Shown in pieces: positions 1 to 64,000 of a stretch of DNA of 64,000 nt. Source of the DNA: a virus; the IMG/VR virus record IMGVR_UViG_3300042290_000327, positions 56,716-120,715 of that record; one strand, 5' to 3'. The notes under the pieces were generated by a model. The model was not told the origin of the DNA. It was given only the letters and a program-made list of their open reading frames with translations, and searched no databases. Numbering within the stretch: the stretch's first letter is position 1; the number at the start of each line of letters is the position of its first letter. The translations under genes were made by a program, and so were the position numbers.

Positions 1-42
1 AAAGCACTAACTGAATATCAGAACACTTTAATCAATCTATAA
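1..42 (+). CDS. C-terminal end of a gene cut by the window edge
   Basis: Frame 1 is open from the first base to a TAA at 40-42 and encodes the tail KALTEYQNTLINL. The next gene starts five bases later. Too little is visible for any functional call. Confidence 0.5.
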   Translation, partial: KALTEYQNTLINL

Positions 43-46
43 ACAG

Positions 47-181
47 ATGGGTAAGATCCATTTACAGGACTTAGATCGGCTAGAGGAAGAATCTCGTCCT
101 TACCAGCCTATCAAGACCAATAGGAAGAAAAAAGTAAGTCCTATTTATAAAAAGGATAGCGACCAGTTGGATCGAAACTAA
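47..181 (+). CDS. small hypothetical protein, 44 aa
   Basis: ATG at 47 to TAA at 179-181 encodes a 44-residue hydrophilic peptide. An acidic first third (LDRLEEE) is followed by a lysine-rich stretch around residues 22-36. It sits tightly between two co-directional genes. No family is recognised; the tight packing is the main reason to believe it is real. Confidence 0.5.
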   Translation: MGKIHLQDLDRLEEESRPYQPIKTNRKKKVSPIYKKDSDQLDRN

Positions 182-197
182 ATTATTCTTATATTTA
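167..197 (+). promoter_or_regulatory. possible TTG-N20-TATATTTA promoter
   Basis: TTG at 167-169 and TATATTTA at 190-197 have the exact 20-base spacing seen at the other promoters of this window. The -7 box ends only four bases before the ATG at 202, much closer than at other genes, so the transcript would be almost leaderless or the match is chance. Confidence 0.35.
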
Positions 198-201
198 AGC
201 T

Positions 202-543
202 ATGAAAGAACTACTTTTAAAAGAAATCCAAAACGTAATTGCTGAAGCTACTAAGGTAAACTTCAAGGGTAAGCAGTTTGTACTTAAAGTAGACGTTAAC
301 GAAGATCCTAACAAAAAAGGAATTAAAGTGCAGTTTATCCCTGCCGATATGTCTCCTATCAATCCTACCGAGCAGAATGAGATTGCTATGGCATTGAGTG
401 ATAAACTCGACTCAGGCTTGAAGCAATTCGGTATGCAGGTAGAGCGGGACAGGCAGCTCAAGGACAAGTCAGTGATTGGCTTCTTTATTTACATCGAGTA
501 TGTAGACAAAATTATTCGGCAGGCATTAGGAACTCAAGCTTAA
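202..543 (+). CDS. hypothetical protein with capsid-targeting-like N-terminus, 113 aa
   Basis: The 113-residue product begins with an amphipathic helix, MKELLLKEIQNVIAEATK. Its IAE-A step resembles the end of the T4 internal-protein targeting sequence (FIAE), after which the gp21 protease cuts. The rest is a mixed alpha/beta body with no recognised domain. If the leader works, this would be a head-associated protein, but the gene lies far from the head genes, so the idea is weak here. The ATG at 202 is the first in frame after the upstream stop. Confidence 0.6.
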   Translation: MKELLLKEIQNVIAEATKVNFKGKQFVLKVDVNEDPNKKGIKVQFIPADMSPINPTEQNEIAMALSDKLDSGLKQFGMQVERDRQLKDKSVIGFFIYIEYVDKIIRQALGTQA

Positions 544-557
544 TTTAGTTTACTTTT

Positions 558-713
558 ATGAAGAAATTTTCTTTCTACAGTCTTACAGATAGTAGCCAGG
601 AGGTGATTGGGTCTACCCGAGCATTTACCCGATTAGCAGCAGCAAAAAACTTTGCCGAAAGAAAGCATTTATCGCTTAAAAATTTTCTAAGTATATTTAG
701 CGTCACAAGATGA
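558..713 (+). CDS. small hypothetical protein, 51 aa
   Basis: ATG at 558 to TGA at 711-713 gives 51 residues. The stop overlaps the next start (ATGA at 710-713), the usual sign of translational coupling. The sequence FSFYSLTDSSQEVIGSTRAF followed by an Ala/Lys-rich helix resembles short phage proteins that begin with a small beta-hairpin. Function unknown. Confidence 0.5.
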   Translation: MKKFSFYSLTDSSQEVIGSTRAFTRLAAAKNFAERKHLSLKNFLSIFSVTR

Positions 714-1114
714 AGCCTAAAGAAATGCTTAGACAAATACTCAAGGATGTTATACCTTTGAAGTACAGAATTAAAGAGGTACCCCGAAACAGAGAAGCTA
801 TGACTAAAGAATTATTTATCGAGATAGTCAAGCTTTTAAAAGAGATTGACGACAGGACCAACTTCGTAGCATCGGAGATTGGAATGGATACAACCCAGTA
901 CGAGGATAAGTTCTTCAGGGTTATTGAGAATCTTATGCGGATTGCCTTCAACAGGGAGCAGGTATTCTTAATTGAGCTTTACTTAAATGAGATCGACTAC
1001 AACGACAAAGAGGAGTGGGATGGTAACATCTCAGTAACTGTTGAGAAGAAAGAGCAAAAGATTGCTTTCCGTACCCCGGAGGATGTCTGGGAAGCTATTC
1101 AAAAGTTTAAGTAA
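710..1114 (+). CDS. hypothetical protein, 134 aa
   Basis: This charged, mostly helical 134-residue protein has no recognised domain. Residues about 25-95 look like two or three helices (ELFIEIVKLLKEIDDRTNF; FFRVIENLMRIAF). It is coupled by a 4-base overlap to the upstream 51-residue gene and is followed by a promoter, so it probably ends a short transcription unit. A TATATTTA box at 692-699 lies just upstream, but its upstream element is TTA rather than TTG. Confidence 0.65.
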   Translation: MKPKEMLRQILKDVIPLKYRIKEVPRNREAMTKELFIEIVKLLKEIDDRTNFVASEIGMDTTQYEDKFFRVIENLMRIAFNREQVFLIELYLNEIDYNDKEEWDGNISVTVEKKEQKIAFRTPEDVWEAIQKFK

Positions 1115-1118
1115 AAAG

Positions 1119-1149
1119 TTGGAGACTAGTTGACTAGTTACTATCTTTA
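1119..1149 (+). promoter_or_regulatory. TTG-N20-TATCTTTA promoter
   Basis: TTG at 1119-1121 and TATCTTTA at 1142-1149 are separated by exactly 20 bases. The leader to the ATG at 1168 is A-rich. This promoter would drive the DksA-like/HNH-like gene block. Confidence 0.7.
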
Positions 1150-1167
1150 GTTAAATAAAAATAGAAT

Positions 1168-1557
1168 ATGAATAAAAGGTTTTGTAGTGTGTGTGGGGAT
1201 GAGATTAATCCCCTGCGTGTAAAAGCTCTCCCGGAGACTAAGACTTGTATTAACCACTCTACTGTGGGTGCTAAGAGAGGTCGGATTTTGACTTTAGGAG
1301 AGGGTGATCATACCTATAATGAGATTGAAATTTTAGATGAGGAGGTATACCGCCGAGTAGTAGCTTTGGAGTTTGGTGTTGATCGTTTAGCTGAAGAGAT
1401 GCCTGAGATCCAGAACTACGATGCGACTATGGTTTCTGACGATACCCGAGCCCTGAGAGAGAAAGCTGAGAAGGTGCTTGAGGATGAGGAAGACTCCAAG
1501 CTCCTTGAAGATCCTGAAGAGGTGATCGAGGAATCAGAAGAAGAAGAAGAGGAATAG
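1168..1557 (+). CDS. DksA/TraR-type zinc-finger protein with acidic tail, 129 aa
   Basis: Residues 5-30 match the C-terminal zinc finger of DksA/TraR proteins: C6-x2-C9, the signature RVKALPET, then C27 and H30. DksA-family proteins bind in the secondary channel of RNA polymerase; the finger alone is also used as a general module. The fourth ligand is His (CINH) rather than the usual Cys, which can still bind zinc. The body is unfamiliar and the last 30 residues are almost all Glu/Asp. The coiled-coil tip of full DksA is not evident. A role in modifying host transcription is inference. Confidence 0.6.
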   Translation: MNKRFCSVCGDEINPLRVKALPETKTCINHSTVGAKRGRILTLGEGDHTYNEIEILDEEVYRRVVALEFGVDRLAEEMPEIQNYDATMVSDDTRALREKAEKVLEDEEDSKLLEDPEEVIEESEEEEEE

Positions 1558-2204
1558 TGGAGGAGAAGAAGAAAGGGCGTCCTAGTAAGATTTTGCTAAG
1601 GGAGGATATCGAGCGAGCAGTTAAGATGACTAAGTCAAATAAAGCTGCAGCTCGGTACCTCCACTGCTCTTTCCCTCACTACAGAAAGTATGCTGTCCTG
1701 TATACTAATCAGGATGGTGTGACTCTCTTTGAAGCTCATAAGAATCAGGCTGGGGTAGGGATACCTAAATTTCTAACAGGTAGGGCTACTCAAGCCCCTC
1801 TAGAGCAGATCCTGGACGGAACCTTTCCTGTTGAGCATTTCAAGCCTGCGAAGATTAAAGCAGCTTTGATATCAGAAGGTTACTTAGCTGAGAGTTGCAA
1901 GAGGTGTGACTTCGGTGAGAGCAGGCTCTTAGATGGAAAGATTCCTTTGATTTTGACTTTCAAAGATAAGAATAAGCACAACTACCACCGGGATAACATC
2001 GAACTACTCTGTTACAACTGCTGCTTTCTCTATGCTGCTTCTCCTATTTCTGACGATCAGGTAGAGCAGATGGAGGATTACATTGAGATTCAGGTTAAGA
2101 ATTTTGACTGGGAGATAGATCAATCTCATATTGACCATCTGAAAGAGCTGGGGCTGTGGGAGGACAATAAGAAGCCCGGTGATGAGTTTATATCCCGGGC
2201 ATGA
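1557..2204 (+). CDS. HTH-like plus degenerate HNH-type zinc protein, 215 aa
   Basis: The start is GTG at 1557, overlapping the preceding stop (TAGTG). The N-terminus carries a GRPSK AT-hook-like patch and a helix-turn-helix-like segment near residues 16-45. Residues 114-160 resemble an HNH module: C114-x2-C117, then N147 and C152-x2-C155 within DNIELLCYNCC. The usual first catalytic His is Thr (LILTFKD near 131-137) and the final His is absent, so nuclease activity is doubtful and DNA binding more likely. A 4-base overlap couples it to the next gene. Confidence 0.5.
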   Translation: MEEKKKGRPSKILLREDIERAVKMTKSNKAAARYLHCSFPHYRKYAVLYTNQDGVTLFEAHKNQAGVGIPKFLTGRATQAPLEQILDGTFPVEHFKPAKIKAALISEGYLAESCKRCDFGESRLLDGKIPLILTFKDKNKHNYHRDNIELLCYNCCFLYAASPISDDQVEQMEDYIEIQVKNFDWEIDQSHIDHLKELGLWEDNKKPGDEFISRA

Positions 2205-2422
2205 AAGTACCTAAGAAGAGACAGCGTCCCCAGCTCGACAGCGAGAAGAACAAGCAGTATCTTCTTAGCAAACATGCTGATAAGCTTTTAGAGCAGGATC
2301 AGAAGAATAAAAAGTTATCTGAAAAGTTGCTTAGAGGGGATATATTTACTATCTTTATCGAAGAAGAAAAAAATAAAGGTTATGAGCGAGAAGAGAGGAC
2401 TGACGGAGAAGATCAAGTTTGA
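2201..2422 (+). CDS. small charged hypothetical protein, 73 aa
   Basis: ATG at 2201 overlaps the stop of the upstream gene. The product is highly charged (rich in Lys, Glu and Asp), starts with a basic patch MKVPKKRQRP and is predicted to be helical. No family is recognised. Its 3' end overlaps the next gene by 41 bases in another frame, so the C-terminal end or the next start is less certain. Confidence 0.5.
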   Translation: MKVPKKRQRPQLDSEKNKQYLLSKHADKLLEQDQKNKKLSEKLLRGDIFTIFIEEEKNKGYEREERTDGEDQV

Positions 2423-2666
2423 GTTTAATACTGCTGGGGTATTAGAGATTCAGTATAATACCGGGACCTGGGGTAGAGTTACTGCGATTACTTTCCGGGC
2501 TTATGACGGACCTCGCCGGATTACCGAGCCTCAGTTTACTCAGAAGTCTAACCCTCATGTACCTATGAGGACCTATTTATACGAAGGACCTGTGTACTAC
2601 TACGGCTCTAATAAGGAGGCTGTTAAGCAGAATAATCATACTGTTCGTAATTTGTATAACAGCTAA
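2382..2666 (+). CDS. hypothetical protein, 94 aa
   Basis: This 94-residue product is probably beta-rich (FEFNTAGVLEIQYN; RTYLYEGPVYYYG). It overlaps the previous gene by 41 bases. A later internal start is possible, but the residues after the first Met are consistent with a normal N-terminus. No family is recognised. Confidence 0.55.
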   Translation: MSEKRGLTEKIKFEFNTAGVLEIQYNTGTWGRVTAITFRAYDGPRRITEPQFTQKSNPHVPMRTYLYEGPVYYYGSNKEAVKQNNHTVRNLYNS

Positions 2667-2675
2667 TCAATTTAT

Positions 2676-2984
2676 ATGAGACAGTTTGTATTCGAAAACC
2701 CGCAAGAATTTAGTACTTTCTTTTCAGGAAAGAACGTAAAGATTACTAATGCTATCACCGCCGGCATCAGAGTAGCTGTCAAGGCTAGGAAGAAACACGC
2801 TGACTTATTTGAGGTTAGCTTCGAAGGAGGAGATACTGCGTACGATATCAGTTTGCCATCTACCGAATGGCCGCAGGCTTTGGCTAAATGTTTAGAGTTC
2901 TACGAGGAGTCTCAGCTCTACGATGATGCCATCGATACTTACCAGCTTATCAAGCAACTCTCAAATGAAAGAGATCTTATCTAA
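2676..2984 (+). CDS. hypothetical protein, 102 aa
   Basis: The product is a 102-residue soluble alpha/beta protein, with a beta-rich N-terminal half and a helical end (ALAKCLEFYEESQLYDDAID). The start at 2676 lies nine bases after the upstream stop. No recognised domain. Confidence 0.6.
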   Translation: MRQFVFENPQEFSTFFSGKNVKITNAITAGIRVAVKARKKHADLFEVSFEGGDTAYDISLPSTEWPQALAKCLEFYEESQLYDDAIDTYQLIKQLSNERDLI

Positions 2985-3198
2985 GACCCGGCTAGACGGC
3001 TCTACTATCACCTATTTCATGTCCGATGATAAGAGGACTGTTACATCTGAACTATCTTACCCCAGGTCATTCAGGAATACCTATGAGGAGTTAGAGCATA
3101 GAAATGAAGGACTACCTAAGACCAAGCGTCAGTACATGACTGATGAAGGTAAGGTGGTAGGGTATCTTACTGCAAAAAAGTTAGGAATTATTACTTAG
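2965..3198 (+). CDS. hypothetical protein, 77 aa
   Basis: The frame is open from 2923, but I chose the ATG at 2965. It gives a normal polar N-terminus (MKEILSKTRLDGS) and a 20-base overlap with the upstream gene rather than 62. The product is 77 residues with beta character (STITYFMSDDKRTVTSELS) and a basic end. Function unknown. A promoter follows immediately. Confidence 0.6.
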   Translation: MKEILSKTRLDGSTITYFMSDDKRTVTSELSYPRSFRNTYEELEHRNEGLPKTKRQYMTDEGKVVGYLTAKKLGIIT

Positions 3199-3203
3199 GT
3201 TAG

Positions 3204-3234
3204 TTGGATCTAATCAAGTTAGTTCCTATCTTTA
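3204..3234 (+). promoter_or_regulatory. TTG-N20-TATCTTTA promoter
   Basis: TTG at 3204-3206 and TATCTTTA at 3227-3234 with 20-base spacing, followed by the leader AAGTATAATTAAAAACAAA. It drives the DUF932-type gene. Confidence 0.75.
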
Positions 3235-3252
3235 AGTATAATTAAAAACAAA

Positions 3253-4080
3253 ATGGTTATGATGATTTCAGATAGCAAGCAAGACCGCGTAATGTCAATA
3301 GAAGATTTAAAGAAGGTAGTACCTTTTGCCTTCATTGATAAACCTACCCGAGAGGTATCAGATAAGTACGTTCACGTACCTACTAGCCGGGTGATAGAAG
3401 ACTTAATGAGTATGGGTTGGGAGCCAGTCCAGGCAGCTCAGCGCCGAGGAAGAGCCGGGAAGGTTTCGATCTTCTCCAAGCATATGATCAAGTTCCAGAA
3501 TCCTAATTTAGTTATCAAAGGTGCTCAAGGTGATGATGTATTTCCTCAGATCATTCTTACTAACTCTCATGATGGAACTCAGTCGTTTAAGTTCATGATG
3601 GGGCTATATCGCCTTGTCTGTAGCAATGGACTGGTAGTTGCTGATGAGCAGTTTGCTAACTTCAAGATCCGGCATATGGGATATAGCTTTGAAGACCTTC
3701 AGAAGCTTATCGAGACTGCAGTAGTAGCGCTACCTAAGAAGGTAGAGGTTATCAATATGATGAAGGAAGTACAGATGACGGAGGTGCAGCAGAAAGACTT
3801 CGCTATGAAGGCTTACTTGCTTCGACGTGGTATCGAGATGAGCGATGAAGTTCAGGTAGAGGATGAGGTGTTAGAGGGTATTCTTTCTAGCCGCCGGACC
3901 CAAGACCAGGGCGATGATCTGTGGCTGACCTTTAATCGCATCCAAGAAGCTATCACCCAAGGAGGATTCAAAGGAGCTTTGAACGGAGCTAAGGTACGTC
4001 AGGTGCGTAAGATTAGGTCGTTTGAGAAAGATCTTAAGATCAATCAGGACTTATTCCAGCTAGCGTTACAGTATGCGTAA
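3253..4080 (+). CDS. DUF932-type phage/plasmid protein, 275 aa
   Basis: The central segment NSHDGTQSFKFMMGLYRLVC followed by SNGLVV is the hallmark of DUF932, a family common in phages and plasmids. Its biochemical role is not established; members are often found among early or accessory genes. The length is near the usual range. The gene has its own promoter, and the ATG at 3253 was taken because it follows the leader directly; ATGs at 3259 and 3262 are alternatives. A DNA-metabolism role is only inference. Confidence 0.75.
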   Translation: MVMMISDSKQDRVMSIEDLKKVVPFAFIDKPTREVSDKYVHVPTSRVIEDLMSMGWEPVQAAQRRGRAGKVSIFSKHMIKFQNPNLVIKGAQGDDVFPQIILTNSHDGTQSFKFMMGLYRLVCSNGLVVADEQFANFKIRHMGYSFEDLQKLIETAVVALPKKVEVINMMKEVQMTEVQQKDFAMKAYLLRRGIEMSDEVQVEDEVLEGILSSRRTQDQGDDLWLTFNRIQEAITQGGFKGALNGAKVRQVRKIRSFEKDLKINQDLFQLALQYA

Positions 4081-4237
4081 GATAAGAGATAAGAAAGCCA
4101 CCGCACCTGTCCGTTTCGAGAGAGACGGGCAGCTGTGGGAGGTAGTCTACAAGACAGCCGATATGGCTTATGCCGTTAAGCTCAATAAGAAAGGCTCTCC
4201 GGTTGGTATCATTGAAAGGTTTTATGAGCAGGTCTAG
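4073..4237 (+). CDS. small basic hypothetical protein, 54 aa
   Basis: ATG at 4073 overlaps the end of the DUF932 gene by eight bases; TAG at 4235-4237. The product is basic at the start (MRKIRDKK) and looks like a small beta-sheet protein (PVRFERDGQLWEVVYK, then SPVGIIERFYEQ). No family is recognised. Confidence 0.5.
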   Translation: MRKIRDKKATAPVRFERDGQLWEVVYKTADMAYAVKLNKKGSPVGIIERFYEQV

Positions 4238-4254
4238 GGCAGGGAGGCCGAGGG

Positions 4255-4328
4255 GCGAGCGGAGGGGCGTTTCCCTCTCTCGCACCGAAGGTGCCACGCG
4301 CATTCTCATCAAAAGCCCTACCGGGCTT
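4255..4328 (+). ncRNA. GC-rich cluster of three hairpins (structured RNA or terminator)
   Basis: In the 135-base gap 4238-4372 three stems can be drawn. GCGAG (4255-4259) and GGAGGG (4261-4266) pair with CCCTCT (4273-4278) and CTCGC (4279-4283). GCACC (4282-4286) pairs with GGTGC (4290-4294). AAGCCC (4313-4318) pairs with GGGCTT (4323-4328). The region is far more GC-rich than its surroundings. The last hairpin lacks a strong T-run, so it is a weak terminator at best. Confidence 0.35.
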
Positions 4329-4372
4329 GGAAAAATTTAGATAAAAGGATTAATAAAAAACAAATAAGAGTT

Positions 4373-4606
4373 ATGGAGTACGGAAGTATAAGATGGAGGC
4401 CGTGGGTGTGTCTGCTAAAAGATGATGAAGGTATCACGGATGTTAAGAGGTTTGATAACTTCCAGGACATGCTACAGTGGAGGTTAGAGAACATAAGGAA
4501 GGGTTTGAATGCCGTCTCTATGACAGAAGAATACTACCTCGGTCTTGAGACCGATGAACATGCGGAGTGGTGGAAGAGTGTTAAACAGTTAATTGCATCT
4601 TTATGA
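4373..4606 (+). CDS. hypothetical protein, 77 aa
   Basis: The 77-residue product is rich in Trp and charged residues (SIRWRPWVCLL; EHAEWWKSVKQ). No clear promoter of the TTG-N20 type lies upstream; the leader is A-rich (AATAAAAAACAAATAAGAG). Its stop overlaps the next start (ATGA at 4603-4606). Function unknown. Confidence 0.55.
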   Translation: MEYGSIRWRPWVCLLKDDEGITDVKRFDNFQDMLQWRLENIRKGLNAVSMTEEYYLGLETDEHAEWWKSVKQLIASL

Positions 4607-4737
4607 GTAAGAGAATACCTTTAGACCAGGACCCTGCATTCCGGGACCTTAATTGGGACCTTCCTTTGAATAAGGATTGGGATGGCACGTTACAAGACGG
4701 ACTAGAAAATGAAGAGTGGGATGATGAAGAAGAGTGA
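4603..4737 (+). CDS. small acidic hypothetical protein, 44 aa
   Basis: ATG at 4603 overlaps the upstream stop; TGA at 4735-4737. It is an acidic 44-residue peptide with three Trp residues, ending in a run of Glu/Asp (EEWDDEEE). Translational coupling on both sides supports it. No family is recognised. Confidence 0.5.
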   Translation: MSKRIPLDQDPAFRDLNWDLPLNKDWDGTLQDGLENEEWDDEEE

Positions 4738-4906
4738 ACAGGAGTGGGATCATTACTCGGGAATACCTTCACCGTTAGCCTACCAGAAAAGAGAGCTAGA
4801 AAAGAAGCTAGAGAGGGAGTACGATGATGATGATTCTCAGGATGATGATAGAGAGTATAACCCCGGTAAGAGGACTTACAGTGATAGCCTTGAGGATGAA
4901 GAATAA
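4709..4906 (+). CDS. small charged hypothetical protein, up to 65 aa
   Basis: The frame is open from ATG 4709; ATGs at 4721 and 4724 would give shorter overlap with the upstream gene and the plausible start MMKKSEQEWDHYSG. The protein is very polar, with an Asp-rich run around residues 39-47. Its end overlaps the next start by eleven bases. Probably disordered; function unknown. Confidence 0.45.
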   Translation: MKSGMMKKSEQEWDHYSGIPSPLAYQKRELEKKLEREYDDDDSQDDDREYNPGKRTYSDSLEDEE

Positions 4907-5174
4907 CTTTTTATACAAAGTACTTATGAAAGACGGCAAGAGTAAAGGACAATGGCAGGACTGGGATAAGGCATATGCAAAGACTAGGTCGGTGATATGG
5001 AGCTGTAACAAGGAAGAGCATCTGGAGGCAGGACTGAGGATGGTGATAAACTATGAGAGACTAATGCAAAACTTCGGCCCTACTTCGGTACAAGGCCGGA
5101 GGATTGGAGCCGGGACAGTTGATGATCTCCTTTCTCTCATTAGGTTAAAACGTAAGATGATTAGGAGAGGATGA
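4896..5174 (+). CDS. hypothetical protein, 92 aa
   Basis: The frame opens at 4824, but the first 24 codons give an unlikely Met/Ile-rich N-terminus and overlap the upstream gene. The ATG at 4896 gives MKNNFLYKVLMKDGKSKGQ and a natural overlap of eleven bases. The product is a basic, mostly helical 92-residue protein. No family is recognised. It is the last gene before the AACCGT repeat region. Confidence 0.5.
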   Translation: MKNNFLYKVLMKDGKSKGQWQDWDKAYAKTRSVIWSCNKEEHLEAGLRMVINYERLMQNFGPTSVQGRRIGAGTVDDLLSLIRLKRKMIRRG

Positions 5175-5414
5175 TGAAGGGAGTAAACCGTAGCGTATAT
5201 AAAGATATTTGTATAGAGTGATATAAAGATATTAAGATATAAATTATGTATAAACTTAAAGCAAAGAGTGAAGTTAAAGCAAAGCTTTAATAGCTAGTAC
5301 CTGCCTCCCTCCCTTGCAACTTTTCTTCTATAGAAAATTATTATTTTTCAAACCTTAAAGTAAAGCTTTAAGTATTCAGTAAACCGTAGATAAAACCGTA
5401 GACTAGTAAACCGT

Positions 5415-5597
5415 ATGCAGAAAACCGTCCATGCAATCATCAGTGCTTTAACCGGCAGAAAACCGTACCTACTAGGTAACCGTCCAGAGGAAACCGTACA
5501 AGGTAACCGTAGGGAGAAAATCGTAGAGAGTACCGTACAGCCGTCTGTAAGGCTGGTTATAAACCTGGAGACTGGAACAGTTAAAGTAAAGCTTTAA
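5415..5597 (+). CDS. doubtful small ORF inside the repeat array, 60 aa
   Basis: ATG at 5415 to TAA at 5595-5597 could encode 60 residues. The central part is low-complexity (NRPEETVQGNRREKIVEST), because the AACCGT repeats are translated in mixed phase. No promoter or leader of the kind seen at neighbouring genes precedes it. It may be a by-product of the repeats rather than a gene. Confidence 0.25.
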   Translation: MQKTVHAIISALTGRKPYLLGNRPEETVQGNRREKIVESTVQPSVRLVINLETGTVKVKL

Positions 5598-5661
5598 GGT
5601 TTTAGAAAACCGTACGGAGGTAACCGTCTGGTAAACCGTAGGGAAAAAACCGTCCTGAAAG

Positions 5662-5692
5662 TTGTCTCCTGCTCTAAGGGTTCGTATCTTTA
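5662..5692 (+). promoter_or_regulatory. TTG-N20-TATCTTTA promoter
   Basis: TTG at 5662-5664, TATCTTTA at 5685-5692, spacer 20 bases, ending in GTTCG like the other copies. It drives the membrane-protein gene at 5710 and lies directly after the last AACCGT copy, so the array may act on it. Confidence 0.75.
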
Positions 5693-5709
5693 GATGAAAG
5701 AAAAAGGTT

Positions 5710-6057
5710 ATGACAAAGTTGGTAAAAGATTTGAGCGGGATAGCGCTAGTGGTGATGCTGCTAGTAGGAGGAGTTTTTGGCTGGGTCTACTCCCTAGCTA
5801 CTTTACTGTCCAGTAGAGAGGACCTGCCCGGGGTACTAAAGGCTAGCTTCAGAGGAAGCCTTATAGGAGTAGTAGCGCTAATCTACTTAGGGGTAACATA
5901 CCCAGACGCCTCTTCGGATATGTGGCTGGTGATCGCCCCGGGCTTCTGTGCTTCGGTCTGGTATCTGCTAGGGCCGGAGTTAGATAAAAAGCTAAAGGCA
6001 GGTATAGGTCTAGCCATAGCAGTAGGTGTACTAGCCTACATGGTGACTGCAGTCTAG
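5710..6057 (+). CDS. small integral membrane protein, 115 aa
   Basis: Four hydrophobic segments are visible near residues 9-28, 49-64, 72-88 and 96-115, separated by short polar loops (SSREDLPG; YPDASSD; GPELDKKLKAG). This predicts a four-pass inner-membrane protein. No family is recognised. It has its own promoter and is bracketed by AAAGCTTT repeats. It could be an early host-takeover or superinfection-exclusion protein, which is inference from its size and position only. Confidence 0.6.
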   Translation: MTKLVKDLSGIALVVMLLVGGVFGWVYSLATLLSSREDLPGVLKASFRGSLIGVVALIYLGVTYPDASSDMWLVIAPGFCASVWYLLGPELDKKLKAGIGLAIAVGVLAYMVTAV

Positions 6058-6206
6058 ACTTCAAGCAAAGCTTTAAGTTAAAGTAAAGCTTTAAGGTTTG
6101 AGTATAAGGTACCGGCCCGTCTACTCTTCCGCCTCTCTTCCAAGGGCAGGCCCGTCAACCATCCTAAATGTACGAAAAAATCTTTTAGTGACAAACTTTA
6201 TTTTAG

Positions 6207-6237
6207 TTGGATTGAAAATAGTTTGTACCTATCTTTA
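6207..6237 (+). promoter_or_regulatory. TTG-N20-TATCTTTA promoter
   Basis: TTG at 6207-6209 and TATCTTTA at 6230-6237 with 20-base spacing, followed by the standard leader that ends ACAACGGTT before the ATG at 6264. Confidence 0.75.
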
Positions 6238-6263
6238 GGTATAATTAAAAACAAACAACGGTT

Positions 6264-6419
6264 ATGTATTCATTAGATTGTAGCTATTTTAAAGCAGAAT
6301 TTGAAACATTAGAGGAATTAATAGAGTCTGTCATAATTAATGGAATGGATCCGAGTTATGAGGTAACATTTAATGGAGAAGGTACAGGAGAACAAATATT
6401 TGATTTGATTCAGATTTGA
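6264..6419 (+). CDS. small acidic hypothetical protein, 51 aa
   Basis: ATG at 6264, TGA at 6417-6419. The 51-residue acidic product (LEELIESVIINGMDPSYEV) has its own standard promoter and leader, which supports expression. The DNA is more AT-rich than the structural genes. No family is recognised. Confidence 0.6.
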   Translation: MYSLDCSYFKAEFETLEELIESVIINGMDPSYEVTFNGEGTGEQIFDLIQI

Positions 6420-6420
6420 T

Positions 6421-6451
6421 TTGGTTACCCAAAATATAGTTCGTATATTTA
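6421..6451 (+). promoter_or_regulatory. TTG-N20-TATATTTA promoter
   Basis: TTG at 6421-6423, TATATTTA at 6444-6451. The TTG begins two bases after the preceding stop codon, showing how tightly the cassettes are packed. Confidence 0.8.
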
Positions 6452-6477
6452 GGTATAATTAAAAACAAACAACGGTT

Positions 6478-6888
6478 ATGAATAAGTTAGTAAACAATAT
6501 TGCAAATAGGGATCTTCAGGTCTTCCATAAAGAATCTACCGATATGTGCGGTAAGGGAAAATATCGGGTGATTGTAAAGTGTCAGGCCGGATTTATGACT
6601 ACCAGTACTACTGAGGCGGAATCAGCCATTGAGGTCTTTCGTCGGTATAAGTTAAAATCAGTCCATTCTATCGCTAAGGTTATAAATGATGACTTTGATT
6701 CAACGGTCTATGCCCGGGTAGGGAAGAAGATCTGGATTTCAGAAGGTCTACTAGTTGAGATTAAGGTGGGGGATATCAATCAGGATCTCTATAAGACTGC
6801 TTTGTATAGTCAGTATCAGTATAAGTCCGTCAATGCGAATTCATGGGAAAGCTACGCCTACCAGATGAATGAGGAGGTTGCTGCTTAA
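6478..6888 (+). CDS. hypothetical protein, 136 aa
   Basis: The 136-residue soluble protein has mixed alpha/beta character; a beta-rich centre (TVYARVGKKIWISEGLLVEI) is followed by a polar C-terminus rich in Tyr and Gln. It has its own promoter and the common leader ending ACGGTT before the ATG. No recognised domain. Confidence 0.65.
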   Translation: MNKLVNNIANRDLQVFHKESTDMCGKGKYRVIVKCQAGFMTTSTTEAESAIEVFRRYKLKSVHSIAKVINDDFDSTVYARVGKKIWISEGLLVEIKVGDINQDLYKTALYSQYQYKSVNANSWESYAYQMNEEVAA

Positions 6889-6908
6889 AAAAAAAGTTTA
6901 GGAGGGGG

Positions 6909-6939
6909 TTGGTTTAACTAACCTTCCTTCTTATCTTTA
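6909..6939 (+). promoter_or_regulatory. TTG-N20-TATCTTTA promoter with hairpin-like spacer
   Basis: TTG at 6909-6911, TATCTTTA at 6932-6939. The spacer begins GGTTTAACTAACC (from 6911), a short inverted repeat followed by a pyrimidine run, like a weak terminator sitting inside the promoter. Confidence 0.75.
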
Positions 6940-6963
6940 GGTATAATTAAAAAACAAACGGTT

Positions 6964-7158
6964 ATGGAATCAGTAGAAGTTAAAAATCAGACTATCAATT
7001 ATACTATCAAATTTGGTGGTAATATATATAACCTCTTCTATTACGAAGATTTAATGTCCTATTCAGAGGAATTGACTGAGGCAGTCTCAGGGTTACCGGT
7101 ATTAGATGAAGATGAATATGAGGAGGTAATGAATTTCTTTGCGGATAATCGCAAATGA
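6964..7158 (+). CDS. small acidic hypothetical protein, 64 aa
   Basis: The 64-residue product has a beta-like N-terminal half (NQTINYTIKFGGNIYNLFYY) and an acidic helical end (DEDEYEEVMNFFADN). It has its own promoter and overlaps the next start by four bases. No family is recognised. Confidence 0.6.
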   Translation: MESVEVKNQTINYTIKFGGNIYNLFYYEDLMSYSEELTEAVSGLPVLDEDEYEEVMNFFADNRK

Positions 7159-7313
7159 GAATGAGTACTCAGTACCGGGTACAGGTGTATATGCAGGGTC
7201 CGGGTTATACTAACACATACCTGGTTAATAAAAAAGACTGTACAGTAGGTCTGTACATCAATGCTTACACTCCTGAAGGGGCGATAGAGAGGTACAGAAA
7301 GTTTATGAAGTAG
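7155..7313 (+). CDS. small hypothetical protein, 52 aa
   Basis: ATG at 7155 overlaps the upstream stop; TAG at 7311-7313. The peptide is Tyr-rich and looks like a small beta-sheet (YRVQVYMQGPGYTNTYLV) with a basic helix at the end (AIERYRKFMK). No own promoter, so it is expressed with the upstream gene. Function unknown. Confidence 0.5.
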   Translation: MRMSTQYRVQVYMQGPGYTNTYLVNKKDCTVGLYINAYTPEGAIERYRKFMK

Positions 7314-7344
7314 TTGCTTAATTGAAATTTAGTTCGTATATTTA
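7314..7344 (+). promoter_or_regulatory. TTG-N20-TATATTTA promoter
   Basis: TTG at 7314-7316 directly after the preceding stop, TATATTTA at 7337-7344. The spacer is nearly identical to that of the promoter at 7662 (CTTAATTGAAAT shared). Confidence 0.8.
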
Positions 7345-7367
7345 GATACAAATTAAAAATAAAGGTT

Positions 7368-7640
7368 ATGAAAGGCTTAGGAAGTAGTTTCAAATTTAAA
7401 ATCGGTGATAACTTAGTAACTTATGGGGGTGAGGAAGAAGTTATAGTATTAGGTGTAAAACCTAATTTAAAGGAAGCTTTAACAAATACTGAAGATCCTA
7501 TTACAGTTGAATTACTTCAGCGAGATTTAGATGAAAATTGTATAAATAAGGAAGATGAAGACAAACCATTTTATTTAGTAAAATCAGAATCCTTCCCAGG
7601 AAATAAATACTATGTAGAATCTGAATTAGAAGGAAAGTAG
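7368..7640 (+). CDS. hypothetical protein, 90 aa
   Basis: The acidic 90-residue protein begins with a small beta-barrel-like region (FKIGDNLVTYGGEEEVIVLG) reminiscent of SH3-like folds, then a charged middle and another beta segment near the end (PFYLVKSESFPGNKYYVES). It has its own promoter and leader. The fold suggestion is only an impression from the strand pattern. Confidence 0.6.
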   Translation: MKGLGSSFKFKIGDNLVTYGGEEEVIVLGVKPNLKEALTNTEDPITVELLQRDLDENCINKEDEDKPFYLVKSESFPGNKYYVESELEGK

Positions 7641-7661
7641 TATGAAATAAAATAAAGGTAG

Positions 7662-7692
7662 TTGCTTAATTGAAATATCGTTCGTATATTTA
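7662..7692 (+). promoter_or_regulatory. TTG-N20-TATATTTA promoter
   Basis: TTG at 7662-7664, TATATTTA at 7685-7692, spacer 20 bases. Together with 7314-7344 it forms a near-duplicate promoter pair bracketing the 90-residue gene. Confidence 0.8.
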
Positions 7693-7715
7693 GATACAAA
7701 TTAAAAATAAAGGTT

Positions 7716-7958
7716 ATGAATATAAAGTTAAAAGATAATGTATTTGGATTCACTTGGAATTATGAAACAGGTGAAGTAGAAGAAGTATTTACTGAGCAGC
7801 TTACTGCAAAGGAAATCCAGTTGATGGGCCGTGTTATGGGAAAAGATATCTGTTTGATACTAGAAGATGCTGATATCGAATTGGTGTTTGGTGAAGATAT
7901 CGAAACCCGGGACGACTTAGAGGAGATGGAATTAGCAGAAGTATTGGAATTTGTTTAA
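7716..7958 (+). CDS. small acidic hypothetical protein, 80 aa
   Basis: The 80-residue acidic product (about a quarter Glu/Asp) has a beta-like start (KDNVFGFTWNYETGEVEEVF) and a helical, acidic end. It has its own promoter and leader. Small acidic early proteins are sometimes DNA mimics or inhibitors, but nothing specific is seen here. Confidence 0.6.
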   Translation: MNIKLKDNVFGFTWNYETGEVEEVFTEQLTAKEIQLMGRVMGKDICLILEDADIELVFGEDIETRDDLEEMELAEVLEFV

Positions 7959-7976
7959 TAAAAGTTAGTTAGGGGG

Positions 7977-8007
7977 TTGGTTATACTGACCCTCTTTCTT
8001 ATCTTTA
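7977..8007 (+). promoter_or_regulatory. TTG-N20-TATCTTTA promoter with hairpin-like spacer
   Basis: TTG at 7977-7979, TATCTTTA at 8000-8007. The spacer holds GGTTatactGACC followed by a pyrimidine run, again a short inverted repeat between the two promoter elements. Confidence 0.75.
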
Positions 8008-8033
8008 GGTATAATTAAAAACAAACAAAGGTT

Positions 8034-8180
8034 ATGAAGACAGTAGTAGACTACTTAGACACCCTCCCTAAATCTGTAATAGCTTCTTTTGAGGAAGATT
8101 ATGGAATAAATGGATGGGATTTGCTAATGAGTAGCACAATAGAAGAAGCAAAAGATTTATTGGAGCAATATATAAAATAA
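8034..8180 (+). CDS. small acidic hypothetical protein, 48 aa
   Basis: ATG at 8034, TAA at 8178-8180. A 48-residue acidic, mostly helical peptide (LPKSVIASFEEDYGINGWDL). Its own promoter and a good terminator hairpin just downstream make it a self-contained cassette. No family is recognised. Confidence 0.6.
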   Translation: MKTVVDYLDTLPKSVIASFEEDYGINGWDLLMSSTIEEAKDLLEQYIK

Positions 8181-8187
8181 ATTTTAG

Positions 8188-8217
8188 GGGAGGAAGTTGG
8201 TTCCTCCCTTTTTATTT
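8188..8217 (+). terminator. intrinsic terminator overlapping the next promoter
   Basis: GGGAGGAA (8188-8195), loop GTTGG and TTCCTCCC (8201-8208) form a perfect 8-bp stem followed by TTTTTATTT (8209-8217). The loop contains the TTG of the next promoter (8197-8199), so terminator and promoter share bases. Confidence 0.75.
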
Positions 8218-8227
8218 ACTATATTTA
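8197..8227 (+). promoter_or_regulatory. TTG-N20-TATATTTA promoter embedded in a terminator
   Basis: TTG at 8197-8199 lies in the loop of the terminator at 8188-8208, and TATATTTA at 8220-8227 follows the T-run, with the standard 20-base spacing. Confidence 0.75.
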
Positions 8228-8249
8228 GGTATAATTAAAAACAACGGTT

Positions 8250-8360
8250 ATGGATGTACGTGATGTACTTGCTCAAAATGAATTTGGAATGGACTACGAC
8301 CAGCTAGGTCCAGGTGAGAAGGAATGGGTGAATGATGAAATTGATAACCTCCCCAGTTAG
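8250..8360 (+). CDS. very small acidic protein, 36 aa
   Basis: ATG at 8250, TAG at 8358-8360. Only 36 residues (MDVRDVLAQNEFGMDYDQLG at the start), but a standard promoter and leader (ACAACGGTT before ATG) precede it, so expression is likely. No family is recognised. Confidence 0.5.
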   Translation: MDVRDVLAQNEFGMDYDQLGPGEKEWVNDEIDNLPS

Positions 8361-8363
8361 TAG

Positions 8364-8394
8364 TAGTATCCTACCAGTATAGTTCGTATCTTTA
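8364..8394 (+). promoter_or_regulatory. variant promoter TAG-N20-TATCTTTA
   Basis: TATCTTTA at 8387-8394 preceded by GTTCG and followed by the standard leader. At the upstream position (8364-8366) the bases are TAG instead of TTG, so this copy may be weaker. Confidence 0.6.
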
Positions 8395-8420
8395 GGTATA
8401 ATTAAAAACAAACAAAGGTT

Positions 8421-8567
8421 ATGGAAATTAAAACAATAAGAGAGTTAAAAGAAACTTTACAGTTTAATCTAATTACTTACTTAGATGGACATGATGATAA
8501 AGTCCTTGATACTATTTGTAAAATAGTAATTGATACAGTCAATAATTACGAAGTAAATAAAAAATAA
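8421..8567 (+). CDS. small hypothetical protein, 48 aa
   Basis: ATG at 8421, TAA at 8565-8567. A 48-residue AT-rich gene whose product is predicted helical (TIRELKETLQFNLITYLDGH). Standard leader before the ATG. No family is recognised. Confidence 0.5.
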   Translation: MEIKTIRELKETLQFNLITYLDGHDDKVLDTICKIVIDTVNNYEVNKK

Positions 8568-8572
8568 AGGTT

Positions 8573-8740
8573 ATGGCAAATATGAGTTACTGTCGATTCG
8601 AGAATACGTATAGCGATCTTTTAGATTGTTTAGCGAATATTTCAGATGTAGCTGGAAATGAAAGAGATGAACGATATAGGATTCGTTTGATTCAGCTTCT
8701 AAAAGAAAATAAAGATTTGATTGAGGAGTTGGAAGATTAG
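8573..8740 (+). CDS. small acidic hypothetical protein, 55 aa
   Basis: ATG at 8573, TAG at 8738-8740. The gene keeps the 'AAAGGTT' start context but has no promoter of its own, so it is probably read with the upstream gene. The product is a 55-residue, mostly helical acidic peptide. Function unknown. Confidence 0.5.
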   Translation: MANMSYCRFENTYSDLLDCLANISDVAGNERDERYRIRLIQLLKENKDLIEELED

Positions 8741-8759
8741 AATATAGTTCGTATCTTTA
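8729..8759 (+). promoter_or_regulatory. TTG-N20-TATCTTTA promoter
   Basis: TTG at 8729-8731 lies inside the last codons of the upstream gene; TATCTTTA at 8752-8759 with 20-base spacing. Confidence 0.75.
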
Positions 8760-8785
8760 GATATAATTAAAAACAAACAAAGGTT

Positions 8786-8989
8786 ATGGAAATACTAAAA
8801 ACAACCACGGAGGTTCAAAAGGTAATCGAGACAATTGTTCAAGACGGCTCAAGCGTTTACATTGTAAAAGATTACTACCAGGCAGATAGCGATAAGATTA
8901 TTGATACGGTAATAACCACAAAAGATGGTTACGCGGTCGATGACCCTGCTGAATTCGAGTCTATTATCGAATTCCTCGAAGAAAATTAA
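8786..8989 (+). CDS. small hypothetical protein, 67 aa
   Basis: The 67-residue acidic product looks like a small alpha/beta protein (TIVQDGSSVYIVKDYYQADS). It has its own promoter and leader. No family is recognised. Confidence 0.55.
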   Translation: MEILKTTTEVQKVIETIVQDGSSVYIVKDYYQADSDKIIDTVITTKDGYAVDDPAEFESIIEFLEEN

Positions 8990-8997
8990 AATAAAAG

Positions 8998-9028
8998 TTG
9001 GTTCGTGTTAACTTAGTTCGTATATTTA
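8998..9028 (+). promoter_or_regulatory. TTG-N20-TATATTTA promoter
   Basis: TTG at 8998-9000, TATATTTA at 9021-9028, followed by the consensus leader ending AAACAAAGGTT before the ATG at 9055. Confidence 0.8.
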
Positions 9029-9054
9029 GGTATAATTAAAAACAAACAAAGGTT

Positions 9055-9555
9055 ATGAAAGCAAATGAATTAAATGAAGGGGTTTACGAAGTATTAACTC
9101 GCATTACTTACGCCCGAAAAGTGAATAGTTTTAGCGAATCTACTGCTAGCATGTTTATACATCTGTCAGATGAAACCAAAGCGGCTATAAAATCCTTCCC
9201 GGTTTTGGATTTCGATGATGATGTTGATTTGATGGATATTTTTACTCTTGATGGAGATCAGCAGTTTTATGTATTTCATAATACGACTACCGATGGATAT
9301 TTCTTAGTTGATACCCAGGGCTATAATTACCCCCGGTATATCACCCGACTATGGGGTTTCATGAATGAACAAACCGATGATCAAATCGATGATACATTCC
9401 TGCGAATGGATGGGCTGGTTCGAATTGCTGATGTTGCGATTTTAAGATCTGTGGTTAAGAGTTTGGCTTTTGATTTGCAGGAAGAAGGATTTGATAGAGC
9501 AGATATCATCAATTTCATCGATGCTCAAATCCACGGAGCACTTTTTGAAAAATAG
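9055..9555 (+). CDS. hypothetical protein, 166 aa
   Basis: This acidic soluble protein is among the larger early-region products. The middle is beta-rich with aromatic residues (DGDQQFYVFHNTTTDGYFLV), and the C-terminus is helical (GFDRADIINFIDAQIHGALF). Own promoter and leader. No family is recognised. Confidence 0.6.
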   Translation: MKANELNEGVYEVLTRITYARKVNSFSESTASMFIHLSDETKAAIKSFPVLDFDDDVDLMDIFTLDGDQQFYVFHNTTTDGYFLVDTQGYNYPRYITRLWGFMNEQTDDQIDDTFLRMDGLVRIADVAILRSVVKSLAFDLQEEGFDRADIINFIDAQIHGALFEK

Positions 9556-9586
9556 TTGTCTCCTAAGATCTTAGTTCGTATATTTA
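9556..9586 (+). promoter_or_regulatory. TTG-N20-TATATTTA promoter
   Basis: TTG at 9556-9558 starts directly after the preceding stop; TATATTTA at 9579-9586. Confidence 0.8.
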
Positions 9587-9612
9587 GGTATAATTAAAAA
9601 CAAACAAAGGTT

Positions 9613-9804
9613 ATGAAAGATAATAAAGTTATAGTAGATACAGTAATTGATTTGCTAATTGATATCGATTGTGATGGCGAAACGATGGAGTTTATCCTTC
9701 ATAAAGTAGGAATGGAATATCAGATGCTAAGGCAGTTGATATTAAGTATGCCTTTAGAGCAGGTAGAATATCTTTTGGAAGAACGAAAAGGGTTGGTTAG
9801 TTAA
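9613..9804 (+). CDS. small acidic hypothetical protein, 63 aa
   Basis: The 63-residue acidic product is predicted to be almost entirely helical (VIDLLIDIDCDGETMEFILH; MPLEQVEYLLEERKG). Own promoter and leader. The next promoter's TTG lies in its last codons. Function unknown. Confidence 0.6.
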   Translation: MKDNKVIVDTVIDLLIDIDCDGETMEFILHKVGMEYQMLRQLILSMPLEQVEYLLEERKGLVS

Positions 9805-9823
9805 AAGTTAGTTCGTATATTTA
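9793..9823 (+). promoter_or_regulatory. TTG-N20-TATATTTA promoter
   Basis: TTG at 9793-9795 lies within the end of the upstream gene; TATATTTA at 9816-9823; consensus leader to the ATG at 9850. Confidence 0.8.
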
Positions 9824-9849
9824 GGTATAATTAAAAACAAACAAAGGTT

Positions 9850-10602
9850 ATGATAAATGAAATTCAAGATCCCAATCAGCTTACTCTCGGTATTGAAAAC
9901 CAAGTATTGACTGTTGAGCAAATAGCGCGAGTAGAAGCATTCAAAGAGCGATTGACTAAGAGTAATGAAAATACTAAAGCTTCTTTGCTCCGTAAGCAGG
10001 CTCTACTGCTAGAAAATGGCTTTATCGAAGGTAAGGATTTTAGCTTCTCTATGGAGGAGGTAAATGAAGACGCAGATGTTAATGCCAATGGCTGGAATGA
10101 TAATGAGGTGATAGTTACTGTAGATGTTCGGCGGGTTAATGGTAAGTGTGTGCTACTCTACGATCGTTATGAAGCTACTTCTGATATGATTGTTCAGTCG
10201 ATAGCAGGTTTTAGTGTCGAGCTAAATAAAGTAGAGTGCCATACTATTAACGGTAATGGCCGGTGGGTTACCTTCCGGAAGCTGAAAGAGAACTTAGCTG
10301 AAAAGAACTCAAGTGCTCAATGGGAGATGAGTTCTGCTCGAAATAATAAGTCAGTGCTTAGCTATACTGCTGAAAAGTATCGGAAGCTTGCTCCTGGGGC
10401 TGAAGTGACGGTGAGCCGTGAAGGTGCGTCTAGTGGCCGTAGGTACTACTCCTTCGATACTGTGACTGTGAAGTTTCAAAATGGAAATCTATTAGTTGTT
10501 GCGCCCAGAAGGAATAATGATGAGGAGTTAGTTCATCGCTTTATCGATGTAACGACTGCTAATAAGAGTGCTGAAGAGCTAGTCCAGTACCTCGGTAAAT
10601 GA
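9850..10602 (+). CDS. hypothetical protein, 250 aa
   Basis: The 250-residue soluble protein has a helical N-terminal third (TVEQIARVEAFKERLTKSNE) and beta-rich segments further on (VIVTVDVRRVNGKCVLLYD; RRYYSFDTVTVKFQNGNLLV). No family is recognised. Own promoter; a 4-base ATGA overlap couples it to the next small gene. Confidence 0.6.
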   Translation: MINEIQDPNQLTLGIENQVLTVEQIARVEAFKERLTKSNENTKASLLRKQALLLENGFIEGKDFSFSMEEVNEDADVNANGWNDNEVIVTVDVRRVNGKCVLLYDRYEATSDMIVQSIAGFSVELNKVECHTINGNGRWVTFRKLKENLAEKNSSAQWEMSSARNNKSVLSYTAEKYRKLAPGAEVTVSREGASSGRRYYSFDTVTVKFQNGNLLVVAPRRNNDEELVHRFIDVTTANKSAEELVQYLGK

Positions 10603-10766
10603 AGACTAAGCTAAAGAGGGTATCAGCTGAGCTGGCGGAGAACCTAAGGAAGTGGGAGCCGGATTTACTCCGGCCCTACTCCGCCGAGAGGAAGCAAGGA
10701 CCTAAGTACTTTACCTCCATCAAGCAGAAAGATGGATGGGATGAGATAAGCTACTATATAGATTAG
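10599..10766 (+). CDS. small basic hypothetical protein, 55 aa
   Basis: ATG at 10599 overlaps the upstream stop; TAG at 10764-10766. The basic 55-residue peptide (KTKLKRVSAELAENLRKWEP) is predicted helical at the start. A translation-coupled partner of the 250-residue protein. Function unknown. Confidence 0.5.
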   Translation: MKTKLKRVSAELAENLRKWEPDLLRPYSAERKQGPKYFTSIKQKDGWDEISYYID

Positions 10767-10778
10767 ATAAGTTAGCCT

Positions 10779-10840
10779 CCTGGGTAGGGCGCTAATACAC
10801 CCAGGGTTTGTTTGTCTGGGTTGAGGTCCTTCGGGATCTC
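10779..10840 (+). ncRNA. two tandem hairpins between genes
   Basis: CCTGGGT (10779-10785) pairs with ACCCAGG (10799-10805), and GAGGTCC (10823-10829) pairs with GGATCTC (10834-10840) around a UUCG loop. Neither is followed by a long T-run, so terminator function is uncertain. The CCTGGG/CCCAGG stem recurs at 11385-11420, which suggests a repeated structured element. Confidence 0.4.
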
Positions 10841-10856
10841 TTCCTGGTTACAATAG

Positions 10857-10887
10857 TTGCCTCCAGAGGATTTAGTTCGTATATTTA
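10857..10887 (+). promoter_or_regulatory. TTG-N20-TATATTTA promoter with hairpin-like spacer
   Basis: TTG at 10857-10859, TATATTTA at 10880-10887. The spacer contains CCTCcaGAGG, another inverted repeat between the promoter elements. Confidence 0.8.
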
Positions 10888-10913
10888 GGTATAATTAAAA
10901 ACAAATAAAAGTT

Positions 10914-11096
10914 ATGTCATCAGTTACAGAAAACGCACTTAGGGAAATCGCTTCAGCTTACGCCCAGGCAGTAGGTGTCCTAGAAGCTAGTATTAAGATC
11001 ACACTCGAGAGAGGTGCTAGCCTATCTACCCAGGAGAGGGAAGACCTACTAAAGAGAGGTCTAGAGAAATCTAAGGAGATAATCGATAACGCATAA
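10914..11096 (+). CDS. small hypothetical protein, 60 aa
   Basis: The 60-residue product is predicted to be a helical hairpin (ENALREIASAYAQAVGVLEA; SLSTQEREDLLKRGLEKSKE). Own promoter with leader ending AAATAAAAGTT. No family is recognised. Confidence 0.55.
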   Translation: MSSVTENALREIASAYAQAVGVLEASIKITLERGASLSTQEREDLLKRGLEKSKEIIDNA

Positions 11097-11099
11097 GGG

Positions 11100-11130
11100 T
11101 TGGTCCTTCGGGACCTTCTTCTTATCTTTA
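11100..11130 (+). promoter_or_regulatory. TTG-N20-TATCTTTA promoter whose spacer is a UUCG hairpin
   Basis: TTG at 11100-11102 and TATCTTTA at 11123-11130. Between them GGTCC-TTCG-GGACC (11102-11115) is a perfect 5-bp hairpin followed by TTCTTCTT. It could terminate incoming transcription while the same bases form the promoter for the next gene. Confidence 0.75.
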
Positions 11131-11156
11131 AGTATAATTAAAAACAAACAACGGTT

Positions 11157-11378
11157 ATGAAAAGTAAAAAAGGTACAGTAAGTCCAATTATGGAAGTCGT
11201 TCTAATCAATGCTCTAAAGCTATGGCAGTCAAGCTTCATTCAGGAGCTAGATCAAATGAAGGCAGAGGGTAAGCGTCCAATGTTTCATCCTAACTGGACC
11301 TCGCTCATGATGCAGGACTTCGGTATCGAGTTCGGGATTGAGGAGCTTAAAAATACTCAACCCATCTTAGGGGATTAA
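11157..11378 (+). CDS. small hypothetical protein, 73 aa
   Basis: The 73-residue helical product (MEVVLINALKLWQSSFIQEL) contains a conserved-looking PMFHPNW turn near residue 41. Own promoter and leader. No family is recognised. Its stop codon lies inside the 5' arm of the downstream hairpin. Confidence 0.55.
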   Translation: MKSKKGTVSPIMEVVLINALKLWQSSFIQELDQMKAEGKRPMFHPNWTSLMMQDFGIEFGIEELKNTQPILGD

Positions 11379-11430
11379 GAGTACTCCTGGGTTCAGTTTG
11401 TCTTCGCGACCAGCCCAGGATACTCTCCCC
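11370..11430 (+). ncRNA. long imperfect hairpin after a small gene
   Basis: GGGGA (11370-11374), GAGTA (11379-11383) and TCCTGGG (11385-11391) pair in order with CCCAGGA (11414-11420), TACTC (11421-11425) and TCCCC (11426-11430). Only short bulges interrupt the 17 base pairs. The loop itself contains GTC...GAC. There is no T-run directly after it, so a processing site, mRNA stabiliser or small RNA is as likely as a terminator. Confidence 0.45.
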
Positions 11431-11439
11431 TATTAAGAG

Positions 11440-11470
11440 TTGGCCCTTCGGGGCCTTCTTCTTATCTTTA
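11440..11470 (+). promoter_or_regulatory. TTG-N20-TATCTTTA promoter whose spacer is a UUCG hairpin
   Basis: TTG at 11440-11442, TATCTTTA at 11463-11470. GGCCC-TTCG-GGGCC (11442-11455) fills the spacer and is followed by TTCTTCTT, exactly the layout of the promoter at 11100. Confidence 0.75.
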
Positions 11471-11497
11471 GATATAATAAACAAACAAACAAAGGTT

Positions 11498-11767
11498 ATG
11501 AAAGCAAAAGAAATCAAAGCAATGATGACGGCTCTTAAGAGTAAGGGCATAATGGTATCAGGTACAGCATCAGAGTTCTACGGTGCTAAGGCTTCTAATG
11601 AGGGTATATGGGTGGCTGCTGAGTATACCCCCAGTCTATTTGACTACTATAGCGAGGTGTGGGGTGATACATTCGGTGTAGAGCCTAAGCTGAATCAGAT
11701 GGTGGAAGATAACGGCTGGTACTTTGAATGGCATGACGCCGGTACGATGATGGTCTGGGAGGCCTGA
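11498..11767 (+). CDS. hypothetical protein, 89 aa
   Basis: The 89-residue protein has a helical start (KEIKAMMTALKSKGI) and an aromatic-rich C-terminus (GWYFEWHDAGTMMVWEA). Own promoter and a strong terminator downstream close this transcription unit. No family is recognised. Confidence 0.6.
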   Translation: MKAKEIKAMMTALKSKGIMVSGTASEFYGAKASNEGIWVAAEYTPSLFDYYSEVWGDTFGVEPKLNQMVEDNGWYFEWHDAGTMMVWEA

Positions 11768-11782
11768 AATTAGAAACTAGGT

Positions 11783-11808
11783 AGGGGCCTTCGGGCCTCT
11801 TTTTTTTT
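11783..11808 (+). terminator. intrinsic terminator ending the early plus-strand block
   Basis: AGGGGCC (11783-11789), TTCG loop and GGCCTCT (11794-11800) form a 7-bp stem (one G-T pair), followed by a run of T to 11808. It separates the early genes from the strand-switch region. Confidence 0.85.
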
Positions 11809-11811
11809 CCC

Positions 11812-11855
11812 GGAGGTCGGATGGAGGTCAAGGGTAGGTCAGGGCTAGGTCACTG
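11812..11855 (+). repeat. four 11-bp tandem repeats with AGGTC core
   Basis: AGGTC occurs at 11814, 11825, 11836 and 11847, spaced exactly 11 bases apart, close to one DNA turn. The units read (G/C)(G/T)AGGTC followed by four variable bases. The array lies just after the terminator and before an AT-rich stretch (11935-11990) in the gap 11809-12015. This is iteron-like spacing; an origin or operator is possible. Confidence 0.6.
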
Positions 11856-12015
11856 TTACTGCACTGTGCGATAACCATGCTAGTATATTTCACTATACGG
11901 TTTTCTCGACGGTATTCTCCAGCTAGTTAAAATAATGCATCGCTGATAGATTTTAAGGTATACTAATATATATTTATATATAGTAAATAAGGGTACAAGT
12001 ACTTCAACGGGTTAA

Positions 12016-12294
12016 TTAATTAGATTTAGTTGAGGTAAGATCCTTCAACTCCCTTTTTGTTTTTTCTTCAAGCTTATCCACCCTACTGTCAACATGACGG
12101 TAGACTGCCTCCAGGTCCCGCCTTATAGCGTTATCCTGTTCATTACTAAATTCGTATAACCTTTGCTCAGCCTTCTCAAAATTCGATACTTCTTTGATAA
12201 GGTTTTTAATTGCCATGTAATTCATAAACGTAACCGCAACTACTACCGAAGTAATAACAGCACCTACACCTAAAAGAAATGATATTGTTTCCAT
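12016..12294 (-). CDS. membrane-anchored coiled-coil protein, 92 aa (only minus-strand gene)
   Basis: On the minus strand, ATG at 12294 to the stop at 12016-12018. Residues 5-27 (ISFLLGVGAVITSVVVAVTF) form one transmembrane helix; residues 30-88 are charged with a heptad-like pattern, predicting a cytoplasmic coiled coil. A promoter of the window's standard type lies upstream on the same strand (12345-12375). It converges on the early block. Function unknown; small membrane proteins in such positions can affect superinfection or lysis, but nothing specific shows this. Confidence 0.65.
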   Translation of the reverse strand: METISFLLGVGAVITSVVVAVTFMNYMAIKNLIKEVSNFEKAEQRLYEFSNEQDNAIRRDLEAVYRHVDSRVDKLEEKTKRELKDLTSTKSN

Positions 12295-12344
12295 ATTATA
12301 TATTTTATATATGTCAAAGCACTTGTAGCACCCTTACTACGGTT

Positions 12345-12375
12345 TTAATATAAGAACTTTTGGGGGTAAAACCAA
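12345..12375 (-). promoter_or_regulatory. minus-strand TTG-N20-TATATTAA promoter
   Basis: Read on the minus strand, TTG (12375-12373) and TATATTAA (12352-12345) are separated by 20 bases with GTTCT before the -7 box, matching the plus-strand promoters. It points at the minus-strand gene. Confidence 0.65.
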
Positions 12376-12418
12376 CTATTGACGGGAAAATTTTCCGGAA
12401 AAAAATTCTACTATACAG

Positions 12419-12449
12419 TTGCCTATATAAGTATATCTTTATATATTTA
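12419..12449 (+). promoter_or_regulatory. TTG-N20-TATATTTA promoter
   Basis: TTG at 12419-12421, TATATTTA at 12442-12449. It starts the second plus-strand block. A late-type box lies just downstream (12467). Confidence 0.65.
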
Positions 12450-12466
12450 ATATTATAGGAGAATCT

Positions 12467-12475
12467 CTATTTATA
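12467..12475 (+). promoter_or_regulatory. late-type box CTATTTATA
   Basis: CTATTTATA ends nine bases before the ATG at 12485. The same motif precedes many structural genes. Together with the promoter at 12419 it would give dual control. Confidence 0.5.
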
Positions 12476-12484
12476 TAAAAAACT

Positions 12485-12895
12485 ATGAAACTCATCTCTG
12501 CTTTACTCCAGGAATCTATCTCGGGTCTTTTTACCAACAGTATTAAGGACTTTGGCAATGATGAATATAATGTTTTTGCTACAGGCTACAGGATGTTAGG
12601 TGGGGAGATTACCTCCGGTGATGGTTTTTTGCAGGGATCTCGTGAGAATATGATAGATTTTAAGTTTACACCCAGTATCGTATCACCGGATTACGGTCAT
12701 TTTGCTTTTGATAACGTATCTTTACTTAATTACATCAAGACTAAGTTGATGGATACGGATTTGCGTAGGAAGATGGGGAAGGAATTCAATATTGCACCCG
12801 TTGCTAAGGATTTCGAGAGACAGATCCTTATAGCAGCCGGTAATAGCGCCGTTGATATCGTCTCAAGACTAGGCCGGCATAAGAAGGTGAACTAA
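12485..12895 (+). CDS. hypothetical protein with capsid-targeting-like leader, 136 aa
   Basis: The N-terminus MKLISALLQES matches the recurring leader of this genome (short amphipathic stretch ending L-x-E then a small residue), like the T4 internal-protein targeting sequence. The rest is a soluble 136-residue protein with no recognised domain. The leader and the upstream late-type box suggest a virion-associated protein (inference). One base overlaps the next gene (TAATG). Confidence 0.6.
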   Translation: MKLISALLQESISGLFTNSIKDFGNDEYNVFATGYRMLGGEITSGDGFLQGSRENMIDFKFTPSIVSPDYGHFAFDNVSLLNYIKTKLMDTDLRRKMGKEFNIAPVAKDFERQILIAAGNSAVDIVSRLGRHKKVN

Positions 12896-13329
12896 TGAAA
12901 CCTCTATCCCCTACCCTGTTTGAGCTCTTTGACTACGATGATCAGAACGATCTCCGGCAGGAAGGCTTGACGGGTGCGGTTTTGGATTACACCCAGCACC
13001 CGTACATCATCTTCGGGACCTTCATTCGGTCGGTTGAAAACTTCTATATCATCTGCCAGACATACCGCAATACATACGGGGAGAAATTTGATAAAATTGA
13101 GGAGCGCTTAAAGCACCAGTACTTTAATAGAGTGTACGGGTTCCTAGAAAGGTTCGATGAGACGCAATTGGAACACATAATTGAGGCCCGGCAGTTCACC
13201 GACTCAGAGATACTCTATGCAGTCAAGTCCGTGCTAGATTTTTATGAGTCTATAGAAGATTACAGAAAATGTGATAGGCTATGGAAAATACTTCTGCTAA
13301 CGGTAGGAGAAAAAGTTGGTAGAACCTAA
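12895..13329 (+). CDS. hypothetical protein, 144 aa
   Basis: The start overlaps the upstream stop by one base. The product is a mostly helical, aromatic-rich 144-residue protein (HPYIIFGTFIRSVENFYIIC; KSVLDFYESIEDYRKC). No recognised domain. The promoter of the next gene overlaps its last codons. Confidence 0.6.
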   Translation: MKPLSPTLFELFDYDDQNDLRQEGLTGAVLDYTQHPYIIFGTFIRSVENFYIICQTYRNTYGEKFDKIEERLKHQYFNRVYGFLERFDETQLEHIIEARQFTDSEILYAVKSVLDFYESIEDYRKCDRLWKILLLTVGEKVGRT

Positions 13330-13346
13330 ATACTTTCTTATCTTTA
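13316..13346 (+). promoter_or_regulatory. TTG-N20-TATCTTTA promoter
   Basis: TTG at 13316-13318 inside the end of the upstream gene; TATCTTTA at 13339-13346; A-rich leader to the ATG at 13370. Confidence 0.75.
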
Positions 13347-13369
13347 AGTATCAATAAAAAATAAAGGTT

Positions 13370-13561
13370 ATGTTTGGTATTATTATTTTATACTTGTTAA
13401 TAGGAGTTACGTTTAACTACCTGTGGGATGTTACTATCTCATATACCGGTTCGGAAGAGAATCGCTTCACTGTCAAAGAACGGCTTATTGTGTCTATGAT
13501 CTGGCCTGTGGCTTTAGGGTTTGGTCTAGCAACGTTTATAGCCGCTCTCTTTAAAAAATAA
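13370..13561 (+). CDS. small membrane protein, 63 aa
   Basis: Two hydrophobic helices (residues about 2-18 and 41-60) are separated by a polar loop with ENRFTVKERL. Predicted two-pass inner-membrane protein. Own promoter; the next gene follows after three bases. No family is recognised. Confidence 0.6.
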   Translation: MFGIIILYLLIGVTFNYLWDVTISYTGSEENRFTVKERLIVSMIWPVALGFGLATFIAALFKK

Positions 13562-13564
13562 GTT

Positions 13565-14194
13565 ATGTCTTTAAAGAAGTTATCCTTTGACGAGGCTTTG
13601 GAGTTAGAATCCGAATCTCTTATTACTATCTACGATTTTCATCCTGATGCTACTGAGCTCCAGTACCACGCTCGGGCCAAGGAATGGTTCCAGAATTACT
13701 CTGATGTCCGGTTTAAATTCCGTCAGCATTCACCGTCCGAAGTCTCTAATATGTTAAACTGTGATTACCGCATTGATGTCCCGTTACCTTTTGAGCCTGA
13801 GACTAACACCCACGCCTGGAAATTCCTTTATGCCAAGTTAACTGAAGACCTTGTCAAGTTCAAGCAGTATCATTCTAAGGGCAGCTTTGTCTATGTTTTA
13901 ACCAATCCCGCCTATCCGGACTATGTCAAGATCGGTAAGGCTGTTAATCCTTTACGGAGAGTGGAGCAGATCAACGGACCCGGTGTTGTTTCGGAATGGT
14001 CACTTCGGTACTCATTACCGGTAGAGAATGACTATATGATAGAGCATTCCGTTCATGAGTATCTTGTCAATCACCGGCAGTCCACCGACCAGGGTTCCTC
14101 AAGAGAGTTTTTTAACGTAACCCTAGACCGTGCCATCGAAGTAATTGAGATGATGGGGGAAAGAACCAAGACCGGTGCCGGGATATACTATTAG
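13565..14194 (+). CDS. T5orf172/MUG113-type GIY-YIG-like protein, 209 aa
   Basis: Residues about 107-137 (FVYVLTNPAYPDYVKIGK, then PLRRVEQIN) match the T5orf172 domain, a GIY-YIG-superfamily module in which YVL and KIGK stand for GIY and YIG. It is followed by the usual EHSVHEYL helix and a REFF segment. The N-terminal half is unfamiliar. Members are found in phages and mobile elements and are thought to be DNA-binding or endonuclease-like. It shares a transcript with the small membrane protein. Confidence 0.65.
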   Translation: MSLKKLSFDEALELESESLITIYDFHPDATELQYHARAKEWFQNYSDVRFKFRQHSPSEVSNMLNCDYRIDVPLPFEPETNTHAWKFLYAKLTEDLVKFKQYHSKGSFVYVLTNPAYPDYVKIGKAVNPLRRVEQINGPGVVSEWSLRYSLPVENDYMIEHSVHEYLVNHRQSTDQGSSREFFNVTLDRAIEVIEMMGERTKTGAGIYY

Positions 14195-14258
14195 TAGGGA
14201 TTTGCGGGTCGACTTGGTGCGCGGCGCGGCGCGTGTTAAAACCTTTTTTCTAAACCAG

Positions 14259-14289
14259 TTGTTTCGCATTGATCTAGTTCGTATATTAA
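14259..14289 (+). promoter_or_regulatory. TTG-N20-TATATTAA promoter
   Basis: TTG at 14259-14261, spacer ending GTTCG, TATATTAA at 14282-14289. A long AT-rich leader (to 14402) follows, unlike the short leaders upstream. The gap 14195-14258 holds a GC-rich run (14216-14234) that may be part of a terminator. Confidence 0.7.
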
Positions 14290-14402
14290 AAACGAAGGGG
14301 AAGAGAAAAAGGGAGAAGGGAAATATACTTAATATATTATAATATACTAGATATAGATAATATAAATTAATAATATATTTTAATAATAATTAGTAAGCAG
14401 AT

Positions 14403-14585
14403 ATGAAAAATAAAACTATATACCAAGACAAGATAAGTCGACTTGAATCTCAAATTAGGAAGATCGAGCACAACGTTGCAACACTTAATCGTGATGCAGC
14501 TTACGTAGAACTTGATAAAGCAAGAGAGATTCTTAGAGATATGCAAAGTATGGTTAACCGAGAAGAAGAATATTTTAAATCCTAA
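14403..14585 (+). CDS. small coiled-coil protein, 60 aa
   Basis: Nearly the whole 60-residue product is a charged helix with heptad-like spacing (ISRLESQIRKIEHNVATLNR), predicting a coiled coil. It is first in the block that runs on to the late sigma gene. No family is recognised. Confidence 0.6.
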   Translation: MKNKTIYQDKISRLESQIRKIEHNVATLNRDAAYVELDKAREILRDMQSMVNREEEYFKS

Positions 14586-14587
14586 CT

Positions 14588-15325
14588 ATGATACTTACAC
14601 CCGAACAGGTAGAAGCTAATTGGACCCGTCATCTTCAATATATTGAGGACTATATCACCGGAGACCGTAAGGAAAAACTTAAAAGTACCTATCAAGCACT
14701 AGCAGACCACATGGTCCTTGCTCCTGCCTCCTCTAAAACATGGTATCACAACGCTTTCCCCGGTGGATACATCGAGCATGTCAATAGAGTTGTTGAATTA
14801 TCGCTAAGGACTATGAAGTTCTGGGGTGTTTCCGGTGCAGAAATCGATTTTACCGAAGAAGAACTTGTTTTTGCTGCTCTAAACCACGATTTAGGTAAGA
14901 TCGGTGACGGAGAACAGGATGGTTACCTACCTCAAACCGATAATTGGAGGAGAGATAAGCTAAAAGAGGAGTATTCTATCAATACTTCCCTAGATTTTAT
15001 GCTTATTCAAGACCGATCCCTATATCTCCTCCAGAAATACGGTATTTCCATGTCTCAGAAAGAGTATTTAGGTATCAGACTACATGATGGCATCTTCGAT
15101 GATGCAAATAAAGCGTATTTCTTCAATCATAACCCGGATTCTAGGTTCAAAACCAACATAGTCTTCGTTCTACACCAGGCCGATTTCATGGCTTCTAAGA
15201 TAGAATACGATAGATGGTTGAAAACAGGGGGTAAAACAGCTCCTAACAACGAAAAACTTAAGACTTCTACAGGAAAAACTGTTAAATCTTCAGAAGGCCT
15301 CAGTAATTTACTTAAAAATATATAA
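14588..15325 (+). CDS. HD-domain phosphohydrolase, 245 aa
   Basis: The metal-binding HD pattern is visible: GGYIEHVNRV near residue 58, NHDLGKIGD near 98, LHDG near 161 and HQADFMASKIEYD near 197. HD enzymes hydrolyse nucleotides or phosphodiesters. The substrate cannot be read from sequence; dNTP hydrolysis, nucleotide salvage or clearing of signalling nucleotides are all possible. It is close in length to HD proteins commonly seen in T4-like phages. It sits in the operon leading to the late sigma factor. Confidence 0.75.
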   Translation: MILTPEQVEANWTRHLQYIEDYITGDRKEKLKSTYQALADHMVLAPASSKTWYHNAFPGGYIEHVNRVVELSLRTMKFWGVSGAEIDFTEEELVFAALNHDLGKIGDGEQDGYLPQTDNWRRDKLKEEYSINTSLDFMLIQDRSLYLLQKYGISMSQKEYLGIRLHDGIFDDANKAYFFNHNPDSRFKTNIVFVLHQADFMASKIEYDRWLKTGGKTAPNNEKLKTSTGKTVKSSEGLSNLLKNI

Positions 15326-15328
15326 AAA

Positions 15329-15598
15329 ATGTTGGTTTTAATCATTTTATTAGCTATATTAGTGGGAGTCCTCGGGTTCTCTACATGGAATCTCCTTAAA
15401 AAACTAGAGAAACTAGAGGATACCGTTCAAAATCAACAGAAATACGTTGAGGATATCTCCAATGTTCTCGAGGATTCAAGCAAAAGGTTACGTGAAATCG
15501 ACAGTAAGGGGAGCTTTAGCTCCGATGACGAGGTGGGTTTCTTCTTTGAAAACTTAAAACAAATACAGAGTGTCCTCGATGCCTACATCCTTAAGTAA
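15329..15598 (+). CDS. membrane-anchored small protein, 89 aa
   Basis: One N-terminal transmembrane helix (residues 2-24, LVLIILLAILVGVLGF) is followed by a charged coiled-coil region (about 25-60) and a short acidic end. It lies between the HD hydrolase and the sigma gene. No family is recognised. Confidence 0.6.
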   Translation: MLVLIILLAILVGVLGFSTWNLLKKLEKLEDTVQNQQKYVEDISNVLEDSSKRLREIDSKGSFSSDDEVGFFFENLKQIQSVLDAYILK

Positions 15599-15601
15599 TA
15601 C

Positions 15602-16303
15602 ATGGGCAGAAAGAAAAGTGATACTAACTATTTCACGCAAGACACCGAAGACGCAATTGTAGCGTACAATAACTCGAAAGATGTAACCTTTCGTCAGAAG
15701 ATTTTCACGGATAAAATCTATTATCCGTTCTACAAACTAGTAGAAAACATTATTCACACCTTTAGATTCTACTACACCGATGTGGAAGACCTAGAGGACT
15801 TAAAGCACGAGGTTATCTCCCTACTTATTGAGGAGAAGATACATATGTTTGATTCAACCCGTGGTGCGAAAGCATACTCTTACTTCGGGACTATCGTCAA
15901 AAGGCATCTTATTAACTATAACAATAAGAATTATAAGCGTTTAAAGTCTCTAGCACCGGTTGAAGACTTTAACGGCACCTATGACTTAGATACAGCCGAT
16001 GTAAGACCTTACGCATTTACACTCAGGCAGATCTTTGACATATATATCGAGAGGACTTATGATAAGTTAGATGACCTTTTTCCTAAAGAGTCCGACCGCA
16101 AGGTCGCTGATGCGATACTCATTCTCTTTAAGAAGCGTTATGATTTAGATATCTTCAAGAAGAAGGCTTTATATATTTATATCCGAGAGATGACAGGTAC
16201 CGAGACTCCGTACCTCACCAAAGTCATCAACGTACTCAAGACAGAATTCTACCAACTATACAACGGACTAGAAGAACAAGGATTAATTGATCTAAAAAAC
16301 TAA
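15602..16303 (+). CDS. 55: late-transcription sigma factor, gp55-like
   Basis: The 233-residue protein has the sigma region-2 pattern of T4 gp55-type factors: YTDVEDLEDLKHEVISLLIE near residue 60, then FDSTRGAKAYSYFGTIVKRH near 84-103, the stretch that contacts the -10 element. T4 gp55 directs host RNA polymerase to TATAAATA late promoters. Its place immediately before the structural genes, each block preceded by a TATTTATA motif, fits that role. The promoter it reads here is inferred. Confidence 0.75.
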   Translation: MGRKKSDTNYFTQDTEDAIVAYNNSKDVTFRQKIFTDKIYYPFYKLVENIIHTFRFYYTDVEDLEDLKHEVISLLIEEKIHMFDSTRGAKAYSYFGTIVKRHLINYNNKNYKRLKSLAPVEDFNGTYDLDTADVRPYAFTLRQIFDIYIERTYDKLDDLFPKESDRKVADAILILFKKRYDLDIFKKKALYIYIREMTGTETPYLTKVINVLKTEFYQLYNGLEEQGLIDLKN

Positions 16304-16308
16304 CCTTT

Positions 16309-16317
16309 CTATTTATA
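16309..16317 (+). promoter_or_regulatory. late-type box CTATTTATA
   Basis: CTATTTATAAAGAAAAGG, ten bases between the box and the ATG at 16328. It marks the start of the tail/baseplate block directly after the gp55-like gene. Confidence 0.6.
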
Positions 16318-16327
16318 AAGAAAAGGC

Positions 16328-16666
16328 ATGGCACTAGACAAGACTTTGTTTAAGGATAAGACTTTCTCCGACGTCTTAGAAGAGATATATAATAACTCAA
16401 AAAAGAAGGATAAGCAGATCACCGCTCTAATTGGAGAGCTTAAGCCGCTGGTTGAAAATATCGGTGACGCTACCCTAGTAGTCCCTATGATCGCTAACTA
16501 CCTAGAGATAGGAGTTAAGAACGATGAAATGCTAGTAAAGATGCTCACCATAGTCCAGAGGATGGACAACGCTAAATCATCAGGCGATACTGCAGGGTTT
16601 GAGTTAGGTGCTGAAGAACTTGCACAGATTCTAGACCAGGCCAATGCCCTGGCACAGGAGAAGTAA
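16328..16666 (+). CDS. hypothetical protein, likely tail-module, 112 aa
   Basis: The 112-residue product is predicted all-helical (VLEEIYNNSKKKDKQITALI; GAEELAQILDQANALAQ). It overlaps the next gene by one base (TAATG). No family is recognised; its position opening the tail cluster suggests a structural or assembly role. Confidence 0.6.
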   Translation: MALDKTLFKDKTFSDVLEEIYNNSKKKDKQITALIGELKPLVENIGDATLVVPMIANYLEIGVKNDEMLVKMLTIVQRMDNAKSSGDTAGFELGAEELAQILDQANALAQEK

Positions 16667-17775
16667 TGGTTGATACTAGAAATAGCTTAGGCTTATTCGT
16701 TAGGTCAGCAAACCCAGCAGTAGCTAGAGGATCTAAACAAGCTTTCCAAGCCGGGAGAGTTGTAAAAGTTAACCTCGATCCAAACTTTCCCGATTTAGTA
16801 GGAAGCGTACATTATAAGATTCTCGGAAAAGTAACTGACAATCTACCCGCCGAGCAGTACCCCATCGCTTTTCCTCTCCAGTCTCATATCAGACACCTGC
16901 CGCTAGTTAACGAAATCGTACTTTTAGTTTCAGCAGCATCAAAAAATCTAGATAGTTTAGCTATTAGTAAAACGGTCTACTACTTAGATGTAGTAAATAT
17001 ATGGAACTCTCCTCATTTTACTGGCTTCCCCGAAGACACATCTTCCGACCCCAAGCTCGGGGAGTACTTTGAGGAAAAAGTAGATATAAATCCAATGCTA
17101 CCATACGAAGGAGATGTCATACTAGAAGGTAGAAACGGGCAATCACTTAGACTCTCTCAGACAGTACCTAATCTCACGCCCTGGGGAGGTACAGTGAAAG
17201 GAGACCCTATAACCATTCTGAGTAACGGACAGGTAGCAACTACAAACGGGTTTGAGTTTATTACTGAAAATATAAACGAGGATTTTAGTTCAATATATTT
17301 AACTTCAACTCAAACAATCCCCTTAGTAGAGAGCAGCGTTAACAGAAAATCATACTCTCAAAAACCAACTGAGACTAAAGCCTACAAAGGTAACCAGGTA
17401 CTGCTTAGTAGCGGTAGAATTTACCTAAACGCCTCTACTGACCACATACTACTATCCTCCCCTCTATCAATAGGACTATCAGGAGATACGATTAACATCG
17501 ATTCCACTAGCACCACTATTATTGAGGCAAATAAAATTGAGCTAGGGAAAAACGCTCAAGAACCTGTACTCCTCGGGAGTAGAACTACCGCACTACTTGA
17601 AGATCTACTCAATCAACTCTTATCTTTATCAATTGATTTGCAAGCTGCAATCTCTCTACCAACCGGAGGGCCGATAGTTCAGCTACAGAAAGCAGGAGTT
17701 GATATGGCAAGTAAAGTAAGCACGCTGAAAGGGCAGCTTGAAGGTTTAAAGTCGAAAAAAACCTTTACAAAGTAA
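16666..17775 (+). CDS. probable baseplate hub/spike protein (gp5-like, no lysozyme domain), 369 aa
   Basis: An N-terminal OB-like beta region (residues about 25-110) contains the transition KVNLDPNFPDLVGSVHYKIL. It is followed by beta-rich repeats (GRIYLNASTDHILLSSPLSI) like the triangular beta-helix of gp5/VgrG spikes, and a helical end (about 305-365). T4 gp5 is 575 residues with an internal lysozyme; here there is no room for one. It sits two genes before gp25. The call rests on architecture and context. Confidence 0.5.
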   Translation: MVDTRNSLGLFVRSANPAVARGSKQAFQAGRVVKVNLDPNFPDLVGSVHYKILGKVTDNLPAEQYPIAFPLQSHIRHLPLVNEIVLLVSAASKNLDSLAISKTVYYLDVVNIWNSPHFTGFPEDTSSDPKLGEYFEEKVDINPMLPYEGDVILEGRNGQSLRLSQTVPNLTPWGGTVKGDPITILSNGQVATTNGFEFITENINEDFSSIYLTSTQTIPLVESSVNRKSYSQKPTETKAYKGNQVLLSSGRIYLNASTDHILLSSPLSIGLSGDTINIDSTSTTIIEANKIELGKNAQEPVLLGSRTTALLEDLLNQLLSLSIDLQAAISLPTGGPIVQLQKAGVDMASKVSTLKGQLEGLKSKKTFTK

Positions 17776-18539
17776 TGGCACTACAGGGTTTATTTGGAGT
17801 ACTTCTAAGCCAGCGTGCTAAGCTAGAGCAGACCGTCATCTCACAGCTCAGTGTTTTATTAGAGCCCTATCAAGAGTTTTTAGATTCTACAAAGGACCCT
17901 GAAAGCCTTAGACAATTCTGTCCCACACCAGAACAGCTCCTGATACTGATAGCAACCAAAGATAACATAGAGAGCTCAGTAATAGCATTACAGCGGAGAG
18001 TCACTTCCCTACAGACCATCTTACAGCGAGTGCAGGTAGTTTTGATAGCTATACCTCCGATTATCACTATTATAAAAGCCCTACCCACTCCTAATCAGTT
18101 TACTACTACAGGCTTTGTTCTCACCCTTGGTGATAGACTGGAGAAGGTAAAAGAGCTCTCGCAAAAATACCGTGGAGAGGTTGCTGCAGGAACCTTCGTA
18201 CTATCTACGATTAACAGCACCTTTGCTACGATTCTAGGACTATTGCAGAGCTTAGATAGAATAATCGAGATTTGTGCCCCCAACCTTGTTAGTGAAAATG
18301 AAGAAATTAGAGCACTCTCTCAATCCCTTAATCAATCCATCACCCAGTTTAACAATTCCTACAAAGAGTATAAAATAGAGATAAGGATAGTGGATAGGCA
18401 AGCCGTAGCTCCGCAGCGCTACGCAGTAGCTATCGACCGGTTAGGGGTAGTGGTGCTAGAGGGTAGACCGTCCTTTAGCTCATCAACACAAGTACTTGTA
18501 GATGAAATTAAGTTTAGAATTGATCAACTAATTATCTAA
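17775..18539 (+). CDS. helical structural protein of the baseplate block, 254 aa
   Basis: The product is almost all helical with long hydrophobic stretches (VQVVLIAIPPIITIIKALP near 95-113; LSTINSTFATILGLLQSLD) and a short beta end. It could be a tail-tip or membrane-interacting protein of the baseplate hub. A one-base overlap ties it to the spike gene. No family is recognised. Confidence 0.55.
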   Translation: MALQGLFGVLLSQRAKLEQTVISQLSVLLEPYQEFLDSTKDPESLRQFCPTPEQLLILIATKDNIESSVIALQRRVTSLQTILQRVQVVLIAIPPIITIIKALPTPNQFTTTGFVLTLGDRLEKVKELSQKYRGEVAAGTFVLSTINSTFATILGLLQSLDRIIEICAPNLVSENEEIRALSQSLNQSITQFNNSYKEYKIEIRIVDRQAVAPQRYAVAIDRLGVVVLEGRPSFSSSTQVLVDEIKFRIDQLII

Positions 18540-18541
18540 AT

Positions 18542-18550
18542 CTATTTATA
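18542..18550 (+). promoter_or_regulatory. late-type box CTATTTATA
   Basis: CTATTTATA lies only three bases before the ATG at 18554, closer than at other late genes. Either the gene is leaderless or the box acts on later genes. Confidence 0.4.
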
Positions 18551-18553
18551 ATT

Positions 18554-19027
18554 ATGAAAGCCAGTGAATTTAAAGAAATAATTAAAGAGGCAGTAAGAGA
18601 AGCTATTCAAGAGGAGTTAAAAACCATCCTCTCTGAAGCAGTGCATACCCCTAAGTCCTCAGTCTCTAGTCCTGCTTTTGAGAGCGTTTACCAAGCACCC
18701 AAGCAGCAACCCTTGCAGTTTACAAGCGGTAATCCGCTTATGGAAGCACTTAATATGACAAGCAGAGCCATGACTTCTGAAGACTACCAGAGCGGTAATA
18801 CTCAGTCACCGAGCACCGTTAGAGCTAATATGTCTGAGATGTTTGCAGGTAGTTCTTACTCCGCCAAACCGACTTACAAACCAGTCTCTGAAGACCCCAG
18901 GGCAGTAGCATCAGCAATCGCTGCAGCACCTAAAGTAGGATTAGATCTCTCTCAGTTGGGTTTTGTTAACAAAGCAGCCGCTATCGTAAAGCTAGCTGAT
19001 AAGAAGAGCCAACCATATGGCTTTTAA
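18554..19027 (+). CDS. hypothetical protein with triple (I/L)-x-E leader, 157 aa
   Basis: The N-terminus is a 35-residue amphipathic helix with three successive sites: EIIKE-A, EAIQE-E and TILSE-A. These are the kind of sites cut by T4 gp21 protease. The remainder is Ser/Pro/Ala-rich and probably disordered, with a helical end. It overlaps gp25 by eleven bases. Despite lying among baseplate genes, the leader points to the head; this is unresolved. Confidence 0.55.
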   Translation: MKASEFKEIIKEAVREAIQEELKTILSEAVHTPKSSVSSPAFESVYQAPKQQPLQFTSGNPLMEALNMTSRAMTSEDYQSGNTQSPSTVRANMSEMFAGSSYSAKPTYKPVSEDPRAVASAIAAAPKVGLDLSQLGFVNKAAAIVKLADKKSQPYGF

Positions 19028-19427
19028 CGTACGTAGGATTAACCCACTCGATCTACAGCCTAGAAAAGCTGTAGGAGTAGCTCTCCCCTTCCAGGGCAGA
19101 GCTGTTTTTAACTCTACCTACACCACTAAAGATGCCACCAGGACAAATTTAATAAATTTCTTTTTAACAGGGCAGAATGAGAGAGTTTTTAATCCTAGAT
19201 TTGGATCTGGAATTAGAAATTTACTTTTTGAAAACTTAACTCAAGAGAGTATTGATATTGCTACCGAGAATATTACGCAAGGCTTGCAGATATATTTCCC
19301 GCAGGTCGAGATAAGGAATTTGCAATTAGTTCCAATTTACGATGAAAACCTTGTAAACTTTGAGCTAAAATACGCTATTAGAGAGACGGGAATAACTGAC
19401 GAGCTTACAATAAATTTTGAACTATAA
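19017..19427 (+). CDS. 25: baseplate wedge protein gp25
   Basis: Length 136 and the core TRTNLINFFLTGQNERVFNP, then RFGSGIRNLLFENLTQES are typical of gp25/W-family baseplate wedge proteins, which resemble lysozyme-fold sheath-initiator subunits shared by contractile systems. In T4, gp25 contacts the sheath and gp6. The next gene is the gp6-like protein, joined by a one-base overlap (TAATG), the expected order. Confidence 0.85.
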   Translation: MAFNVRRINPLDLQPRKAVGVALPFQGRAVFNSTYTTKDATRTNLINFFLTGQNERVFNPRFGSGIRNLLFENLTQESIDIATENITQGLQIYFPQVEIRNLQLVPIYDENLVNFELKYAIRETGITDELTINFEL

Positions 19428-21256
19428 TGGCAGAGGAAAGAGACATAAAGTACATTAACAAGTCGTTTAGTAGCTTCAAACAAGAGCTAATAAACTACAC
19501 TAAGAATTACTTCCCAGACACATACAACGATTTCTCACCAACTTCGCCCGGTACGATGTTTATAGAGATGGCTGCTTACGTAGGAGATGTACTAGCCTTC
19601 TACCAAGACACCCAGCTACAAGAAACCTACCTACAGTACGCCCAGGAAAGTAAGAACCTTTACGCACTCGCATATGCGATGGGATACCGTCCAAAAGTAA
19701 GCACAGCATCACAAGTGATTCTAGATGTTTACCAAACTGTACCTGCTAAGCTAGTAGGAGGCCAGCAAGTACCTAATTACGACCAAGCTCTAACAGTACT
19801 AGGCAACACACAACTTCAGTCAACTACAGGGTCTCCTGTAAAGTTTTTAATTGAGGATACAGTAAACTTCGGATTTTCAAGCTCCTACGATCCAACTGAA
19901 GTTAGTATCGACTCATCAACCGGCAATACGATTAATCTTTTTCTACTAAAAAAACAAGTAAAAGCTATCTCTGCAGAAGTAAAGACCCTAACCCTGCCAG
20001 TAGGTGCGCCTGAGAAGTTTAAGACTGTAAATATAACTGATGATAATATCTTAGGTGTTTTAGACATCGTGGAGACCGGGAATACCAGATGGTACGAAGT
20101 ACCTTATCTAGGTCAAGATACTACATTTGTAGAGCAGACGAATCTAAGCTCCGACGCCAGCACCACACCCTACAGCTTGCAGGTACAAAAAGTACCTCGA
20201 AGATTTGTTACCAGGTTTACGTCTACAGGCACTCTTCAGGTACAGTTCGGAGCAGGTACATCAGGACAGAGCGACTCCATAATAACACCAGACCCTACTA
20301 ATGTAGGCTTAGGAGATCAGATTATAGGTGTGTCAAAAATCGACACCGCCTATGATCCCTCCAACTTTATGTATACTGGAGCTTACGGATTAGCACCCGC
20401 AAACACAACTCTTACCATCAGATATCTTACAGGCGGTGGTGTTGAAGCTAACGTACCTTCAGATACCATCACAACTATACTAGCCTCCTCAGTAACAGCA
20501 ACTGTGACAGGTTCAGCAAATAGTCTCCTTTTTACAAATCCTAATCCTGCAGACGGTGGTAGGGATGGAGATACTTCTGAAGAAATCAGGCAAAACTCAC
20601 TTAGAAGTTTTAACGAACAGTTAAGAACAGTAACAAGAGATGATTATGCTATCCGCGCTCTTTCAATGCCTCCTAAATTTGGTACAGTAGCTAAAACTTA
20701 TGTAACACAAGATCAGCTAACGAGTAGTAATTCTACGACTGATAGCATAATTGACAGTAATCCTCTTTCCCTATCTCTTTACATCCTATCATACGATGGG
20801 AATAAAAAACTCGCTACATCTAGCGCTACTTTAAAGTCCAATTTAAAGACTTACTTAGGTCAGTATAAGATGATTACGGATGCAGTTAATATAAAAGATG
20901 CTTTTATAGTGAATATAGGAATTACTTACGAGATTATAGTATTACCTAATTTTGCAGGAAGAGATGTACTATTTAACTGCACCAAAGTTCTTAAAGATTT
21001 TTTTGCAATAGAAAAATGGAATATTAACCAAAGCATCAACCTATCTAGTCTCTTCCCGTTACTAGACAGAGTCAAAGGAGTCCAAACAGTCCAGAGTATA
21101 CAAGTCACTAACAAGGTTGGAGGTAGCTACTCTCAGTACGGATACGATATCAAAGGAGCAACCAGAAACAATACCGTTTATCCCTCCTACGATCCCTGCA
21201 TCTTTGAAGTAAAATTCCCAGACACCGATATAATCGGACGAGTAACTTCATTATAG
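19427..21256 (+). CDS. 6: baseplate wedge protein gp6-like
   Basis: The 609-residue protein starts with the classical segment DFSPTSPGTMFIEMAAYVGD then VLAFYQDTQLQETYL (residues about 37-70), typical of gp6/J-type wedge proteins. Other parts match in layout: a beta-rich middle, 'GRDGDTSEEIRQNS' near 375, and a domain after DDYAIRALSMPPKFG near 403. T4 gp6 (660 aa) forms the inner baseplate ring. Order gp25-gp6 is conserved. Confidence 0.85.
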   Translation: MAEERDIKYINKSFSSFKQELINYTKNYFPDTYNDFSPTSPGTMFIEMAAYVGDVLAFYQDTQLQETYLQYAQESKNLYALAYAMGYRPKVSTASQVILDVYQTVPAKLVGGQQVPNYDQALTVLGNTQLQSTTGSPVKFLIEDTVNFGFSSSYDPTEVSIDSSTGNTINLFLLKKQVKAISAEVKTLTLPVGAPEKFKTVNITDDNILGVLDIVETGNTRWYEVPYLGQDTTFVEQTNLSSDASTTPYSLQVQKVPRRFVTRFTSTGTLQVQFGAGTSGQSDSIITPDPTNVGLGDQIIGVSKIDTAYDPSNFMYTGAYGLAPANTTLTIRYLTGGGVEANVPSDTITTILASSVTATVTGSANSLLFTNPNPADGGRDGDTSEEIRQNSLRSFNEQLRTVTRDDYAIRALSMPPKFGTVAKTYVTQDQLTSSNSTTDSIIDSNPLSLSLYILSYDGNKKLATSSATLKSNLKTYLGQYKMITDAVNIKDAFIVNIGITYEIIVLPNFAGRDVLFNCTKVLKDFFAIEKWNINQSINLSSLFPLLDRVKGVQTVQSIQVTNKVGGSYSQYGYDIKGATRNNTVYPSYDPCIFEVKFPDTDIIGRVTSL

Positions 21257-21258
21257 GG

Positions 21259-21267
21259 TATTTATTA
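21259..21267 (+). promoter_or_regulatory. late-type box variant TATTTATTA
   Basis: TATTTATTATAAAC precedes the ATG at 21274 by about six bases. It differs from the common TATTTATA by one base. Confidence 0.35.
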
Positions 21268-21273
21268 TAAACT

Positions 21274-22440
21274 ATGGCAATCTATAGAATTTTTCCCGAC
21301 AAAACAGCAACTCTCTATTCAAGGTACCCGCTTTTCAATACCGGTCTTGATGAGATAATGGAAGTAGACTCCTACTTCGTAGGAGATATCGGGTATGTAG
21401 CTAGAACTGTCATAGCATTTAATACCCAGGAGCAGAAAGATTTAATCAACAACGAGATATCTTCTTCTCTTGCAACTAAAGGACTTAATCTTCTTAATTT
21501 CTCTTCTTCATTAAGAGCATATTTAGCTGAAGGTAAAGAAGTTCCTATCGAGTATAAAGTAGAAGCTTATCCTCTGTTTGATAGCTGGGCTAGAGGAACC
21601 GGAAAGTTTGGCGATGTTCCTTATGCAACTGATGGAGTAACTTGGACCCTAACCAACCCCCCTACCAGCTGGACTAACCCTCCAGCAGCCAATACCACAG
21701 CTTCGTATTCCGGAAGCGGAGCTGTAGAGGGAGGACTATGGTACACCGGCTCCAACGGGATTAGCTTATATCATTCCCAAACCCATACCGTCAACTCTAC
21801 CCACGACCTAGATATAGACGTTACTAATTCAGTAAAGCTACACTACTCTCATTCAATAGGTCAGACCCAATACGGTCTACCAAACAACGGTTTTATATTA
21901 AAGCTTACCGGAAGCTTAGAGTTTGGAACCGGGAGTTTAGTGTTTCAAACCAGTAGGAATATGTTCCTAAAGTACTTTTCCGCCACCACCCATACCATCT
22001 ACCCGCCCGCTTTAGAGTTTAAATGGGACGATACTGTTAGGAGTACCACCTTAACTCAAGTCACGGATGATAACCCCGTCATCACTTTGAGCAATAATAA
22101 AGGCAACTACACTAACGAAGGTAAGCAAAGATTCAGACTAAGTGTAAGGCCGAAGTACCCCACTAGAACCTTTGCAACTAGCTCAAGCTACCTAACAAAT
22201 TATGTTCTTCCCGCCACTTCGTACTGGGGCCTTAGAGATGAGAACACTGAAGAGATGGTAATAGATTTCGATACTACATTTACTAAAATTAGCGCTGATA
22301 ATACCGGCAACTACTTTGATGTATATATGAGCGGCATTCAGCCTGAACGTCACTACAGGGTCCTTATTAAGACTGAGATCAGCGGTACTACTACTATAAA
22401 TGATGGCTCAAATACTTTTAAAGTTGTAAGAAATGGCTGA
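21274..22440 (+). CDS. baseplate/tail structural protein, 388 aa
   Basis: The product is beta-rich with a carbohydrate-binding-like look: an N-terminal half with KATLYSRYPLFNTGLDEIME-like start (FPDKTATLYSRYPLFNTG), aromatic clusters around WTLTNPPTSWTNPP, and a C-terminal beta domain. The overall pattern is reminiscent of DNRLRE-type beta-sandwich proteins. Placed between gp6 and a large tail protein, it is probably a wedge or short-fibre attachment component. Confidence 0.5.
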   Translation: MAIYRIFPDKTATLYSRYPLFNTGLDEIMEVDSYFVGDIGYVARTVIAFNTQEQKDLINNEISSSLATKGLNLLNFSSSLRAYLAEGKEVPIEYKVEAYPLFDSWARGTGKFGDVPYATDGVTWTLTNPPTSWTNPPAANTTASYSGSGAVEGGLWYTGSNGISLYHSQTHTVNSTHDLDIDVTNSVKLHYSHSIGQTQYGLPNNGFILKLTGSLEFGTGSLVFQTSRNMFLKYFSATTHTIYPPALEFKWDDTVRSTTLTQVTDDNPVITLSNNKGNYTNEGKQRFRLSVRPKYPTRTFATSSSYLTNYVLPATSYWGLRDENTEEMVIDFDTTFTKISADNTGNYFDVYMSGIQPERHYRVLIKTEISGTTTINDGSNTFKVVRNG

Positions 22441-22786
22441 AGAAGTACGTCTAAGTAGGACTGTTTTAGATCGCAATAAATTTAACGCAGTCGTTGACAG
22501 GTCTTTCAAAACCTTTGTAGAACCAGTTCCTGAACAGGATCCAGACACAGTACAAGAACTGTTTAGACTTTACGATAAGTTATTCTTTACTATTCCCATA
22601 AGGGGAGAAACCAACTCCCACGAACACCTAGTAAAGAGAAGCTCAGAAGTATACTCTTCTGAGGATAAGTCAGCTGAAATTCAACCCTTACTAGACGAGA
22701 TTGCACAACTCCGTCAGGAGCTTTTAGAAAGCAGTACTGAAATAGTAAAACTTAGTGCACAGGCAGTTCAACAATCAGAAGTCTAA
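22433..22786 (+). CDS. hypothetical tail-module protein, 117 aa
   Basis: The start overlaps the upstream gene by eight bases and the stop overlaps the next start by one. The N-terminal half is polar; residues about 78-115 form a charged helix (IQPLLDEIAQLRQELLESST), likely a coiled coil. Function unknown; probably structural. Confidence 0.55.
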   Translation: MAEEVRLSRTVLDRNKFNAVVDRSFKTFVEPVPEQDPDTVQELFRLYDKLFFTIPIRGETNSHEHLVKRSSEVYSSEDKSAEIQPLLDEIAQLRQELLESSTEIVKLSAQAVQQSEV

Positions 22787-25335
22787 TGGCAGAAACTACA
22801 TACATATTAACTGAAGAAGTTCCAAATGTAGAAGGAATTAACAGCTACTCAGCCGAAGATACAGGGTTAGTAGATCAGTATATTATTAATTCTGAGTTTA
22901 ACTCTACAACTGACCTTATCGAGCTATCGATATACGCTCAAGACAACACCCTACTCCAGTTAATCCCAAACTACACCGGGTATAAAGAGCTAGGTAACTC
23001 AGCAAGCGCAGGTAAGGAAGGAACTAGCGTTCTCTATATTGACCCTATTCAAGATAGTCAAACTCTAGGTTACAACCAAGGAGGAGTCTCTTTACTCTAC
23101 AACTTCTTAAGAAACATCTCAGATGTAAGCCTATTCATTTCAGAAATTTCTCCCGATAGAACGGAAATAAAAGCTAAGACTCTAGAAGAAGTCCCCGAGC
23201 TGTTGCTTGCTATAGCTGAGCTTCAAAAAAAGCTAAATACATCAACCTACTTTTACGACTTTAGGTTAAATTTTTTAAACGGCACCCTTTTAATAGGGAT
23301 AAATGTAAATGTAGATAGCGATAGAAACATCGTAATAAAGCTCTACGAACCCCTGCCAGCTTCAATTAACACTAAAGTAAACTTTAGATTAGTAGAAGTA
23401 GTAAGCGATAGTGTAAATTACAGTATTGAAGCTGTAACGCAGCCGGATGCAGAAGTATTCCCCATACTGAGAGGTCCCAACTTCACATCAGAACTTGATG
23501 GACAATCAGCTCAACCAACTGAATTTCTAGATTATAATCAACTATATCTCTTTCCAGTTACTAGTAGTTACTACAGGTTATTAAATCAAGTAAGTCAGAG
23601 CGGAGCCGAAATTAATATTGACTATGCTGACTACAATAACTTCGTTCACTTCTCCTCAGCTCAAGAGAGGTTAAACAATTTTGCATATAAACTTGAATTA
23701 ATACAAACTTACACTAGTGCATCTAACGCAATCAGTACAGCACTCAGCACAACCGCATCCCTAGCTTCCTCTACAAGCGTAACGTTCTACCAAAACTTAG
23801 TTAAGGGCGTAATAGAGAAATTTGATGGGTACGATAACTACCTATTTTTTGAAAGCTCTAGCTCTACTTGGCCAAAATCAGGAAGCACCTTACCGTACGT
23901 AAACTTTCCAGTTAGCAACGCCACAGCGATTAACTGGTTTAATTCACAGTCACTAGTCGCCTCACTTTATGATGAGGTAAATCAGAGTAGCCTAGTCTAC
24001 ACGGTTCCTGAATTTATTAGACAAGACACTTCTAATGCTCCGTATTCATTATTCTTAAATATGCTGGGACAGCATTTTGATAGCTTATGGGTATATGCTA
24101 GAGCTGTAACCGATAAGTACAATGCTGATAATAGAATAGACTACGGGATATCAAAAGACCTAATAGGGGAGGTACTGAAGAGCTTTGGAGTTAAACTTTA
24201 TAGCTCAAATTTTTCAATCGCTAATTTAAGCTCGCTATTCTTAGGTGAGTTTTACGATAGCGGATCCGAGCAGATAAGTTCATTTGTAACTGCATCAAAC
24301 CTCCCCACACCCGATAGAGATCTGCTTGCAGAGACTTACAAAAGAATCTACCACAACTTACCTTACCTTATTAAATCAAAAGGTACTGAAAGAGGTTTAA
24401 GAGCCCTTATCAATTGTTTCGGTATTCCAAGTGGGTCACTTCAAGTAAGAACTTACGGAGGTGTAAATACTCTAACCCCCACCCCCTACTTCGGACCTAC
24501 TGCACTGACCGGCAGTAATATCAGGCTAGACAACACCGGAAGCATTACCTCAGGAAACACTCTATCATACTATTCTACAATTCAGCAAAACAGTAAGAAG
24601 TATACTCAAGATCTAAACATCGTAGAGGTAGGATTCTCTCCCGCTTACAATTTAGATAATTTTATAAGCAGCAGTATAACTTCGAGCTTTGATTTAGATC
24701 AATACATTGGTGACCCTAGGTACCTATACCAACCCGGATATAATAACGATACGTACGGAAATTTAAACAGAGTAGCAGAAACAATACTCTCAGGCTCTTC
24801 AGCCTACGACGTACGTGACTTCGTGAGGTTAATAAAATTCTTCGATAATCAACTTTTTAAGATGGTTAAAGATTTTGTACCTGCCCGGGATATCACATCC
24901 TCGGGTATAATTATAAAACCTCATATCCTAAACAGAAGCAAGGTAAAATCCGTGCAATCCTCAGGAACAAGACCTGAATACACAGGTTCGATAGATACTG
25001 CATTTATCACAGGATCAAACGGAGGAGTGCTAGCTGACTACAGCACCGCCCACAGTCAAAGTCTGCGAACTCCATCAGGGCTATTAGTAAAGGTCTTTAA
25101 TGCTAATGAAGAGACTATCAACGGTGAATTAGGGGGATCAAATTTAAGATTATATACCGGTAGTTTAAATCCCAATAATCCGTTTAAAAAGTTAGAACAG
25201 CCCCTTTTAACTTTTGATATTATTAACACAACCAGCCCAACATCATTAGCGGGCAGTATTCCAGCTGGAGATATTTATATCTGGATTGAATCTAACACAA
25301 TCCTCTCAGAAGAACCGCCAGCTCCCCCAGCCTAA
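22786..25335 (+). CDS. large baseplate/tail protein, 849 aa
   Basis: Residues about 510-560 (ETYKRIYHNLPYLIKSKGTE, then GLRALINCFGIPSG) match the pattern of tail-tip proteins of the P2 gpI/TIGR02242 kind, in which a repeated helical segment ends in 'GT..g...l...fG'. The N-terminal half is mixed, and the C-terminal part ends with a beta domain rich in Gly/Ser/Thr. By position (after gp25-gp6) it may be the functional counterpart of T4 gp7, but sequence similarity to gp7 is not evident to me. Confidence 0.55.
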   Translation: MAETTYILTEEVPNVEGINSYSAEDTGLVDQYIINSEFNSTTDLIELSIYAQDNTLLQLIPNYTGYKELGNSASAGKEGTSVLYIDPIQDSQTLGYNQGGVSLLYNFLRNISDVSLFISEISPDRTEIKAKTLEEVPELLLAIAELQKKLNTSTYFYDFRLNFLNGTLLIGINVNVDSDRNIVIKLYEPLPASINTKVNFRLVEVVSDSVNYSIEAVTQPDAEVFPILRGPNFTSELDGQSAQPTEFLDYNQLYLFPVTSSYYRLLNQVSQSGAEINIDYADYNNFVHFSSAQERLNNFAYKLELIQTYTSASNAISTALSTTASLASSTSVTFYQNLVKGVIEKFDGYDNYLFFESSSSTWPKSGSTLPYVNFPVSNATAINWFNSQSLVASLYDEVNQSSLVYTVPEFIRQDTSNAPYSLFLNMLGQHFDSLWVYARAVTDKYNADNRIDYGISKDLIGEVLKSFGVKLYSSNFSIANLSSLFLGEFYDSGSEQISSFVTASNLPTPDRDLLAETYKRIYHNLPYLIKSKGTERGLRALINCFGIPSGSLQVRTYGGVNTLTPTPYFGPTALTGSNIRLDNTGSITSGNTLSYYSTIQQNSKKYTQDLNIVEVGFSPAYNLDNFISSSITSSFDLDQYIGDPRYLYQPGYNNDTYGNLNRVAETILSGSSAYDVRDFVRLIKFFDNQLFKMVKDFVPARDITSSGIIIKPHILNRSKVKSVQSSGTRPEYTGSIDTAFITGSNGGVLADYSTAHSQSLRTPSGLLVKVFNANEETINGELGGSNLRLYTGSLNPNNPFKKLEQPLLTFDIINTTSPTSLAGSIPAGDIYIWIESNTILSEEPPAPPA

Positions 25336-25354
25336 GCATAAAGAGTAAACATAA

Positions 25355-27247
25355 ATGCCTGCTATAGAAACATATTTTACCGTTCGGAAACTTAGGATTA
25401 GTAAAACTAGTGCTAACGGAGTTGATATTACAAGACAACTCGAGAACGTTGAAGAAATTATTATACCCCACACCAGTGCTGTAGGTAATACTCCGTCCGC
25501 CACTCTTACCTATACAATTTTTGGAAGGCAGGAACTAAGCGACTCCTACATCTTTGACGTAACAGTCGGTGGCAATAATATTTCCGGATCAGATCAAACT
25601 GTAGTTAGTACTATCTTTGAACCTTTTACTTCGGAAAACTTTGATAACTCTGACTTTAACGCCCTCTTCAACAACGCCGTTACCCCAGCTAACACCGCTA
25701 ACGTTCAAAAAGTTGATTATTCTACCAATCCAAACATTCCTGTAAACATAGTTGCAATAAGAAACAATATAGCCGAGCGAGCGGACGTTCAAGAACTCCT
25801 CCACACAAGCCCGGGTCTAATCAGCGGCCGGTACGGAGGTAAGCAGCTAACTGGACAGTTCATTAATGAATTTAGAAACGGGGATAAGTCTTATGGTAAA
25901 ACCCCAGTTATCGAGCACACCACCCCCTACTTCTGTATATTTGACTACATATCCGGCTTCTCACCCGAGCACAACAAAGCCAACGCTATTGTAATATCTT
26001 ACATTGTAGACGAATTAGGAAACCTAACAACCCCCGACTCACCCACCGCCCTGCCGATCTTACAGCAAGGATTCCCTTCAGACTCTAAGTTTGAGATATC
26101 AATACAATCTTCAGCCATAGGAGGAACAGAGGCAAAGTTACTGGGGATGAACGAAGTTTTACGGTCAGGAGTAAGGGTTGAACCTATACTCTACAGCTAT
26201 ACAGCCTCCCAGTATCTAAAGCCAGCATACTCCGCCTCACACCAGCTTGAGTTCGATGTTGATGATAGTCTTCAGACATACGATGCCGCAGCATCAGGAT
26301 CAGGTACTCAATCTCCATCAACCTCATACCCGGTTACAACTGCCGTTACTTTTTCACTCGAAAGTAAAGACGACCTAAGTAATTACAACACAGGCACCTC
26401 TAGGTATTCATTTTCTCAAGATACTCAACAGCCGGTAAAATTCTCAGCTTATATTGAACATGAAGGAACTGCCTACGATACCGGCTACGGATTCGTAGCA
26501 GCACAAGTGAATTATAGGATAGAGGTTAGCAGTGACGGAACTTTTAATTCAAACACGATATCTACTTTAGCAGCGCAGACAGCTACCTACACTTCTAGCA
26601 CACCGTCTGGAGATATCGATCTTCAAAGCAACTTTAGTAATTTTAATAGCGGATCGGTAGTCCGGGTAGTAGTACAGCCTAGAGATTCAAACCTAGACAC
26701 CCTACAACTATTTGGAAGATCTTTCCAAGCAACTAGTTTTGCATCCGGATCAACGTTTGTAGCTCAATCAGATAACGGACAAGGATTCTTCTTCGCTACA
26801 GGAAGTGCTGCAACCAATACTACCTTAACCGCCAGTATTAGTCTTTCTTCAAAATATGATAATTTATATATTGGAATAAGAAACGCAACTGCAGCAAACC
26901 AAGGATTCAACACAGTAACCCTTCCTTTTACGGTCCAGCCCGGTGACGAAATTAAATTTAATAACGATGAAGCTAGAACTTTTCTAGTAACAGCCGTACA
27001 GGAACCCTCACAGAACACCGAACAGCTTCTTTATATAACTTTAGACTCTAAACCAAATAAAGCAGCCAACAAGGACTTCTTTGCCATTCGCAGGTACATC
27101 CCCTCCAGTAATATGATATTAATGAAAACTGACAGAGTAAGAGGAACTCAGAGTAACGGAATATTATTCCCTGAATACCCTTCTGCTAGACTAAAAGCAA
27201 ACTACGAAAGAATAATCTCCGACCTTAAAAACAAAGGTATTTTATAA
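25355..27247 (+). CDS. virion structural protein, 630 aa
   Basis: The product is mostly beta-structured with Ser/Thr/Gly-rich linkers. An N-terminal domain (VRKLRISKTSANGVDITRQL) leads to a stretch with GLISGRYGGKQLTGQF near residue 152 and TPYFCIFDYISGF near 192. Later parts look like Ig-like or fibre domains. It lies in the middle of the tail cluster. No family is recognised; a baseplate-attached fibre or wedge component is likely. Confidence 0.5.
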   Translation: MPAIETYFTVRKLRISKTSANGVDITRQLENVEEIIIPHTSAVGNTPSATLTYTIFGRQELSDSYIFDVTVGGNNISGSDQTVVSTIFEPFTSENFDNSDFNALFNNAVTPANTANVQKVDYSTNPNIPVNIVAIRNNIAERADVQELLHTSPGLISGRYGGKQLTGQFINEFRNGDKSYGKTPVIEHTTPYFCIFDYISGFSPEHNKANAIVISYIVDELGNLTTPDSPTALPILQQGFPSDSKFEISIQSSAIGGTEAKLLGMNEVLRSGVRVEPILYSYTASQYLKPAYSASHQLEFDVDDSLQTYDAAASGSGTQSPSTSYPVTTAVTFSLESKDDLSNYNTGTSRYSFSQDTQQPVKFSAYIEHEGTAYDTGYGFVAAQVNYRIEVSSDGTFNSNTISTLAAQTATYTSSTPSGDIDLQSNFSNFNSGSVVRVVVQPRDSNLDTLQLFGRSFQATSFASGSTFVAQSDNGQGFFFATGSAATNTTLTASISLSSKYDNLYIGIRNATAANQGFNTVTLPFTVQPGDEIKFNNDEARTFLVTAVQEPSQNTEQLLYITLDSKPNKAANKDFFAIRRYIPSSNMILMKTDRVRGTQSNGILFPEYPSARLKANYERIISDLKNKGIL

Positions 27248-27252
27248 AAGAC

Positions 27253-27260
27253 ATATTTAT
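27253..27260 (+). promoter_or_regulatory. late-type box ATATTTAT
   Basis: CATATTTATTAG lies 19 bases before the ATG at 27280. Imperfect at the last position. Confidence 0.35.
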
Positions 27261-27279
27261 TAGTATAAACCACTAAAAC

Positions 27280-27936
27280 ATGGCATATTTAAACAACTCT
27301 GTAGTAACAGTAGATGCTATCCTAACCAAGAAAGGTAGAGAGCTTCTAGCAAGAGGCGATGGATCGTTCAGGATCACGCAATTCGCTCTATCTGACGATG
27401 AAATCGACTACACCCTTTACAATGTAACTCATCCTTCAGGATCCTCGTATTACGGCGAGGCTATAGAGAATATGCCGCTACTTGAAGCATTCCCGGATGA
27501 GACTCAAATTATGAAGTATAAGCTCGTGACTCTTCCTAGAGGTACAGCTCGTCTACCGGTCCTCAACATTGGCTACTCTACGATTACGCTAAAGCAAGGA
27601 GCCTCTCTAGCAATTACTCCTCAGACTCTTAATTTCTTAGGAGCTAATCAAACCTTTGAACCAAGTGGCTACACAGCCACTATTGCAGACGTAAGAGTTC
27701 TTGCAACATTTAACGGAGTAGGTATTAATACTGAAGAAGCAAACAGGTTGAACACCACCACGACTCTCGGTACTAATGTATCTAAGACAGTGATCGGTAC
27801 TTCAATTAATCTCTCAGCTACAACAGTTAATACATTGTTTGGCACTACTACTCAACTACAGACTACCCTCACGTTAATAGGTAGAGATTCTGGAGCAAGA
27901 CTTACCATTCCAGTAACCATCACTAAATCAAACTAA
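27280..27936 (+). CDS. tail/baseplate structural protein, 218 aa
   Basis: The N-terminus DAILTKKGRELLARGDGSF followed by ITQFALSDDEIDYTLYN is a pattern seen in tail-associated proteins of T4-like and other large phages. The C-terminal half is Thr-rich beta structure. It is the first of three consecutive genes that all look like surface or fibre-base proteins. Exact role unknown. Confidence 0.55.
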   Translation: MAYLNNSVVTVDAILTKKGRELLARGDGSFRITQFALSDDEIDYTLYNVTHPSGSSYYGEAIENMPLLEAFPDETQIMKYKLVTLPRGTARLPVLNIGYSTITLKQGASLAITPQTLNFLGANQTFEPSGYTATIADVRVLATFNGVGINTEEANRLNTTTTLGTNVSKTVIGTSINLSATTVNTLFGTTTQLQTTLTLIGRDSGARLTIPVTITKSN

Positions 27937-27942
27937 TAAGAT

Positions 27943-28971
27943 ATGTCATTTAAGAGATTCGAAGCTGACGATTTAGTAGTAAGCGCTGAGCCAGTATCAG
28001 CTCCAGTTTGGAGTACAAACACTCCAATACTTTCAACTTTTTTCACCTCCTCAACCCAACCCACCTCCACCTCCGGGAACTACTACCTAGATATTTATCA
28101 GACCGGATCACAGCTCAACGGCTCAGAAGTACAGTTAGCAATAGCTTATGGTGACGCTGCTGGCCTAGGAACCGCACCCTATAACAGCGCAGTTCCGGGC
28201 TACTCCCCAACCAAAACAGTCTACGGGCAATACCGGACATTGGTATTAGGTGATGAAGAGAGCTCATTTAAGTTCGGAGGTAGTATTACCAGCGACTACT
28301 TCTACGCAATCAGTATCGACAGAGATAGGTATAGAGAATCCCTATTACCAGGAACCTTCAACCTAACGCTTACTAATGGCGCAAACACCCTTAAGCTTAC
28401 TGACAACAGTGCAGCTACATCTACTATTCAATTCAATGATGCAGGAAGAGTTTTTGAAGTAGTAAGCGGATCAAACGGAACTCCCACTACAGTGGTAAAC
28501 TCAACAGGCTTTACATTAGCATCAGGATCTTACGGATTTTTCTTACCAGATATCGGTACGATACTTTTGAGCGGTTTAGCATTAAGCGGATCAGCAGCTC
28601 AAGGCGGAATCGGACTATCGATCAATAGAGGAACCACAGCCCCAGCCGTCACCGCTACTAACATGGCCAAGCTCTACGATGCTATTAAGGCAGGAGCAGC
28701 ATTCCAGCTTAATTACCGAGAGACAGTATCTTCACAGTTTGTATTTACAAGGGTAAGAAACAGTGAGTTTAACTACTCCACTAACCCCTCTTACGTCACC
28801 GGGTCAGGAGATCTAAGGATCAGTAATATGGTAAACGCACCTCAGAGCTACATCACTTCAGTTGGTATGTACAATGACAACAACGAACTGCTAGCGGTTG
28901 CAAAGCTATCAAGACCCCTACTAAAGGACTTCACTAAAGAAGCATTAATTAGAATCAAGCTTGATTTCTAA
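27943..28971 (+). CDS. tail structural protein, paralogue A, 342 aa
   Basis: Ser/Gly/Thr-rich beta protein. Its last ~75 residues contain FNYSTNPSYVTGSGDL and YITSVGMYNDNNELLAVAKL, which closely parallel the end of the next gene's product (LNYSQNPS and YITTVGLYNDSNELIAVAKL). The shared C-terminal domain and an 'SDYFYAISIDRDRYRESLLP' segment (compare 'DIFVVDIRRDRFGEAIKPSS' next door) show a tandem gene duplication. Likely a baseplate or fibre-attachment component. Confidence 0.55.
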   Translation: MSFKRFEADDLVVSAEPVSAPVWSTNTPILSTFFTSSTQPTSTSGNYYLDIYQTGSQLNGSEVQLAIAYGDAAGLGTAPYNSAVPGYSPTKTVYGQYRTLVLGDEESSFKFGGSITSDYFYAISIDRDRYRESLLPGTFNLTLTNGANTLKLTDNSAATSTIQFNDAGRVFEVVSGSNGTPTTVVNSTGFTLASGSYGFFLPDIGTILLSGLALSGSAAQGGIGLSINRGTTAPAVTATNMAKLYDAIKAGAAFQLNYRETVSSQFVFTRVRNSEFNYSTNPSYVTGSGDLRISNMVNAPQSYITSVGMYNDNNELLAVAKLSRPLLKDFTKEALIRIKLDF

Positions 28972-28975
28972 ATGA

Positions 28976-30136
28976 ATGAGTGCATTTATACGACTAAACA
29001 AGCAGGATGCATTCGTAGTACCTTATACTGCGCATAAATCATTTTCCTTACCGTACTTCAGCGACAGCGGGAGTGCAGGTGTAGAGTTCTATATCGGAAC
29101 TAGGGATAGAACATCCCTTTTCTCTTCGTCATCCTTAAAGACACAAAATCAATACTCTAGCTTAGTATTTGATTCTATAAATCATCTATATTATTCGAAT
29201 TTCAGTTCTTCAGTCGAAAGCGGTAGTTTTGAAAATTACAACCAATCTACTCTGTTCTACTCCCGGAGCCTGACTCTCACCGACAGCACAGACATCTTTG
29301 TAGTAGATATTCGAAGGGATAGATTCGGAGAAGCAATCAAGCCTTCAAGCTTCACTCTTATAACAGGTTCGATAACTATCGCCGACGACGGAGAAGGGAA
29401 TTTGCAAATTGCAACCGACACCACGTTAACAATCCCGGTACTAACCTTCTATTCTGAATCAGCCCAGTTTGTAAGTTTTGACGGCTCCGCTCAAATCACC
29501 TTAGATCCAACTACCCCTCCTGCACAGTATACATTTGCCTCAGCGTCATGGCAAGGATCAGCAATCAAAAGCCCTTTCTACTTGGTAAGTTCTACCCAGA
29601 TACAAGAGATTGATAGCCGAGGGATTATCTATGATGCAACTACAGGAGTAATGACAACTGATAGCTCAGTTTATGAGTTTGCTGATCCAACAACTGACAT
29701 AGGGCCAGTAGAGATACTTTTTGTTTCAAGCTCTAATGTAGATTATACTATAGGGGGAGGTACTAACGTAGGTAATATTTTCTACCCGCACGGGGTAGGC
29801 GTTATCAGCAAAACCGATCAACTAGTATCCTTGTTAAAAAATTCTGTTGGTTACGGTACTAATGTAAACTGGCAAGCCTCCCACACCATCTTCCAGCATC
29901 AGTACCGCTGCCGGGTGAATGAAAGTAGTTTAAACTACTCTCAGAACCCTTCCATCAAATCAGGCAGCAACGGAGAAACTTACAACTTCGCAACCGGGAG
30001 CTACTTCCAGCCCTACATCACAACGGTAGGACTTTACAACGATTCAAACGAACTCATAGCAGTAGCTAAGCTAGGTCAACCGATACCTAAATCCAGGTAC
30101 ACGGATATGACTTTTGTTATCGCACTAGATATTTAA
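28976..30136 (+). CDS. tail structural protein, paralogue B, 386 aa
   Basis: This protein shares its C-terminal domain and a central RDRF/RDRY segment with the upstream gene's product. I chose the ATG at 28976; the ATG at 28972 is in another frame. The N-terminal part (KQDAFVVPYTAHKSFSLPYF) differs from paralogue A, so the pair may form a hetero-oligomer. It closes the tail cluster. Confidence 0.55.
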   Translation: MSAFIRLNKQDAFVVPYTAHKSFSLPYFSDSGSAGVEFYIGTRDRTSLFSSSSLKTQNQYSSLVFDSINHLYYSNFSSSVESGSFENYNQSTLFYSRSLTLTDSTDIFVVDIRRDRFGEAIKPSSFTLITGSITIADDGEGNLQIATDTTLTIPVLTFYSESAQFVSFDGSAQITLDPTTPPAQYTFASASWQGSAIKSPFYLVSSTQIQEIDSRGIIYDATTGVMTTDSSVYEFADPTTDIGPVEILFVSSSNVDYTIGGGTNVGNIFYPHGVGVISKTDQLVSLLKNSVGYGTNVNWQASHTIFQHQYRCRVNESSLNYSQNPSIKSGSNGETYNFATGSYFQPYITTVGLYNDSNELIAVAKLGQPIPKSRYTDMTFVIALDI

Positions 30137-30140
30137 TATC

Positions 30141-30593
30141 ATGACAGAACCTACCTGGACTTACAAGGGTAGGATGATCACTAAAATTTCCGATATGCCG
30201 GAAGGCACTTACGGATTTATCTACCAGATCACCCACACCCCTACCAACAAAAAATATATCGGCAAGAAAGTCATGTACTTTACCCGGAAGGTTAAGCTCA
30301 CCAAAAAAGAGATCGCCGAACAGACTGGCCCTGGCCGCAAGCCTATCACCAAATTAGTCACCAAAGAAAGTGACTGGGCTAGTTACTACGGATCCAACAA
30401 AGAGTTCTTATCTTTAACCAGAACCTTCCCTAAAGAAGAGTTCCATAAAGAGATTCTAGAGCTTGCTACCGGTAAAAAGATGCTTACCTACTATGAGTGT
30501 AAATATTTATTTAAATACGGTGCCATTGAGAATAACGAGTTATACTACAACGATAACATATTAGGTAAATTCTACAGGAAAGATTTTATATGA
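30141..30593 (+). CDS. GIY-YIG-type endonuclease-like protein, 150 aa
   Basis: Residues 24-42 (YGFIYQITHTPTNKKYIGKK) carry both GIY-YIG half-motifs: GFIY and KYIGKK. A basic region and an EFHKEILELATGKKMLTYYE segment with the expected Glu follow. T4-like phages encode several such nucleases, some homing and some for host DNA processing. Only about 150 residues, so little beyond the nuclease core is present. It overlaps the next start by four bases. Confidence 0.65.
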   Translation: MTEPTWTYKGRMITKISDMPEGTYGFIYQITHTPTNKKYIGKKVMYFTRKVKLTKKEIAEQTGPGRKPITKLVTKESDWASYYGSNKEFLSLTRTFPKEEFHKEILELATGKKMLTYYECKYLFKYGAIENNELYYNDNILGKFYRKDFI

Positions 30594-31129
30594 AACTAAT
30601 CCAAGCACTTCTTACTGAGAGCACTTACTCTAAAATTAAAGATGCTTTTAAAGCAGCTGGAGCTACTGATGTAGGAGTAGGATCTCAAGGGGTTGTTTAT
30701 AGTGCACCCAAACCTGTACCGGAATTAGAGTACGAACCTAGAGAAGGGTACCTTGTAAAAATCACCCAGGATGACATCGAAATGGAGGCTATGATTAAAG
30801 CCCAGGGTAAAAAATTTAAATACCTGGCAAACATCGGTAAGGCAGTAAAGATGGAAAAAGGAGGCTGGTACCAAATCGAAAACCTACAGCCGGTCTCTCA
30901 AGAATACTCTGAGGAAATTGAGAAGAACGTTCATATATTAGATCAGTTCTTTAGCGAAGGAGATAAGAGCCTGCTTTCAGACCTATCCCCGTACCTGCAG
31001 AAGGTCTTTATCGGTGCAAGGCAGGAGCTGGTTCAAACCGGCATTGATCCTGAAGAAGTTGATATGTTCGGAGATGACAACAACGTAATGGCAACCGCCG
31101 ATGGTGATATAAAGCTTATCGACTATTAA
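30590..31129 (+). CDS. protein-kinase-like protein with capsid-targeting-like leader, 179 aa
   Basis: After the leader MKLIQALLTES (cut expected after E10), the protein has a kinase-like layout. There is a glycine loop GVGSQGVVY (29-37), a possible ATP-binding lysine in LVKIT (K57), an acidic helix (E65/E67), and a C-terminal DDNNVMATADGDIKLIDY with a catalytic-loop-type Asn and a final Asp in LIDY. At 179 residues it lacks a full C-lobe, as in many small phage kinase-like proteins. Packaging into the head is inferred from the leader. Activity is unproven. Confidence 0.55.
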   Translation: MKLIQALLTESTYSKIKDAFKAAGATDVGVGSQGVVYSAPKPVPELEYEPREGYLVKITQDDIEMEAMIKAQGKKFKYLANIGKAVKMEKGGWYQIENLQPVSQEYSEEIEKNVHILDQFFSEGDKSLLSDLSPYLQKVFIGARQELVQTGIDPEEVDMFGDDNNVMATADGDIKLIDY

Positions 31130-31130
31130 G

Positions 31131-31161
31131 TTGGTTACAAGCGGTTTCGTTCTTATATTAA
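31131..31161 (+). promoter_or_regulatory. TTG-N20-TATATTAA promoter
   Basis: TTG at 31131-31133 and TATATTAA at 31154-31161 with 20-base spacing, upstream of the primase gene. It fits earlier expression of replication genes inside a late region. Confidence 0.7.
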
Positions 31162-31186
31162 GGTTATAACTATGTAATGCCTCCGC

Positions 31187-32110
31187 ATGGAGAATCCTAT
31201 ACTGCTAAGCGCAATCGAGAACGTACTGGGGAAATCTAATAAGAGGGCCCGGGATAACTATGCATTTAGTTGTCCGTTCTGCAACCATCGCAAACCCAAG
31301 CTTGAGATCAAGCTGAGTACTAACGAGAAGGGGGAGAATCCGTGGGAGTGCTGGGTTTGTAGTGCTAGAGGTAGGACTGTTAAGTCTCTGCTAAGGCAGA
31401 TGAAGCTTGGTAAGGATGAAGCTAACCAGGTCTTAAGACTTGTCAGGAAAGGAGAGACAGCTGACTACGAAGTCACGTTTGTAGAACTTCCTAAAGAGTT
31501 TCAGGCATTGACTACCGCCACCCGGACTTCCGTTATTGCAAACAAGATCAGGAACTACCTCTACAATAGAGGTCTTACCGAGAACGACTTTTTAAAATAT
31601 AACATCGGCTACTGCACCACCGGAGATTATGCTGGAAGAATCATCGTACCTTCATACGATGAAAATAATCAGCTAAACTTTTTCGTTGGCAGGACCTTTG
31701 AGAATAATTATTTTAAGTACAAGAATCCTCCCGCATCCAAGGATGTGATAGGATTTGAGAATTTAATTAACTGGGACCAGCCCGTCATCTTAGTTGAAGG
31801 AGTCTTCGATGCCATGGCTGTTAAACGTAATGCTGTCCCGATCCTAGGTAAGTCCTTATCTAAGAGTTTAATGTTAAAATTAGTGTCAAACAAGGTTCAA
31901 GACATTTATATAGCATTGGATAAAGATGCTTTAAAAAGTGCGCTACGGTACTCTGAGCAATTCCTTGCTATGGGTAAACGAGTGTTCCTTGTTGACATGA
32001 TCGATAAAGATCCTTCACAGATGGGTTTTACTACTTTCACCCACCATATTCAACAGTCCCAGGAGCTGACTTTCAGTGACCTCCTCCGACACAAATTAGC
32101 TTTCGTATGA
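31187..32110 (+). CDS. DNA primase (DnaG-type, T4 gp61-like)
   Basis: The N-terminal zinc finger is CPFCNH (C29, C32) with CWVC (C55, C58). A TOPRIM domain follows, with VILVEGVFDAMAVK near 199-212 holding the catalytic Glu and ALDKDA near 244 holding the metal-binding Asp pair. The 307 residues are close to T4 gp61 (342). It makes RNA primers with the replicative helicase, which is not in this window. A host-type promoter lies just upstream. The ATG at 31187 (MENPIL) places the zinc finger at the usual distance; it overlaps the nuclease gene by four bases. Confidence 0.85.
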   Translation: MENPILLSAIENVLGKSNKRARDNYAFSCPFCNHRKPKLEIKLSTNEKGENPWECWVCSARGRTVKSLLRQMKLGKDEANQVLRLVRKGETADYEVTFVELPKEFQALTTATRTSVIANKIRNYLYNRGLTENDFLKYNIGYCTTGDYAGRIIVPSYDENNQLNFFVGRTFENNYFKYKNPPASKDVIGFENLINWDQPVILVEGVFDAMAVKRNAVPILGKSLSKSLMLKLVSNKVQDIYIALDKDALKSALRYSEQFLAMGKRVFLVDMIDKDPSQMGFTTFTHHIQQSQELTFSDLLRHKLAFV

Positions 32111-32889
32111 TTTATCCAGGTTCCAATTTTCTTTTAGAGCATAAGCAAAAACGCATTCAGTTCGACGGAGAGCTAAAGCAGATCACTCTGCCGGACCGCC
32201 GGGTTTACAGAAGAGGCGAAGGCATTTATTACCCCTCCGTTACTACGATCCTGCAGTACATGCCCAAAAATAAGTTCTTTGAGCAGTGGATTAAGGACGT
32301 AGGGCATAATGCCGATCTCATCATGAGAAGGGCAGGTGAAGAAGGGACGGCAGTCCACAATGCAGCCGAGGAGCTGATCAAAGGCGGGGAAGTCCAGTGG
32401 ATGGATGATTACGGCAAGGCTAAGTACTCGCTGCTGGTATGGCAGATGATCAATAAGTTCGTTGAAGCTTGGAAGGCCATGGACCCTGACGTCATTGCTA
32501 CCGAAGAATTTACCTTCTCAGACGTCCATAAGTATGCCGGTACTGCTGATATCATTGCCAAGATCGGTGATGAGGTTTGGTTGCTGGATATTAAGACTTC
32601 TAATTCTTTGCATAAGTCTCACGAGTTACAGCTATCGGCTTACGCCAAGGCCTGGGAAGAGATGTACGGGCAGAAGATCGACCGGACAGGTATTATCTGG
32701 CTAAAATCAACTAAGAGAACTGCCTCTAGCAAGGACGGAGCATTCCAGGGTAAGGGATGGGAGCTTAAAGTAGTTGATAACATCGATGAGAACTTTGAAC
32801 TATTCCAACTCATCTATAAACTCTACCTTTTAGAGCATCCTGCCGATGAACCATCCTTTCAGACATATCCTTTATCGGTAAAGTTGTAA
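32107..32889 (+). CDS. PD-(D/E)XK exonuclease (RecB/Cas4-like), 260 aa
   Basis: The motif set is clear: AGTADIIAK (D148), LLDIKTS (D161, K163) and QLSAYAKAWEE (Q near 176), matching the PD-(D/E)XK nuclease fold of RecB/Cas4-type exonucleases. Residues upstream (YPSVTTILQYMPKNKFFEQW; GTAVHNAAEELI) fit the N-terminal part of phage-encoded members. It is translationally coupled to the primase, pointing to a role in replication, recombination or host DNA degradation. Confidence 0.8.
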   Translation: MIYPGSNFLLEHKQKRIQFDGELKQITLPDRRVYRRGEGIYYPSVTTILQYMPKNKFFEQWIKDVGHNADLIMRRAGEEGTAVHNAAEELIKGGEVQWMDDYGKAKYSLLVWQMINKFVEAWKAMDPDVIATEEFTFSDVHKYAGTADIIAKIGDEVWLLDIKTSNSLHKSHELQLSAYAKAWEEMYGQKIDRTGIIWLKSTKRTASSKDGAFQGKGWELKVVDNIDENFELFQLIYKLYLLEHPADEPSFQTYPLSVKL

Positions 32890-32914
32890 GCTATTTATAA
32901 AGAGCCTATCTTTA
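32884..32914 (+). promoter_or_regulatory. overlapping early-type and late-type promoters
   Basis: TTG at 32884-32886 and TATCTTTA at 32907-32914 are 20 bases apart, and CTATTTATA (32891-32899) sits inside the spacer. The two promoter classes therefore overlap upstream of the nucleotidyltransferase genes, allowing expression in both phases. Confidence 0.6.
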
Positions 32915-32935
32915 GGTAGATAAATAGTAAAAAAA

Positions 32936-33847
32936 ATGGGAGGAAACGTATTTGGAACTACAGATAAGATTAACAGGGAGGATATCAAACCTACCCTGCT
33001 TAACTTTTTAAAAGAATTCAAAAGGTTATTCCCCGCAGCCGAACCGCACTTCAGGCAGATGCAGACCCTAGGCTCTGCCGGCAAGAAAGAGGTATCTGGA
33101 GATATCGATTTAGCGATCTCAGACCAAAGCTTTGATAAGATCCAGGACTGGGGTTTAGATCAGAAGCACGTTCAGGAGCTCTTTGAACTTTTTAAGAAGA
33201 GATCTAGGACAGCCTCTGAAGACCAGCTTATGAAAAGAGCAGTGATCGTAGCTATTGCCGAAAAAATCCAAGAGTCTGATACCAACCTTGCTGTTGATGT
33301 AAAAGGATCTTCCGCAGGAGCGCTATTCCTCCAAGCCCCTCAGTTCAACGAGGCAGGAGAGCAATTAGAGAAGAACGTTCAGATTGATATAAACGTAGGA
33401 GATATAGACTGGCTTAAGTTCGCTTATTATTCTAGCGTTTATTCCGGTAACGTTAAGGGCCTGCATAGGACCCAGCTCCTGGTAGCTTTATTTGCTAACA
33501 AAGGATATATCTTCTCCCATAACTACGGAGTTAAGAACAAAGACACCCAGGAAGTAGAAGCTAAAACTCCTGCCCAGGCCATCGAGCTACTAAACAAACT
33601 CTACGGCGCTGATTTCAGCAATGAGATATTAGAGAACTATTTTAGCATCATTGAATCCCTTAAGAAGAACTTAAGTGAGCAGGACCTTAACAGAGTCTAC
33701 GACATCTACCTTAAGATACTTGACAGCACCCGGGCCGATATCCCGGAAGATCTTCAGGATTACTGGATCGCCAGCCAGGAGAGGTTACAGCTAAAGGGTA
33801 AATTCTTACCCGAGGATTCAAATCTTATAAAGTACCAGATTAAATGA
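32936..33847 (+). CDS. nucleotidyltransferase-fold protein, 303 aa
   Basis: The polymerase-beta-type NTase signature is visible: LGSAGKKEVSGDIDLAI (GS at 46-47, D56 and D58) and the third acidic residue in VQIDINVGD (D151). Such domains transfer nucleotides to proteins, RNA or small molecules. The C-terminal half is helical and unfamiliar. It is followed, with a four-base overlap, by a second NTase-containing protein. Substrate unknown. Preceded by both promoter types. Confidence 0.65.
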   Translation: MGGNVFGTTDKINREDIKPTLLNFLKEFKRLFPAAEPHFRQMQTLGSAGKKEVSGDIDLAISDQSFDKIQDWGLDQKHVQELFELFKKRSRTASEDQLMKRAVIVAIAEKIQESDTNLAVDVKGSSAGALFLQAPQFNEAGEQLEKNVQIDINVGDIDWLKFAYYSSVYSGNVKGLHRTQLLVALFANKGYIFSHNYGVKNKDTQEVEAKTPAQAIELLNKLYGADFSNEILENYFSIIESLKKNLSEQDLNRVYDIYLKILDSTRADIPEDLQDYWIASQERLQLKGKFLPEDSNLIKYQIK

Positions 33848-36687
33848 GCGGTGTAGCAGGAGGAAATAGAATCAAGAGACAGAACGTCCAGGATACGTTT
33901 AACGATTTTACTGAGAAGGTACTCAGTAAGATCCCGGGCTATAAAGTCTCTAGTCTTTCCGGGAGCGTGAAAGCAGGTTCAAAGCCTGACTTCGGTGACC
34001 TAGACATTATCGCTACCTTTGAGTATGATGATAAGAAAGTAGCCAAGCAGGCGATCATCGATACGGTATCAAAGATGCCGGACTCCTTGATTATACCTTT
34101 TAAGAGCGAGAGGTATGCCGGTAAAAGATTCTACAATTCAGGAGAGATCATCTCAGTACTGTATCCTATCAAAGGAGCACCCGGTGAATCTATTCAGGTA
34201 GATATCATGGTATCGCTTTCAGAAGTAGAGCATCAGTTTAAGAACTCATTCCTAGACCTACCCGCAGAAGTGCAGGGTTTGATCTTAGGATTAGTTAAGA
34301 CTGCGCTGCTGGAGCAGGATCCGGCCGAAGTATTTGCCCGTCTGGGAATCAAGAACGTACCGCCTTTAGAAGCAAATCAGGAATATGAATTCAACCTCTC
34401 TAGTGTAAATTTAACCCTTAGAAAAGTAACTCTGGATAACTTTAAAGAAGTAGCTAGAGAAGAGATTTGGAAATCCAATAACTGGGAGGATATTAAAAAC
34501 CTTCTTAAGGACTTTGATTTAAGCCAGCCTTTTGAAAAACTTTTAGACCAGGTCACAAGCTCGCTAAAAAATCCTAGAAGCAAGAACCGCGTAGCGGGAA
34601 TCTTCCGCTCAATGGTATCGGTTAAGTCCGGGGAAGTAGGTACTCCTAAAGGAGATAATAAAGAGAAGGCTTTAGCGGCCGTTGCTCAAACGCTAACTGA
34701 AGCAGAAGGAACTGTGATCGGACTTTATGGGGGCGGCTTTAAGCCACCTCACCGCGGTCACTTCCACATCGCTAAAGAGCTAGGCAAGGATGTAGATTTA
34801 ATTAAGATTTACATCGGTGGTAGGATCAGAGAAGGAGAAATAATCACAGCTCAGCAGTCAAAAGAGATCTGGGAGGTATATGCAAAGTACTTAGGTAAGC
34901 CTACCGAGATTGAAATCGCTCCGATCACACCTATCCTTTCAATCTACCAGGAGATCGAAGCTAACCCAAAGCAAGACTACGTAGTAGGTTCTTCTAGCGA
35001 TCCGGGAGATGCAGGTAAATTTAAAGCTTTACAGCTCAACAAAGACAATTTCTACGATAAAGCAAAATTAAAAATTGTGTCAACGATCAACGAAGAAAAA
35101 CTATCTGCTACCACAGTCAGAACAGATGCCGACTACCTAAAAACAGGTCAATGGATGCCTGAAGAACTTTCAGCAGACGATAAAAAAGTAGTACTCGGAA
35201 TTTTAAAAGCAACTCCTGAGTACAAAATGGCTGAAGCCATCGATGATGTATTTAGTAACTTCCTAGGAGAAAGCAAAAAAGAAAAAGCTGAAAAGCAAGA
35301 AGAGACTTCGGAAGTTAGTATGGGTACCCCCGTCACCCCGATCTCGGTCGTCCCATCGGTAGTCCGTCAAAGGATGCAAGACCTTACGGTTTACTTTCGG
35401 GATTTAGCCCCGGATGATGTCATCGTTGATTTCAACGGTCAGTCGATCGTCATTACCCCGATGATCTACAACAAGGCTGAACCGACAGGACCTGCTGACT
35501 TTACACCCCAGCAAAAACCCATCAACGAATTAGGAACGTACTTCAACTACGTACCGTATATCGCCGGGATACTGGAGCATATGATAACTAAAGGTATGAA
35601 GGTAGTCCCGCTACCGGAGATCAAAACCAGACAAGATGAAGAAAACGCTGCTAAGACTTTTGGTAAGACTGCTACGTATGATCCTGGTAAGAAAGAAGTC
35701 GTGCTGTATGTGACAGGCCGTCACCCCAAAGACGTCATGAGGTCTTTTTGTCATGAGATGATTCATCATATGCAGAATCTAGAAGGACGTCTGCCGATGA
35801 TTGCTACCACCAACACCCAGGAGGATTCAGCGTTAAACGAGATTGAAAAAGAGGCACATTTTAAAGGAAGTATGCTTATGAGGGAGTATGAGGATTCGAT
35901 CAAAAATCAAGATACCCTAGAAGAAGGTACTAAATACCGCTCCATCGTTGCTGATGTTAGACAGGCTGTTAACGATGCTTTAAACGTTTTAATATCGGGT
36001 AAAAAGCTAAAAGGGTATAACCTTAAGACCTTAAGAGAACCTAAGAAGAAAGACGTTGAAACTGCCAAGGAATACGGGATGTCTCCTTTAGGAGTTATGC
36101 TATCAACTGAATACCAGACCGCTTACCTGGGCAAGTTCACAAGCCAGAGTGAGAAAGGTACAAGAACAGAAGACGGTAAACCGATCACTGTAGAAGTTAA
36201 CCTAAAGTTTGCTCAATCTAATGAGGTCAAGCCCGGGGAGTACTACATCGACGGAGAAGCTTCATCAGAAGACGGAGAACTAGATATTATTCTAGCGTTT
36301 AATCCCGGTGACGGTGCTAGCATCCTTCAAAAGATCCAATCTACTTTGACCGATCTTATCCGTCATGAGACCGAACACCTTACCCAGTCCGGAGCTCAGC
36401 TCCAGCCCACCAAATGGATGAGGGGTGACCTAGCCATGCGCAAGAGGATCAGACAGAATCCAGAGACATTCTACAAGTACTTCATGCTACCTAAAGAAGT
36501 GGATGCAAACATCCAAGGACTTTACATGAAAGCAAACTACGACAAGACTGACTTTCAGTCAACTGTCGATCAGTACTTAGATAGCCTGGTTGATACCGGG
36601 GTAATATCGATAGAGAAGAGGAAAGAAGTCTACGATAAGTTTAAAGCCCGGATCCCTCAGATCGGAGGCATACCAAATCTTAACTAA
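33844..36687 (+). CDS. 947-residue multidomain protein: NTase, cytidylyltransferase-like and two HExxH metallopeptidase-like regions
   Basis: Domains in order: an NTase fold (SGSV near 39-42, GDLDII with D52/D54, VDIMV with D120); a cytidylyltransferase/NMNAT-like domain (GGGFKPPHRGH at 296-306, LSATTVR at 420-426); a metallopeptidase-like region with HEMIHH (H637, E638, H641); and a second with HETEH (H841, E842, H845). Between them lie sites like those cut by gp21-type prohead protease: LTE286-A287, LGE476-S477 and LEE694-G695. I infer a polyprotein cut in the prohead. The NMNAT-like domain would suggest NAD metabolism, but the substrate cannot be read. Confidence 0.6.
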   Translation: MSGVAGGNRIKRQNVQDTFNDFTEKVLSKIPGYKVSSLSGSVKAGSKPDFGDLDIIATFEYDDKKVAKQAIIDTVSKMPDSLIIPFKSERYAGKRFYNSGEIISVLYPIKGAPGESIQVDIMVSLSEVEHQFKNSFLDLPAEVQGLILGLVKTALLEQDPAEVFARLGIKNVPPLEANQEYEFNLSSVNLTLRKVTLDNFKEVAREEIWKSNNWEDIKNLLKDFDLSQPFEKLLDQVTSSLKNPRSKNRVAGIFRSMVSVKSGEVGTPKGDNKEKALAAVAQTLTEAEGTVIGLYGGGFKPPHRGHFHIAKELGKDVDLIKIYIGGRIREGEIITAQQSKEIWEVYAKYLGKPTEIEIAPITPILSIYQEIEANPKQDYVVGSSSDPGDAGKFKALQLNKDNFYDKAKLKIVSTINEEKLSATTVRTDADYLKTGQWMPEELSADDKKVVLGILKATPEYKMAEAIDDVFSNFLGESKKEKAEKQEETSEVSMGTPVTPISVVPSVVRQRMQDLTVYFRDLAPDDVIVDFNGQSIVITPMIYNKAEPTGPADFTPQQKPINELGTYFNYVPYIAGILEHMITKGMKVVPLPEIKTRQDEENAAKTFGKTATYDPGKKEVVLYVTGRHPKDVMRSFCHEMIHHMQNLEGRLPMIATTNTQEDSALNEIEKEAHFKGSMLMREYEDSIKNQDTLEEGTKYRSIVADVRQAVNDALNVLISGKKLKGYNLKTLREPKKKDVETAKEYGMSPLGVMLSTEYQTAYLGKFTSQSEKGTRTEDGKPITVEVNLKFAQSNEVKPGEYYIDGEASSEDGELDIILAFNPGDGASILQKIQSTLTDLIRHETEHLTQSGAQLQPTKWMRGDLAMRKRIRQNPETFYKYFMLPKEVDANIQGLYMKANYDKTDFQSTVDQYLDSLVDTGVISIEKRKEVYDKFKARIPQIGGIPNLN

Positions 36688-36689
36688 AG

Positions 36690-37250
36690 ATGGGAATATT
36701 AGCAGATTTACTACTTACTGAAGAAGAGCAGAATCCAAAACCTAAAGGCAAGCTCTACTGTGATATGGACGGAGTGCTGACAGACTTCGATCAGAGGTTT
36801 GATCACTACTTTGAAATGCTTCCAGCCGAGTATGAAGAACGGAGAGGCAAGGCAGGGTTCTGGAGTGCCATCGCCCCGATCGGGCAGATCTTCTGGGAAG
36901 GAATGGAATGGACCCCTTACGGGAAAGTTTTATGGAAGCACATCCAGGATTTTAACCCTACTTTACTTACCGCTCCTTCATCCGAGCAATCATCCAGAGA
37001 CGGGAAAGTCGAGTGGGCGAATAGAGAACTTGATCCTATCCCTCCTATCATCTTTAGACAAGCTAAAGAAAAGCACCTAGAATGCTCCGGACCCGATGAC
37101 ATCTTGATCGATGACCGGGAAGATACTATCGAGAGATGGAAAGATGCCGGAGGAATAGGAATTTATCACCCCAAGAACGGGGATCCCACCTTAATTATCA
37201 GAAGATTAGAAACACTAGGTTATGTCAAGCCATCTAAAGAAGGAATTTGA
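36690..37250 (+). CDS. HAD-superfamily 5'-nucleotidase-like protein with targeting-like leader, 186 aa
   Basis: HAD motif I is KLYCDMDGVLTDFD (D25, D27), a likely motif II Ser/Thr lies in LLTAPSSEQSS near 92-102, and motif IV is DDILIDDRED near 134. The layout fits the small 5'(3')-deoxyribonucleotidase group. The first 15 residues, MGILADLLLTEEEQ, precede the fold and resemble the leaders of other predicted head proteins here (LTE then E). Nucleotide dephosphorylation is likely; packaging into the head is inferred. Its 3' end overlaps the next gene by 29 bases. Confidence 0.65.
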   Translation: MGILADLLLTEEEQNPKPKGKLYCDMDGVLTDFDQRFDHYFEMLPAEYEERRGKAGFWSAIAPIGQIFWEGMEWTPYGKVLWKHIQDFNPTLLTAPSSEQSSRDGKVEWANRELDPIPPIIFRQAKEKHLECSGPDDILIDDREDTIERWKDAGGIGIYHPKNGDPTLIIRRLETLGYVKPSKEGI

Positions 37251-37794
37251 TGAGAGGGCTGTAAACAGAGCCCGGAACCTCATCACTAAAAATTTTAACA
37301 GCCGGACCATGGTCGGTTTAGGGTACGAGAAGGTAAAGCAAAAGCATACCGAGGGCGAAACCTGGCTAGAAGATGGTAGGACCTGGACCATTAAAAACGG
37401 TGTTAGACAGAATGTCACCAAACTCGACGGTGCTAAGAAGCTAGCTCAGACCCCGCTCATCTGCCCTAAATGCAGCGGTTCTATGAACCATCACCTGGCT
37501 AAAAAAATGTATAAGATCCACGGCTTTTGCTTTGATTGTACCATCGATATGGAGGCAGGTCTTAGACGAGCCGGGTTATACCAGGAGTATGAAAAGCAGA
37601 TGATGCAAGGCAACATGCAGGGCTGGGCTGAGGGTCTGCAGCAATGGATGATCGAGCAGCTAGGAGAGTCAATCTCCTTCGTTACCGAGGACGGTACAGT
37701 AGAGGACTGGGGAAACAATCCTGCCCGGCAAAAAGCCGAAATCATCAAGAACGTCAATCAATATCTTGACCACCTGAAGAAGCACCTGGAGTAA
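37222..37794 (+). CDS. zinc-ribbon protein, 190 aa
   Basis: CPKC and CFDC (near residues 82-85 and 107-110) form a four-cysteine zinc ribbon in the middle of a charged helical protein. The N-terminal part (SRTMVGLGYEKVKQKHTEGE) and C-terminal helix are conserved-looking but not assigned. The segment resembles proteins commonly found near head genes of T4-like marine phages. Function unknown; nucleic-acid binding is plausible. Confidence 0.6.
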   Translation: MSSHLKKEFDERAVNRARNLITKNFNSRTMVGLGYEKVKQKHTEGETWLEDGRTWTIKNGVRQNVTKLDGAKKLAQTPLICPKCSGSMNHHLAKKMYKIHGFCFDCTIDMEAGLRRAGLYQEYEKQMMQGNMQGWAEGLQQWMIEQLGESISFVTEDGTVEDWGNNPARQKAEIIKNVNQYLDHLKKHLE

Positions 37795-37803
37795 CTATTT
37801 ATA
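37795..37803 (+). promoter_or_regulatory. late-type box CTATTTATA
   Basis: CTATTTATAAAGAAAC, eleven bases between the box and the ATG at 37815. Confidence 0.6.
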
Positions 37804-37814
37804 AAGAAACTTGA

Positions 37815-38744
37815 ATGATTTTAACTGAGTCAAAAGTTACGACAGTACTAACGGAAGGTCTTCGCTACCATTTGCAGACCGGCAATCCTTTATACGAGAA
37901 TATTTACCGTCCAGGGTCAGAGGAATACTTCAACACTATTCGTCAGGCACGTCTGCTTATGAACGAAGGTCTGCTACAGAATCTATGTCTAGAAGATATG
38001 GAGCTTTTGTTTGAAACCCAGGTAGGTGAGTATGCAGAATTCGAAGGTAAAAAAGTACCTTTAGACTTCCCGATGCTAGAGGAGATTACTTTTGTAATCC
38101 CCGACGCTGAAGCAACCTGGCTTCAAGCCTCTACAAATCCTCAGATCTTTAAGATGGGAGAACAGCAGTGGAAAAAGCTTTCTGATATATCCAAAGCGTC
38201 CGGAGGATTCGGATATACTGCAAAGTACTCCGACATCGACCCCGTTATGGAAGATCCGGCAACAGGTGAGCTAGTTACTTTTACTGACAGTGATCAGGTC
38301 CAGATGCCCGTAGTCCTGAAGTACCAGGAGGCAGGAGTAGTAAAGTACGAGATCGTAGTAGGAGAAGATATCCTTCACAGCCTGATTGACTCAGGTACCA
38401 ATCCCGACCCCGATATCTGGGTTGTGGACATTACAAGCGAGGCACTAGCCGAGGCTAAGTACCAGGGCAAGGAAGTAGCTTTGAATAAACCTAAAAGAGG
38501 AGGACCTAAGAAGTTCTTCGTTTACACCCGCAACCCTAAGACCGGCAAAACTATCAAAGTTAACTTCGGAGGCACTACAGGACTGACCGCTAAGATCAAC
38601 AATCCTGAAGCACGCCGTAACTTTGCCAGCCGTCACAACTGCGATCAGAAAAACGATAAAACCAAGCCCGGGTACTGGTCTTGCAGACTCCCAAGGTACG
38701 CCAAGTTGATTGGACTTAAATCAAGCTTTGGTGGTTTCTGGTGA
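37815..38744 (+). CDS. predicted virion protein with two leader-type LTE sites, 309 aa
   Basis: The N-terminus MILTESKVTTVLTEG has two L-T-E sites followed by small residues, the kind cut by prohead protease. The C-terminal 40 residues (NPEARRNFASRHNCDQKNDK, then PGYWSCRLPRYAKLIGL) are a recurrent module in large T4-like phages: short, basic, with two Cys. The body is mixed alpha/beta. I see no enzyme motif. Virion association is inferred from leader and late-type box. Confidence 0.55.
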   Translation: MILTESKVTTVLTEGLRYHLQTGNPLYENIYRPGSEEYFNTIRQARLLMNEGLLQNLCLEDMELLFETQVGEYAEFEGKKVPLDFPMLEEITFVIPDAEATWLQASTNPQIFKMGEQQWKKLSDISKASGGFGYTAKYSDIDPVMEDPATGELVTFTDSDQVQMPVVLKYQEAGVVKYEIVVGEDILHSLIDSGTNPDPDIWVVDITSEALAEAKYQGKEVALNKPKRGGPKKFFVYTRNPKTGKTIKVNFGGTTGLTAKINNPEARRNFASRHNCDQKNDKTKPGYWSCRLPRYAKLIGLKSSFGGFW

Positions 38745-38745
38745 T

Positions 38746-39225
38746 ATGATTAAGTTAATAGATCTTATAAAAGAAATAGGAGACTCAAGTTCTCAACCAT
38801 ATAAATTTGATTTTTATGGTGATTATGATGTTATGAGAGTTTATGGATTTTATACTGAAAATTATCCATATACTGTAGAATTACAATATGATGATTTAGA
38901 TTTCTATGACGAGGATACAACTAACGTATTAGGAGTAAGATTCTATGTCTCAGATGAAGATGAACCGGATTTGGAACGAGATGATATTGTAACAAATAAA
39001 GGTGAACTGTTTAGAGTTATGGCAACTGTAACAGCTATTATTAAAAAAGATATTCAAAATCACCCTGAAATTGATACTATAACATTCACCCCATCAAAAA
39101 AAGAAGGTGAAACTGCAAATGTATCTAGATTAAACCTTTACACACGGTATATTAAATATGAATTCCCTAATGCTATTGTAAAACCATATGGTACTAGTGG
39201 TGGTGTAATAGTAAAACTCAAATGA
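38746..39225 (+). CDS. AT-rich hypothetical protein with leader-like N-terminus, 159 aa
   Basis: The frame opens at 38710, but the ATG at 38746 follows the upstream stop and gives MIKLIDLIKEIGDSSSQPYK, a leader-like start (LIKE-I). The gene is strikingly AT-rich and uses A/T-ending codons (GAT, TAT, GAA), unlike its neighbours, which suggests recent acquisition. The product is acidic and alpha/beta. No recognised family. Confidence 0.6.
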   Translation: MIKLIDLIKEIGDSSSQPYKFDFYGDYDVMRVYGFYTENYPYTVELQYDDLDFYDEDTTNVLGVRFYVSDEDEPDLERDDIVTNKGELFRVMATVTAIIKKDIQNHPEIDTITFTPSKKEGETANVSRLNLYTRYIKYEFPNAIVKPYGTSGGVIVKLK

Positions 39226-39506
39226 GACCCTACACTGATCTAGAAGTTACAGACAAATACATCATCCGAGAATTTACCGAAAACATTGACCCAATAGAGT
39301 TAATGTGGCATAGGGACGACGAAGATCGTACTGTAGAACCACTCTGCCCTAGTGATTGGCAGTTCCAAAGAGACAATGAAATGCCCATCCTTCTTAAAGA
39401 GGGTGAAAGGATATTTATTAAGAAACACGAGTGGCATCGGGTCATTAAAGGTTCTGGTCATTTACTTATAAAAATTTTTAAACATGGCAAAGAAAAAGCA
39501 TACTGA
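39222..39506 (+). CDS. cupin-like small protein, 94 aa
   Basis: Residues 56-88 (LLKEGERIFIKKHEWHRVIK, then GSGHLLIKIF) have the strand pattern and the HEWH placement of a single-domain cupin. The N-terminal part contains a possible metal His in LMWHRDDED. It overlaps the upstream gene by four bases. Whether it binds metal or sugar is unknown. Confidence 0.5.
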   Translation: MRPYTDLEVTDKYIIREFTENIDPIELMWHRDDEDRTVEPLCPSDWQFQRDNEMPILLKEGERIFIKKHEWHRVIKGSGHLLIKIFKHGKEKAY

Positions 39507-39747
39507 TAACGAGATTATCGAAGAACTAGTAGCTGTAGCTACCCCGGAGATAACCCCGGAAATCGAATTGACTCCTGTAATTGAAGCAGCTCCTGTAGCT
39601 GTTACTGCCCCGGTTCTTACCCCAGGAGAGTACTACCAGGGAAAAAAGATTGAGAGATACGTCTCCAACCTAGGAAAGAAGGCCGTTGCAATCATCGAGG
39701 GAAAAAGAGTTAAAGTACTCAAAGCGGACGTCGTCAAAGTCAAGTAA
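39484..39747 (+). CDS. small hypothetical protein, 87 aa
   Basis: The N-terminal half is Pro/Val/Ala/Glu-rich and probably disordered; the C-terminal half is a compact beta segment (YYQGKKIERYVSNLGKKAVA). It overlaps the upstream gene by 23 bases and the next by one. Likely a small virion or assembly protein; not recognised. Confidence 0.55.
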   Translation: MAKKKHTDNEIIEELVAVATPEITPEIELTPVIEAAPVAVTAPVLTPGEYYQGKKIERYVSNLGKKAVAIIEGKRVKVLKADVVKVK

Positions 39748-39890
39748 TGGCTAAGATCAAGTCTCAAGCAGTATCAACATTTCAAGACAGGCCGAAGGTC
39801 AGCAGACCGGGGGTACATTCTAAGACCAAGACTTCAGTTCTTAAAACCAGCAAGAACTATACCAAGAAGTACCGTGGCCAAGGTAAGTAA
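39747..39890 (+). CDS. small basic protein, 47 aa
   Basis: ATG at 39747 overlaps the upstream stop (TAATG); TAA at 39888-39890. The 47-residue peptide is strongly basic (SKTKTSVLKTSKNYTKKYRG). Such peptides occur among head genes of T4-like phages and may bind DNA; this is not proven here. Confidence 0.5.
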   Translation: MAKIKSQAVSTFQDRPKVSRPGVHSKTKTSVLKTSKNYTKKYRGQGK

Positions 39891-40071
39891 ATCTGCTATG
39901 CACGCTTTCATGCGTGAGCTACTCCTAGAGGTAATCAAGGAGAAACCCGGACTATGGGCTAACATTAGAGCACAAAGAGCAAGGGGTGAAAAACCATCTC
40001 ACCCTAACTCCAAGGCTTACAAAGATGCTGTTAAGGCTGGAAAAGAGATTCTTAAAAAAGAAAAGAAATGA
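39874..40071 (+). CDS. small basic protein with leader-like helix, 65 aa (GTG start)
   Basis: The GTG at 39874 gives 65 residues; an ATG at 39898 (MHAFMRELLLEVIKEKPGLW) is the alternative. The early helix ends in VIKE-K, similar to the targeting-like leaders nearby. A basic module follows (LWANIRAQRARGEKPSHP) that is common in large phages. It overlaps both neighbours slightly. Confidence 0.5.
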   Translation: MAKVSKSAMHAFMRELLLEVIKEKPGLWANIRAQRARGEKPSHPNSKAYKDAVKAGKEILKKEKK

Positions 40072-40289
40072 AACTAATAGACCTCCTCTTAGAAGCCAGC
40101 AACCCGGAGGACAAAGTTACTCTGGATATTCCCCTATTCATCAGACTTCTGGAGTACGCGAGAGAAGATGCCCAAGCAGACGTAGACCTACACTTTATAG
40201 CCGATAACGCTATCAGACTCTCCACAGAAGGTGAAACTCTAACAATGGATCATTACGATCAAATCGTCAAGCAAGATGAAGCTAAGTAA
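40068..40289 (+). CDS. small protein with capsid-targeting-like leader, 73 aa
   Basis: The start MKLIDLLLEASNPEDK is a clear example of the recurring leader (LLE-A). The following ~60 residues are helical and acidic (IPLFIRLLEYAREDAQADVD). A four-base overlap precedes it. A role as a small internal head protein is inferred. Confidence 0.6.
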   Translation: MKLIDLLLEASNPEDKVTLDIPLFIRLLEYAREDAQADVDLHFIADNAIRLSTEGETLTMDHYDQIVKQDEAK

Positions 40290-40689
40290 ACTTATCAGCG
40301 AAGCGGAGGTTAAATGTCCTCCCGCAACCCAAGACATCGACCTCAATCTTGAGAACAGACAGAAAGCTATTGACGAATACGGATACGGCCCTGCTGACCC
40401 TTCCCAAAAGAACGAAAAGTTCTGGAAGAAGAAGATGGATATGTGGCAGGTCGATACAGCTGAAGAGCTTAAGAATATGGTATGCGGTACTTGTGCTGCT
40501 TTCGATATCACGACCAAGACCCTAGACTGTATCGCCAAGGGCATCGGATCGGACATGGGTACGGAAGATCCTTACGATGTGATTGATGCCGGTGAGCTAG
40601 GATACTGCAGATTTCTAAAGTTTAAATGCGCAGCCTCTAGAACTTGCGATGCTTGGGTGGTAGGAGGACCGATCAAAGATAAGGAATAA
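40276..40689 (+). CDS. cysteine-rich protein with capsid-targeting-like leader, 137 aa
   Basis: The leader is MKLSKLISEAE. The C-terminal half has a conserved-looking Cys cluster, C74-G-T-C77, then C86, C112, C119 and C125, in the setting AGELGYCRFLKFKCAASRTC. The spacing resembles small iron-sulfur proteins of the HiPIP kind, common in large phages. It overlaps the genes before and after. Whether a metal cluster forms is unknown. Confidence 0.55.
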   Translation: MKLSKLISEAEVKCPPATQDIDLNLENRQKAIDEYGYGPADPSQKNEKFWKKKMDMWQVDTAEELKNMVCGTCAAFDITTKTLDCIAKGIGSDMGTEDPYDVIDAGELGYCRFLKFKCAASRTCDAWVVGGPIKDKE

Positions 40690-41156
40690 TGCAAGACCAG
40701 CTCCAGGAGTGGATAAAGTATATCCAGGAGCCTGGCAAGCTTGGCAACGGTCCAATCTGTCCTTATGCCGCTAAAGCAGTCAAAGAGAAGAGAGTAGATA
40801 TAACTGCTCTAACAAACATAGAAGATTTAGAACTGCTAATCGACCGGGTAGATACTACCGAATTCGATGTAAGCATTTTCTATTTTAAGCAGTACACAGA
40901 TTTTACTATAGAGGAGTTGGAGCAGAAGATAAAAGAACTTAACTTTATGTTTAAAGCTAAAGATAAAGTAATCTTAGACAACGATCCTCGCAATCCATTT
41001 ACAGTAAACGGTCATCGAACAACCTTTAATGGGTGTTATTTATATGTAATACAGTCACTCAGTGACCTAACACAGGCGTCTAATAGATTAAAAACAGGAG
41101 ATTACTATTCATACTGGACTCAGGCACAGTATGATGAAGTAGTAGGATGGAGATGA
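40689..41156 (+). CDS. hypothetical protein, 155 aa
   Basis: The protein begins QDQLQEWIKYIQEPGKLGNG and PICPYA, a pattern resembling small proteins found near head genes of T4-like phages. The middle is acidic and helical and the end is aromatic-rich. No enzyme motif is seen. It has a one-base overlap upstream and a 10-base overlap downstream. Confidence 0.55.
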   Translation: MQDQLQEWIKYIQEPGKLGNGPICPYAAKAVKEKRVDITALTNIEDLELLIDRVDTTEFDVSIFYFKQYTDFTIEELEQKIKELNFMFKAKDKVILDNDPRNPFTVNGHRTTFNGCYLYVIQSLSDLTQASNRLKTGDYYSYWTQAQYDEVVGWR

Positions 41157-41365
41157 AAAATACAGAATTCGCAAACCTAATACAGGAACTAGCAGCCGAA
41201 GTGCTGGCAGAAGGAATTCACGATCCTATGAATCCAGGCATCCTCAAAAAGAGGCTAGGTAAGCTTTCATGTACAAAAGTAAGAGCGGCTAGGGGTAAAC
41301 TTAAAGACAAAGGCACTACGTATGCAAAAGCCCTGCAGAGGTACCTTAACTATCACTGTCAGTGA
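41147..41365 (+). CDS. small basic protein with leader-like helix, 72 aa
   Basis: An N-terminal helix with ANLIQE-L and EVLAE-G sites precedes a basic C-terminal module (LSCTKVRAARGKLKDKGTTY followed by ALQRYLNYHC) common in large marine phages. The start may be 41147 or 41153 (MKNTEF). Possibly an internal head or DNA-binding protein. Confidence 0.55.
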   Translation: MEMKNTEFANLIQELAAEVLAEGIHDPMNPGILKKRLGKLSCTKVRAARGKLKDKGTTYAKALQRYLNYHCQ

Positions 41366-41366
41366 T

Positions 41367-41375
41367 CTATTTATA
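41367..41375 (+). promoter_or_regulatory. late-type box CTATTTATA
   Basis: CTATTTATAAAGAAA, 16 bases between the box and the ATG at 41392. Confidence 0.6.
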
Positions 41376-41391
41376 AAGAAAAAACCTTACC

Positions 41392-41616
41392 ATGTCTAAA
41401 GTAACTTTCAACGGAGGCCTTTACCTAACAGGTACTTCCCCAGTATCAGGTAGCTGGAGAGCAATCACCTCAGTATCCTCAAGCACTGTAGTTCAATCTG
41501 TTACGTTTGCAGATGGCAGTACAGCCGCAAACCTACCGCTAGCAGCTGGTCTAAACCTAGATGTAAAGATCAGAGAAATCAAACTATCAGCAGGAGGAGC
41601 TTTCTTAGCTAAATAA
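41392..41616 (+). CDS. small beta-rich protein, 74 aa
   Basis: The 74-residue product is Ser/Thr/Ala-rich and beta-like (KVTFNGGLYLTGTSPVSGSW; VQSVTFADGSTAANLPLAAG), typical of small capsid-decoration or fibre-like domains. It has its own late-type box, suggesting abundant late expression. A decoration protein is a guess. Confidence 0.5.
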   Translation: MSKVTFNGGLYLTGTSPVSGSWRAITSVSSSTVVQSVTFADGSTAANLPLAAGLNLDVKIREIKLSAGGAFLAK

Positions 41617-41617
41617 T

Positions 41618-42688
41618 ATGAAGCTGCAGGAAAGCGACTTAGGGGACCTTATTCTTCATGCGACTAACTCGGAAACCGTTGAAGATTTTCTAAAAAAAGT
41701 AAAAGACGATAAACTAATAAGCAATCTCTCCACTAAAGAACTTAAAGATTTTTATAAGGAAAATAGAAATGTAGCTAAAAAAAAATCAAAGATGAATAAA
41801 GAAGCTATTTTAAAAGCCATTAAAGAAGTACTGACTGAAAAGAAAGCTACATATTGCGGAAGATGCGGACATACTCACGTCAAAGGAACCCCTTGCCCAA
41901 GACCTTTCAAAGAAGGGTTATCAACTTACGGCGATGATGCCTATTTCGTAGCACCAAACAAAGGAAAGATGAAAAAAGAAGATATTTTAAAAGCTATTAA
42001 AGAAGTGTTAACTGAAGTTGAGGTCACTGTAATAAGTGATCCAGAATCAAAAAAACGGGCAAAAGAAGCAGCAATGAGAGCTGGTGTAGCAAACCCTGAC
42101 TTTTTAAAGCAAATTGATAATGCTCAAAAAGGAGACACAATTACAGCCGAAGAAGCTATGATTCCTTCAGATGATCGAGTTAGTTATCTTGAAATTGCAT
42201 TAGGGCGTGTTTGGAATATGGGTCGTGGCAATAATAAGATTGATTTAAACTCAATGGCTCAAGAATTAGTTAACGATATGTTTGCTGAATCGTTAGATGA
42301 AGATTTAGACCTAGGACATGAGGATCACGAACCGCATATGATTAAATCAGAGCTTTACCAGATCGCAAAATACGCTATCGAGCTTTATAAGATGGTAGAC
42401 CAGTTTGACAGTGAGGCTGAAGTTGATTTTCCAGCCTGGTGGCAGTCTAAAATCACAAAAGCAAACTCAATGGTTAGCAGCGCCAAGCACTACCTTGAAT
42501 TTGAACTAGCTAAACCTGCAATGGATCAGGCTTTGGCAGAAGAAAAAAAAGCTAAAGAACTAGACCCGGTCGGTCATGAAGATGAAGATATCGACAACGA
42601 CGGCAAAGTAGACAAGACTGATAAGTACCTCAAAGGTAGAAGAGTTAAGATCGGCGCAGCAATCGCCCAGCATTCTAAGAAGAAATGA
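41618..42688 (+). CDS. predicted internal head protein with repeated processing sites, 356 aa
   Basis: The start MKLQESDLGD resembles a short leader. Two near-identical inner helices, MNKEAILKAIKEVLTEKK and MKKEDILKAIKEVLTEVE (from about residues 59 and 118), both end in LTE. The segment between them holds a likely zinc knuckle (CGRCGHTHVKGTPC). The rest is acidic and helical, with an EF-hand-like end (EDEDIDNDGKVDKTDKY). Cleavage at the LTE sites would release a small zinc peptide; this is inferred. Confidence 0.55.
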   Translation: MKLQESDLGDLILHATNSETVEDFLKKVKDDKLISNLSTKELKDFYKENRNVAKKKSKMNKEAILKAIKEVLTEKKATYCGRCGHTHVKGTPCPRPFKEGLSTYGDDAYFVAPNKGKMKKEDILKAIKEVLTEVEVTVISDPESKKRAKEAAMRAGVANPDFLKQIDNAQKGDTITAEEAMIPSDDRVSYLEIALGRVWNMGRGNNKIDLNSMAQELVNDMFAESLDEDLDLGHEDHEPHMIKSELYQIAKYAIELYKMVDQFDSEAEVDFPAWWQSKITKANSMVSSAKHYLEFELAKPAMDQALAEEKKAKELDPVGHEDEDIDNDGKVDKTDKYLKGRRVKIGAAIAQHSKKK

Positions 42689-43254
42689 AACTAAATAAGC
42701 TTAAAGATATAATTCAAGAGGCATACTTTGAGGTGCTTATTGAGGCTGCCCAGCCCCCGGTCCAAGGACCGAAGAGGGACCAAACAGACCCTACATTGAA
42801 TATTCTCGGTAAGTTTCCTACCCTCCAAAAGACTCTCACCCACCTCCTAACCCCTCAGTACATGCAATTTGTAGAGAAGGTAGGATGGATGTCCCCTAAA
42901 CCCTCTACGTTCAAGGTAGAGTTTAAGTCCGGACAAGATATGGTCTTAAAGTGGATGGGTAAGAATTTTGAAGCCAATATCGAGGGCAAGCGCTACTACC
43001 TAGCCAACCTACCGGAGTACCAGCAGGCACTCGACAAGATCGGCATCATTCTCTCTCACGGTCCAATCCAGACAGGAATGGATGCATTAGGAGGAGAAGA
43101 GGGAGCAGGAGGAGATGTATTCGCAGGAGCAGGAGCACCTGAACCGGCTGCTGATGCCGGTGCTGATGCCGGTGCTGAAGCAGGAGCCGAGACAGGAGCA
43201 GAAACCCCCGCAACTACCCCCGGAGCTGGAGAGGACGTATTCGCAGGACTATAA
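42685..43254 (+). CDS. hypothetical protein with leader and Ala/Gly-rich tail, 189 aa
   Basis: The N-terminus MKLNKLKDIIQEAYFEVLIE then A carries two leader-type sites (IIQE-A, LIE-A). The middle is alpha/beta (PSTFKVEFKSGQDMVLKWMG). The last 55 residues are Ala/Gly/Glu/Pro repeats, probably disordered. It overlaps both neighbours. Internal head protein by inference. Confidence 0.55.
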   Translation: MKLNKLKDIIQEAYFEVLIEAAQPPVQGPKRDQTDPTLNILGKFPTLQKTLTHLLTPQYMQFVEKVGWMSPKPSTFKVEFKSGQDMVLKWMGKNFEANIEGKRYYLANLPEYQQALDKIGIILSHGPIQTGMDALGGEEGAGGDVFAGAGAPEPAADAGADAGAEAGAETGAETPATTPGAGEDVFAGL

Positions 43255-44309
43255 TGGATTTAGTCGACAAGATAATCAAGGAATGGTCTTGGAGATGTGC
43301 TAAGGGTTATCCGCAGTTGGACTCTGAGGAAGATCTTCGTATCTTAGAAGGATTATTTAAAATTAACCTTACTGAAGCATCTTTGAGAACCAATACTGAA
43401 ATAGTAAAAGAAGAGGAGGAATCTGAAATCACCGTAGATGCTCTTATGGATCTCCTTAAGACTCGCAAAGACGATCTGCCTGCTGAATTCGTTAAGAATC
43501 TATACACTCAGATACAGGGCAAAGGTCAAGGAATATCTTCAAAAATATCTGAAATACTTACCGAAAAAGGTATGGAGGAAAGTAAGTACCTAGTACTAAC
43601 AACTGCCCAGAGATTGAATGCTGAAGAAAAACTTCTTAAATTTCTTGAATCCGACTCCATGCCCGGCCTTAGTGATTTAAGAGCTAGTGCTGGAGGCAGT
43701 TTAGTTGATTTCTTTGTAAAGCAGACAAACCTACCTACGGAGCTGGTACAGCCAATAGTTGACTTCTCTTCTATCCGTACAAGCAAAGGAGTTGGCAAAG
43801 GTGAGTACGGCCTGGCTCTCTTTATGAAAGACGGGGTTAAAAGATCAGTAGGAGACGTAGATGTTGAAGGAGTTAGTATAGAAATTAAAGCTGACTCAGC
43901 TAGATTAGGAGAGCGTCACGGTAACTTAAAGCAGTTAATTGAATCCTTAGAACAGATAACGCAAATCCCGGAAGCAGTTAACCTCGCCAAGTACCTCGAA
44001 CAGATCGGTAAAGCTAATTTAGACCCTGCAACTTTGACAAAGGTCAGAGAGGCGGTGAATAGAGAATTCCAAGACGCTTTTGCAGGATCTGATTTTGCCA
44101 ATATAGGTGAAATTCGCAACACGCTTTACGGATGGTATGTTGATAACTTCTACGCAACTGAACCCAGTGATTTAATTTTACTTTACATGCAAGGGAATTA
44201 TAAGATATACTCCCGTGAAGAATTCAAAGCCGCAGTACTATCAGGTGATATCAAATTTAAGAACGACTTTACCAAAAGCAACAAAGCCCCTCAGCTACTA
44301 GGATTCTAA
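43254..44309 (+). CDS. probable PD-(D/E)XK nuclease with leader-like N-terminus, 351 aa
   Basis: The N-terminus (MDLVDKIIKEWSWRCAKGYP) and the following INLTE-A site match a start seen in many T4-like phages and resemble a prohead-protease site near residue 41. Residues about 180-215 read GKGEYGLALFM...GDVDVEGVSIEIKAD, which fits a PD-(D/E)XK core (E near 183, D near 202, E-x-K near 210-212). The C-terminal half is helical with unknown role. If packaged, it could enter the cell with the phage DNA. Nuclease activity and packaging are inferred. Confidence 0.5.
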   Translation: MDLVDKIIKEWSWRCAKGYPQLDSEEDLRILEGLFKINLTEASLRTNTEIVKEEEESEITVDALMDLLKTRKDDLPAEFVKNLYTQIQGKGQGISSKISEILTEKGMEESKYLVLTTAQRLNAEEKLLKFLESDSMPGLSDLRASAGGSLVDFFVKQTNLPTELVQPIVDFSSIRTSKGVGKGEYGLALFMKDGVKRSVGDVDVEGVSIEIKADSARLGERHGNLKQLIESLEQITQIPEAVNLAKYLEQIGKANLDPATLTKVREAVNREFQDAFAGSDFANIGEIRNTLYGWYVDNFYATEPSDLILLYMQGNYKIYSREEFKAAVLSGDIKFKNDFTKSNKAPQLLGF

Positions 44310-44317
44310 TCTAAGCT

Positions 44318-44659
44318 ATGAACAAATTACAATCAATTATCACAGTTATTGCAGTTGCACTAGCAATCCTTATGTTCACAGGTTTACTAAACCCTTACAA
44401 GAAAAAGTACTTGACTGAATTGAAGGCAGTAAGAGAGGCATCTGAAGCAAGAGAAGATTCTTTGAAGACGGTCGTTTTCTCTTTAGAGAATGAGGCACTA
44501 AGACTTCAAAACAGAGCCGACTCTACCCTCAAAGCATTAGAAGGAGAAGAAACAAAACGTAAAAAAGAAAGAGATGAATTCAATAAAAGGATGGCTGAGC
44601 TTAGCAAGCTTTCTACTGCTGAGCTTGCCCGCTATTTCGCAGAGCGTTATAGTCGTTAA
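44318..44659 (+). CDS. inner-membrane spanin-like protein, 113 aa
   Basis: One N-terminal transmembrane helix (residues about 7-25) is followed by a long charged coiled coil (30-105), the topology of Rz-type inner-membrane spanins. The next gene starts inside its 3' end in another frame (86-base overlap), like the nested Rz/Rz1 arrangement. Function by architecture only. Confidence 0.5.
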   Translation: MNKLQSIITVIAVALAILMFTGLLNPYKKKYLTELKAVREASEAREDSLKTVVFSLENEALRLQNRADSTLKALEGEETKRKKERDEFNKRMAELSKLSTAELARYFAERYSR

Positions 44660-44993
44660 TAAAGATACTTTAGTTTGCCTACCGGAGACGGTTACAAGAA
44701 AAGTAATTGCTGACCTGCAGGCAGGTGACCTTTGCAAGATCGAGCTTGAGAGCTGGATCAGAGAAGCTAAAGGGCTTAGAGATGTCATAGATATTCAGAA
44801 AGAGCAGATCGTTAAGAAAGACGGTATTACTAAAGCTCTCTATGAAACTATTACTGAAAAAGGGATTCAGCTAGAGACAAGAGAGAAAGAAATTGCAGTG
44901 TTGAAGGCCGGCAAAGCCGCCAACTACTGGAAAGGGTTATTAACCGGACTAGGGACGGGCGCTGCCCTGGTACTAGGACTGACGGTATTATGA
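44574..44993 (+). CDS. secreted or membrane protein paired with the spanin-like gene, 139 aa
   Basis: Residues 1-22 (IKGWLSLASFLLLSLPAISQ) look like a signal peptide. A coiled-coil-like middle follows, then a C-terminal hydrophobic helix (WKGLLTGLGTGAALVLGLTV, about 118-138). The expected lipobox Cys of outer-membrane spanins is absent. It overlaps the upstream coiled-coil gene and the terminase by four bases. An envelope-disrupting role with its partner is plausible but not shown. Confidence 0.5.
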   Translation: MNSIKGWLSLASFLLLSLPAISQSVIVVNKDTLVCLPETVTRKVIADLQAGDLCKIELESWIREAKGLRDVIDIQKEQIVKKDGITKALYETITEKGIQLETREKEIAVLKAGKAANYWKGLLTGLGTGAALVLGLTVL

Positions 44994-46570
44994 GCGAACA
45001 GCCGCTGAATGTAAAACAGTTAGTAATACAAGAATACGCCAAGTGTGCCCAAGACCCGGCATACTTTATGCGTAAGTATTGCTACATCCAGCATCCCCAG
45101 AGAGGCAGGATTCTTTTCAATCTATACCCTTTCCAGGATAAGGTCCTGCATCTGTTCAAAGATAATCAATTTCTGATTACTTTAAAATCTAGGCAGCTTG
45201 GGATCTCAACCCTAGCATCAGGGTATGCGCTGTGGTTGATGATCTTCCATAAGGACAAGAACATCCTCGCATTAGCAACCACCCAGGCCACAGCCCGGAA
45301 CCTAGTCACCAAGGTACAGTTTATGTACGAGCAGCTTCCGAGCTGGTTGCGGCTTAAGTCCTTAGAGAAAAACAAACTTTCTTTACGGCTTGTAAACGGA
45401 TCAAGGATCGCTGCTAAATCATCGAACTCCGATGCTGCTAGATCTGAGGCTGTATCGCTACTGATTATTGACGAAGCTGCGTTTATCGATAACATCGATG
45501 AGACTTTCGCTGCTGCACAGCAGACCCTAGCAACAGGAGGACAGTGTATGGCTTTATCTACCCCGAACGGTGTAGGGAACTGGTTTCATCAGACCTGGGC
45601 TAAAGCAGAGATGTCAGAGAATTCTTTCATACCCATACGTCTGCCCTGGACCGTGCATCCGGAAAGAACCCAGGCCTGGAGAGACTTACAGGATAACGAC
45701 CTAGGACCTAGGATGGCAGCACAGGAATGTGACTGTGACTTCCTTTCTTCAGGAGAAACAGTCTTTGAGCCTGAGTACCTCTCCTTCTACGAGCAGACCT
45801 ACCGCAAGGACCCCAACGAGAGAAGAGGAGTAGATAGCAATTTATGGATCTGGGAGTACCCTGATTACACTAAGTCTTATATGGTTGTGGCTGACGTAGC
45901 AAGAGGGGACGGAGCCGACTACAGCACCTTTCATATCATCGATATCGAAGCGGCTACGCAAATCGGTGAATATAGGAGCAAGGTATCTCCCCGTGACTTC
46001 GGAAACATATTAGTGGGCATAGCCTCAGAATATAACAACGCCTTGCTAGTGATTGAAAACGCATCCATGGGATGGGCTACCATCGAGCAGGTCCTAGACC
46101 GGGAATACCCCAACCTATACTACTCCTCTAGATCAGACCAGGATACGGTCGAGAGCTATATGAATAAGTATGAGAAAGGGAATTTAGTCCCAGGCTTTAC
46201 CATGTCTATGAAGACCCGTCCTCTAGTAATCGCTAAGATGATGGAATACATCAGAGATAAATCAGTCACTATTCAGTCCAAGAGACTGCTAGAGGAGATG
46301 AGAGTCTTTGTATGGAAAAACGGCAAAGCTCAAGCACAGAGCGGTTATAACGACGATCTCATAATCGCTTTTGCTACTGCGCTATACGTCCGAGATACAG
46401 CCCTAAGACTCCGCCAGCAAGGTATGGACCTGGCTAGAGCCCAGTTATCTTCCTTCTCAAGCCTAAATACCCGCCAGGCTCCTGTGTATAATGTTGGAGA
46501 TATGAAAAATAATCCGTATACTATGGATACTCCGCACGGAAAAGAGGATTTAACCTGGTTACTCCGTTAG
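44990..46570 (+). CDS. 17: terminase large subunit (gp17-like)
   Basis: The ATPase has Walker A KSRQLGIST (66-74) and Walker B LLIIDEAAF (157-165, D161/E162). The C-terminal nuclease domain shows ADVARGDGADYSTFHIID near 300 and GYNDDLIIAFATAL near 455, with the metal-binding acidic residues of the RNase H fold. It pumps DNA into the prohead and cuts the concatemer. Length 526 is somewhat shorter than T4 gp17 (610). No small subunit gene is recognised next to it. Followed by portal, as in T4. Confidence 0.9.
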   Translation: MSEQPLNVKQLVIQEYAKCAQDPAYFMRKYCYIQHPQRGRILFNLYPFQDKVLHLFKDNQFLITLKSRQLGISTLASGYALWLMIFHKDKNILALATTQATARNLVTKVQFMYEQLPSWLRLKSLEKNKLSLRLVNGSRIAAKSSNSDAARSEAVSLLIIDEAAFIDNIDETFAAAQQTLATGGQCMALSTPNGVGNWFHQTWAKAEMSENSFIPIRLPWTVHPERTQAWRDLQDNDLGPRMAAQECDCDFLSSGETVFEPEYLSFYEQTYRKDPNERRGVDSNLWIWEYPDYTKSYMVVADVARGDGADYSTFHIIDIEAATQIGEYRSKVSPRDFGNILVGIASEYNNALLVIENASMGWATIEQVLDREYPNLYYSSRSDQDTVESYMNKYEKGNLVPGFTMSMKTRPLVIAKMMEYIRDKSVTIQSKRLLEEMRVFVWKNGKAQAQSGYNDDLIIAFATALYVRDTALRLRQQGMDLARAQLSSFSSLNTRQAPVYNVGDMKNNPYTMDTPHGKEDLTWLLR

Positions 46571-46572
46571 GA

Positions 46573-46581
46573 CTATTTATA
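46573..46581 (+). promoter_or_regulatory. late-type box CTATTTATA
   Basis: CTATTTATACTTAAACAG, 16 bases between the box and the portal ATG at 46598. Confidence 0.6.
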
Positions 46582-46597
46582 CTTAAACAGCTTTTGA

Positions 46598-48475
46598 ATG
46601 GCTAACACTTCTTTATTTAGTAGACTACAGAGACTTTTCTCCACAGACGTCGTAATACGTAACGTTGGTGGGAATCAGTTAAAGATAGCAGACGTAAACC
46701 ACATCCAGAGTACTGGACGTTACGAGACCAATTCATTGGTTGACCGCTTCTCTAGACTTTACATCTACAATAACAAAAATATCTTCAACCCAAACCTTAA
46801 CTATCAAACGTTAAGGATTCAGCTCTACTCCGATTACGAGGCAATGGATACTGATCCGATCATCGCTTCAGCCCTTGATATTATCGCTGACGAGTCTTGC
46901 CTGAGAAATGATATGGGTGACATCTTGACGATAAAAACCTCGGATGAGAACGTAAAGAAGATTCTCAACAACTTATTCTACGACGTTTTAAACATTGAGT
47001 TTAACTTATGGTCATGGGCTAGGAATATGTGTAAGTATGGGGACTTCTTCCTTAAGCTAGAGATTGCTGAGACGTTCGGAGTTTACAACGTCCTCCCTTA
47101 TACCGTCTATAGCATGGTTCGTCACGAGAGCCAGGACCCTAAAGCCCCAGCTAAGGTCACCTTCTCAATCGATCCTGACGGTATCGCTTCATCGACCGAC
47201 CCTAATTACATCCCCAGACACAAAGACAAAATCATCCAGTTAGACAACTACGAAGTAGCACACTTCCGTCTTCTGTCTGATACTAACTTCCTACCCTACG
47301 GCAGGTCTTATCTAGAGCCAGCCCGGAAGGTATTCAAGCAGCTCATCCTTATGGAGGATGCAATGCTTATCCACAGGATCATGAGAGCTCCTGAGAAGAG
47401 GACCTTCTACATCAACGTCGGTAACGTACCCCCTAACGAGGTGGAGCAGTTCATGCAGAAGACCATCAACCAGATGAAGAAGACCCCGTACGTAGATCCG
47501 CAAACCGGACAGTACAATCTTCGCTTTAACATGCAGAATATGATCGAGGATTTCTATATCCCGGTCCGTGGAGGTGATACTTCAACCAGAATCGATACGA
47601 CCAAGGGACTAGAGTATGACGGAACCAACGACGTCTCTTACCTAAGAGATAAGATGTTTGCTGCCCTTAAGATACCCAAGGCATACTTCGGTTACGAAGG
47701 AGACTTGCAGGGCAAGGCAACTCTTGCTGCCGAGGATATTCGCTTTGCTAGAACAGTAGAGAGAATCCAGCGCATCCTAGAATCAGAGCTGACTAAGATT
47801 GCTCTTATACACCTTTACACCCAGGGGTACAAAGGAGAGAGTCTTACTAACTTTGAACTAAAGCTAACAACTCCTTCTATCATCTACGAACAGGAGAAGG
47901 TAGCTCTACTCAAAGAAAAGATTGATCTAGCAACTCAGATGATGAGCAGTGCTTTATTCTCATCAGACTATATCTACGAAAATATCTTCAACCTATCCGA
48001 AGATCAGTACAACGAGATGCGTGATTTGATTAGAGAGGATAAGAAGAGAACCTTCCGGACCACTCAAATTGAAAACGAAGGTAATGATCCTGTCAAGTCA
48101 GGGATATCCTACGGCACACCTCACGACCTAGCCACTATGTACGGTAGGAAGGGTGTCGACGGACAGAAAGTACCCACCGGCTATGATGAGCTTGTAGGAG
48201 AAACTAATCCCGAGGGCAGACCAAGAACAAATATGTCCATCTACGGCACCCAGAACGATCCCCTAGGGAGAGACAGACTAGGTACCCACGATATGAAGGG
48301 CGGTTATGAATCACAGAACGATAAACTTAAAGAGGGTAGTCTAGCAACTAAATCAGTGTTCTTTCAAAATCAGGATTTATTCAAAGAGCGTAAAAAACTA
48401 ATCTTTGAACAAGATCATACTGCAGAAACTAGTACTTTACTAGATGAAAGCAATATTAAGGATTTAGAGAAGTAA
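46598..48475 (+). CDS. 20: portal protein (gp20-like)
   Basis: The 625-residue protein follows the terminase and has the gp20 pattern: DYEAMDTDPIIASALDIIAD near 87-106, NLWSWARNMCKYGDFFLKLE near 137, LPYGRSYLEPARKVFKQLIL near 232-251 and MRAPEKRTFYINVGNVP near 262-278. The dodecameric portal is the head-tail gateway and initiates head assembly. T4 gp20 is 524 residues; the extra length here is mostly a polar C-terminal tail rich in Gly/Asn/Asp. Confidence 0.9.
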   Translation: MANTSLFSRLQRLFSTDVVIRNVGGNQLKIADVNHIQSTGRYETNSLVDRFSRLYIYNNKNIFNPNLNYQTLRIQLYSDYEAMDTDPIIASALDIIADESCLRNDMGDILTIKTSDENVKKILNNLFYDVLNIEFNLWSWARNMCKYGDFFLKLEIAETFGVYNVLPYTVYSMVRHESQDPKAPAKVTFSIDPDGIASSTDPNYIPRHKDKIIQLDNYEVAHFRLLSDTNFLPYGRSYLEPARKVFKQLILMEDAMLIHRIMRAPEKRTFYINVGNVPPNEVEQFMQKTINQMKKTPYVDPQTGQYNLRFNMQNMIEDFYIPVRGGDTSTRIDTTKGLEYDGTNDVSYLRDKMFAALKIPKAYFGYEGDLQGKATLAAEDIRFARTVERIQRILESELTKIALIHLYTQGYKGESLTNFELKLTTPSIIYEQEKVALLKEKIDLATQMMSSALFSSDYIYENIFNLSEDQYNEMRDLIREDKKRTFRTTQIENEGNDPVKSGISYGTPHDLATMYGRKGVDGQKVPTGYDELVGETNPEGRPRTNMSIYGTQNDPLGRDRLGTHDMKGGYESQNDKLKEGSLATKSVFFQNQDLFKERKKLIFEQDHTAETSTLLDESNIKDLEK

Positions 48476-48479
48476 CATA

Positions 48480-48487
48480 TATTTATA
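48480..48487 (+). promoter_or_regulatory. late-type box TATTTATA
   Basis: ATATTTATATCAG, 19 bases between the box and the ATG at 48507. Confidence 0.5.
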
Positions 48488-48506
48488 TCAGTAGACTTAC
48501 ATACTC

Positions 48507-49361
48507 ATGAAAATTAAGCATTCGAAGTATAAAAACACAGGCCTTATTTTTGAGCTGTTGGTGAAGCAAATTGCTGCCGACACTCTATCGAGGAAAGACT
48601 CCCCGGCCGTGAAGGTACTCAAGAAGTTCTACACAGGTAAAACATCGCTAGTTAGAGAGTTCAAGCTTTACGAATACATCCTTAAGAACAAAGGAGTATC
48701 CCAGCCCAAAGCCGACACCATCGTCTCCACTATCATCGAGATCTCAAACAAGTTAGATAGAACAGCTATCAAGAAGCAGAAGTACGATCTTATCAAAGAG
48801 ATCAAAGAGTCTTACGACCTAGAGGAGTTCTTCTCAATGAAGGTCCGGGACTACAAGCCGCTGGCTGCTCTGTACTGCTTGATGGAGACTCAAAGCTCTG
48901 AAGATCTTGCCGATCCTAAGTTCATCGTCGATAACAGAGTTACTATTCTAGAGCACTTGACTGCTAAGAAGCAAAACGAAGACGATGTTAAGGATGCGAT
49001 GATCGAAGAGTTTTCAAAGTACGATAAGGATTTAAGATTACTTACTTACAAGATTCTCCTGGAGAAGTTTAACGGAGAGTATGAAAATTTCCTACCTCAG
49101 CAGAAAGATATCCTTAGAGAGTTTATCACCGCTTCTGAGTCACAGGTCAAGCTTAGGAATATGATCAACGAGGAGCTAGAGAAAATTTCTATAGAAGTTA
49201 ATGCTCTTACCCCTAAGGTCAAAGACGAGATTATTAAGATCAAGATCGACGAAGTTCAAAAGCTTATCAAGCCTTTGGATAAGAAGACCCGGATTGATGA
49301 CAATCACATCGTCAATCTCCTTCAGTACTATGAACTTGTTAACGAGCTAAAGACTTTATGA
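48507..49361 (+). CDS. hypothetical head-module protein, 284 aa
   Basis: The protein is long, helical and strongly charged (Lys/Glu-rich). It starts MKIKHSKYKNTGLIFELLVK and sits between portal and prohead protease, where many T4-like phages of marine bacteria carry a protein with the same start. No T4 counterpart is clear (gp67/gp68 occupy this place in T4 but are much shorter). Probably a head-assembly protein. Confidence 0.6.
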   Translation: MKIKHSKYKNTGLIFELLVKQIAADTLSRKDSPAVKVLKKFYTGKTSLVREFKLYEYILKNKGVSQPKADTIVSTIIEISNKLDRTAIKKQKYDLIKEIKESYDLEEFFSMKVRDYKPLAALYCLMETQSSEDLADPKFIVDNRVTILEHLTAKKQNEDDVKDAMIEEFSKYDKDLRLLTYKILLEKFNGEYENFLPQQKDILREFITASESQVKLRNMINEELEKISIEVNALTPKVKDEIIKIKIDEVQKLIKPLDKKTRIDDNHIVNLLQYYELVNELKTL

Positions 49362-49576
49362 AAAAGCATAAATTCACCGAGCTCCTCAGAGAACTTATCC
49401 TAGACCGGCTCAGCGAGATGAACGTCACCGGAGCGATAGGAGCGCCCCAAACCCCTTACGCTTTTTCGAAAGGGAAAAAAGACAACAGAGCCGTCACCGC
49501 AATGAAGAGCTTTGGTTACACTAAGACAGAGAGACCAAAGAGACCTTCCAACACTAAATTGTTTGATTTCAGATGA
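49358..49576 (+). CDS. small basic head-module protein with leader-like helix, 72 aa
   Basis: The N-terminal amphipathic helix KKHKFTELLRELILDRLSEM contains an RLSE-M site. The rest is basic (NRAVTAMKSFGYTKTERPKR). It is coupled by four-base overlaps to both neighbours. By position and leader it could be a core or internal protein. Confidence 0.55.
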   Translation: MKKHKFTELLRELILDRLSEMNVTGAIGAPQTPYAFSKGKKDNRAVTAMKSFGYTKTERPKRPSNTKLFDFR

Positions 49577-50880
49577 AAACACTACAAGAAAAATATAATG
49601 CTATTTTAGAAGGAAACTTCTCTAAAGTACAATTCGTAAGAGATGCTAGACTAGCACACTCTAACCTCATTACCCAATTCAACAGCTTTGCAGACACCGT
49701 CGCTATCCTTAAGAACAAGGGGATGGTGGTAGAGGCTAAGAAAGCTGAAGTAACAGCTTACAAGAAGCCAGAAGTAGATCCTATCGACATGGTTGCACCG
49801 GATCTTTTGGATCACGGTATTGAAGCCGAGCTTCATGCTGCAGGCATCACCGGTACTCCTTCAGAAGAAGAGTACGCAAAAGCAAAAGAGAAAGCTGCTA
49901 AAGAGCTTATCAAAGATCCTCTTTGCTACAAGAACGCCCAGACCATGACCGAACCCGGTGAGAAGATGGAGAAAGCAAAGCTAAGTGAAGAGACTGCTCT
50001 AGACAGGGTTGAGAGAAACGCTTCTAGCAAAGTTCAAGATAAGCTAGGAGATATTGCTGATACAGTAGCTGAGAAACCAGCCTCCGTAGGAGCAGCTTTT
50101 AGAAAAAAAGTGCTTGCAAATCCTACACACTACGTTAAGATGTCTGCTCACGAACTTAAAAAAGAGTTTAACAAGTTTAAGCTTGAAGAGGGGTACGAAG
50201 ATGAAGAGGAAGGATCTGGTTATTCGTACGAGTATAAAGAAGGTGACGGTGCATCTGAAAAGGAAATACAAGGAAATATAGACCACTATAAGAAAAATCC
50301 TTTGATTTGGAAAATGCAGGCAAAAAAAGATTTTGAAAATATGGCAGCTGGTGAGTCGGCTGATACAAAAACTGAACACTATCCAGAGTGGAAGAAGGAA
50401 GATTTTGAGAAAGTACTTAAAGCCCTTGCAGAGAGTCCAAACATGAGTGAAGATGACGTTAACGAACCCGGTATCGATCCTCGAAGAACCACCACTACTG
50501 ATTACGATTCATCTGCGAAACAAAAAGAAGACGGCACTTACGATATTTCAGGAACGATGAATGTACCCCGGCTCGAAGAAGGCGACGGTGCACCGGAGGA
50601 GGAACTTGAAAAACACATTATGGAGTTTGATATCTATAAAAATTCGTTAAAGAATAGTGGTAAACACGCTTATAATACAAAATTAAAAGATTTTAAAGAT
50701 CTTGCAGCTGGTAAATTAGGTGATATAAAAGACCAGCTCTTTCCCTCGTGGAAGAAAGAAGATTTCGCTAAAATAATTAAAGACCTTCCAGGTCCTTTTC
50801 TACTAGAATCTAACTCGCAGCAAGAAACCCAGCTCAAAGAAGCAGTAAAGTCTTTAATTAAGAAGACTCTAGAATCATAA
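49573..50880 (+). CDS. predicted internal head protein with tandem duplication, 435 aa
   Basis: The leader is MKTLQEKYNAILEGNFSK, similar in form to T4's MKTYQEFIAE. The protein is charged and helical. Two ~66-residue repeats lie near 223-288 and 336-402; they begin EGDGASEKEI and EGDGAPEEEL and share PEWKKEDFEKVLK / PSWKKEDFAKIIK. The gene is directly upstream of the prohead protease. A core or internal protein processed in the head is the likely role. Confidence 0.6.
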   Translation: MKTLQEKYNAILEGNFSKVQFVRDARLAHSNLITQFNSFADTVAILKNKGMVVEAKKAEVTAYKKPEVDPIDMVAPDLLDHGIEAELHAAGITGTPSEEEYAKAKEKAAKELIKDPLCYKNAQTMTEPGEKMEKAKLSEETALDRVERNASSKVQDKLGDIADTVAEKPASVGAAFRKKVLANPTHYVKMSAHELKKEFNKFKLEEGYEDEEEGSGYSYEYKEGDGASEKEIQGNIDHYKKNPLIWKMQAKKDFENMAAGESADTKTEHYPEWKKEDFEKVLKALAESPNMSEDDVNEPGIDPRRTTTTDYDSSAKQKEDGTYDISGTMNVPRLEEGDGAPEEELEKHIMEFDIYKNSLKNSGKHAYNTKLKDFKDLAAGKLGDIKDQLFPSWKKEDFAKIIKDLPGPFLLESNSQQETQLKEAVKSLIKKTLES

Positions 50881-50882
50881 TC

Positions 50883-51461
50883 ATGGCAAATCTCTTAATT
50901 GAATATACCCCTTTCCGTCCTACGATCACCGAGTCCGTAAAAAGACCCGGTATCTTCGAGGTTGTGGGTGTTATGCAGAGAGCCAATGCCAAGAACCAAA
51001 ACGGAAGGATCTACGAAAAAGACATCCTTGCAAGAGAGGTCAAGAAGTACATGGAAGCTTTCGTTAAGGTGGGTAATGCATACGGGGAGTTAGATCACCC
51101 GGAATCACCTATCGTCTCACTAAAAAATGCTTCCCACGTGGTGAAGGATCTTTGGTGGGATGGAGATAACCTAATGGGTAAGGTTGAGTTACTGAACACC
51201 CCAGCTGGCAACATCGTGAAAGAAATCATCAAGGGCGGTCATACGATCGGTATCTCTTCAAGAGGCACAGGCTCAGTCCAGCCCATCGGTGAGAATACCT
51301 TAATGGTGAAGGACGACTTCGAACTTGTGTGTTGGGATTTCGTATCGAATCCCTCCACTCACGGAGCATTTTTAAACCCCGTCTCCTTAAATGAGGTAAA
51401 GCAGGTAGTAGATCCTTACGCCCGGCTTCACAACATCATAGGTGACATTCTTAGAGCGTAA
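50883..51461 (+). CDS. 21: prohead core protease (gp21-like)
   Basis: The 192-residue serine protease has the family's key motifs: GELDHPE (H72), GISSRGTG (S125/S126) and MVKDDFELV (D144/D145), followed by WDFVSNPSTHGA. T4 gp21 cuts scaffold, capsid and internal proteins after (L/I)-x-E in the prohead. The position between internal proteins and scaffold/MCP is conserved. Its own N-terminus (TITE-S at 14-18) carries such a site, fitting self-processing. Confidence 0.9.
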   Translation: MANLLIEYTPFRPTITESVKRPGIFEVVGVMQRANAKNQNGRIYEKDILAREVKKYMEAFVKVGNAYGELDHPESPIVSLKNASHVVKDLWWDGDNLMGKVELLNTPAGNIVKEIIKGGHTIGISSRGTGSVQPIGENTLMVKDDFELVCWDFVSNPSTHGAFLNPVSLNEVKQVVDPYARLHNIIGDILRA

Positions 51462-51481
51462 AAGTAAAAAATAAAAAAAAA

Positions 51482-51775
51482 ATGAACAATTTCGATTTAA
51501 AAAAATTCTTAGTAGAGAACAAACTCACTACTAACTCTAAGGCGCTAAGTGTAAACGAAGCGGCCGAAATGAAAGACGGGGAATACATGGTTGACGGAAA
51601 ACAGGTAAACTTTGATTCTATTGAACTAGGTAAAGACGACTTTGGAAACGGACTAGAGTGGTTCATCGATAAGGCCACCTTTGTTGACGGAACCGAACTA
51701 ACCCCAGATCAGCTAGAAGAGCTAACCGACCTATACTACCCTAACGGTAGACACGTATCCATGGAGGATATGTAA
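51482..51775 (+). CDS. small acidic head-module protein with leader, 97 aa
   Basis: MNNFDLKKFLVENKLTTNSK opens with a leader-like helix ending LVE-N. The body is acidic (DQLEELTDLYYP). It lies directly after the protease. Likely an internal or scaffold-associated protein; no family is recognised. Confidence 0.6.
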   Translation: MNNFDLKKFLVENKLTTNSKALSVNEAAEMKDGEYMVDGKQVNFDSIELGKDDFGNGLEWFIDKATFVDGTELTPDQLEELTDLYYPNGRHVSMEDM

Positions 51776-51817
51776 ACTAAGGGAATACCCTAAACATTAA
51801 TTTTAATTATATTTGTT

Positions 51818-51991
51818 ATGACATCACAAGAGTTATTCGAAAAAATTGATACTTTGTATCAAGAGTTTGTAATCAATCACGGTAAAGAAACTAAGGCTGC
51901 CAAGGCAAGAGCCCGAAAGTCTTTAGGAGAGCTTAAGAAGCTCGTGACTGAATACAGAAAAGTTTCTACAGCCGAAAGCAAGGCCAAGTAA
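51818..51991 (+). CDS. histone-H1-like basic protein, 57 aa
   Basis: ATG at 51818, TAA at 51989-51991. The 57-residue product reads FEKIDTLYQEFVINHG then KAAKARARKSLGELKKLVTE, and the end YRKVSTAESK matches the short Hc1/histone-H1-like proteins of Bacteroidota, which bind and compact DNA. A phage copy next to head genes could be packaged with the genome or act on host DNA. The host link is one reason to place the phage in Bacteroidota. Confidence 0.65.
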   Translation: MTSQELFEKIDTLYQEFVINHGKETKAAKARARKSLGELKKLVTEYRKVSTAESKAK

Positions 51992-52113
51992 TGGCAGGGT
52001 CAGCTAAAAAAAGAAAAGCGGCATTTAAGCCCTTAAGTCGGAGCACCAAGCTCAAATTTAAGAAAAGAATGCTAGCCAATCTTAAGACCTTAGCTAGGCT
52101 AGAGACTAAATAA
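51991..52113 (+). CDS. very small basic protein, 40 aa
   Basis: ATG at 51991 overlaps the stop of the histone-like gene (TAATG); TAA at 52111-52113. About a third of its 40 residues are Lys/Arg (SAKKRKAAFKPLSRSTKLKF). Probably a DNA-binding partner of the histone-like protein; a terminator follows. Confidence 0.55.
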   Translation: MAGSAKKRKAAFKPLSRSTKLKFKKRMLANLKTLARLETK

Positions 52114-52142
52114 ATTTTCCCCTAGGGCGCTACCTTTGGGAG

Positions 52143-52168
52143 CCCCGGTCGAAAGACTGGGGTTTTTT
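52143..52168 (+). terminator. intrinsic terminator
   Basis: CCCCGGTC (52143-52150), GAAA loop and GACTGGGG (52155-52162) form an 8-bp stem with one G-T pair, followed by TTTTTT. It separates the protease block from the scaffold and capsid genes. Confidence 0.85.
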
Positions 52169-52186
52169 GTTTTTATAACTTATTTG

Positions 52187-52194
52187 TATTTATA
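52187..52194 (+). promoter_or_regulatory. late-type box TATTTATA
   Basis: GTATTTATATAAG lies just after the terminator and 96 bases before the scaffold ATG at 52291. The long leader is unusual for this genome. Confidence 0.5.
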
Positions 52195-52290
52195 TAAGAA
52201 TATATCGTGAATGATACGATATTTAAAGTAAAAAAAATTACTATTACGCCCCACAAAATATAATGGGTGTACAAATCCAAAGTTAACATT

Positions 52291-53667
52291 ATGGCTAACA
52301 AAGATTTATTTAAGCAGGCTATCGCCGACGCTAAATCAATTCGTGAAGCTGCTATCGCTAACGCAAAACTTGCTTTGGAAGAGTCTCTTACTCCTCAACT
52401 TAAAGAGCTTTTAGCTCAACGTCTCACAGAGATGGAAGAAGAGGATGCACCCACCACCGTTATTTCTGAAGAAGAAGTAGCTGAGGAGGTTCAAGAAGAG
52501 ACCCTTGAAGAAGCAATCGGAGCGGAAGAGGAGCACTCAGAAGAAGGTGAAGTAGAAGGAGATGAAGCCGGCGAAGAAGCTGAGGTTGATTCTGAAGAAT
52601 CAGAAGACGAGGCTGAAGAAGAGGTAGGAGAGATGAGTGTTGAAGACCTTAAGGACTTGATCCGGGACGTACTTATGCAAGTAATGGGCGACCAGGAACA
52701 AGGAGAAGAGGACGAATTAGAAGCCGACGCTATGGACATGACGGGAGATGATATGACAGCTGTAACTGATACAGAAATCAATATCGACGAACTTATGGCC
52801 GAGCTAGCGACTCTTAACAACCCCCAGGGACTTACAGCACACGGTAACGTTGCAGAAGTAGAAGAAGCAGCTGATCCTCTTAGAGAATCAGCAATTGCCG
52901 AACTAAAGAAGCATATGAAGCCCGGAACTATGGAAGGTATGAGAACATATGCTGAAGCAAAAGGCATGGACGTTCATGAAGTCCTAGGAAAGATGGTTGA
53001 ATACGGAACTACCGCTGAAGTTAAGAAAGTCGCTGAACTGATGGGAGTTGCTGAAGCCTTGGGCGAAGCTGCTTACCACAGAATAATGGAAAGACTAACT
53101 TCCGAGATGAAGCACGCTCCAGAAATGGAAGAGAACGTCATGGCAGATCTAGCTATTTTCTCAGCTCAAAACCCAGAGCAAGTAATGGCAGCTATTTTAG
53201 CAGCTGTTCCCGCTCTTGCTGCTGCCGGAATGGGAGTTGAAAAGATCGTTCAAAAAATCAGAGGCGGAGCAAAAGACGCAGCGAAAGCTGGCGAAGAAGC
53301 TCCTACTGCCGACGACCTTATGGAAGCTCTATCAACCATCGAAACTCTTCGAAACGATTTAAACGAGACTAACTTGCTTAACGCTAAGTTACTCTACGTC
53401 AATAAAGTTTTTAAAGCCAGCAACCTATCTGAATCGCAGAAAGCCAGCGTCATTGCTGCTTTTGATAAAGCCGAGACAGTGAAGGAAGTGAAGCTAGTAT
53501 ACGAAACAGTTAGTGAAAATGTTTCTTCTGTAGGTAAGAAAGAAGTAGTGAGGGAAGCCAAGGGCTTTGCCTCTGCTGCTGCAGGAATCTCTACCAAACC
53601 AGGAGTAATCACAGAAACTAACCAGGCTGTATTGCGTATGCAAAAACTTGCAGGAATTATTAAATAA
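52291..53667 (+). CDS. prohead core scaffold protein (gp22-like)
   Basis: The frame opens at 52267, but MANKDLFKQAIADAKSIREA at 52291 is the natural start. The 458-residue protein is acidic (a Glu-rich run at about 50-140), mostly helical with coiled-coil character, and directly precedes the capsid gene, as T4 gp22 does. Several (L/I)-x-E sites (LALEE-S, QRLTE-M) fit destruction by the gp21-like protease. T4 gp22 is 269 residues; this one is clearly longer. Confidence 0.7.
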   Translation: MANKDLFKQAIADAKSIREAAIANAKLALEESLTPQLKELLAQRLTEMEEEDAPTTVISEEEVAEEVQEETLEEAIGAEEEHSEEGEVEGDEAGEEAEVDSEESEDEAEEEVGEMSVEDLKDLIRDVLMQVMGDQEQGEEDELEADAMDMTGDDMTAVTDTEINIDELMAELATLNNPQGLTAHGNVAEVEEAADPLRESAIAELKKHMKPGTMEGMRTYAEAKGMDVHEVLGKMVEYGTTAEVKKVAELMGVAEALGEAAYHRIMERLTSEMKHAPEMEENVMADLAIFSAQNPEQVMAAILAAVPALAAAGMGVEKIVQKIRGGAKDAAKAGEEAPTADDLMEALSTIETLRNDLNETNLLNAKLLYVNKVFKASNLSESQKASVIAAFDKAETVKEVKLVYETVSENVSSVGKKEVVREAKGFASAAAGISTKPGVITETNQAVLRMQKLAGIIK

Positions 53668-53684
53668 CATATAAAAATTTCAAA

Positions 53685-55271
53685 ATGGAATTAAACACTC
53701 TTTTAAACGAATCAGCTCAAGGCTTTAAGTCTTTGCAAGCTGACGCCGGTAGACTCGCTGACAAGTGGTCTGCAACCGGTCTTCTTGAGGGTCTATCAAA
53801 CGACATCGACAAGAACAACATGGCTATGGTGCTTGAAAACCAAGCCAAGCAAATCATCAAGGAAGCTAACGCTACCGGAGGCGGTGCCATCGGTACTGCT
53901 ACAGGTAATGCTGAGCAGTGGGCTGGTGTAGCTTTGCCACTTGTAAGAAAGGTATTCGCTCAAATCGCTGCTAAAGATTTCGTATCTGTACAGCCTATGA
54001 ACCTTCCTTCAGGTCTGGTTTTCTACCTTGACTTTAAGTACGGTAACAATGCTAACGGCTTTACTGCCGACAGCAATATGTACGGTAACGTATCAACTGC
54101 CAACAGCAAAATCGGCGTTGACACTGAAGTAGCTGGAGGCCTTTACGGTGCCGGTCGCTTTGGATACACCATCAACTCAGCTTCTTTAGCTATCACTCAG
54201 TCTACTGGTGCTGCTACTTCAGCTTCTATCGCTTATCAAGACGGCATTCTGCCTGCTTCATACAAGACTGTAACTGTTAGTATGAGTGGTCTTTCTGCTG
54301 ATCTAAAAGGTGCAAGAGCTTTCCGCCTGATTTCTGGTTCAACCGACGTAACTACTAACCCAGAACTTACTACTGTATCTGGTAACAACGTTATCTTCGT
54401 AGTATCTGGTTCTGCCCTTACCGTAACTGCCGAGATCACAGGATCAGTTATGTACCACAAGCAGCCTACTGACAACACGAGAGGTGACTTCGAATTCACT
54501 GGCGGTGCTGGAGACACTACTCCTGCTATCCCAGAGATCAACGTATCCCTAGCTTCTGAAGCTATTGTTGCTAAGACTCGTAAGTTGAAGGCTCAATGGT
54601 CACCAGAATTCGCTCAGGACTTGAACGCTTACCACAGCATCGACGCTGAGGCCGAGTTGACTTCAATGCTTTCTGAGTACATTTCTATGGAGATCGATCT
54701 CGAGCTTCTTGACATGCTTATCCAAGACGCAGTTACTACTGAGCGTTGGTCAGCTGAGAACAACAAGATTTGGAACGGTACTAACTGGACCACTTCTACT
54801 TCAGATTTCTACAACACACAAGGTCAGTGGTTCCAAACCCTCGGTACTAAAGTACAGAAGGTATCCAACAAGATCCACCAGAAGACTTTGCGTGGAGGTG
54901 CTAACTTCCTAGTAGTTTCTCCAACTGTTGCAACTATCCTCGAGTCAATCCCAGGATATGCTGCTGACACAGACGGCGACAAAATGGATTTTGCAATGGG
55001 CGTTCAGAAAGTAGGTCAACTTAACAGCCGCTACCGCGTCTACAAGAACCCATACATGACTGAAAACGTAATCCTTATGGGCTACAGAGGTTCACAGTTC
55101 CTAGAGACAGGAGCCGTTTACGCTCCTTACATTCCTCTTATGATGACACCTTTGGTGTACGATCCACAGAACTTCTCACCAGTGAAAGGTATCATGACTC
55201 GTTACGCTAAGAAGATGGTTCGTCCAGAATTCTACGGTAAGATCTTCGTCTCTGACGTAGCTACTATCTAA
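53685..55271 (+). CDS. 23: major capsid protein (gp23-like)
   Basis: The gp23 landmarks are present: a processed N-terminal region ending KQIIKE60-A61, then GNAEQWAGVALPLVRKVFAQ and FVSVQPMNLPSGLVFYLDF. Further on are AQWSPEFAQDLNAYHSIDAE and the C-terminal AKKMVRPEFYGKIFVSDVA. The leader MELNTLLNES itself has an (L/I)-x-E site. Residues about 195-275 form a Ser/Thr-rich insertion, beta-like. Length 528 matches T4 gp23 (521). A strong terminator follows. Confidence 0.95.
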   Translation: MELNTLLNESAQGFKSLQADAGRLADKWSATGLLEGLSNDIDKNNMAMVLENQAKQIIKEANATGGGAIGTATGNAEQWAGVALPLVRKVFAQIAAKDFVSVQPMNLPSGLVFYLDFKYGNNANGFTADSNMYGNVSTANSKIGVDTEVAGGLYGAGRFGYTINSASLAITQSTGAATSASIAYQDGILPASYKTVTVSMSGLSADLKGARAFRLISGSTDVTTNPELTTVSGNNVIFVVSGSALTVTAEITGSVMYHKQPTDNTRGDFEFTGGAGDTTPAIPEINVSLASEAIVAKTRKLKAQWSPEFAQDLNAYHSIDAEAELTSMLSEYISMEIDLELLDMLIQDAVTTERWSAENNKIWNGTNWTTSTSDFYNTQGQWFQTLGTKVQKVSNKIHQKTLRGGANFLVVSPTVATILESIPGYAADTDGDKMDFAMGVQKVGQLNSRYRVYKNPYMTENVILMGYRGSQFLETGAVYAPYIPLMMTPLVYDPQNFSPVKGIMTRYAKKMVRPEFYGKIFVSDVATI

Positions 55272-55298
55272 TAGAATCTTAGTAAGATGATATAGAGA

Positions 55299-55320
55299 GG
55301 GGCCTTCGGGCCCCTTTTTT
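55299..55320 (+). terminator. intrinsic terminator after the capsid gene
   Basis: GGGGCC (55299-55304), TTCG loop, GGCCCC (55309-55314) and six T: a perfect 6-bp GC stem with UUCG tetraloop. Confidence 0.95.
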
Positions 55321-55357
55321 ATTTCTATTTATTGACATATTAACTAACGTTACGTGC

Positions 55358-56044
55358 ATGTCCTCAAATCATCATGAAGACGAAGTCTTCAAAGCAAAGA
55401 GACGTCCAAAGAATCCTATCAAGTTTAACATCACGTTAAACGAAGAGCAGAAGGCCGCCAAAGAAGTAATTCTAAGTAACCCCGTAACAGTATTAAGAGG
55501 TATGGCCGGTAGCGGTAAGACCTTGGTGGCTGTACAGACGGCGTTAGACCTGCTCTTTACCGGACAGGTGGAGAAGATTATCATCACCCGGCCTACGGTC
55601 TCTAAAGAAGATATCGGTTTTCTACCCGGTGATATCAGAGAAAAGATGGACCCGTGGCTTGCCCCGATCTACCACAACCTATACCTGCTATACGATAAGG
55701 TGAAAGTCGACCGTGAGGTAGAAGATGGAAGGATAGAGATTCTACCCTTTGCGTTTATGAGAGGTAGGACATTTATCAATGCATTTGTGATTGTAGATGA
55801 AGCCCAGAACGTAACCCACACCCAGATGGAGATGGTGCTAGGAAGACTAGGTAAGAACAGCTGGATGTCCATATGCGGGGATCTAGCCCAGATCGACCTC
55901 AAGACCAAAAAAGAGACAGGTCTTTCATTTTTAACCCGGGTCGAAGAGCAGGTTAAGGGCGTACGTGTTGTTACACTTAAACAGAACCACAGACACCCAA
56001 TCGTTGAGCCGATCTTAAAGGTATACGAGACCTTTAGAGATTGA
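55358..56044 (+). CDS. phoH: PhoH-like ATPase
   Basis: Walker A is GMAGSGKT (48-55). IIITRPTVSKEDIGFLPGDI near 74-93, Walker B VIVDEAQN near 147, and GDLAQID with NHRHP near the end are the full PhoH set. PhoH-type ATPases resemble the ATPase half of superfamily I helicases and are widespread in marine phages; their role is unclear (RNA metabolism or phosphate stress have been proposed). Length 228 is typical of phage copies. A weak late-type box (CTATTTATT at 55325) precedes it. Confidence 0.85.
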   Translation: MSSNHHEDEVFKAKRRPKNPIKFNITLNEEQKAAKEVILSNPVTVLRGMAGSGKTLVAVQTALDLLFTGQVEKIIITRPTVSKEDIGFLPGDIREKMDPWLAPIYHNLYLLYDKVKVDREVEDGRIEILPFAFMRGRTFINAFVIVDEAQNVTHTQMEMVLGRLGKNSWMSICGDLAQIDLKTKKETGLSFLTRVEEQVKGVRVVTLKQNHRHPIVEPILKVYETFRD

Positions 56045-56054
56045 ACTGTCACTG

Positions 56055-56063
56055 CTATTTATA
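56055..56063 (+). promoter_or_regulatory. late-type box CTATTTATA
   Basis: CTATTTATATTTAAAC, 14 bases between the box and the ATG at 56078. Confidence 0.6.
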
Positions 56064-56077
56064 TTTAAACTGTAGAC

Positions 56078-57220
56078 ATGGCAGATATTCAGATTTGGAA
56101 CGGAACTTCTAACTTTTCAGCTGGTCAAACTCCATTCGGTTTCTACGACACCGATACTGAGTTTGTTACTGATGCTAACAGAGTTGCTAAGTTCTGTGGC
56201 CAGAGACTAGGCTACCCTTTGATGGATGTAGAGCTGCAGTCAGGATCATTCTTTGCCTGCTTTGAAGAAGCAGTAACAACTTACGGCAACGAAGTATTCC
56301 AGTATAAAGTTAGAGAGAACTACCTCTCGATGGAAGGAGCCTCAAAAGCAGGAAGCTTTAACAATACTTTGATCCAGCCAACCTTAGGAAGGGTGATGGA
56401 GATCACTGAAAACTACGGAACTGAAGCAGGAGTAGGAGGAAACGTAACTAAGTACACCGGTTCGCTTTACGTCTCGGGCGGGGTACAGGTTTATGACTTA
56501 GATCAATGGGCTACAGCTCAAGGAATCACCGGAGGAATAGAGATTAGAAGAGTTTTCTTCGAAGCACCACCAGCAATCCTGCGTTACTTTGATCCTTACG
56601 CCGGTACGGGCACAGGCATCCAATCACTTATGGATGCATTTGACTTCGGATCATACTCTCCCGGTATTAACTTCCTGTTAATGCCCGCATACTACGATCT
56701 TTTAAAGGTTCAAGCTATTGAACTTAATGATCAGATCAGAAGATCAGCTTACACATTTGAACTTATCAACAATAAGCTAAGACTCTTCCCGGTCCCCAAG
56801 ACGGACGGCTATATGATGTTCGAATATTTTAAGACAGATGATAGAAGAGCTGCAGTTTCCGGCTCCGGGGCTAACCTGATTACCAATATAGGGGAAGTTC
56901 CTTACGGTAACCCTACTTATGAAGGCATCAATTCAGTAGGCAGACAGTGGATATACAAATATACCTTAGCTCTATCTAAAGAATTGCTAGGATATATCCG
57001 GGGAAAGTACCAGCAAATCCCAGTTCCGGGGTCAAACACTGCTTTAAACCAGGCTGACCTGCTTTCGGATGCAAGGACAGAAAAAACCGAACTACTTACC
57101 CAGCTCAGAGATATGCTTGAGCAAACCTCCAGACGCAATCAGTTAGAGAGAAAGGCCAACGAAAGTGAATTTATTAAAACAACACTTCAGAGTGTGCCGC
57201 TAACTATTTTTGTAGGATGA
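56078..57220 (+). CDS. neck protein, gp13-like
   Basis: The N-terminal part (FVTDANRVAKFCGQRLGYPL then MDVELQSGSFFACFEEAVTT) fits the gp13 type of neck proteins, which close the head after packaging. The aromatic-rich centre and the long C-terminal helix (LLSDARTEKTELLTQLRDML) also fit. T4 gp13 is 309 residues; 380 here includes an insertion near 120-160. The position after capsid and PhoH agrees. It overlaps the next gene by four bases. Confidence 0.55.
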   Translation: MADIQIWNGTSNFSAGQTPFGFYDTDTEFVTDANRVAKFCGQRLGYPLMDVELQSGSFFACFEEAVTTYGNEVFQYKVRENYLSMEGASKAGSFNNTLIQPTLGRVMEITENYGTEAGVGGNVTKYTGSLYVSGGVQVYDLDQWATAQGITGGIEIRRVFFEAPPAILRYFDPYAGTGTGIQSLMDAFDFGSYSPGINFLLMPAYYDLLKVQAIELNDQIRRSAYTFELINNKLRLFPVPKTDGYMMFEYFKTDDRRAAVSGSGANLITNIGEVPYGNPTYEGINSVGRQWIYKYTLALSKELLGYIRGKYQQIPVPGSNTALNQADLLSDARTEKTELLTQLRDMLEQTSRRNQLERKANESEFIKTTLQSVPLTIFVG

Positions 57221-57531
57221 TACTGCTAGAAGAACTTTTAAGTGAGGTAGAATTCAGGATGTACAAGACTTATGTCTATGTAGAGTTCAATCCTGATACC
57301 GACATTACTACCATCGCCCAGCTAATCAGAAGCGTAGACAAGGTCGCAGTCGTGAATAACAAATCTAATAAGGAGGATGACAGACCAAGGGGTCTGCTAT
57401 TGATAAAAATTATCACCACTAAGCCAGCCCTTGAGACCTTCCAGGAATTACAAAGAGCTGCAATGACTACAATCCCTGACCTAAAAAAATTCCAATTCTC
57501 TGAACGTCACATCGAGCAATCTGAGATATGA
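57217..57531 (+). CDS. small neck-module protein with leader-like N-terminus, 104 aa
   Basis: MILLEELLSEVEFRMYKTYV begins with a leader-like helix ending LLSE-V, then a compact alpha/beta domain (VYVEFNPDTDITTIAQLIRS) resembling a ferredoxin-like fold. Small proteins of this look occur beside neck genes of marine T4-like phages. Function unknown. Confidence 0.55.
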   Translation: MILLEELLSEVEFRMYKTYVYVEFNPDTDITTIAQLIRSVDKVAVVNNKSNKEDDRPRGLLLIKIITTKPALETFQELQRAAMTTIPDLKKFQFSERHIEQSEI

Positions 57532-58013
57532 GTTTATTCGGCAGTCAAAACGATTTTAAACTGATCCGGAAAATGAACCGGGCCCTGCTTAGAGACATCA
57601 TCCAGCAGGAAGCAGTTTACTATAAAATTTCATTAGAGGATACCCAGTCCAATATCTACGGAGAATCTCTTCATAAGACTTTCTTACCGCCTGTTCTTAT
57701 CAATTGCCTACTAACGACCTCAGATCAGACAGCTACCGCAGATGAATTCGGTCCTGATATTCAGAGAACTCTTTCATTTGCTTTTCTGAGAGACGATCTA
57801 GTGGACGCAAGCCTGGTACCGGAGATCGGAGATATTATAATGCTATATGAGAACTACTACGAAGTAGATCTTGTAAAAGAAAATCAGTACTTCTTCGGTA
57901 AGGACGATTCTTACAACTACGGAAGAGGGGATAAGCACGGAGAGAGTATTTCAATAATCTGTGAGACTCATCTAACAAGAGCCGACAAGCTCGGAATACT
58001 ACCGACTAGATAA
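57528..58013 (+). CDS. probable neck protein, gp14-like, 161 aa
   Basis: Residues about 8-60 (LIRKMNRALLRDIIQQEAVY, then YGESLHKTFLPPV) resemble the start of gp14-type neck proteins, which with gp13 join head and tail. It is shorter than T4 gp14 (256). It lies directly behind the gp13-like gene, the T4 order, and overlaps the next gene by one base. Confidence 0.5.
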   Translation: MSLFGSQNDFKLIRKMNRALLRDIIQQEAVYYKISLEDTQSNIYGESLHKTFLPPVLINCLLTTSDQTATADEFGPDIQRTLSFAFLRDDLVDASLVPEIGDIIMLYENYYEVDLVKENQYFFGKDDSYNYGRGDKHGESISIICETHLTRADKLGILPTR

Positions 58014-59266
58014 TGGCACAGCAGAAATCCAACAAACCTATTCCTAAAACTCAGTCCGAACTGACTAGGGAGCAGATCACTCCCTATGATGGACGAGGAT
58101 TAGCTCCTGCTTCTAATAAGCAGAGCCGTGCGAACCAAATTTCTCTAAAAGACGATACGGTAAAGCTACCGATAATCGGGTTAAAAGATATTGATGAGGC
58201 TATCGTATTCTATTTTAAGAATGTAATAAAGCCATCGGTAATTCAAAACGGCGCTAAGATTGACGTACCGGTACTCTACGGATCACCTGAGAGATGGTCT
58301 TCAGTCCAGAAAGACGGCTTCTACAGAGACAAAGACGGAAAACTGCAAGTACCTCTTATCATGTTCAAGAAAAGTAACATCGAGAAGAATAGGAACCTAG
58401 GCAATAAGTTAGACGGTAACGAGGTTAACAACTTTGTGATTTATCAGAAAAAGTATTCAAAGAGAAATATATACGACAGGTTTTCACTCCTTGGGAACAG
58501 GAATCCTTCTGAAGAACTTTACGGAGTAGTCATTCCTGACTATGTTACGGTAACTTACCAGTGCGTTGTTTTCACCGACTACGTCGAGCAGTGTGATAAA
58601 CTCATTGAGGCTTTGAACTTTGCTTCGGACTCATACTGGGGGGATAAAGACCGGTACAGGTTCCGGGCTATGATCGATTCTTTTACTCCTACTATTGAGA
58701 TGGTCCAGGGCCAAGACCGAGGAGTAAAAGCTACTTTTAGCATTAAGTTAAATGGATATATAATTACAGATACGTATAATAGAGATAAGGCTAACCTTAA
58801 GAAATTTTACTCTAAATCCCAGCTCCTCTTTAGTGCTGAGACTGTAACCGATGTTAATGGAACACAGGTACAGTCTACGTCTTTTGAAAATAAAGGAGCA
58901 GTAAGATTCTACGATGGTCAGCTTAATGCACCTCAAATAATAACACAAATCGTAGCCGGTATGACAGCAGAAGAAATAGTGTACGTTTCGCTAAGAAATG
59001 CAACGATAGCGAATTCTAAATCCGGCAGTACTGCTACATTTACTAATAGAACGATTGTAACACCTCCAAGCGGATTTGCTGCAATTACAACTAAGGATTT
59101 TGAAGTTTATATTAACGGTAGAAGAGTGCCAGATTCTCAAATCACCTCAGTCACTCAAGTAGGTGCTGATATTGACGTATTACTTGATGTTGCAGGATTC
59201 TTTGAACAAGCTGGTGCAGTTTTACAGACAGTAGATGAAGTTTTACTTATAGGAAAGTTTAATTAA
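58013..59266 (+). CDS. structural protein, 417 aa
   Basis: The N-terminal domain (residues about 50-270) holds DIDEAIVFYFKNVIKPSVIQ, VPVLYGSPERWSSVQKDGFY and PDYVTVTYQCVVFTDYVEQC. This resembles proteins found just after the neck genes in T4-like phages, possibly a tail-completion or sheath-terminator type. The C-terminal third is Ser/Thr-rich and beta-like (DFEVYINGRRVPDSQITSVT), like a fibre or capsid-exposed domain. Exact role unknown. Confidence 0.55.
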   Translation: MAQQKSNKPIPKTQSELTREQITPYDGRGLAPASNKQSRANQISLKDDTVKLPIIGLKDIDEAIVFYFKNVIKPSVIQNGAKIDVPVLYGSPERWSSVQKDGFYRDKDGKLQVPLIMFKKSNIEKNRNLGNKLDGNEVNNFVIYQKKYSKRNIYDRFSLLGNRNPSEELYGVVIPDYVTVTYQCVVFTDYVEQCDKLIEALNFASDSYWGDKDRYRFRAMIDSFTPTIEMVQGQDRGVKATFSIKLNGYIITDTYNRDKANLKKFYSKSQLLFSAETVTDVNGTQVQSTSFENKGAVRFYDGQLNAPQIITQIVAGMTAEEIVYVSLRNATIANSKSGSTATFTNRTIVTPPSGFAAITTKDFEVYINGRRVPDSQITSVTQVGADIDVLLDVAGFFEQAGAVLQTVDEVLLIGKFN

Positions 59267-59267
59267 A

Positions 59268-59522
59268 ATGTCAAGGATAGGCCTAAGAGAATTAGATCCA
59301 TCAGGATCGTTAAATATAACAGGATCCTTCTCAGTTCAAGGGCAAACCGTACTGTATCAAACTGCAGTAAGCCAGAGTGCCTTGATAGTCTCAGGAGCTA
59401 TAGAGATCGTAAAAGCACAGATTCAATCCCAAGTAGTTTCAGCCAGCCTAACAATTCAGAACCTAGGCACCCTTGCAGATCGAAGCAGTAATGCTAATTT
59501 AGATTTAGGAGGTTTTTATTGA
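59268..59522 (+). CDS. small fibre-like protein, 84 aa
   Basis: The 84-residue Ser/Gly/Thr-rich product (LDPSGSLNITGSFSVQGQTV) looks like a fragment of a beta-structured fibre module and is similar in style to the fibre proteins downstream. It starts two bases after the upstream stop. Function unknown. Confidence 0.5.
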   Translation: MSRIGLRELDPSGSLNITGSFSVQGQTVLYQTAVSQSALIVSGAIEIVKAQIQSQVVSASLTIQNLGTLADRSSNANLDLGGFY

Positions 59523-59530
59523 TATTTATA
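59523..59530 (+). promoter_or_regulatory. late-type box TATTTATA
   Basis: ATATTTATATTAAGAC, 25 bases between the box and the fibre gene ATG at 59556. Confidence 0.5.
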
Positions 59531-59555
59531 TTAAGACTCAAACAGCACCACAAAA

Positions 59556-61535
59556 ATGGCACAAAAAATATTATTACGTAGAGGCGGTATAGGAAACATT
59601 GGCAGCACCATCGCTGTAACGAAGGGTGAACTAATCTTTGCTTCAGGAAGTTCTGGCGGAGTAGAGAACATAGTTTTCATTGCTAATGCAGACGGCAACA
59701 ATACCTTCACTCCTGTAAGCAGATTAGCCCAAGGTACTGCAGCAGCAAACTCGTTTAACTCTACACTAAACGGAACACCTTACTACAAGACTGACTCCCA
59801 GGCTCTCTTCATTCTTAATAATGCCGGCAGTACTGCATTAGACCTTTCAGGTAACTTAGAGGGTACTACTATCTCTAGCATCACTGCTACGGGTTCATTC
59901 AGCGGATCATTTACAGGCAACGGTTCAGGATTAACGAACCTCTCTCTAGCCAGCATCACCGCACCGGGCAGTACCACTGAAGTACTTTTTAACAACGCAG
60001 GAGCTATCGCAGCAACAAGTAACTTAAAAGTTACTGGAACAGCTTTAGATGCTACGACTTTAAATATTAATACAACCGGAAACATTACCGGTTCTAATTT
60101 AAAGCTAACCGGCAACGCTGAGATTAGCGGTAACGTAGTAATCGGAGGTAACATTACAGTAGGTGATGCCAATACCGACTTTATTAGCTTTGGAGGAGAG
60201 ATATCTTCTTCAATTGTACCGGACATTGATAGTGCATTTGACCTGGGTAGTACTTCAAAAAGGTGGTTAAATATCTTCGGAGATAACGTAAGCGGGTCTA
60301 CAGCTGTATTTGCAACAGGTATATCCTCTTCAGGATATCTCTATGCAGCAGGAGCTCTAGATATAGACGGCAACGCTACTATTGCAGGAACTCTAGCTGT
60401 AGCTACGGGAATCTCTTCCTCAACGTATCTTTACGCCGGAGGCAACCTAGACGTAGAAGGAACTTCAACATTAACAGGAAATACAACGGTAGGAGCTACA
60501 CTAACCGTTACTACAGGAGTTTCTTCTTCGGGATATCTCTACGCTGGTGGCAACCTAGATGTAGATGGTAATACAGACCTAACAGGCACCCTTACAGTAG
60601 GAGGTCAAACAAACCTAAACGGAAATATTAACTTAGGAGATGCTGCAACAGATGTTATAGCATTCAAGGCCGATGTAAGTTCAAGTATTATTCCTTCTGT
60701 TAATGCCACCTTTAACATCGGTGGACCCTCAGATAAATGGTTACAGGGATACTTCGTAAGCGCCTCTATCGATAGCTTATTAGTCGGCGGAGTTAACCCA
60801 ATGGCAATGACTCTTGACGACGTCATGAACAATGGTAATACTACCAACAATGATTTTGTCTTAAACAATAACGGTAACCAGTCCATCACCCACACCGGTG
60901 CTACTGGCAACCTATCGATATCTTCTCAAAACGGTAGCACCTTAATCGAAGGCACAACGTTTGCAGGCAACAACGTAACCATCCCCGGCAACCTCACGGT
61001 ACAGGGTACGACTACGACGATCGATTCAACTACTGTCAACATCGGTGATAACATCATCGTTCTGAATGCTGTAGGAACAGTAGCTGACGGAGGTATACAG
61101 GTAGTAGATACAACAGGAACTGCCGGAACCGGTTCACTCCTTTGGAACGCTACTTCAGACTACTGGTATGCAGGGGTAAGCGGATCAACTCATTACAGGC
61201 TAACTACTTACGATAACGCTTCTCCTGCTGCTAACAGCATTCAGAAAGTAGACAGTAACGGAAGGTTAGTAGCATCATTAATAACCGACAACGGAAGTAT
61301 TGTAACTGTAGCAGGAGCTATCAGCGGTAGTACAATCACTGCTTCTACAGGATTTGTAGCAACCGGATTAACAGGAGTTATTGATACTTCTTCTAGAGTA
61401 ATCTTTAGAGACGGATCAAACAGATTAGGAGCTCTTGCAAACACAGACTCAGCTATAGAAGTATCAACACTAGTTGGATATAAAGCTGACGGAACTTTCG
61501 TAGCAACTTCGGTAATCGACGGAGGAACGTTCTAA
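59556..61535 (+). CDS. tail fibre protein with internal beta repeats, 659 aa
   Basis: The N-terminus MAQKILLRRGGIGNIGSTIA then KGELIFASGS is the usual start of phage fibre proteins that attach to the baseplate. The middle carries repeated modules of about 35-40 residues (SSSGYLYAAGALDIDGNATI; SSSTYLYAGGNLDVEGTSTL; SSSGYLYAGGNLDVDGNTDL, near 252-345) in a Gly/Thr/Ser-rich beta-solenoid style. The end is beta-rich. Likely an adhesin; receptor unknown. Confidence 0.7.
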   Translation: MAQKILLRRGGIGNIGSTIAVTKGELIFASGSSGGVENIVFIANADGNNTFTPVSRLAQGTAAANSFNSTLNGTPYYKTDSQALFILNNAGSTALDLSGNLEGTTISSITATGSFSGSFTGNGSGLTNLSLASITAPGSTTEVLFNNAGAIAATSNLKVTGTALDATTLNINTTGNITGSNLKLTGNAEISGNVVIGGNITVGDANTDFISFGGEISSSIVPDIDSAFDLGSTSKRWLNIFGDNVSGSTAVFATGISSSGYLYAAGALDIDGNATIAGTLAVATGISSSTYLYAGGNLDVEGTSTLTGNTTVGATLTVTTGVSSSGYLYAGGNLDVDGNTDLTGTLTVGGQTNLNGNINLGDAATDVIAFKADVSSSIIPSVNATFNIGGPSDKWLQGYFVSASIDSLLVGGVNPMAMTLDDVMNNGNTTNNDFVLNNNGNQSITHTGATGNLSISSQNGSTLIEGTTFAGNNVTIPGNLTVQGTTTTIDSTTVNIGDNIIVLNAVGTVADGGIQVVDTTGTAGTGSLLWNATSDYWYAGVSGSTHYRLTTYDNASPAANSIQKVDSNGRLVASLITDNGSIVTVAGAISGSTITASTGFVATGLTGVIDTSSRVIFRDGSNRLGALANTDSAIEVSTLVGYKADGTFVATSVIDGGTF

Positions 61536-61558
61536 AGAAACTTATTATAGATTAAGAG

Positions 61559-61579
61559 AGCCGGCAACAGCCGGCTTTC
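61559..61579 (+). terminator. probable intrinsic terminator
   Basis: AGCCGGC (61559-61565), AACA loop and GCCGGCT (61570-61576) form a perfect 7-bp stem, followed by a short T-rich stretch. The next late-type box begins at 61580. Confidence 0.65.
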
Positions 61580-61588
61580 CTATTTATA
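61580..61588 (+). promoter_or_regulatory. late-type box CTATTTATA
   Basis: CTATTTATAAGAG directly follows the terminator, 53 bases before the ATG at 61642. Confidence 0.55.
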
Positions 61589-61641
61589 AGAGTCTATATA
61601 GACATTTGCAGGTAAATACCCTTTAAAGAAGTTCCATCTCT

Positions 61642-62196
61642 ATGGCCCAGAACATAAAACTGAAAAGATCTTCAGTATCAGGCAAAGTCCCTACCACCGC
61701 CCAGCTAGAGCCCGGTGAAATAGCCATCAACACCGCCGACGGTAAGCTATACTTTGAAAGAGACGATTCCAGCATCCAGACCATCGTCACTACTAATGCA
61801 CTAATCACCGGTAGCTTAAATATTAACGGATCAGTAAATGTATCCGGAAGTTTAATAGCTTCAGGAAGCTTAACCGTTAGAGGAAGCGCTGCGGTAGTAC
61901 AGGAGGGTATTTTAGTATCCGGTACGACTACCCTTACCGTTAAATCCATTAGTACAGGTTCATATGAAGGAGCCTTCTTAGACTACTTAATTGTAAGTGG
62001 AAGCAACAAAAGAGCCGGCACTCTGACCTCGGTCTGGACCGTTTCGGATATCGAATGGAAGGATGTCTCTACCCTAGATTTAGGGAGTACTGAAGGTGCA
62101 GAATTCACTCCGACTCTTGCCGGATCTAATGCTAACATAGTCTTAGCAGTACCGGCCGGAACCTGGACAGTAAAGGGTCACCTAAGATATATGTAA
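61642..62196 (+). CDS. small tail fibre protein, 184 aa
   Basis: MAQNIKLKRSSVSGKVPTTA then LEPGEIAINTADGKLYFERD is the canonical N-terminal attachment domain of phage fibres. It is followed by Ser/Gly-rich beta modules (SLNINGSVNVSGSLIASGSL) and a compact end (VLAVPAGTWTVKGHLRYM). It is the second of three fibre genes and may be a short fibre or a trimerising partner. Confidence 0.65.
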   Translation: MAQNIKLKRSSVSGKVPTTAQLEPGEIAINTADGKLYFERDDSSIQTIVTTNALITGSLNINGSVNVSGSLIASGSLTVRGSAAVVQEGILVSGTTTLTVKSISTGSYEGAFLDYLIVSGSNKRAGTLTSVWTVSDIEWKDVSTLDLGSTEGAEFTPTLAGSNANIVLAVPAGTWTVKGHLRYM

Positions 62197-62198
62197 CA

Positions 62199-62206
62199 TA
62201 TTTATA
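62199..62206 (+). promoter_or_regulatory. late-type box TATTTATA
   Basis: CATATTTATATGAAC lies just after the upstream stop, 45 bases before the collagen-like fibre ATG at 62252. Confidence 0.5.
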
Positions 62207-62251
62207 TGAACAATAACAACCGTCCTTTGGATAGAGAAAAAGGAGTAAACT

Positions 62252-64000
62252 ATGGCTAATAATAAGTTTGTTGCCCGGAACGGCATCCTATCGAAAGATG
62301 ACTCGGTAATTTCCGGTAGCCTAGCTATCTCAGGAAGTCTTTCAGTCAGTATTGTCCCGGTTGATAACGCCTTAACTAGCTTCTTAGTACTAGCCGCAGA
62401 CGGAACAGTTAAGACTCGGTCAACTGGAGCACAAGGTATTCAAGGTATTCAAGGTACCCAAGGTACCCAAGGCACACAAGGTACGACAGGTACTCAAGGT
62501 ACTCAAGGAATTCAAGGTATAACAGGCACCCAAGGTATTCAAGGAAGACAAGGTACCACTGGTACTCAAGGTATAACAGGTACCCAAGGTATTCAAGGAA
62601 CTCAAGGTACTACTGGTACTCAAGGCACAACGGGTGCTCAAGGTATTCAAGGTATCCAAGGTATTACTGGTACTCAAGGTACTCAAGGAATTCAAGGGAC
62701 CCAAGGTACAACAGGTACCCAAGGAATCCAAGGCATAACAGGTACCCAAGGTATTCAAGGAAGACAGGGTATAACAGGTACTCAAGGTACTACTGGTACT
62801 CAAGGTATTCAAGGTACCCAAGGTACTCAAGGTACTATCGGAACTCAAGGTATTCAAGGTACCCAAGGTACTCAAGGTACTATCGGAACTCAAGGTACTA
62901 CTGGTACTCAAGGTATCCAAGGTATTCAAGGTACTACCGGAACTCAAGGTACTACTGGTACTCAAGGTATCCAAGGTATTCAAGGTACTACCGGAACTCA
63001 AGGCACTACTGGTACTCAAGGTACAACAGGTACCCAAGGTATACAAGGTATAACTGGTACTCAAGGTATCCAAGGCATAACAGGTACCCAAGGTATTCAA
63101 GGAAGACAGGGTATAACAGGTACTCAAGGTACTACCGGAACTCAAGGCATTCAAGGTACTCAAGGTATTCAAGGTATTCAAGGGACTCAAGGTATTACTG
63201 GTAATCAAGGCACAACAGGTACCCAAGGTACTACCGGAACTCAAGGTACCCAAGGTACAACAGGTACTCAAGGTATCACCGGTACCCAAGGAATTCAAGG
63301 AAGACAAGGTATAACCGGAACTCAAGGCACTACCGGAACTCAAGGTATCCAAGGTATAACTGGTACTCAAGGTATTACTGGTACCCAAGGGACTACCGGA
63401 ACTCAAGGTACAACAGGTACTCAAGGTATCCAAGGTACTCAAGGTATCCAAGGTACTCAAGGTATCCAAGGACCTGGATTTACTACAATTACTAATTTCT
63501 CTAGTAGCAGGGTTCTAACTTCAACAGGTGCTAATACAGCCAACGCTGAGGTTAACTTAACTTTTGACGGCAGTATTTTAAGAGTAACAGGAAGTGAAAT
63601 TATAAAAGGCGGAGCTAACGTTCTGCTAGTTCAAGGTTCAGGATCTACAGCAAATACAACAGTTTTTGCCGTAGACGGAAACAGTGGCAGGTTATTCGAA
63701 ATTACTGATGATCTAACAGGAGATATCTTTACAGTCTCAGATATATCAGGTACACCATTCCTTAACGTAGATGCAAGCGGTAATATCGAAGCAGGTATTT
63801 CCGGATCAACTACTACCGTCTCAGGAAGTTTAAAGCTTGAGACTCCTCTCACAGATAATGCATTAACAGATTTTCTTGTAAGAGCTTCAGACGGTACACT
63901 AAAGACTAGAACTTCAGGAGCACAGGGTATTCAAGGTACTCAAGGAACTACTGGAACTCAAGGAACTACCGGAACTCAAGGTATCCAAGGCATAACAGGT
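62252..64000 (+). CDS. collagen-like tail fibre, 3' end beyond the window
   Basis: ATG at 62252; the frame stays open to the window end (583 codons, no stop). A fibre-type start (residues 1-58, VDNALTSFLVLAADGTVKTR) is followed by about 116 Gly-x-y triplets (62426-63469), mostly GTQ, GIQ, GTT and GIT. A globular beta domain follows (63470-63925), including a second copy of the pre-collagen module (TDNALTDFLVRASDGTLKTR), and then a new run of GTQ/GTT triplets. Collagen-like regions form triple helices in phage fibres. The repeats are prone to length change by recombination. Confidence 0.85.
   Translation, partial: MANNKFVARNGILSKDDSVISGSLAISGSLSVSIVPVDNALTSFLVLAADGTVKTRSTGAQGIQGIQGTQGTQGTQGTTGTQGTQGIQGITGTQGIQGRQGTTGTQGITGTQGIQGTQGTTGTQGTTGAQGIQGIQGITGTQGTQGIQGTQGTTGTQGIQGITGTQGIQGRQGITGTQGTTGTQGIQGTQGTQGTIGTQGIQGTQGTQGTIGTQGTTGTQGIQGIQGTTGTQGTTGTQGIQGIQGTTGTQGTTGTQGTTGTQGIQGITGTQGIQGITGTQGIQGRQGITGTQGTTGTQGIQGTQGIQGIQGTQGITGNQGTTGTQGTTGTQGTQGTTGTQGITGTQGIQGRQGITGTQGTTGTQGIQGITGTQGITGTQGTTGTQGTTGTQGIQGTQGIQGTQGIQGPGFTTITNFSSSRVLTSTGANTANAEVNLTFDGSILRVTGSEIIKGGANVLLVQGSGSTANTTVFAVDGNSGRLFEITDDLTGDIFTVSDISGTPFLNVDASGNIEAGISGSTTTVSGSLKLETPLTDNALTDFLVRASDGTLKTRTSGAQGIQGTQGTTGTQGTTGTQGIQGITG
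62426..63469 (+). repeat. tandem 9-bp repeats encoding Gly-x-y triplets
   Basis: About 116 units of nine bases, dominated by GGTACTCAA-like and GGTATTCAA-like units. Occasional GGAAGACAA (GRQ) units lie at about 62539, 62759, 63099 and 63299. The high identity between units suggests slippage or unequal exchange. Confidence 0.85.

Follow-up and report, generated by a model that had tools for sequence, protein, structure and literature searches.

Organisation of the repeat locus

The DNA analysed here, in the following called the window, comprises 64,000 nucleotides (positions 56,716-120,715 of the 120.7-kb virus record IMGVR_UViG_3300042290_000327) and comes from a T4-like phage (gp23/gp20) related to Flavobacterium phage immuto. 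Immuto, the nearest cultured relative, has a genome of 160 kb and capsid genes resembling gp23 and gp20, and in these phages essentially all genes lie on the + strand. The features found at the locus are collected in Table 1. The small protein encoded directly upstream of the repeats forms a three-helix bundle in which no DNA-binding fold was recognised; homologs of it are located elsewhere in immuto (~26.7 kb) and, in contig L050, at the position taken by the exchangeable gene in the window.

Table 1. Features of the repeat locus in window coordinates.
Feature	Position	Strand	Remarks
Small three-helix protein gene	4926-5174	+	Adjoins the array on its upstream side; conserved in all five AACCGT lineages
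First AACCGT	5186-5191	+	Immediately after the upstream gene; opens conserved block AACCGTNGCGTATATAA
AT-rich candidate DNA-unwinding element	5196-5255		Melting ease
Inverted repeat TTAAAG-N5-CTTTAA	5274-5290
Inverted repeat TTAAAG-N5-CTTTAA	5355-5371
Candidate iteron block, 8 AACCGT (5382-5505)	5382-5510	+	Extended unit AGNAAACCGTM
Small ORF over part of the array	5415-5597	+	Open in the window and the sister clade
Two decayed units (AATCGT 5519, TACCGT 5531)	5519-5536	+	Intact in the sister clade
Inverted repeat TTAAAG-N5-CTTTAA	5581-5597
Candidate iteron block, AACCGT at 5608, 5622, 5634 and 5648	5608-5653	+
Bacteroidota-type early promoter of the exchangeable gene	5661-5693	+	Motif scan
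Exchangeable gene, 115-aa membrane-like protein	5710-6057	+	No Pfam or PHROG match
Inverted repeat, one mismatch	6060-6076
Inverted repeat TTAAAG-N5-CTTTAA	6078-6094
Conserved structured RNA leader	6100-6163	-	Covariance model R1 match 6100-6181
Covarying hairpin of the RNA leader	6131-6147	-	Two-sided changes
Early-type promoter, GTTTG ... TACATTTAG	6164-6196	-	Motif; points at the array

The initial annotation had described 13 AACCGT hexamers in one direction, and all 13 were recovered on the + strand at exactly the coordinates given there (5186, 5382, 5394, 5409, 5423, 5461, 5478, 5492, 5505, 5608, 5622, 5634 and 5648), with none on the - strand of 5175-5709. In 2000 dinucleotide shuffles of this 535-bp stretch AACCGT occurred 0.34 times on average and three times at most, and in 1000 shuffles no hexamer of any kind exceeded seven copies. 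Neighbouring copies are 12, 15, 14, 38, 17, 14, 13 and then 14, 12 and 14 nt apart, apart from two long gaps of 196 and 103 nt. The latter gap contains the two decayed copies of Table 1, both of which are exact AACCGT in the sister clade. Comparably clustered hexamers elsewhere in the window are limited to a coding repeat at ~62.4-63.5 kb; the region 62430-63981 is a long coding-type repeat with an 18-nt period (GTQGT-like, collagen-like).

Also confirmed was the promoter directly downstream of the array (GTTG-N20-TATCTTTAG at 5661-5693). The extent was understated at first: the conserved unit extends from ~5186 to 6196. Overlooked as well had been the AT-rich stretch, the inverted repeats, and the minus-strand promoter with its structured RNA. 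In the AACCGT group, GCGTATATAA and then the AT-rich stretch come after the first single unit. In the 120.7-kb record this stretch is the third easiest-melting 60-bp locus (z -3.8). The corresponding stretch ranks as number ~29 (moderate) in a 173-kb relative and is weak in immuto. The inverted repeats hold their arms with five variable central bases, and in three genomes the perfect-arm form is confined to the array locus.

A second conserved non-coding element of the + strand was seen at 4238-4302, a G-rich/pyrimidine-rich stem followed by CACCGAAGGTGCCACGCGCA, with no match in Rfam. Its 20-mer at 4283-4302 is found in 52 viral stretches (~22 distinct contexts), among them the 173-kb relative, which has it twice, and immuto, where it lies at ~42.5 kb downstream of groEL.

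The array in related phages

Using the conserved 22-mer right of the array as recruiting pattern we retrieved 27 contigs, and the locus was found in 18 distinct phage lineages, five with AACCGT and 13 with ACCCGT. Immuto is among the 13, ACCCGT replacing AACCGT in the corresponding gap. In 18 distinct lineages the array co-occurs with the RNA/promoter, and every distinct contig with enough flank has an AACCGT or ACCCGT array left of the 22-mer, except L050; the one further contig found with the 17-mer core has the array too. L084 was found by the array pattern alone and carries the RNA element on its minus strand (E 1.6e-14), hence the link between array and RNA is independent of how the loci were found. 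In L050 (IMGVR_UViG_3300025508_000049) the antisense RNA is present, and where the array would lie the sequence is C-rich and contains different short repeats (CCTCACTACGTC, CCCGCCRTC), perhaps a further switch of the iteron sequence. Contigs nearly identical to the window have the same array, a clade at 91% (on DUF932) has 13 AACCGT and a clade at 78% has eight. The antisense RNA was not found in the more distant DUF932 relatives L024 and L025.

When units were pooled, the hexamer turned out to form the centre of an extended motif, AGNAAACCGTM or TWGWNACCCGTTY. The units run in one direction in 17 of the 17 loci tallied, without any reversed copy, at modal spacings of 14 (AACCGT) and 12 nt (ACCCGT) and an overall period of ~12-14 nt. 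The even spacing is clearest in the ACCCGT group (11-13), where usually two array blocks are placed around a conserved core, roughly 280-350 nt. Each genome has one array locus. The longer motif shared across lineages, the single direction and the period strongly support the initial suggestion that the array is a multi-copy binding site, for which it is a candidate on sequence grounds.

The gene in the interval between array and RNA is less constant. It is another ORF in L016 and L021, yet another in L084 and several in the immuto group, and L034 has no gene there. The ORFs of L016 (8742-9083) and L021 (10437-10781) look GIY-YIG/T5orf172-like by eye, without Pfam support. The motif scan of the 173-kb relative gave no + promoter between array and ORF. 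As the 5710 gene is swapped or absent in relatives that keep the array, the array is not a private regulator of this gene.

The minus-strand promoter and its predicted antisense RNA

At a distance of ~450-1200 nt right of the array lies an early-type promoter motif on the minus strand, directed back through the array. In three genomes the motif GTT[GT]-N17-23-TANNTTTAG gave 19-26 plus-strand matches, most of them in the early region, and 2-4 minus-strand matches per genome, one of which is beside the conserved RNA element in all three.

The structured leader lies downstream of this minus-strand site. Across 13 sequences its hairpin shows 8 two-sided changes against 1.7 in shuffled alignments, and none of 500 shuffles reached 8. 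The invariance of the 22-mer is partly due to its use as recruiting pattern, and the covarying helix lies outside it. Covariation is confined to this one helix; the outer helix is mostly invariant and is broken in L084 and L050, and folding of single leader sequences was mostly no better than for shuffles. Against Rfam 15 the window had no hit at the gathering threshold and the locus none with E values up to 1; immuto had one sub-threshold ctRNA match. In bacterial genomes the exact RNA core was found in one phage contig of a MAG bin (L198), other occurrences looking like chance. As judged from the alignment, the predicted antisense RNA is a new covariation-supported family. The idea that RNA from the array pairs with ACGGTTATG start contexts was considered and rejected, as immuto keeps A(A/C)GGTTATG contexts though its array is ACCCGT.

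A putative replication origin and its alternatives

On balance we lean towards reading the locus as the place where a T4-like Bacteroidota phage starts its replication, an origin that combines iterons with antisense transcription. This reading draws on the co-occurrence of a conserved one-direction array with the RNA/promoter in 18 lineages and on its single locus per genome, on the inverted repeats confined to the locus along with a candidate unwinding element, and on a minus-strand promoter that is near-unique where essentially all genes are on the + strand. The RNA covaries and the array persists through gene swaps; T4 oriE has the same plan, and AACCGT arrays are found in lambda-O-like initiator genes. 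Further, immuto encodes its own DnaB, DnaG, PolA, SSB and RecA. We suggest that a phage-encoded initiator, which we infer, would bind the iterons and the AT-rich stretch would open, and that transcription from the minus-strand promoter would open the duplex or provide a leading-strand primer, much as is thought for the early promoter at T4 oriE and as R-loop transcripts do at oriF/oriG. Loading of the helicase, primase and polymerase encoded by the phage would follow. A regulator acting as a dimer on the promoter or the initiator would bind the inverted repeats.

Several observations count against an origin: HTH_36 was not found above cut-off in seven related records, the protein encoded next to the array lacks a recognised DNA-binding fold and has its immuto homolog elsewhere, immuto has only a weak unwinding element, and the 450-1200 nt between promoter and array is farther than at T4 oriF/oriG. 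GC skew shows no origin-like reversal at the array; GC and AT skew are uninformative here as one strand carries essentially all of the genes.

The initial annotation saw no confident gene in the gap and pointed out that a conserved protein encoded across the array at 5415-5597 would make the repeats coding. The former holds for the most part, the exception being this ORF, which is open in the sister clade too (60 and 75 aa in window and sister clade; pS 0.36 vs pN 0.15) and has a third-position excess only in its last 25 codons (13 of 20 changes, p=0.004 for a zone picked afterwards). Signs of such a protein are thus weakly present in two sister clades, and the ORF may be a genuine young coding overlap there, but it fails to explain the repeats. 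It spans 5 of the 13 hexamers, leaving eight outside, and the hexamers fall in all three frames; a comparable ORF was absent from the other lineages examined (L040, L084 and L034), and TAG and TAA are common in the linkers of the ACCCGT group. That the array is a by-product of a conserved small protein is largely refuted and hardly credible.

It is also conceivable, though we think it unlikely, that the minus-strand transcript itself is the functional molecule, a long antisense regulatory RNA with the covarying leader as structural domain and the ACGGTT/ACGGGT repeats as single-stranded protein or RNA binding sites or decoys. The minus-strand promoter with its covarying leader and the linkage of RNA and array in 18 lineages agree with this, as do units all of one sense, which therefore would not pair among themselves. 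The transcript would however be antisense to exchangeable genes and interrupted differently in each lineage, it has no conserved terminator or end, and units repeating every 12 nt, nearly one turn of the helix, fit binding to double-stranded DNA better. Control of the nearby early promoters by a phage factor bound to the repeats, a broader form of the regulatory array suggested initially, seems quite improbable to us: the array does border the cluster of early + promoters on its left side, and lies in the window directly upstream of one of them, but there is a single array for 14-24 promoters. Relatives exchange or lack the 5710 gene, and the 173-kb relative has no + promoter ahead of its ORF. 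These observations speak against such control as well, and on their account we disfavour, of the two readings offered initially, the regulatory array for the 5710 gene and favour the replication iterons. P1 pac has hexamer clusters, and by analogy the repeats might mark a DNA-packaging (pac) or partition site; the terminase gene of immuto is ~52 kb away and neither an early promoter nor an antisense RNA would be expected at a pac site, and we give this explanation very little credence.

With regard to the favoured origin reading, we speculate, with low confidence, that the locus might represent a new class of origin in which the structured antisense RNA, with a covarying domain of its own, is a dedicated replication primer or initiator RNA acting with an iteron array that has undergone an AACCGT/ACCCGT recognition switch between lineages.

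Comparison with known origins

Lambda-O-type origins share with the present locus the hexamer AACCGT, placed head to tail at 10-15 nt. Arrays of this kind lie mid-gene in lambda-O-like initiators of unrelated phages (L096, L098, L099, L100, L108, L111, L112 and L114) and apparently are their origin iterons. HTH_36, the domain of lambda-O-like initiators, was above cut-off in 5/5 of the tested genes, and the three run against PHROGs all matched 'replication initiation O-like', three more being alike by eye only. The viral scan behind this observation was made for AACCGT, with no claim that AACCGT is special compared with other hexamers, and most of its clusters were period-3 or period-6 repeats, likely coding, which were excluded. 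In lambda-O-type origins the iterons are inside the initiator gene, whereas here they lie in no O-like initiator gene and are non-coding in most lineages. No protein with HTH_36 above cut-off was found in the seven related records, so phages with this locus do not appear to be members of the lambda-O-like system. A search for hexamer arrays in 385 genomes from a single bacterial class gave a few simple repeats and was uninformative on initiator genes.

Several same-orientation direct repeats of one unit, as in iteron origins generally, are present at the locus, and iteron plasmid origins such as R6K gamma also have inverted repeats and an AT-rich stretch, the latter a candidate element here that ranges from strong in the window genome to weak in immuto. 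Their unit is ~20 nt as compared with ~12-14 here, and the present locus differs in having no adjacent rep gene, an inverted repeat without the iteron sequence and no similar DNA in PLSDB. The T4 R-loop origins oriF and oriG have in common with it a promoter-driven transcript directed at an easily melted region, but they use a middle-mode promoter within ~100 bp and no iterons, whereas the promoter here is of early type and 450-1200 nt off.

The start step of replication is poorly understood even in phage T4, and beyond T4 hardly anything is known about where large lytic phages have their origins. At T4 oriE, 12-nt direct repeats are syntenic in related phages and an early promoter is needed, and the role of the iterons has been called 'ill defined' (PMC3016281). 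The present locus shares with oriE a cluster of ~12-nt direct repeats, synteny among relatives, an early-type promoter, as recognised by its motif, and a gp23/gp20 myophage as carrier (PMC3016281). The repeat sequence appears to differ, and further differences are the inverted repeats, the covarying RNA leader, the exchangeable genes and the long non-coding region, in which the array usually forms two blocks. We regard T4 oriE as the closest known parallel and the best match in plan, a likeness for which homology is not claimed. An oriE-like plan of ~12-nt iterons and an early promoter would then recur in a distant phage group, and a cultured isolate (immuto on Flavobacterium LMO8), a natural switch of iteron specificity and a conserved RNA would make the oriE iteron question directly testable.

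Follow-up and report, generated by a model that had tools for sequence, protein, structure and literature searches.

A repeated element, TTG-N20-TATMTTTA, stands before most small genes between positions 5662 and 11470 of the window (the whole 64-kb stretch analysed, part of a 120,715-base record), and we consider it fairly probable that it represents an early-type promoter class of an immuto-like phage, read by the host RNA polymerase with its primary sigma factor. Such a class would be analogous to T4 early promoters; the identity of the reader, the early timing, the promoter activity and the transcription starts should be understood as predictions. The window itself derives from a T4-like phage, as indicated by matches to Gp20 and Gp23, and its nearest named relative is immuto_2-6A, a phage infecting Flavobacterium.

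A strand-specific motif with fixed spacing

When exact matches to TTG-N20-TAT(A/C)TTTA were scored, 22 were found in the window, all on the + strand, while dinucleotide shuffles gave an expectation of 0.21 and a maximum of 2. The complete record contains 34 forward and no reverse matches, and the reversed-pattern control yielded one. A TTG is placed exactly 20 bases upstream of 34 of the 53 + strand TATMTTTA boxes in the record, with other spacings occurring at most twice each; spacing variants and the TTTG form were not enriched in the same genome, a spacing of 20 being the sole enriched one. These figures bear out the initial annotation, which had described about two dozen copies with invariant spacing and had suggested a search of the full genome. 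It had also named an equal distribution of copies within genes as an observation that would speak against promoters. Such a distribution was not found, since just 4 of the 34 boxes lie wholly within ORFs of at least 60 aa, against 28.7 expected from coding density. Chance or a coding artefact is ruled out by the shuffles, the strand bias and the positions of the copies.

The interval 5662-11470 holds 15 of the 22 copies in the window and an extra box at 8387 which lacks the TTG. Here (5.7-11.5 kb), the -7 box lies 17-27 bases upstream of the ATG in 16 of 19 small genes, in agreement with the earlier statement that the motif precedes most of them, and the three genes without a box look like second genes of operons. 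The putative promoter copies, recognized by motif match and accompanied by folding values where these were obtained, are as follows.

167-197, +, copy TTG-N20-TATATTTA
1119-1149, +, copy
2327-2357, +, copy
3204-3234, +, copy
5662-5692, +, copy; small gene at 5710 downstream
6207-6237, +, copy; gene at 6264 downstream
6421-6451, +, copy; gene at 6478 downstream
6909-6939, +, copy; gene at 6964 downstream; terminator-like spacer hairpin (-15.6 kcal/mol, z -3.0)
7314-7344, +, copy; gene at 7368 downstream
7662-7692, +, copy; gene at 7716 downstream; near-duplicate of the 7314 copy
7977-8007, +, copy; gene at 8034 downstream; spacer hairpin (-15.4 kcal/mol, z -3.3)
8197-8227, +, copy; gene at 8250 downstream; -33 TTG in hairpin loop, then TTTTT (-15.8 kcal/mol, z -3.0)
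8387-8394, +, -7 box TATCTTTA with full trailer, TAG replacing TTG at -33; gene at 8421 downstream
8729-8759, +, copy; gene at 8786 downstream; -33 box within the 3' end of the upstream gene
8998-9028, +, copy; gene at 9055 downstream
9556-9586, +, copy; gene at 9613 downstream
9793-9823, +, copy; gene at 9850 downstream
10857-10887, +, copy; gene at 10914 downstream
11100-11130, +, copy; gene at 11157 downstream; spacer hairpin GGTCCTTCGGGACC (motif and fold)
11440-11470, +, copy; gene at 11498 downstream; spacer hairpin GGCCCTTCGGGGCC (-13.8 kcal/mol, z -2.9)
12419-12449, +, copy
13316-13346, +, copy; gene at 13370 downstream
32884-32914, +, solitary copy within the structural region; overlaps a TATTTATA motif (32892)

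The sequences flanking the box turned out to be less uniform than had been claimed. GTTCG, said to precede most boxes, does so in just 9 of the 22 copies, the looser TTCN being present in 16. Similarly, 7 of 22 boxes are followed by the complete trailer GGTATAATTAAAAACAAA, whose occurrence had been overstated, and 9 by GGTATAATT. This trailer is a leader common to the copies of this phage; that of immuto_2-6A is different (GGTATCAATAATTAAAAC). Strong hairpins are in excess, occurring in approximately 15% of spacers (about one in seven), and each probably represents the terminator of the upstream gene, a function which we infer from the predicted folds.

Conservation within the lineage and the base at -5

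In immuto_2-6A the motif occurs in 33 forward copies and one reverse copy, chiefly in small-gene and other non-structural regions, and the same putative promoter was also found in other long records. From 163 non-redundant copies, we derived the family consensus AGTTG-N16-TTCN-TATMTTTA-GGTA, with A-tracts upstream. At least 120 stretches with the full composite motif were detected in IMG/VR, and 73 of 79 loci encode homologues of immuto proteins or of proteins from the present record. An origin of the copies from unrelated phages was rejected; among the matches listed, contigs devoid of a capsid gene are fragments or distant relatives. Outside the lineage, the T4-like outgroups RM378, Mel-JY01 and two uncultured records gave one or two motif matches each, and FCL-2, an unrelated Flavobacterium phage, revealed no clear promoter class. 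Among 60 Bacteroidia genomes scanned as a general sample of possible hosts, the composite was present in one.

Copies 7314 and 7662 are nearly identical from -33 to the ATG and the leader is common within a phage, which is what one would expect if the elements were not promoters but mobile or duplicated 5' cassettes, in which repeats of the leader and translation start are maintained as small genes recombine with one another. Between phages, however, AGTTG, TTC, TATMTTTA and GGTA alone are constant, while spacer and leader diverge, and the exact 20-base distance is maintained over unrelated spacers, which indicates selection on a bipartite site. We therefore regard the cassette explanation as highly improbable.

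Promoters recognized by the primary sigma factor of Bacteroidota (sigma-ABfr) possess TTTG at -33 and TANNTTTG at -7; the -7 element can be written as TAHHTTTG, its G at -5 is near-invariant in Flavobacterium host promoters, and transcription starts 4-5 nt past the -7 box (PMC6847099). The phage motif fits this -33/-7 layout, as the initial annotation had supposed, and the nearest named relative of the phage infects Flavobacterium. A TTG at -33 was found for 34 of the 53 boxes and is included in the AGTTG consensus; the near-invariant G at -5 was not found, its place being taken by A. In the present record 16 of 16 copies, and in immuto_2-6A 22 of 22, have A at this position. At the sigma-gene loci, 108 copies have both AGTTG and TTC, and in 103 of these the -7 box ends with A (A:G, 103:5). 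This ratio comes from loci selected by gene; loci selected by the composite were chosen for A, and thus their own A:G ratio provides no evidence. The same composite with G at -5 was encountered in none of the IMG/VR contigs. The G-to-A change, presented earlier as a phage-specific signature, is thus real when set against the near-invariant G of the hosts, but it is a feature of the immuto-like lineage and not of phages in general: crAss001 has G, and the outgroups have one or two matches.

This base also speaks against reading by host RNA polymerase with the primary sigma factor, as G would be expected at -5 in a promoter simply tuned to the host, yet the phage has A. It could be that A is kept since guanine in the phage DNA is modified; with such a G at -5, the contacts made by sigma might be impaired. 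Indeed, immuto_2-6A is annotated with DpdA, QueC, QueD, QueE, QueF and FolE of the 7-deazaguanine pathway, and our record has homologues of QueD, QueE, FolE, DpdA and QueF. Nevertheless, AGTTG and GGTA of this promoter both contain conserved G, and we find this explanation improbable.

A probable late motif and candidate regulatory proteins

A second motif, TATTTATA, is located ahead of structural genes, with 19 occurrences on the + strand of the window, and is probably a late motif. The early-type and late-type motifs are partitioned between gene classes (21/1 versus 4/15 in the window, p 1.6e-6, Fisher; p 2e-6 in immuto_2-6A). The relevant features are listed below.

15602-16303, +, 233 aa, candidate late sigma factor of gp55-like type; homologous to immuto gp118 (profile matches)
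16310-16317, +, TATTTATA late-type box, an example (motif match)
46574-46581, +, TATTTATA late-type box upstream of the portal gene; the same motif precedes the immuto portal gene

Assignment of 15602-16303 as a gp55-like sigma gene is weakly supported by profile comparisons. Sigma70_r2 was recognized in 22 of 30 members of its family (best E 0.0015, the first member below the curated cut-off), and phrog_234, a late sigma family, matched in 3 of 8 records (per-genome E values, 7.5e-4 to 0.02). A comparison with PDB gave no convincing sequence match, and the RM378 sigma factor showed no profile match to the candidate. A boxA reading of GTTCTTTGACATACTGGTAA near tRNAs, tried separately, was unconfirmed, as neither rRNA nor tRNA genes lie close to the three hits in Bacteroidota genomes.

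Another possibility is that a phage protein retargets the host RNA polymerase (cf. MotA and AsiA in T4), making the element a middle-type class; such a factor, recognizing AGTTG or altering the preference of sigma for the end of the -7 box, would account for both the A in place of G and the fixed spacing. The prevalence of A at -5 over the host G agrees with this proposal, and the near-absence of the composite from hosts, together with its restriction to one lineage, could likewise reflect a phage factor specific to that lineage. Moreover, a DksA-like zinc-finger gene (1168-1557 in the window) and many small genes without assigned function are found in the family. On the other hand, the -33 element still carries TTG where host promoters have it, in contrast to T4 middle promoters, in which the -35 element is replaced (PMC1524935). 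No MotA match was detected among the proteins scanned, which comprised part of the small ORFs, and no second sigma gene either: apart from the gp55-like one, our record has no sigma70 region 2 gene, and in the complete immuto genome none reached E 1, phrog_234 picking the same gp55-like gene. Small uncharacterised proteins remain candidates, but on balance we judge retargeting to be unlikely.

Proposed mechanism and comparison with known promoter systems

According to the favoured reading by host RNA polymerase, AGTTG at -33 would be contacted by region 4 of the sigma factor and, at the fixed 20-base spacing, TATMTTTA at -7 by region 2. The upstream A-tracts may act like an UP element, TTC directly before the -7 box may serve as its extension and GGTA as a discriminator, with RNA starting 4-5 bases past the box. 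Almost all small genes would then have a promoter to themselves, and the hairpin present in roughly one spacer in seven would probably end the upstream transcript. Structural genes would use the late-type box TATTTATA, probably read by the phage gp55-like sigma factor. More tentatively, we propose as a possibility that a variant of the Bacteroidota promoter code has evolved within the lineage, A having replaced G at -5 because the reading of the -7 box by sigma-ABfr is altered, either by a phage factor or by modification of the DNA. Terminators would also have been fused into the spacers, a single 31-base element thereby closing one transcript and opening another.

In the open-access literature, to which the search was confined, we found no promoter map for any T4-like phage of Bacteroidota. 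Any immuto-like contig can be scored for the proposed early class, TTG-N20-TATMTTTA, and the proposed late class, TATTTATA; both are testable in a cultured phage-host pair, which would give a map of early versus late gene control. The fixed A at -5 raises the question of how sigma-ABfr can accept a base avoided by the host, or be brought to favour it. Compact hairpin-bearing promoters might also provide expression parts for Flavobacterium and its relatives.

The phage motif resembles sigma-ABfr promoters in the TTG at -33, the TA..TTT of the -7 box and the gene-proximal site, and differs from them in the A at -5 and the additional TTC and GGTA; its -33 box is strong and its spacing fixed, whereas hosts have a weak -33 box or variable spacing. 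In crAss001 the 20-base spacing is the same, but G occupies -5. The early promoters of T4-type phages (T4, RB69, RB49 and 44RR) are modified versions of the host type which carry UP-like A tracts and are situated ahead of novel ORFs and tRNA genes (PMC1524935). In our T4-like genome we likewise found many copies of a modified host-type element with A-rich upstream sequences, ahead of small novel ORFs; the sigma class and the sequence are different, the hosts of this lineage being Bacteroidota and not gammaproteobacteria. In T4 middle promoters a Mot box takes the place of the -35 element (PMC1524935). The present class is similar to them in being phage-specific with a host-like -10/-7 box, but neither a Mot box in place of the -35 element nor, among the proteins scanned, a MotA relative was found, and the host-like TTG is kept. 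As for T4 late promoters, TATAAATA read with gp55, the likeness lies in the location of TATTTATA close upstream of structural genes and in the presence of a gp55-like gene, while TATTTATA differs from TATAAATA at 2 of 8 bases and the sequence similarity to gp55 is weak.

Early-type motif and its conservation

In the window, the early-type promoter motif, TTG (-33 box) followed after 20 bases by TATMTTTA (-7 box; M = A/C), is matched exactly at 22 places, every one of them on the + strand, where dinucleotide shuffles give 0.21. A motif search over the whole 120,715-base IMG/VR virus record, of which the window spans 56,716-120,715, had been proposed in the initial annotation; it returned 34 matches forward and none in reverse, and the reversed control pattern matched once. 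TATMTTTA occurs 53 times on the + strand of the record, in 34 cases preceded by TTG at a distance of exactly 20 bases; every other spacing occurs at most twice, and a TATMTTTG box with TTG at 20 bases was found once. The proposal of a repeated promoter-like motif with fixed spacing was thus borne out, as was its position before most small genes, since between 5.7 and 11.5 kb of the window the -7 box stands 17-27 bases before the ATG in 16 of 19 of them. An equal spread within genes, which would have spoken against promoters, was not seen: the boxes avoid genes, with 4 of 34 wholly inside ORFs of at least 60 aa and 28.7 expected. The flanking sequences had been overstated, as GTTCG, said to precede most -7 boxes, is present in 9 of the 22 window copies, and the long trailer said to follow most of them in 7.

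Portal and capsid proteins of the record match the T4 families Gp20 and Gp23. By capsid, the nearest named phage is Flavobacterium phage vB_FspM_immuto_2-6A (immuto; 74%, with RM378 at 37%), which infects Flavobacterium sp. LMO8, and homology between the two genomes extends over large parts of them; from this relative we infer Flavobacterium as the host. Immuto carries 33 forward copies and 1 reverse, most of them within a stretch of small hypothetical genes (66-76 kb), others in additional non-structural regions. Six more long records have 19-35 copies in one orientation and 0-1 in the other, and two additional ones 23 and 33, with 2 and 1 in the other; the T4-like outgroups RM378, Mel-JY01, LR756508 and LR756511 give 1-2 matches each, the control level. 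The consensus of 163 non-redundant copies reads AGTTG(C/G), 15-16 variable bases, TTCN, TATMTTTA, GGTA and an A-rich leader, with A-tracts lying some 4-6 and 16-19 bases before TTG. Whereas the leader 3' of GGTA varies from phage to phage, both boxes and the distance separating them are constant, which points to selection on a bipartite site and speaks against cassette copying. No earlier description of this class was found in the open-access literature searched.

Several features adjoin these promoters. GGTTATG, with G at -3, recurs as the context of start codons downstream of the A-rich leader (window 2378-13366), whereas F. johnsoniae prefers A at -3 (PMC6847099). Just upstream of the small-gene cluster, 13 irregularly spaced AACCGT(A/C) copies occupy about 470 bases (window 5186-5655), possibly a protein-binding array or a coding repeat. 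The DksA/TraR-type zinc-finger gene at window 1168-1557, which has an early-type promoter in front, possibly encodes an RNA polymerase modulator. TCTTTGACATACTGGTAAAA, which resembles the boxA antitermination signal and was not found in immuto, follows two promoter copies (positions 16816 and 20229 of the full record; loci L009 and L010), adjoining a cluster of 27 tRNA genes.

Hairpins in the promoter spacers

When the 27-base segment preceding the -7 box was folded, 25 of 163 copies reached -7 kcal/mol or lower, compared with a mean of 1.6 and a maximum of 4 in controls with letters permuted within columns. The window copies at 6909, 7977, 8197, 11100 and 11440 have folding energies of -10.9 to -15.8 kcal/mol, and the T-rich runs after their hairpins end at the -7 box; in copy 8197 the loop holds the -33 TTG. 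Such a hairpin would likely be an intrinsic terminator of the upstream gene, overlapping the next promoter.

Late-type box and a candidate late sigma gene

Window 15602-16303: 233-aa gene, relative of immuto gp118 (a hypothetical protein by annotation), with weak matches to sigma region 2 and late-sigma profiles
Window, + strand: 19 sites of the late-type box TATTTATA, e.g. 142, 16310, 18543, 37796, 41368, 46574, 48480, 56056, 59523

The record contains 28 late-type boxes on the + strand and two on the - strand; the window has 20, where 5.4 are expected. The box tends to fall no more than 50 bases ahead of genes; it is enriched in front of structural genes, on the coding strand, and conserved in immuto-like phages, and in immuto the genes it precedes include those for terminase, portal and tape measure. 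It is probably a late promoter, differing in two bases from the T4 late promoter TATAAATA, which is read by gp55 (PMC1524935). The two classes divide the genome: 21 early-type and 4 late-type sites lie below 13.4 kb of the window and 1 and 15 above (p 1.6e-6), as do 30 and 9 below 77 kb of immuto and 3 and 19 above (p 2e-6). TATATTTATA merges the early-type -7 box with the late-type box (full record 12801, 16560, 22752; immuto 90659, 149758), so that one site could serve both phases.

A search of the record found a single sigma-region-2-like gene, the one at 15602-16303. Its protein matches Pfam Sigma70_r2 with E 1.3e-4 in the single-genome search, and 22 of 30 relatives match weakly; the PHROG late sigma profile gives E 0.02, and 7.5e-4 in one relative. 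The protein is a probable, not proven, gp55 relative and, as region 2 alone was matched, would be an unlikely reader of the -33 TTG. Neither this possibly incomplete record nor the complete immuto genome yielded a second sigma gene, whereas the distant relative G076 has a second sigma region 2 gene above the Pfam cut-off (G076:C1:43687-43887), just upstream of its early-type promoter cluster.

Reading of the early-type promoters

Host geometry, the lack of a detected second sigma gene and the analogy with T4 relatives make it the reading best supported by sequence that host RNA polymerase with sigma-ABfr, the Bacteroidota primary sigma factor, would read phage-optimised promoters of early or middle genes. 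The chief obstacle to it is the A at -5, with which the -7 box ends. In promoters of Flavobacterium johnsoniae, the -7 element TAHHTTTG carries G at -5 almost without exception, the -33 element is weak and transcription begins 4-5 nt further downstream (PMC6847099), whereas among immuto-like copies with AGTTG and TTC, at loci picked by neighbouring gene and not by motif, this base is A 103 times and G 5 times. An IMG/VR scan found at least 120 stretches of the composite with A and none of the same composite with G. The composite is present in 1 of 60 Bacteroidia genomes, and neither form at N20 rose clearly above controls in the nine genomes taken from one host-side order. Sigma-ABfr could tolerate or even favour A given a strong -33 box and TTC; the A could also be imposed by a phage factor, or be linked to the genes for 7-deazaguanine DNA modification in immuto-like phages. 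Homologues of those of immuto (QueD, QueE, FolE, DpdA, QueF) lie at 326-8987 of the full record.

In Bacteroides the distance between promoter boxes is variable (PMC7366714). Phage crAss001 shares the N20 spacing, with TTG-N20-TAHHTTTG in excess (10 forward and 4 reverse; 0-2 at other spacings), but in the G form, the A form not being in excess. The N20 geometry is therefore wider among Bacteroidota phage promoters, while an A in this position is a trait of the immuto-like lineage, to which the G-to-A signature, initially regarded as phage-specific, has to be restricted. T4 relatives have early promoters of a modified host type, with UP-like A tracts, in front of novel ORFs and tRNA genes (PMC1524935), and the early-type copies of immuto-like phages, likewise modified host-type with A tracts upstream, would be analogous to them.
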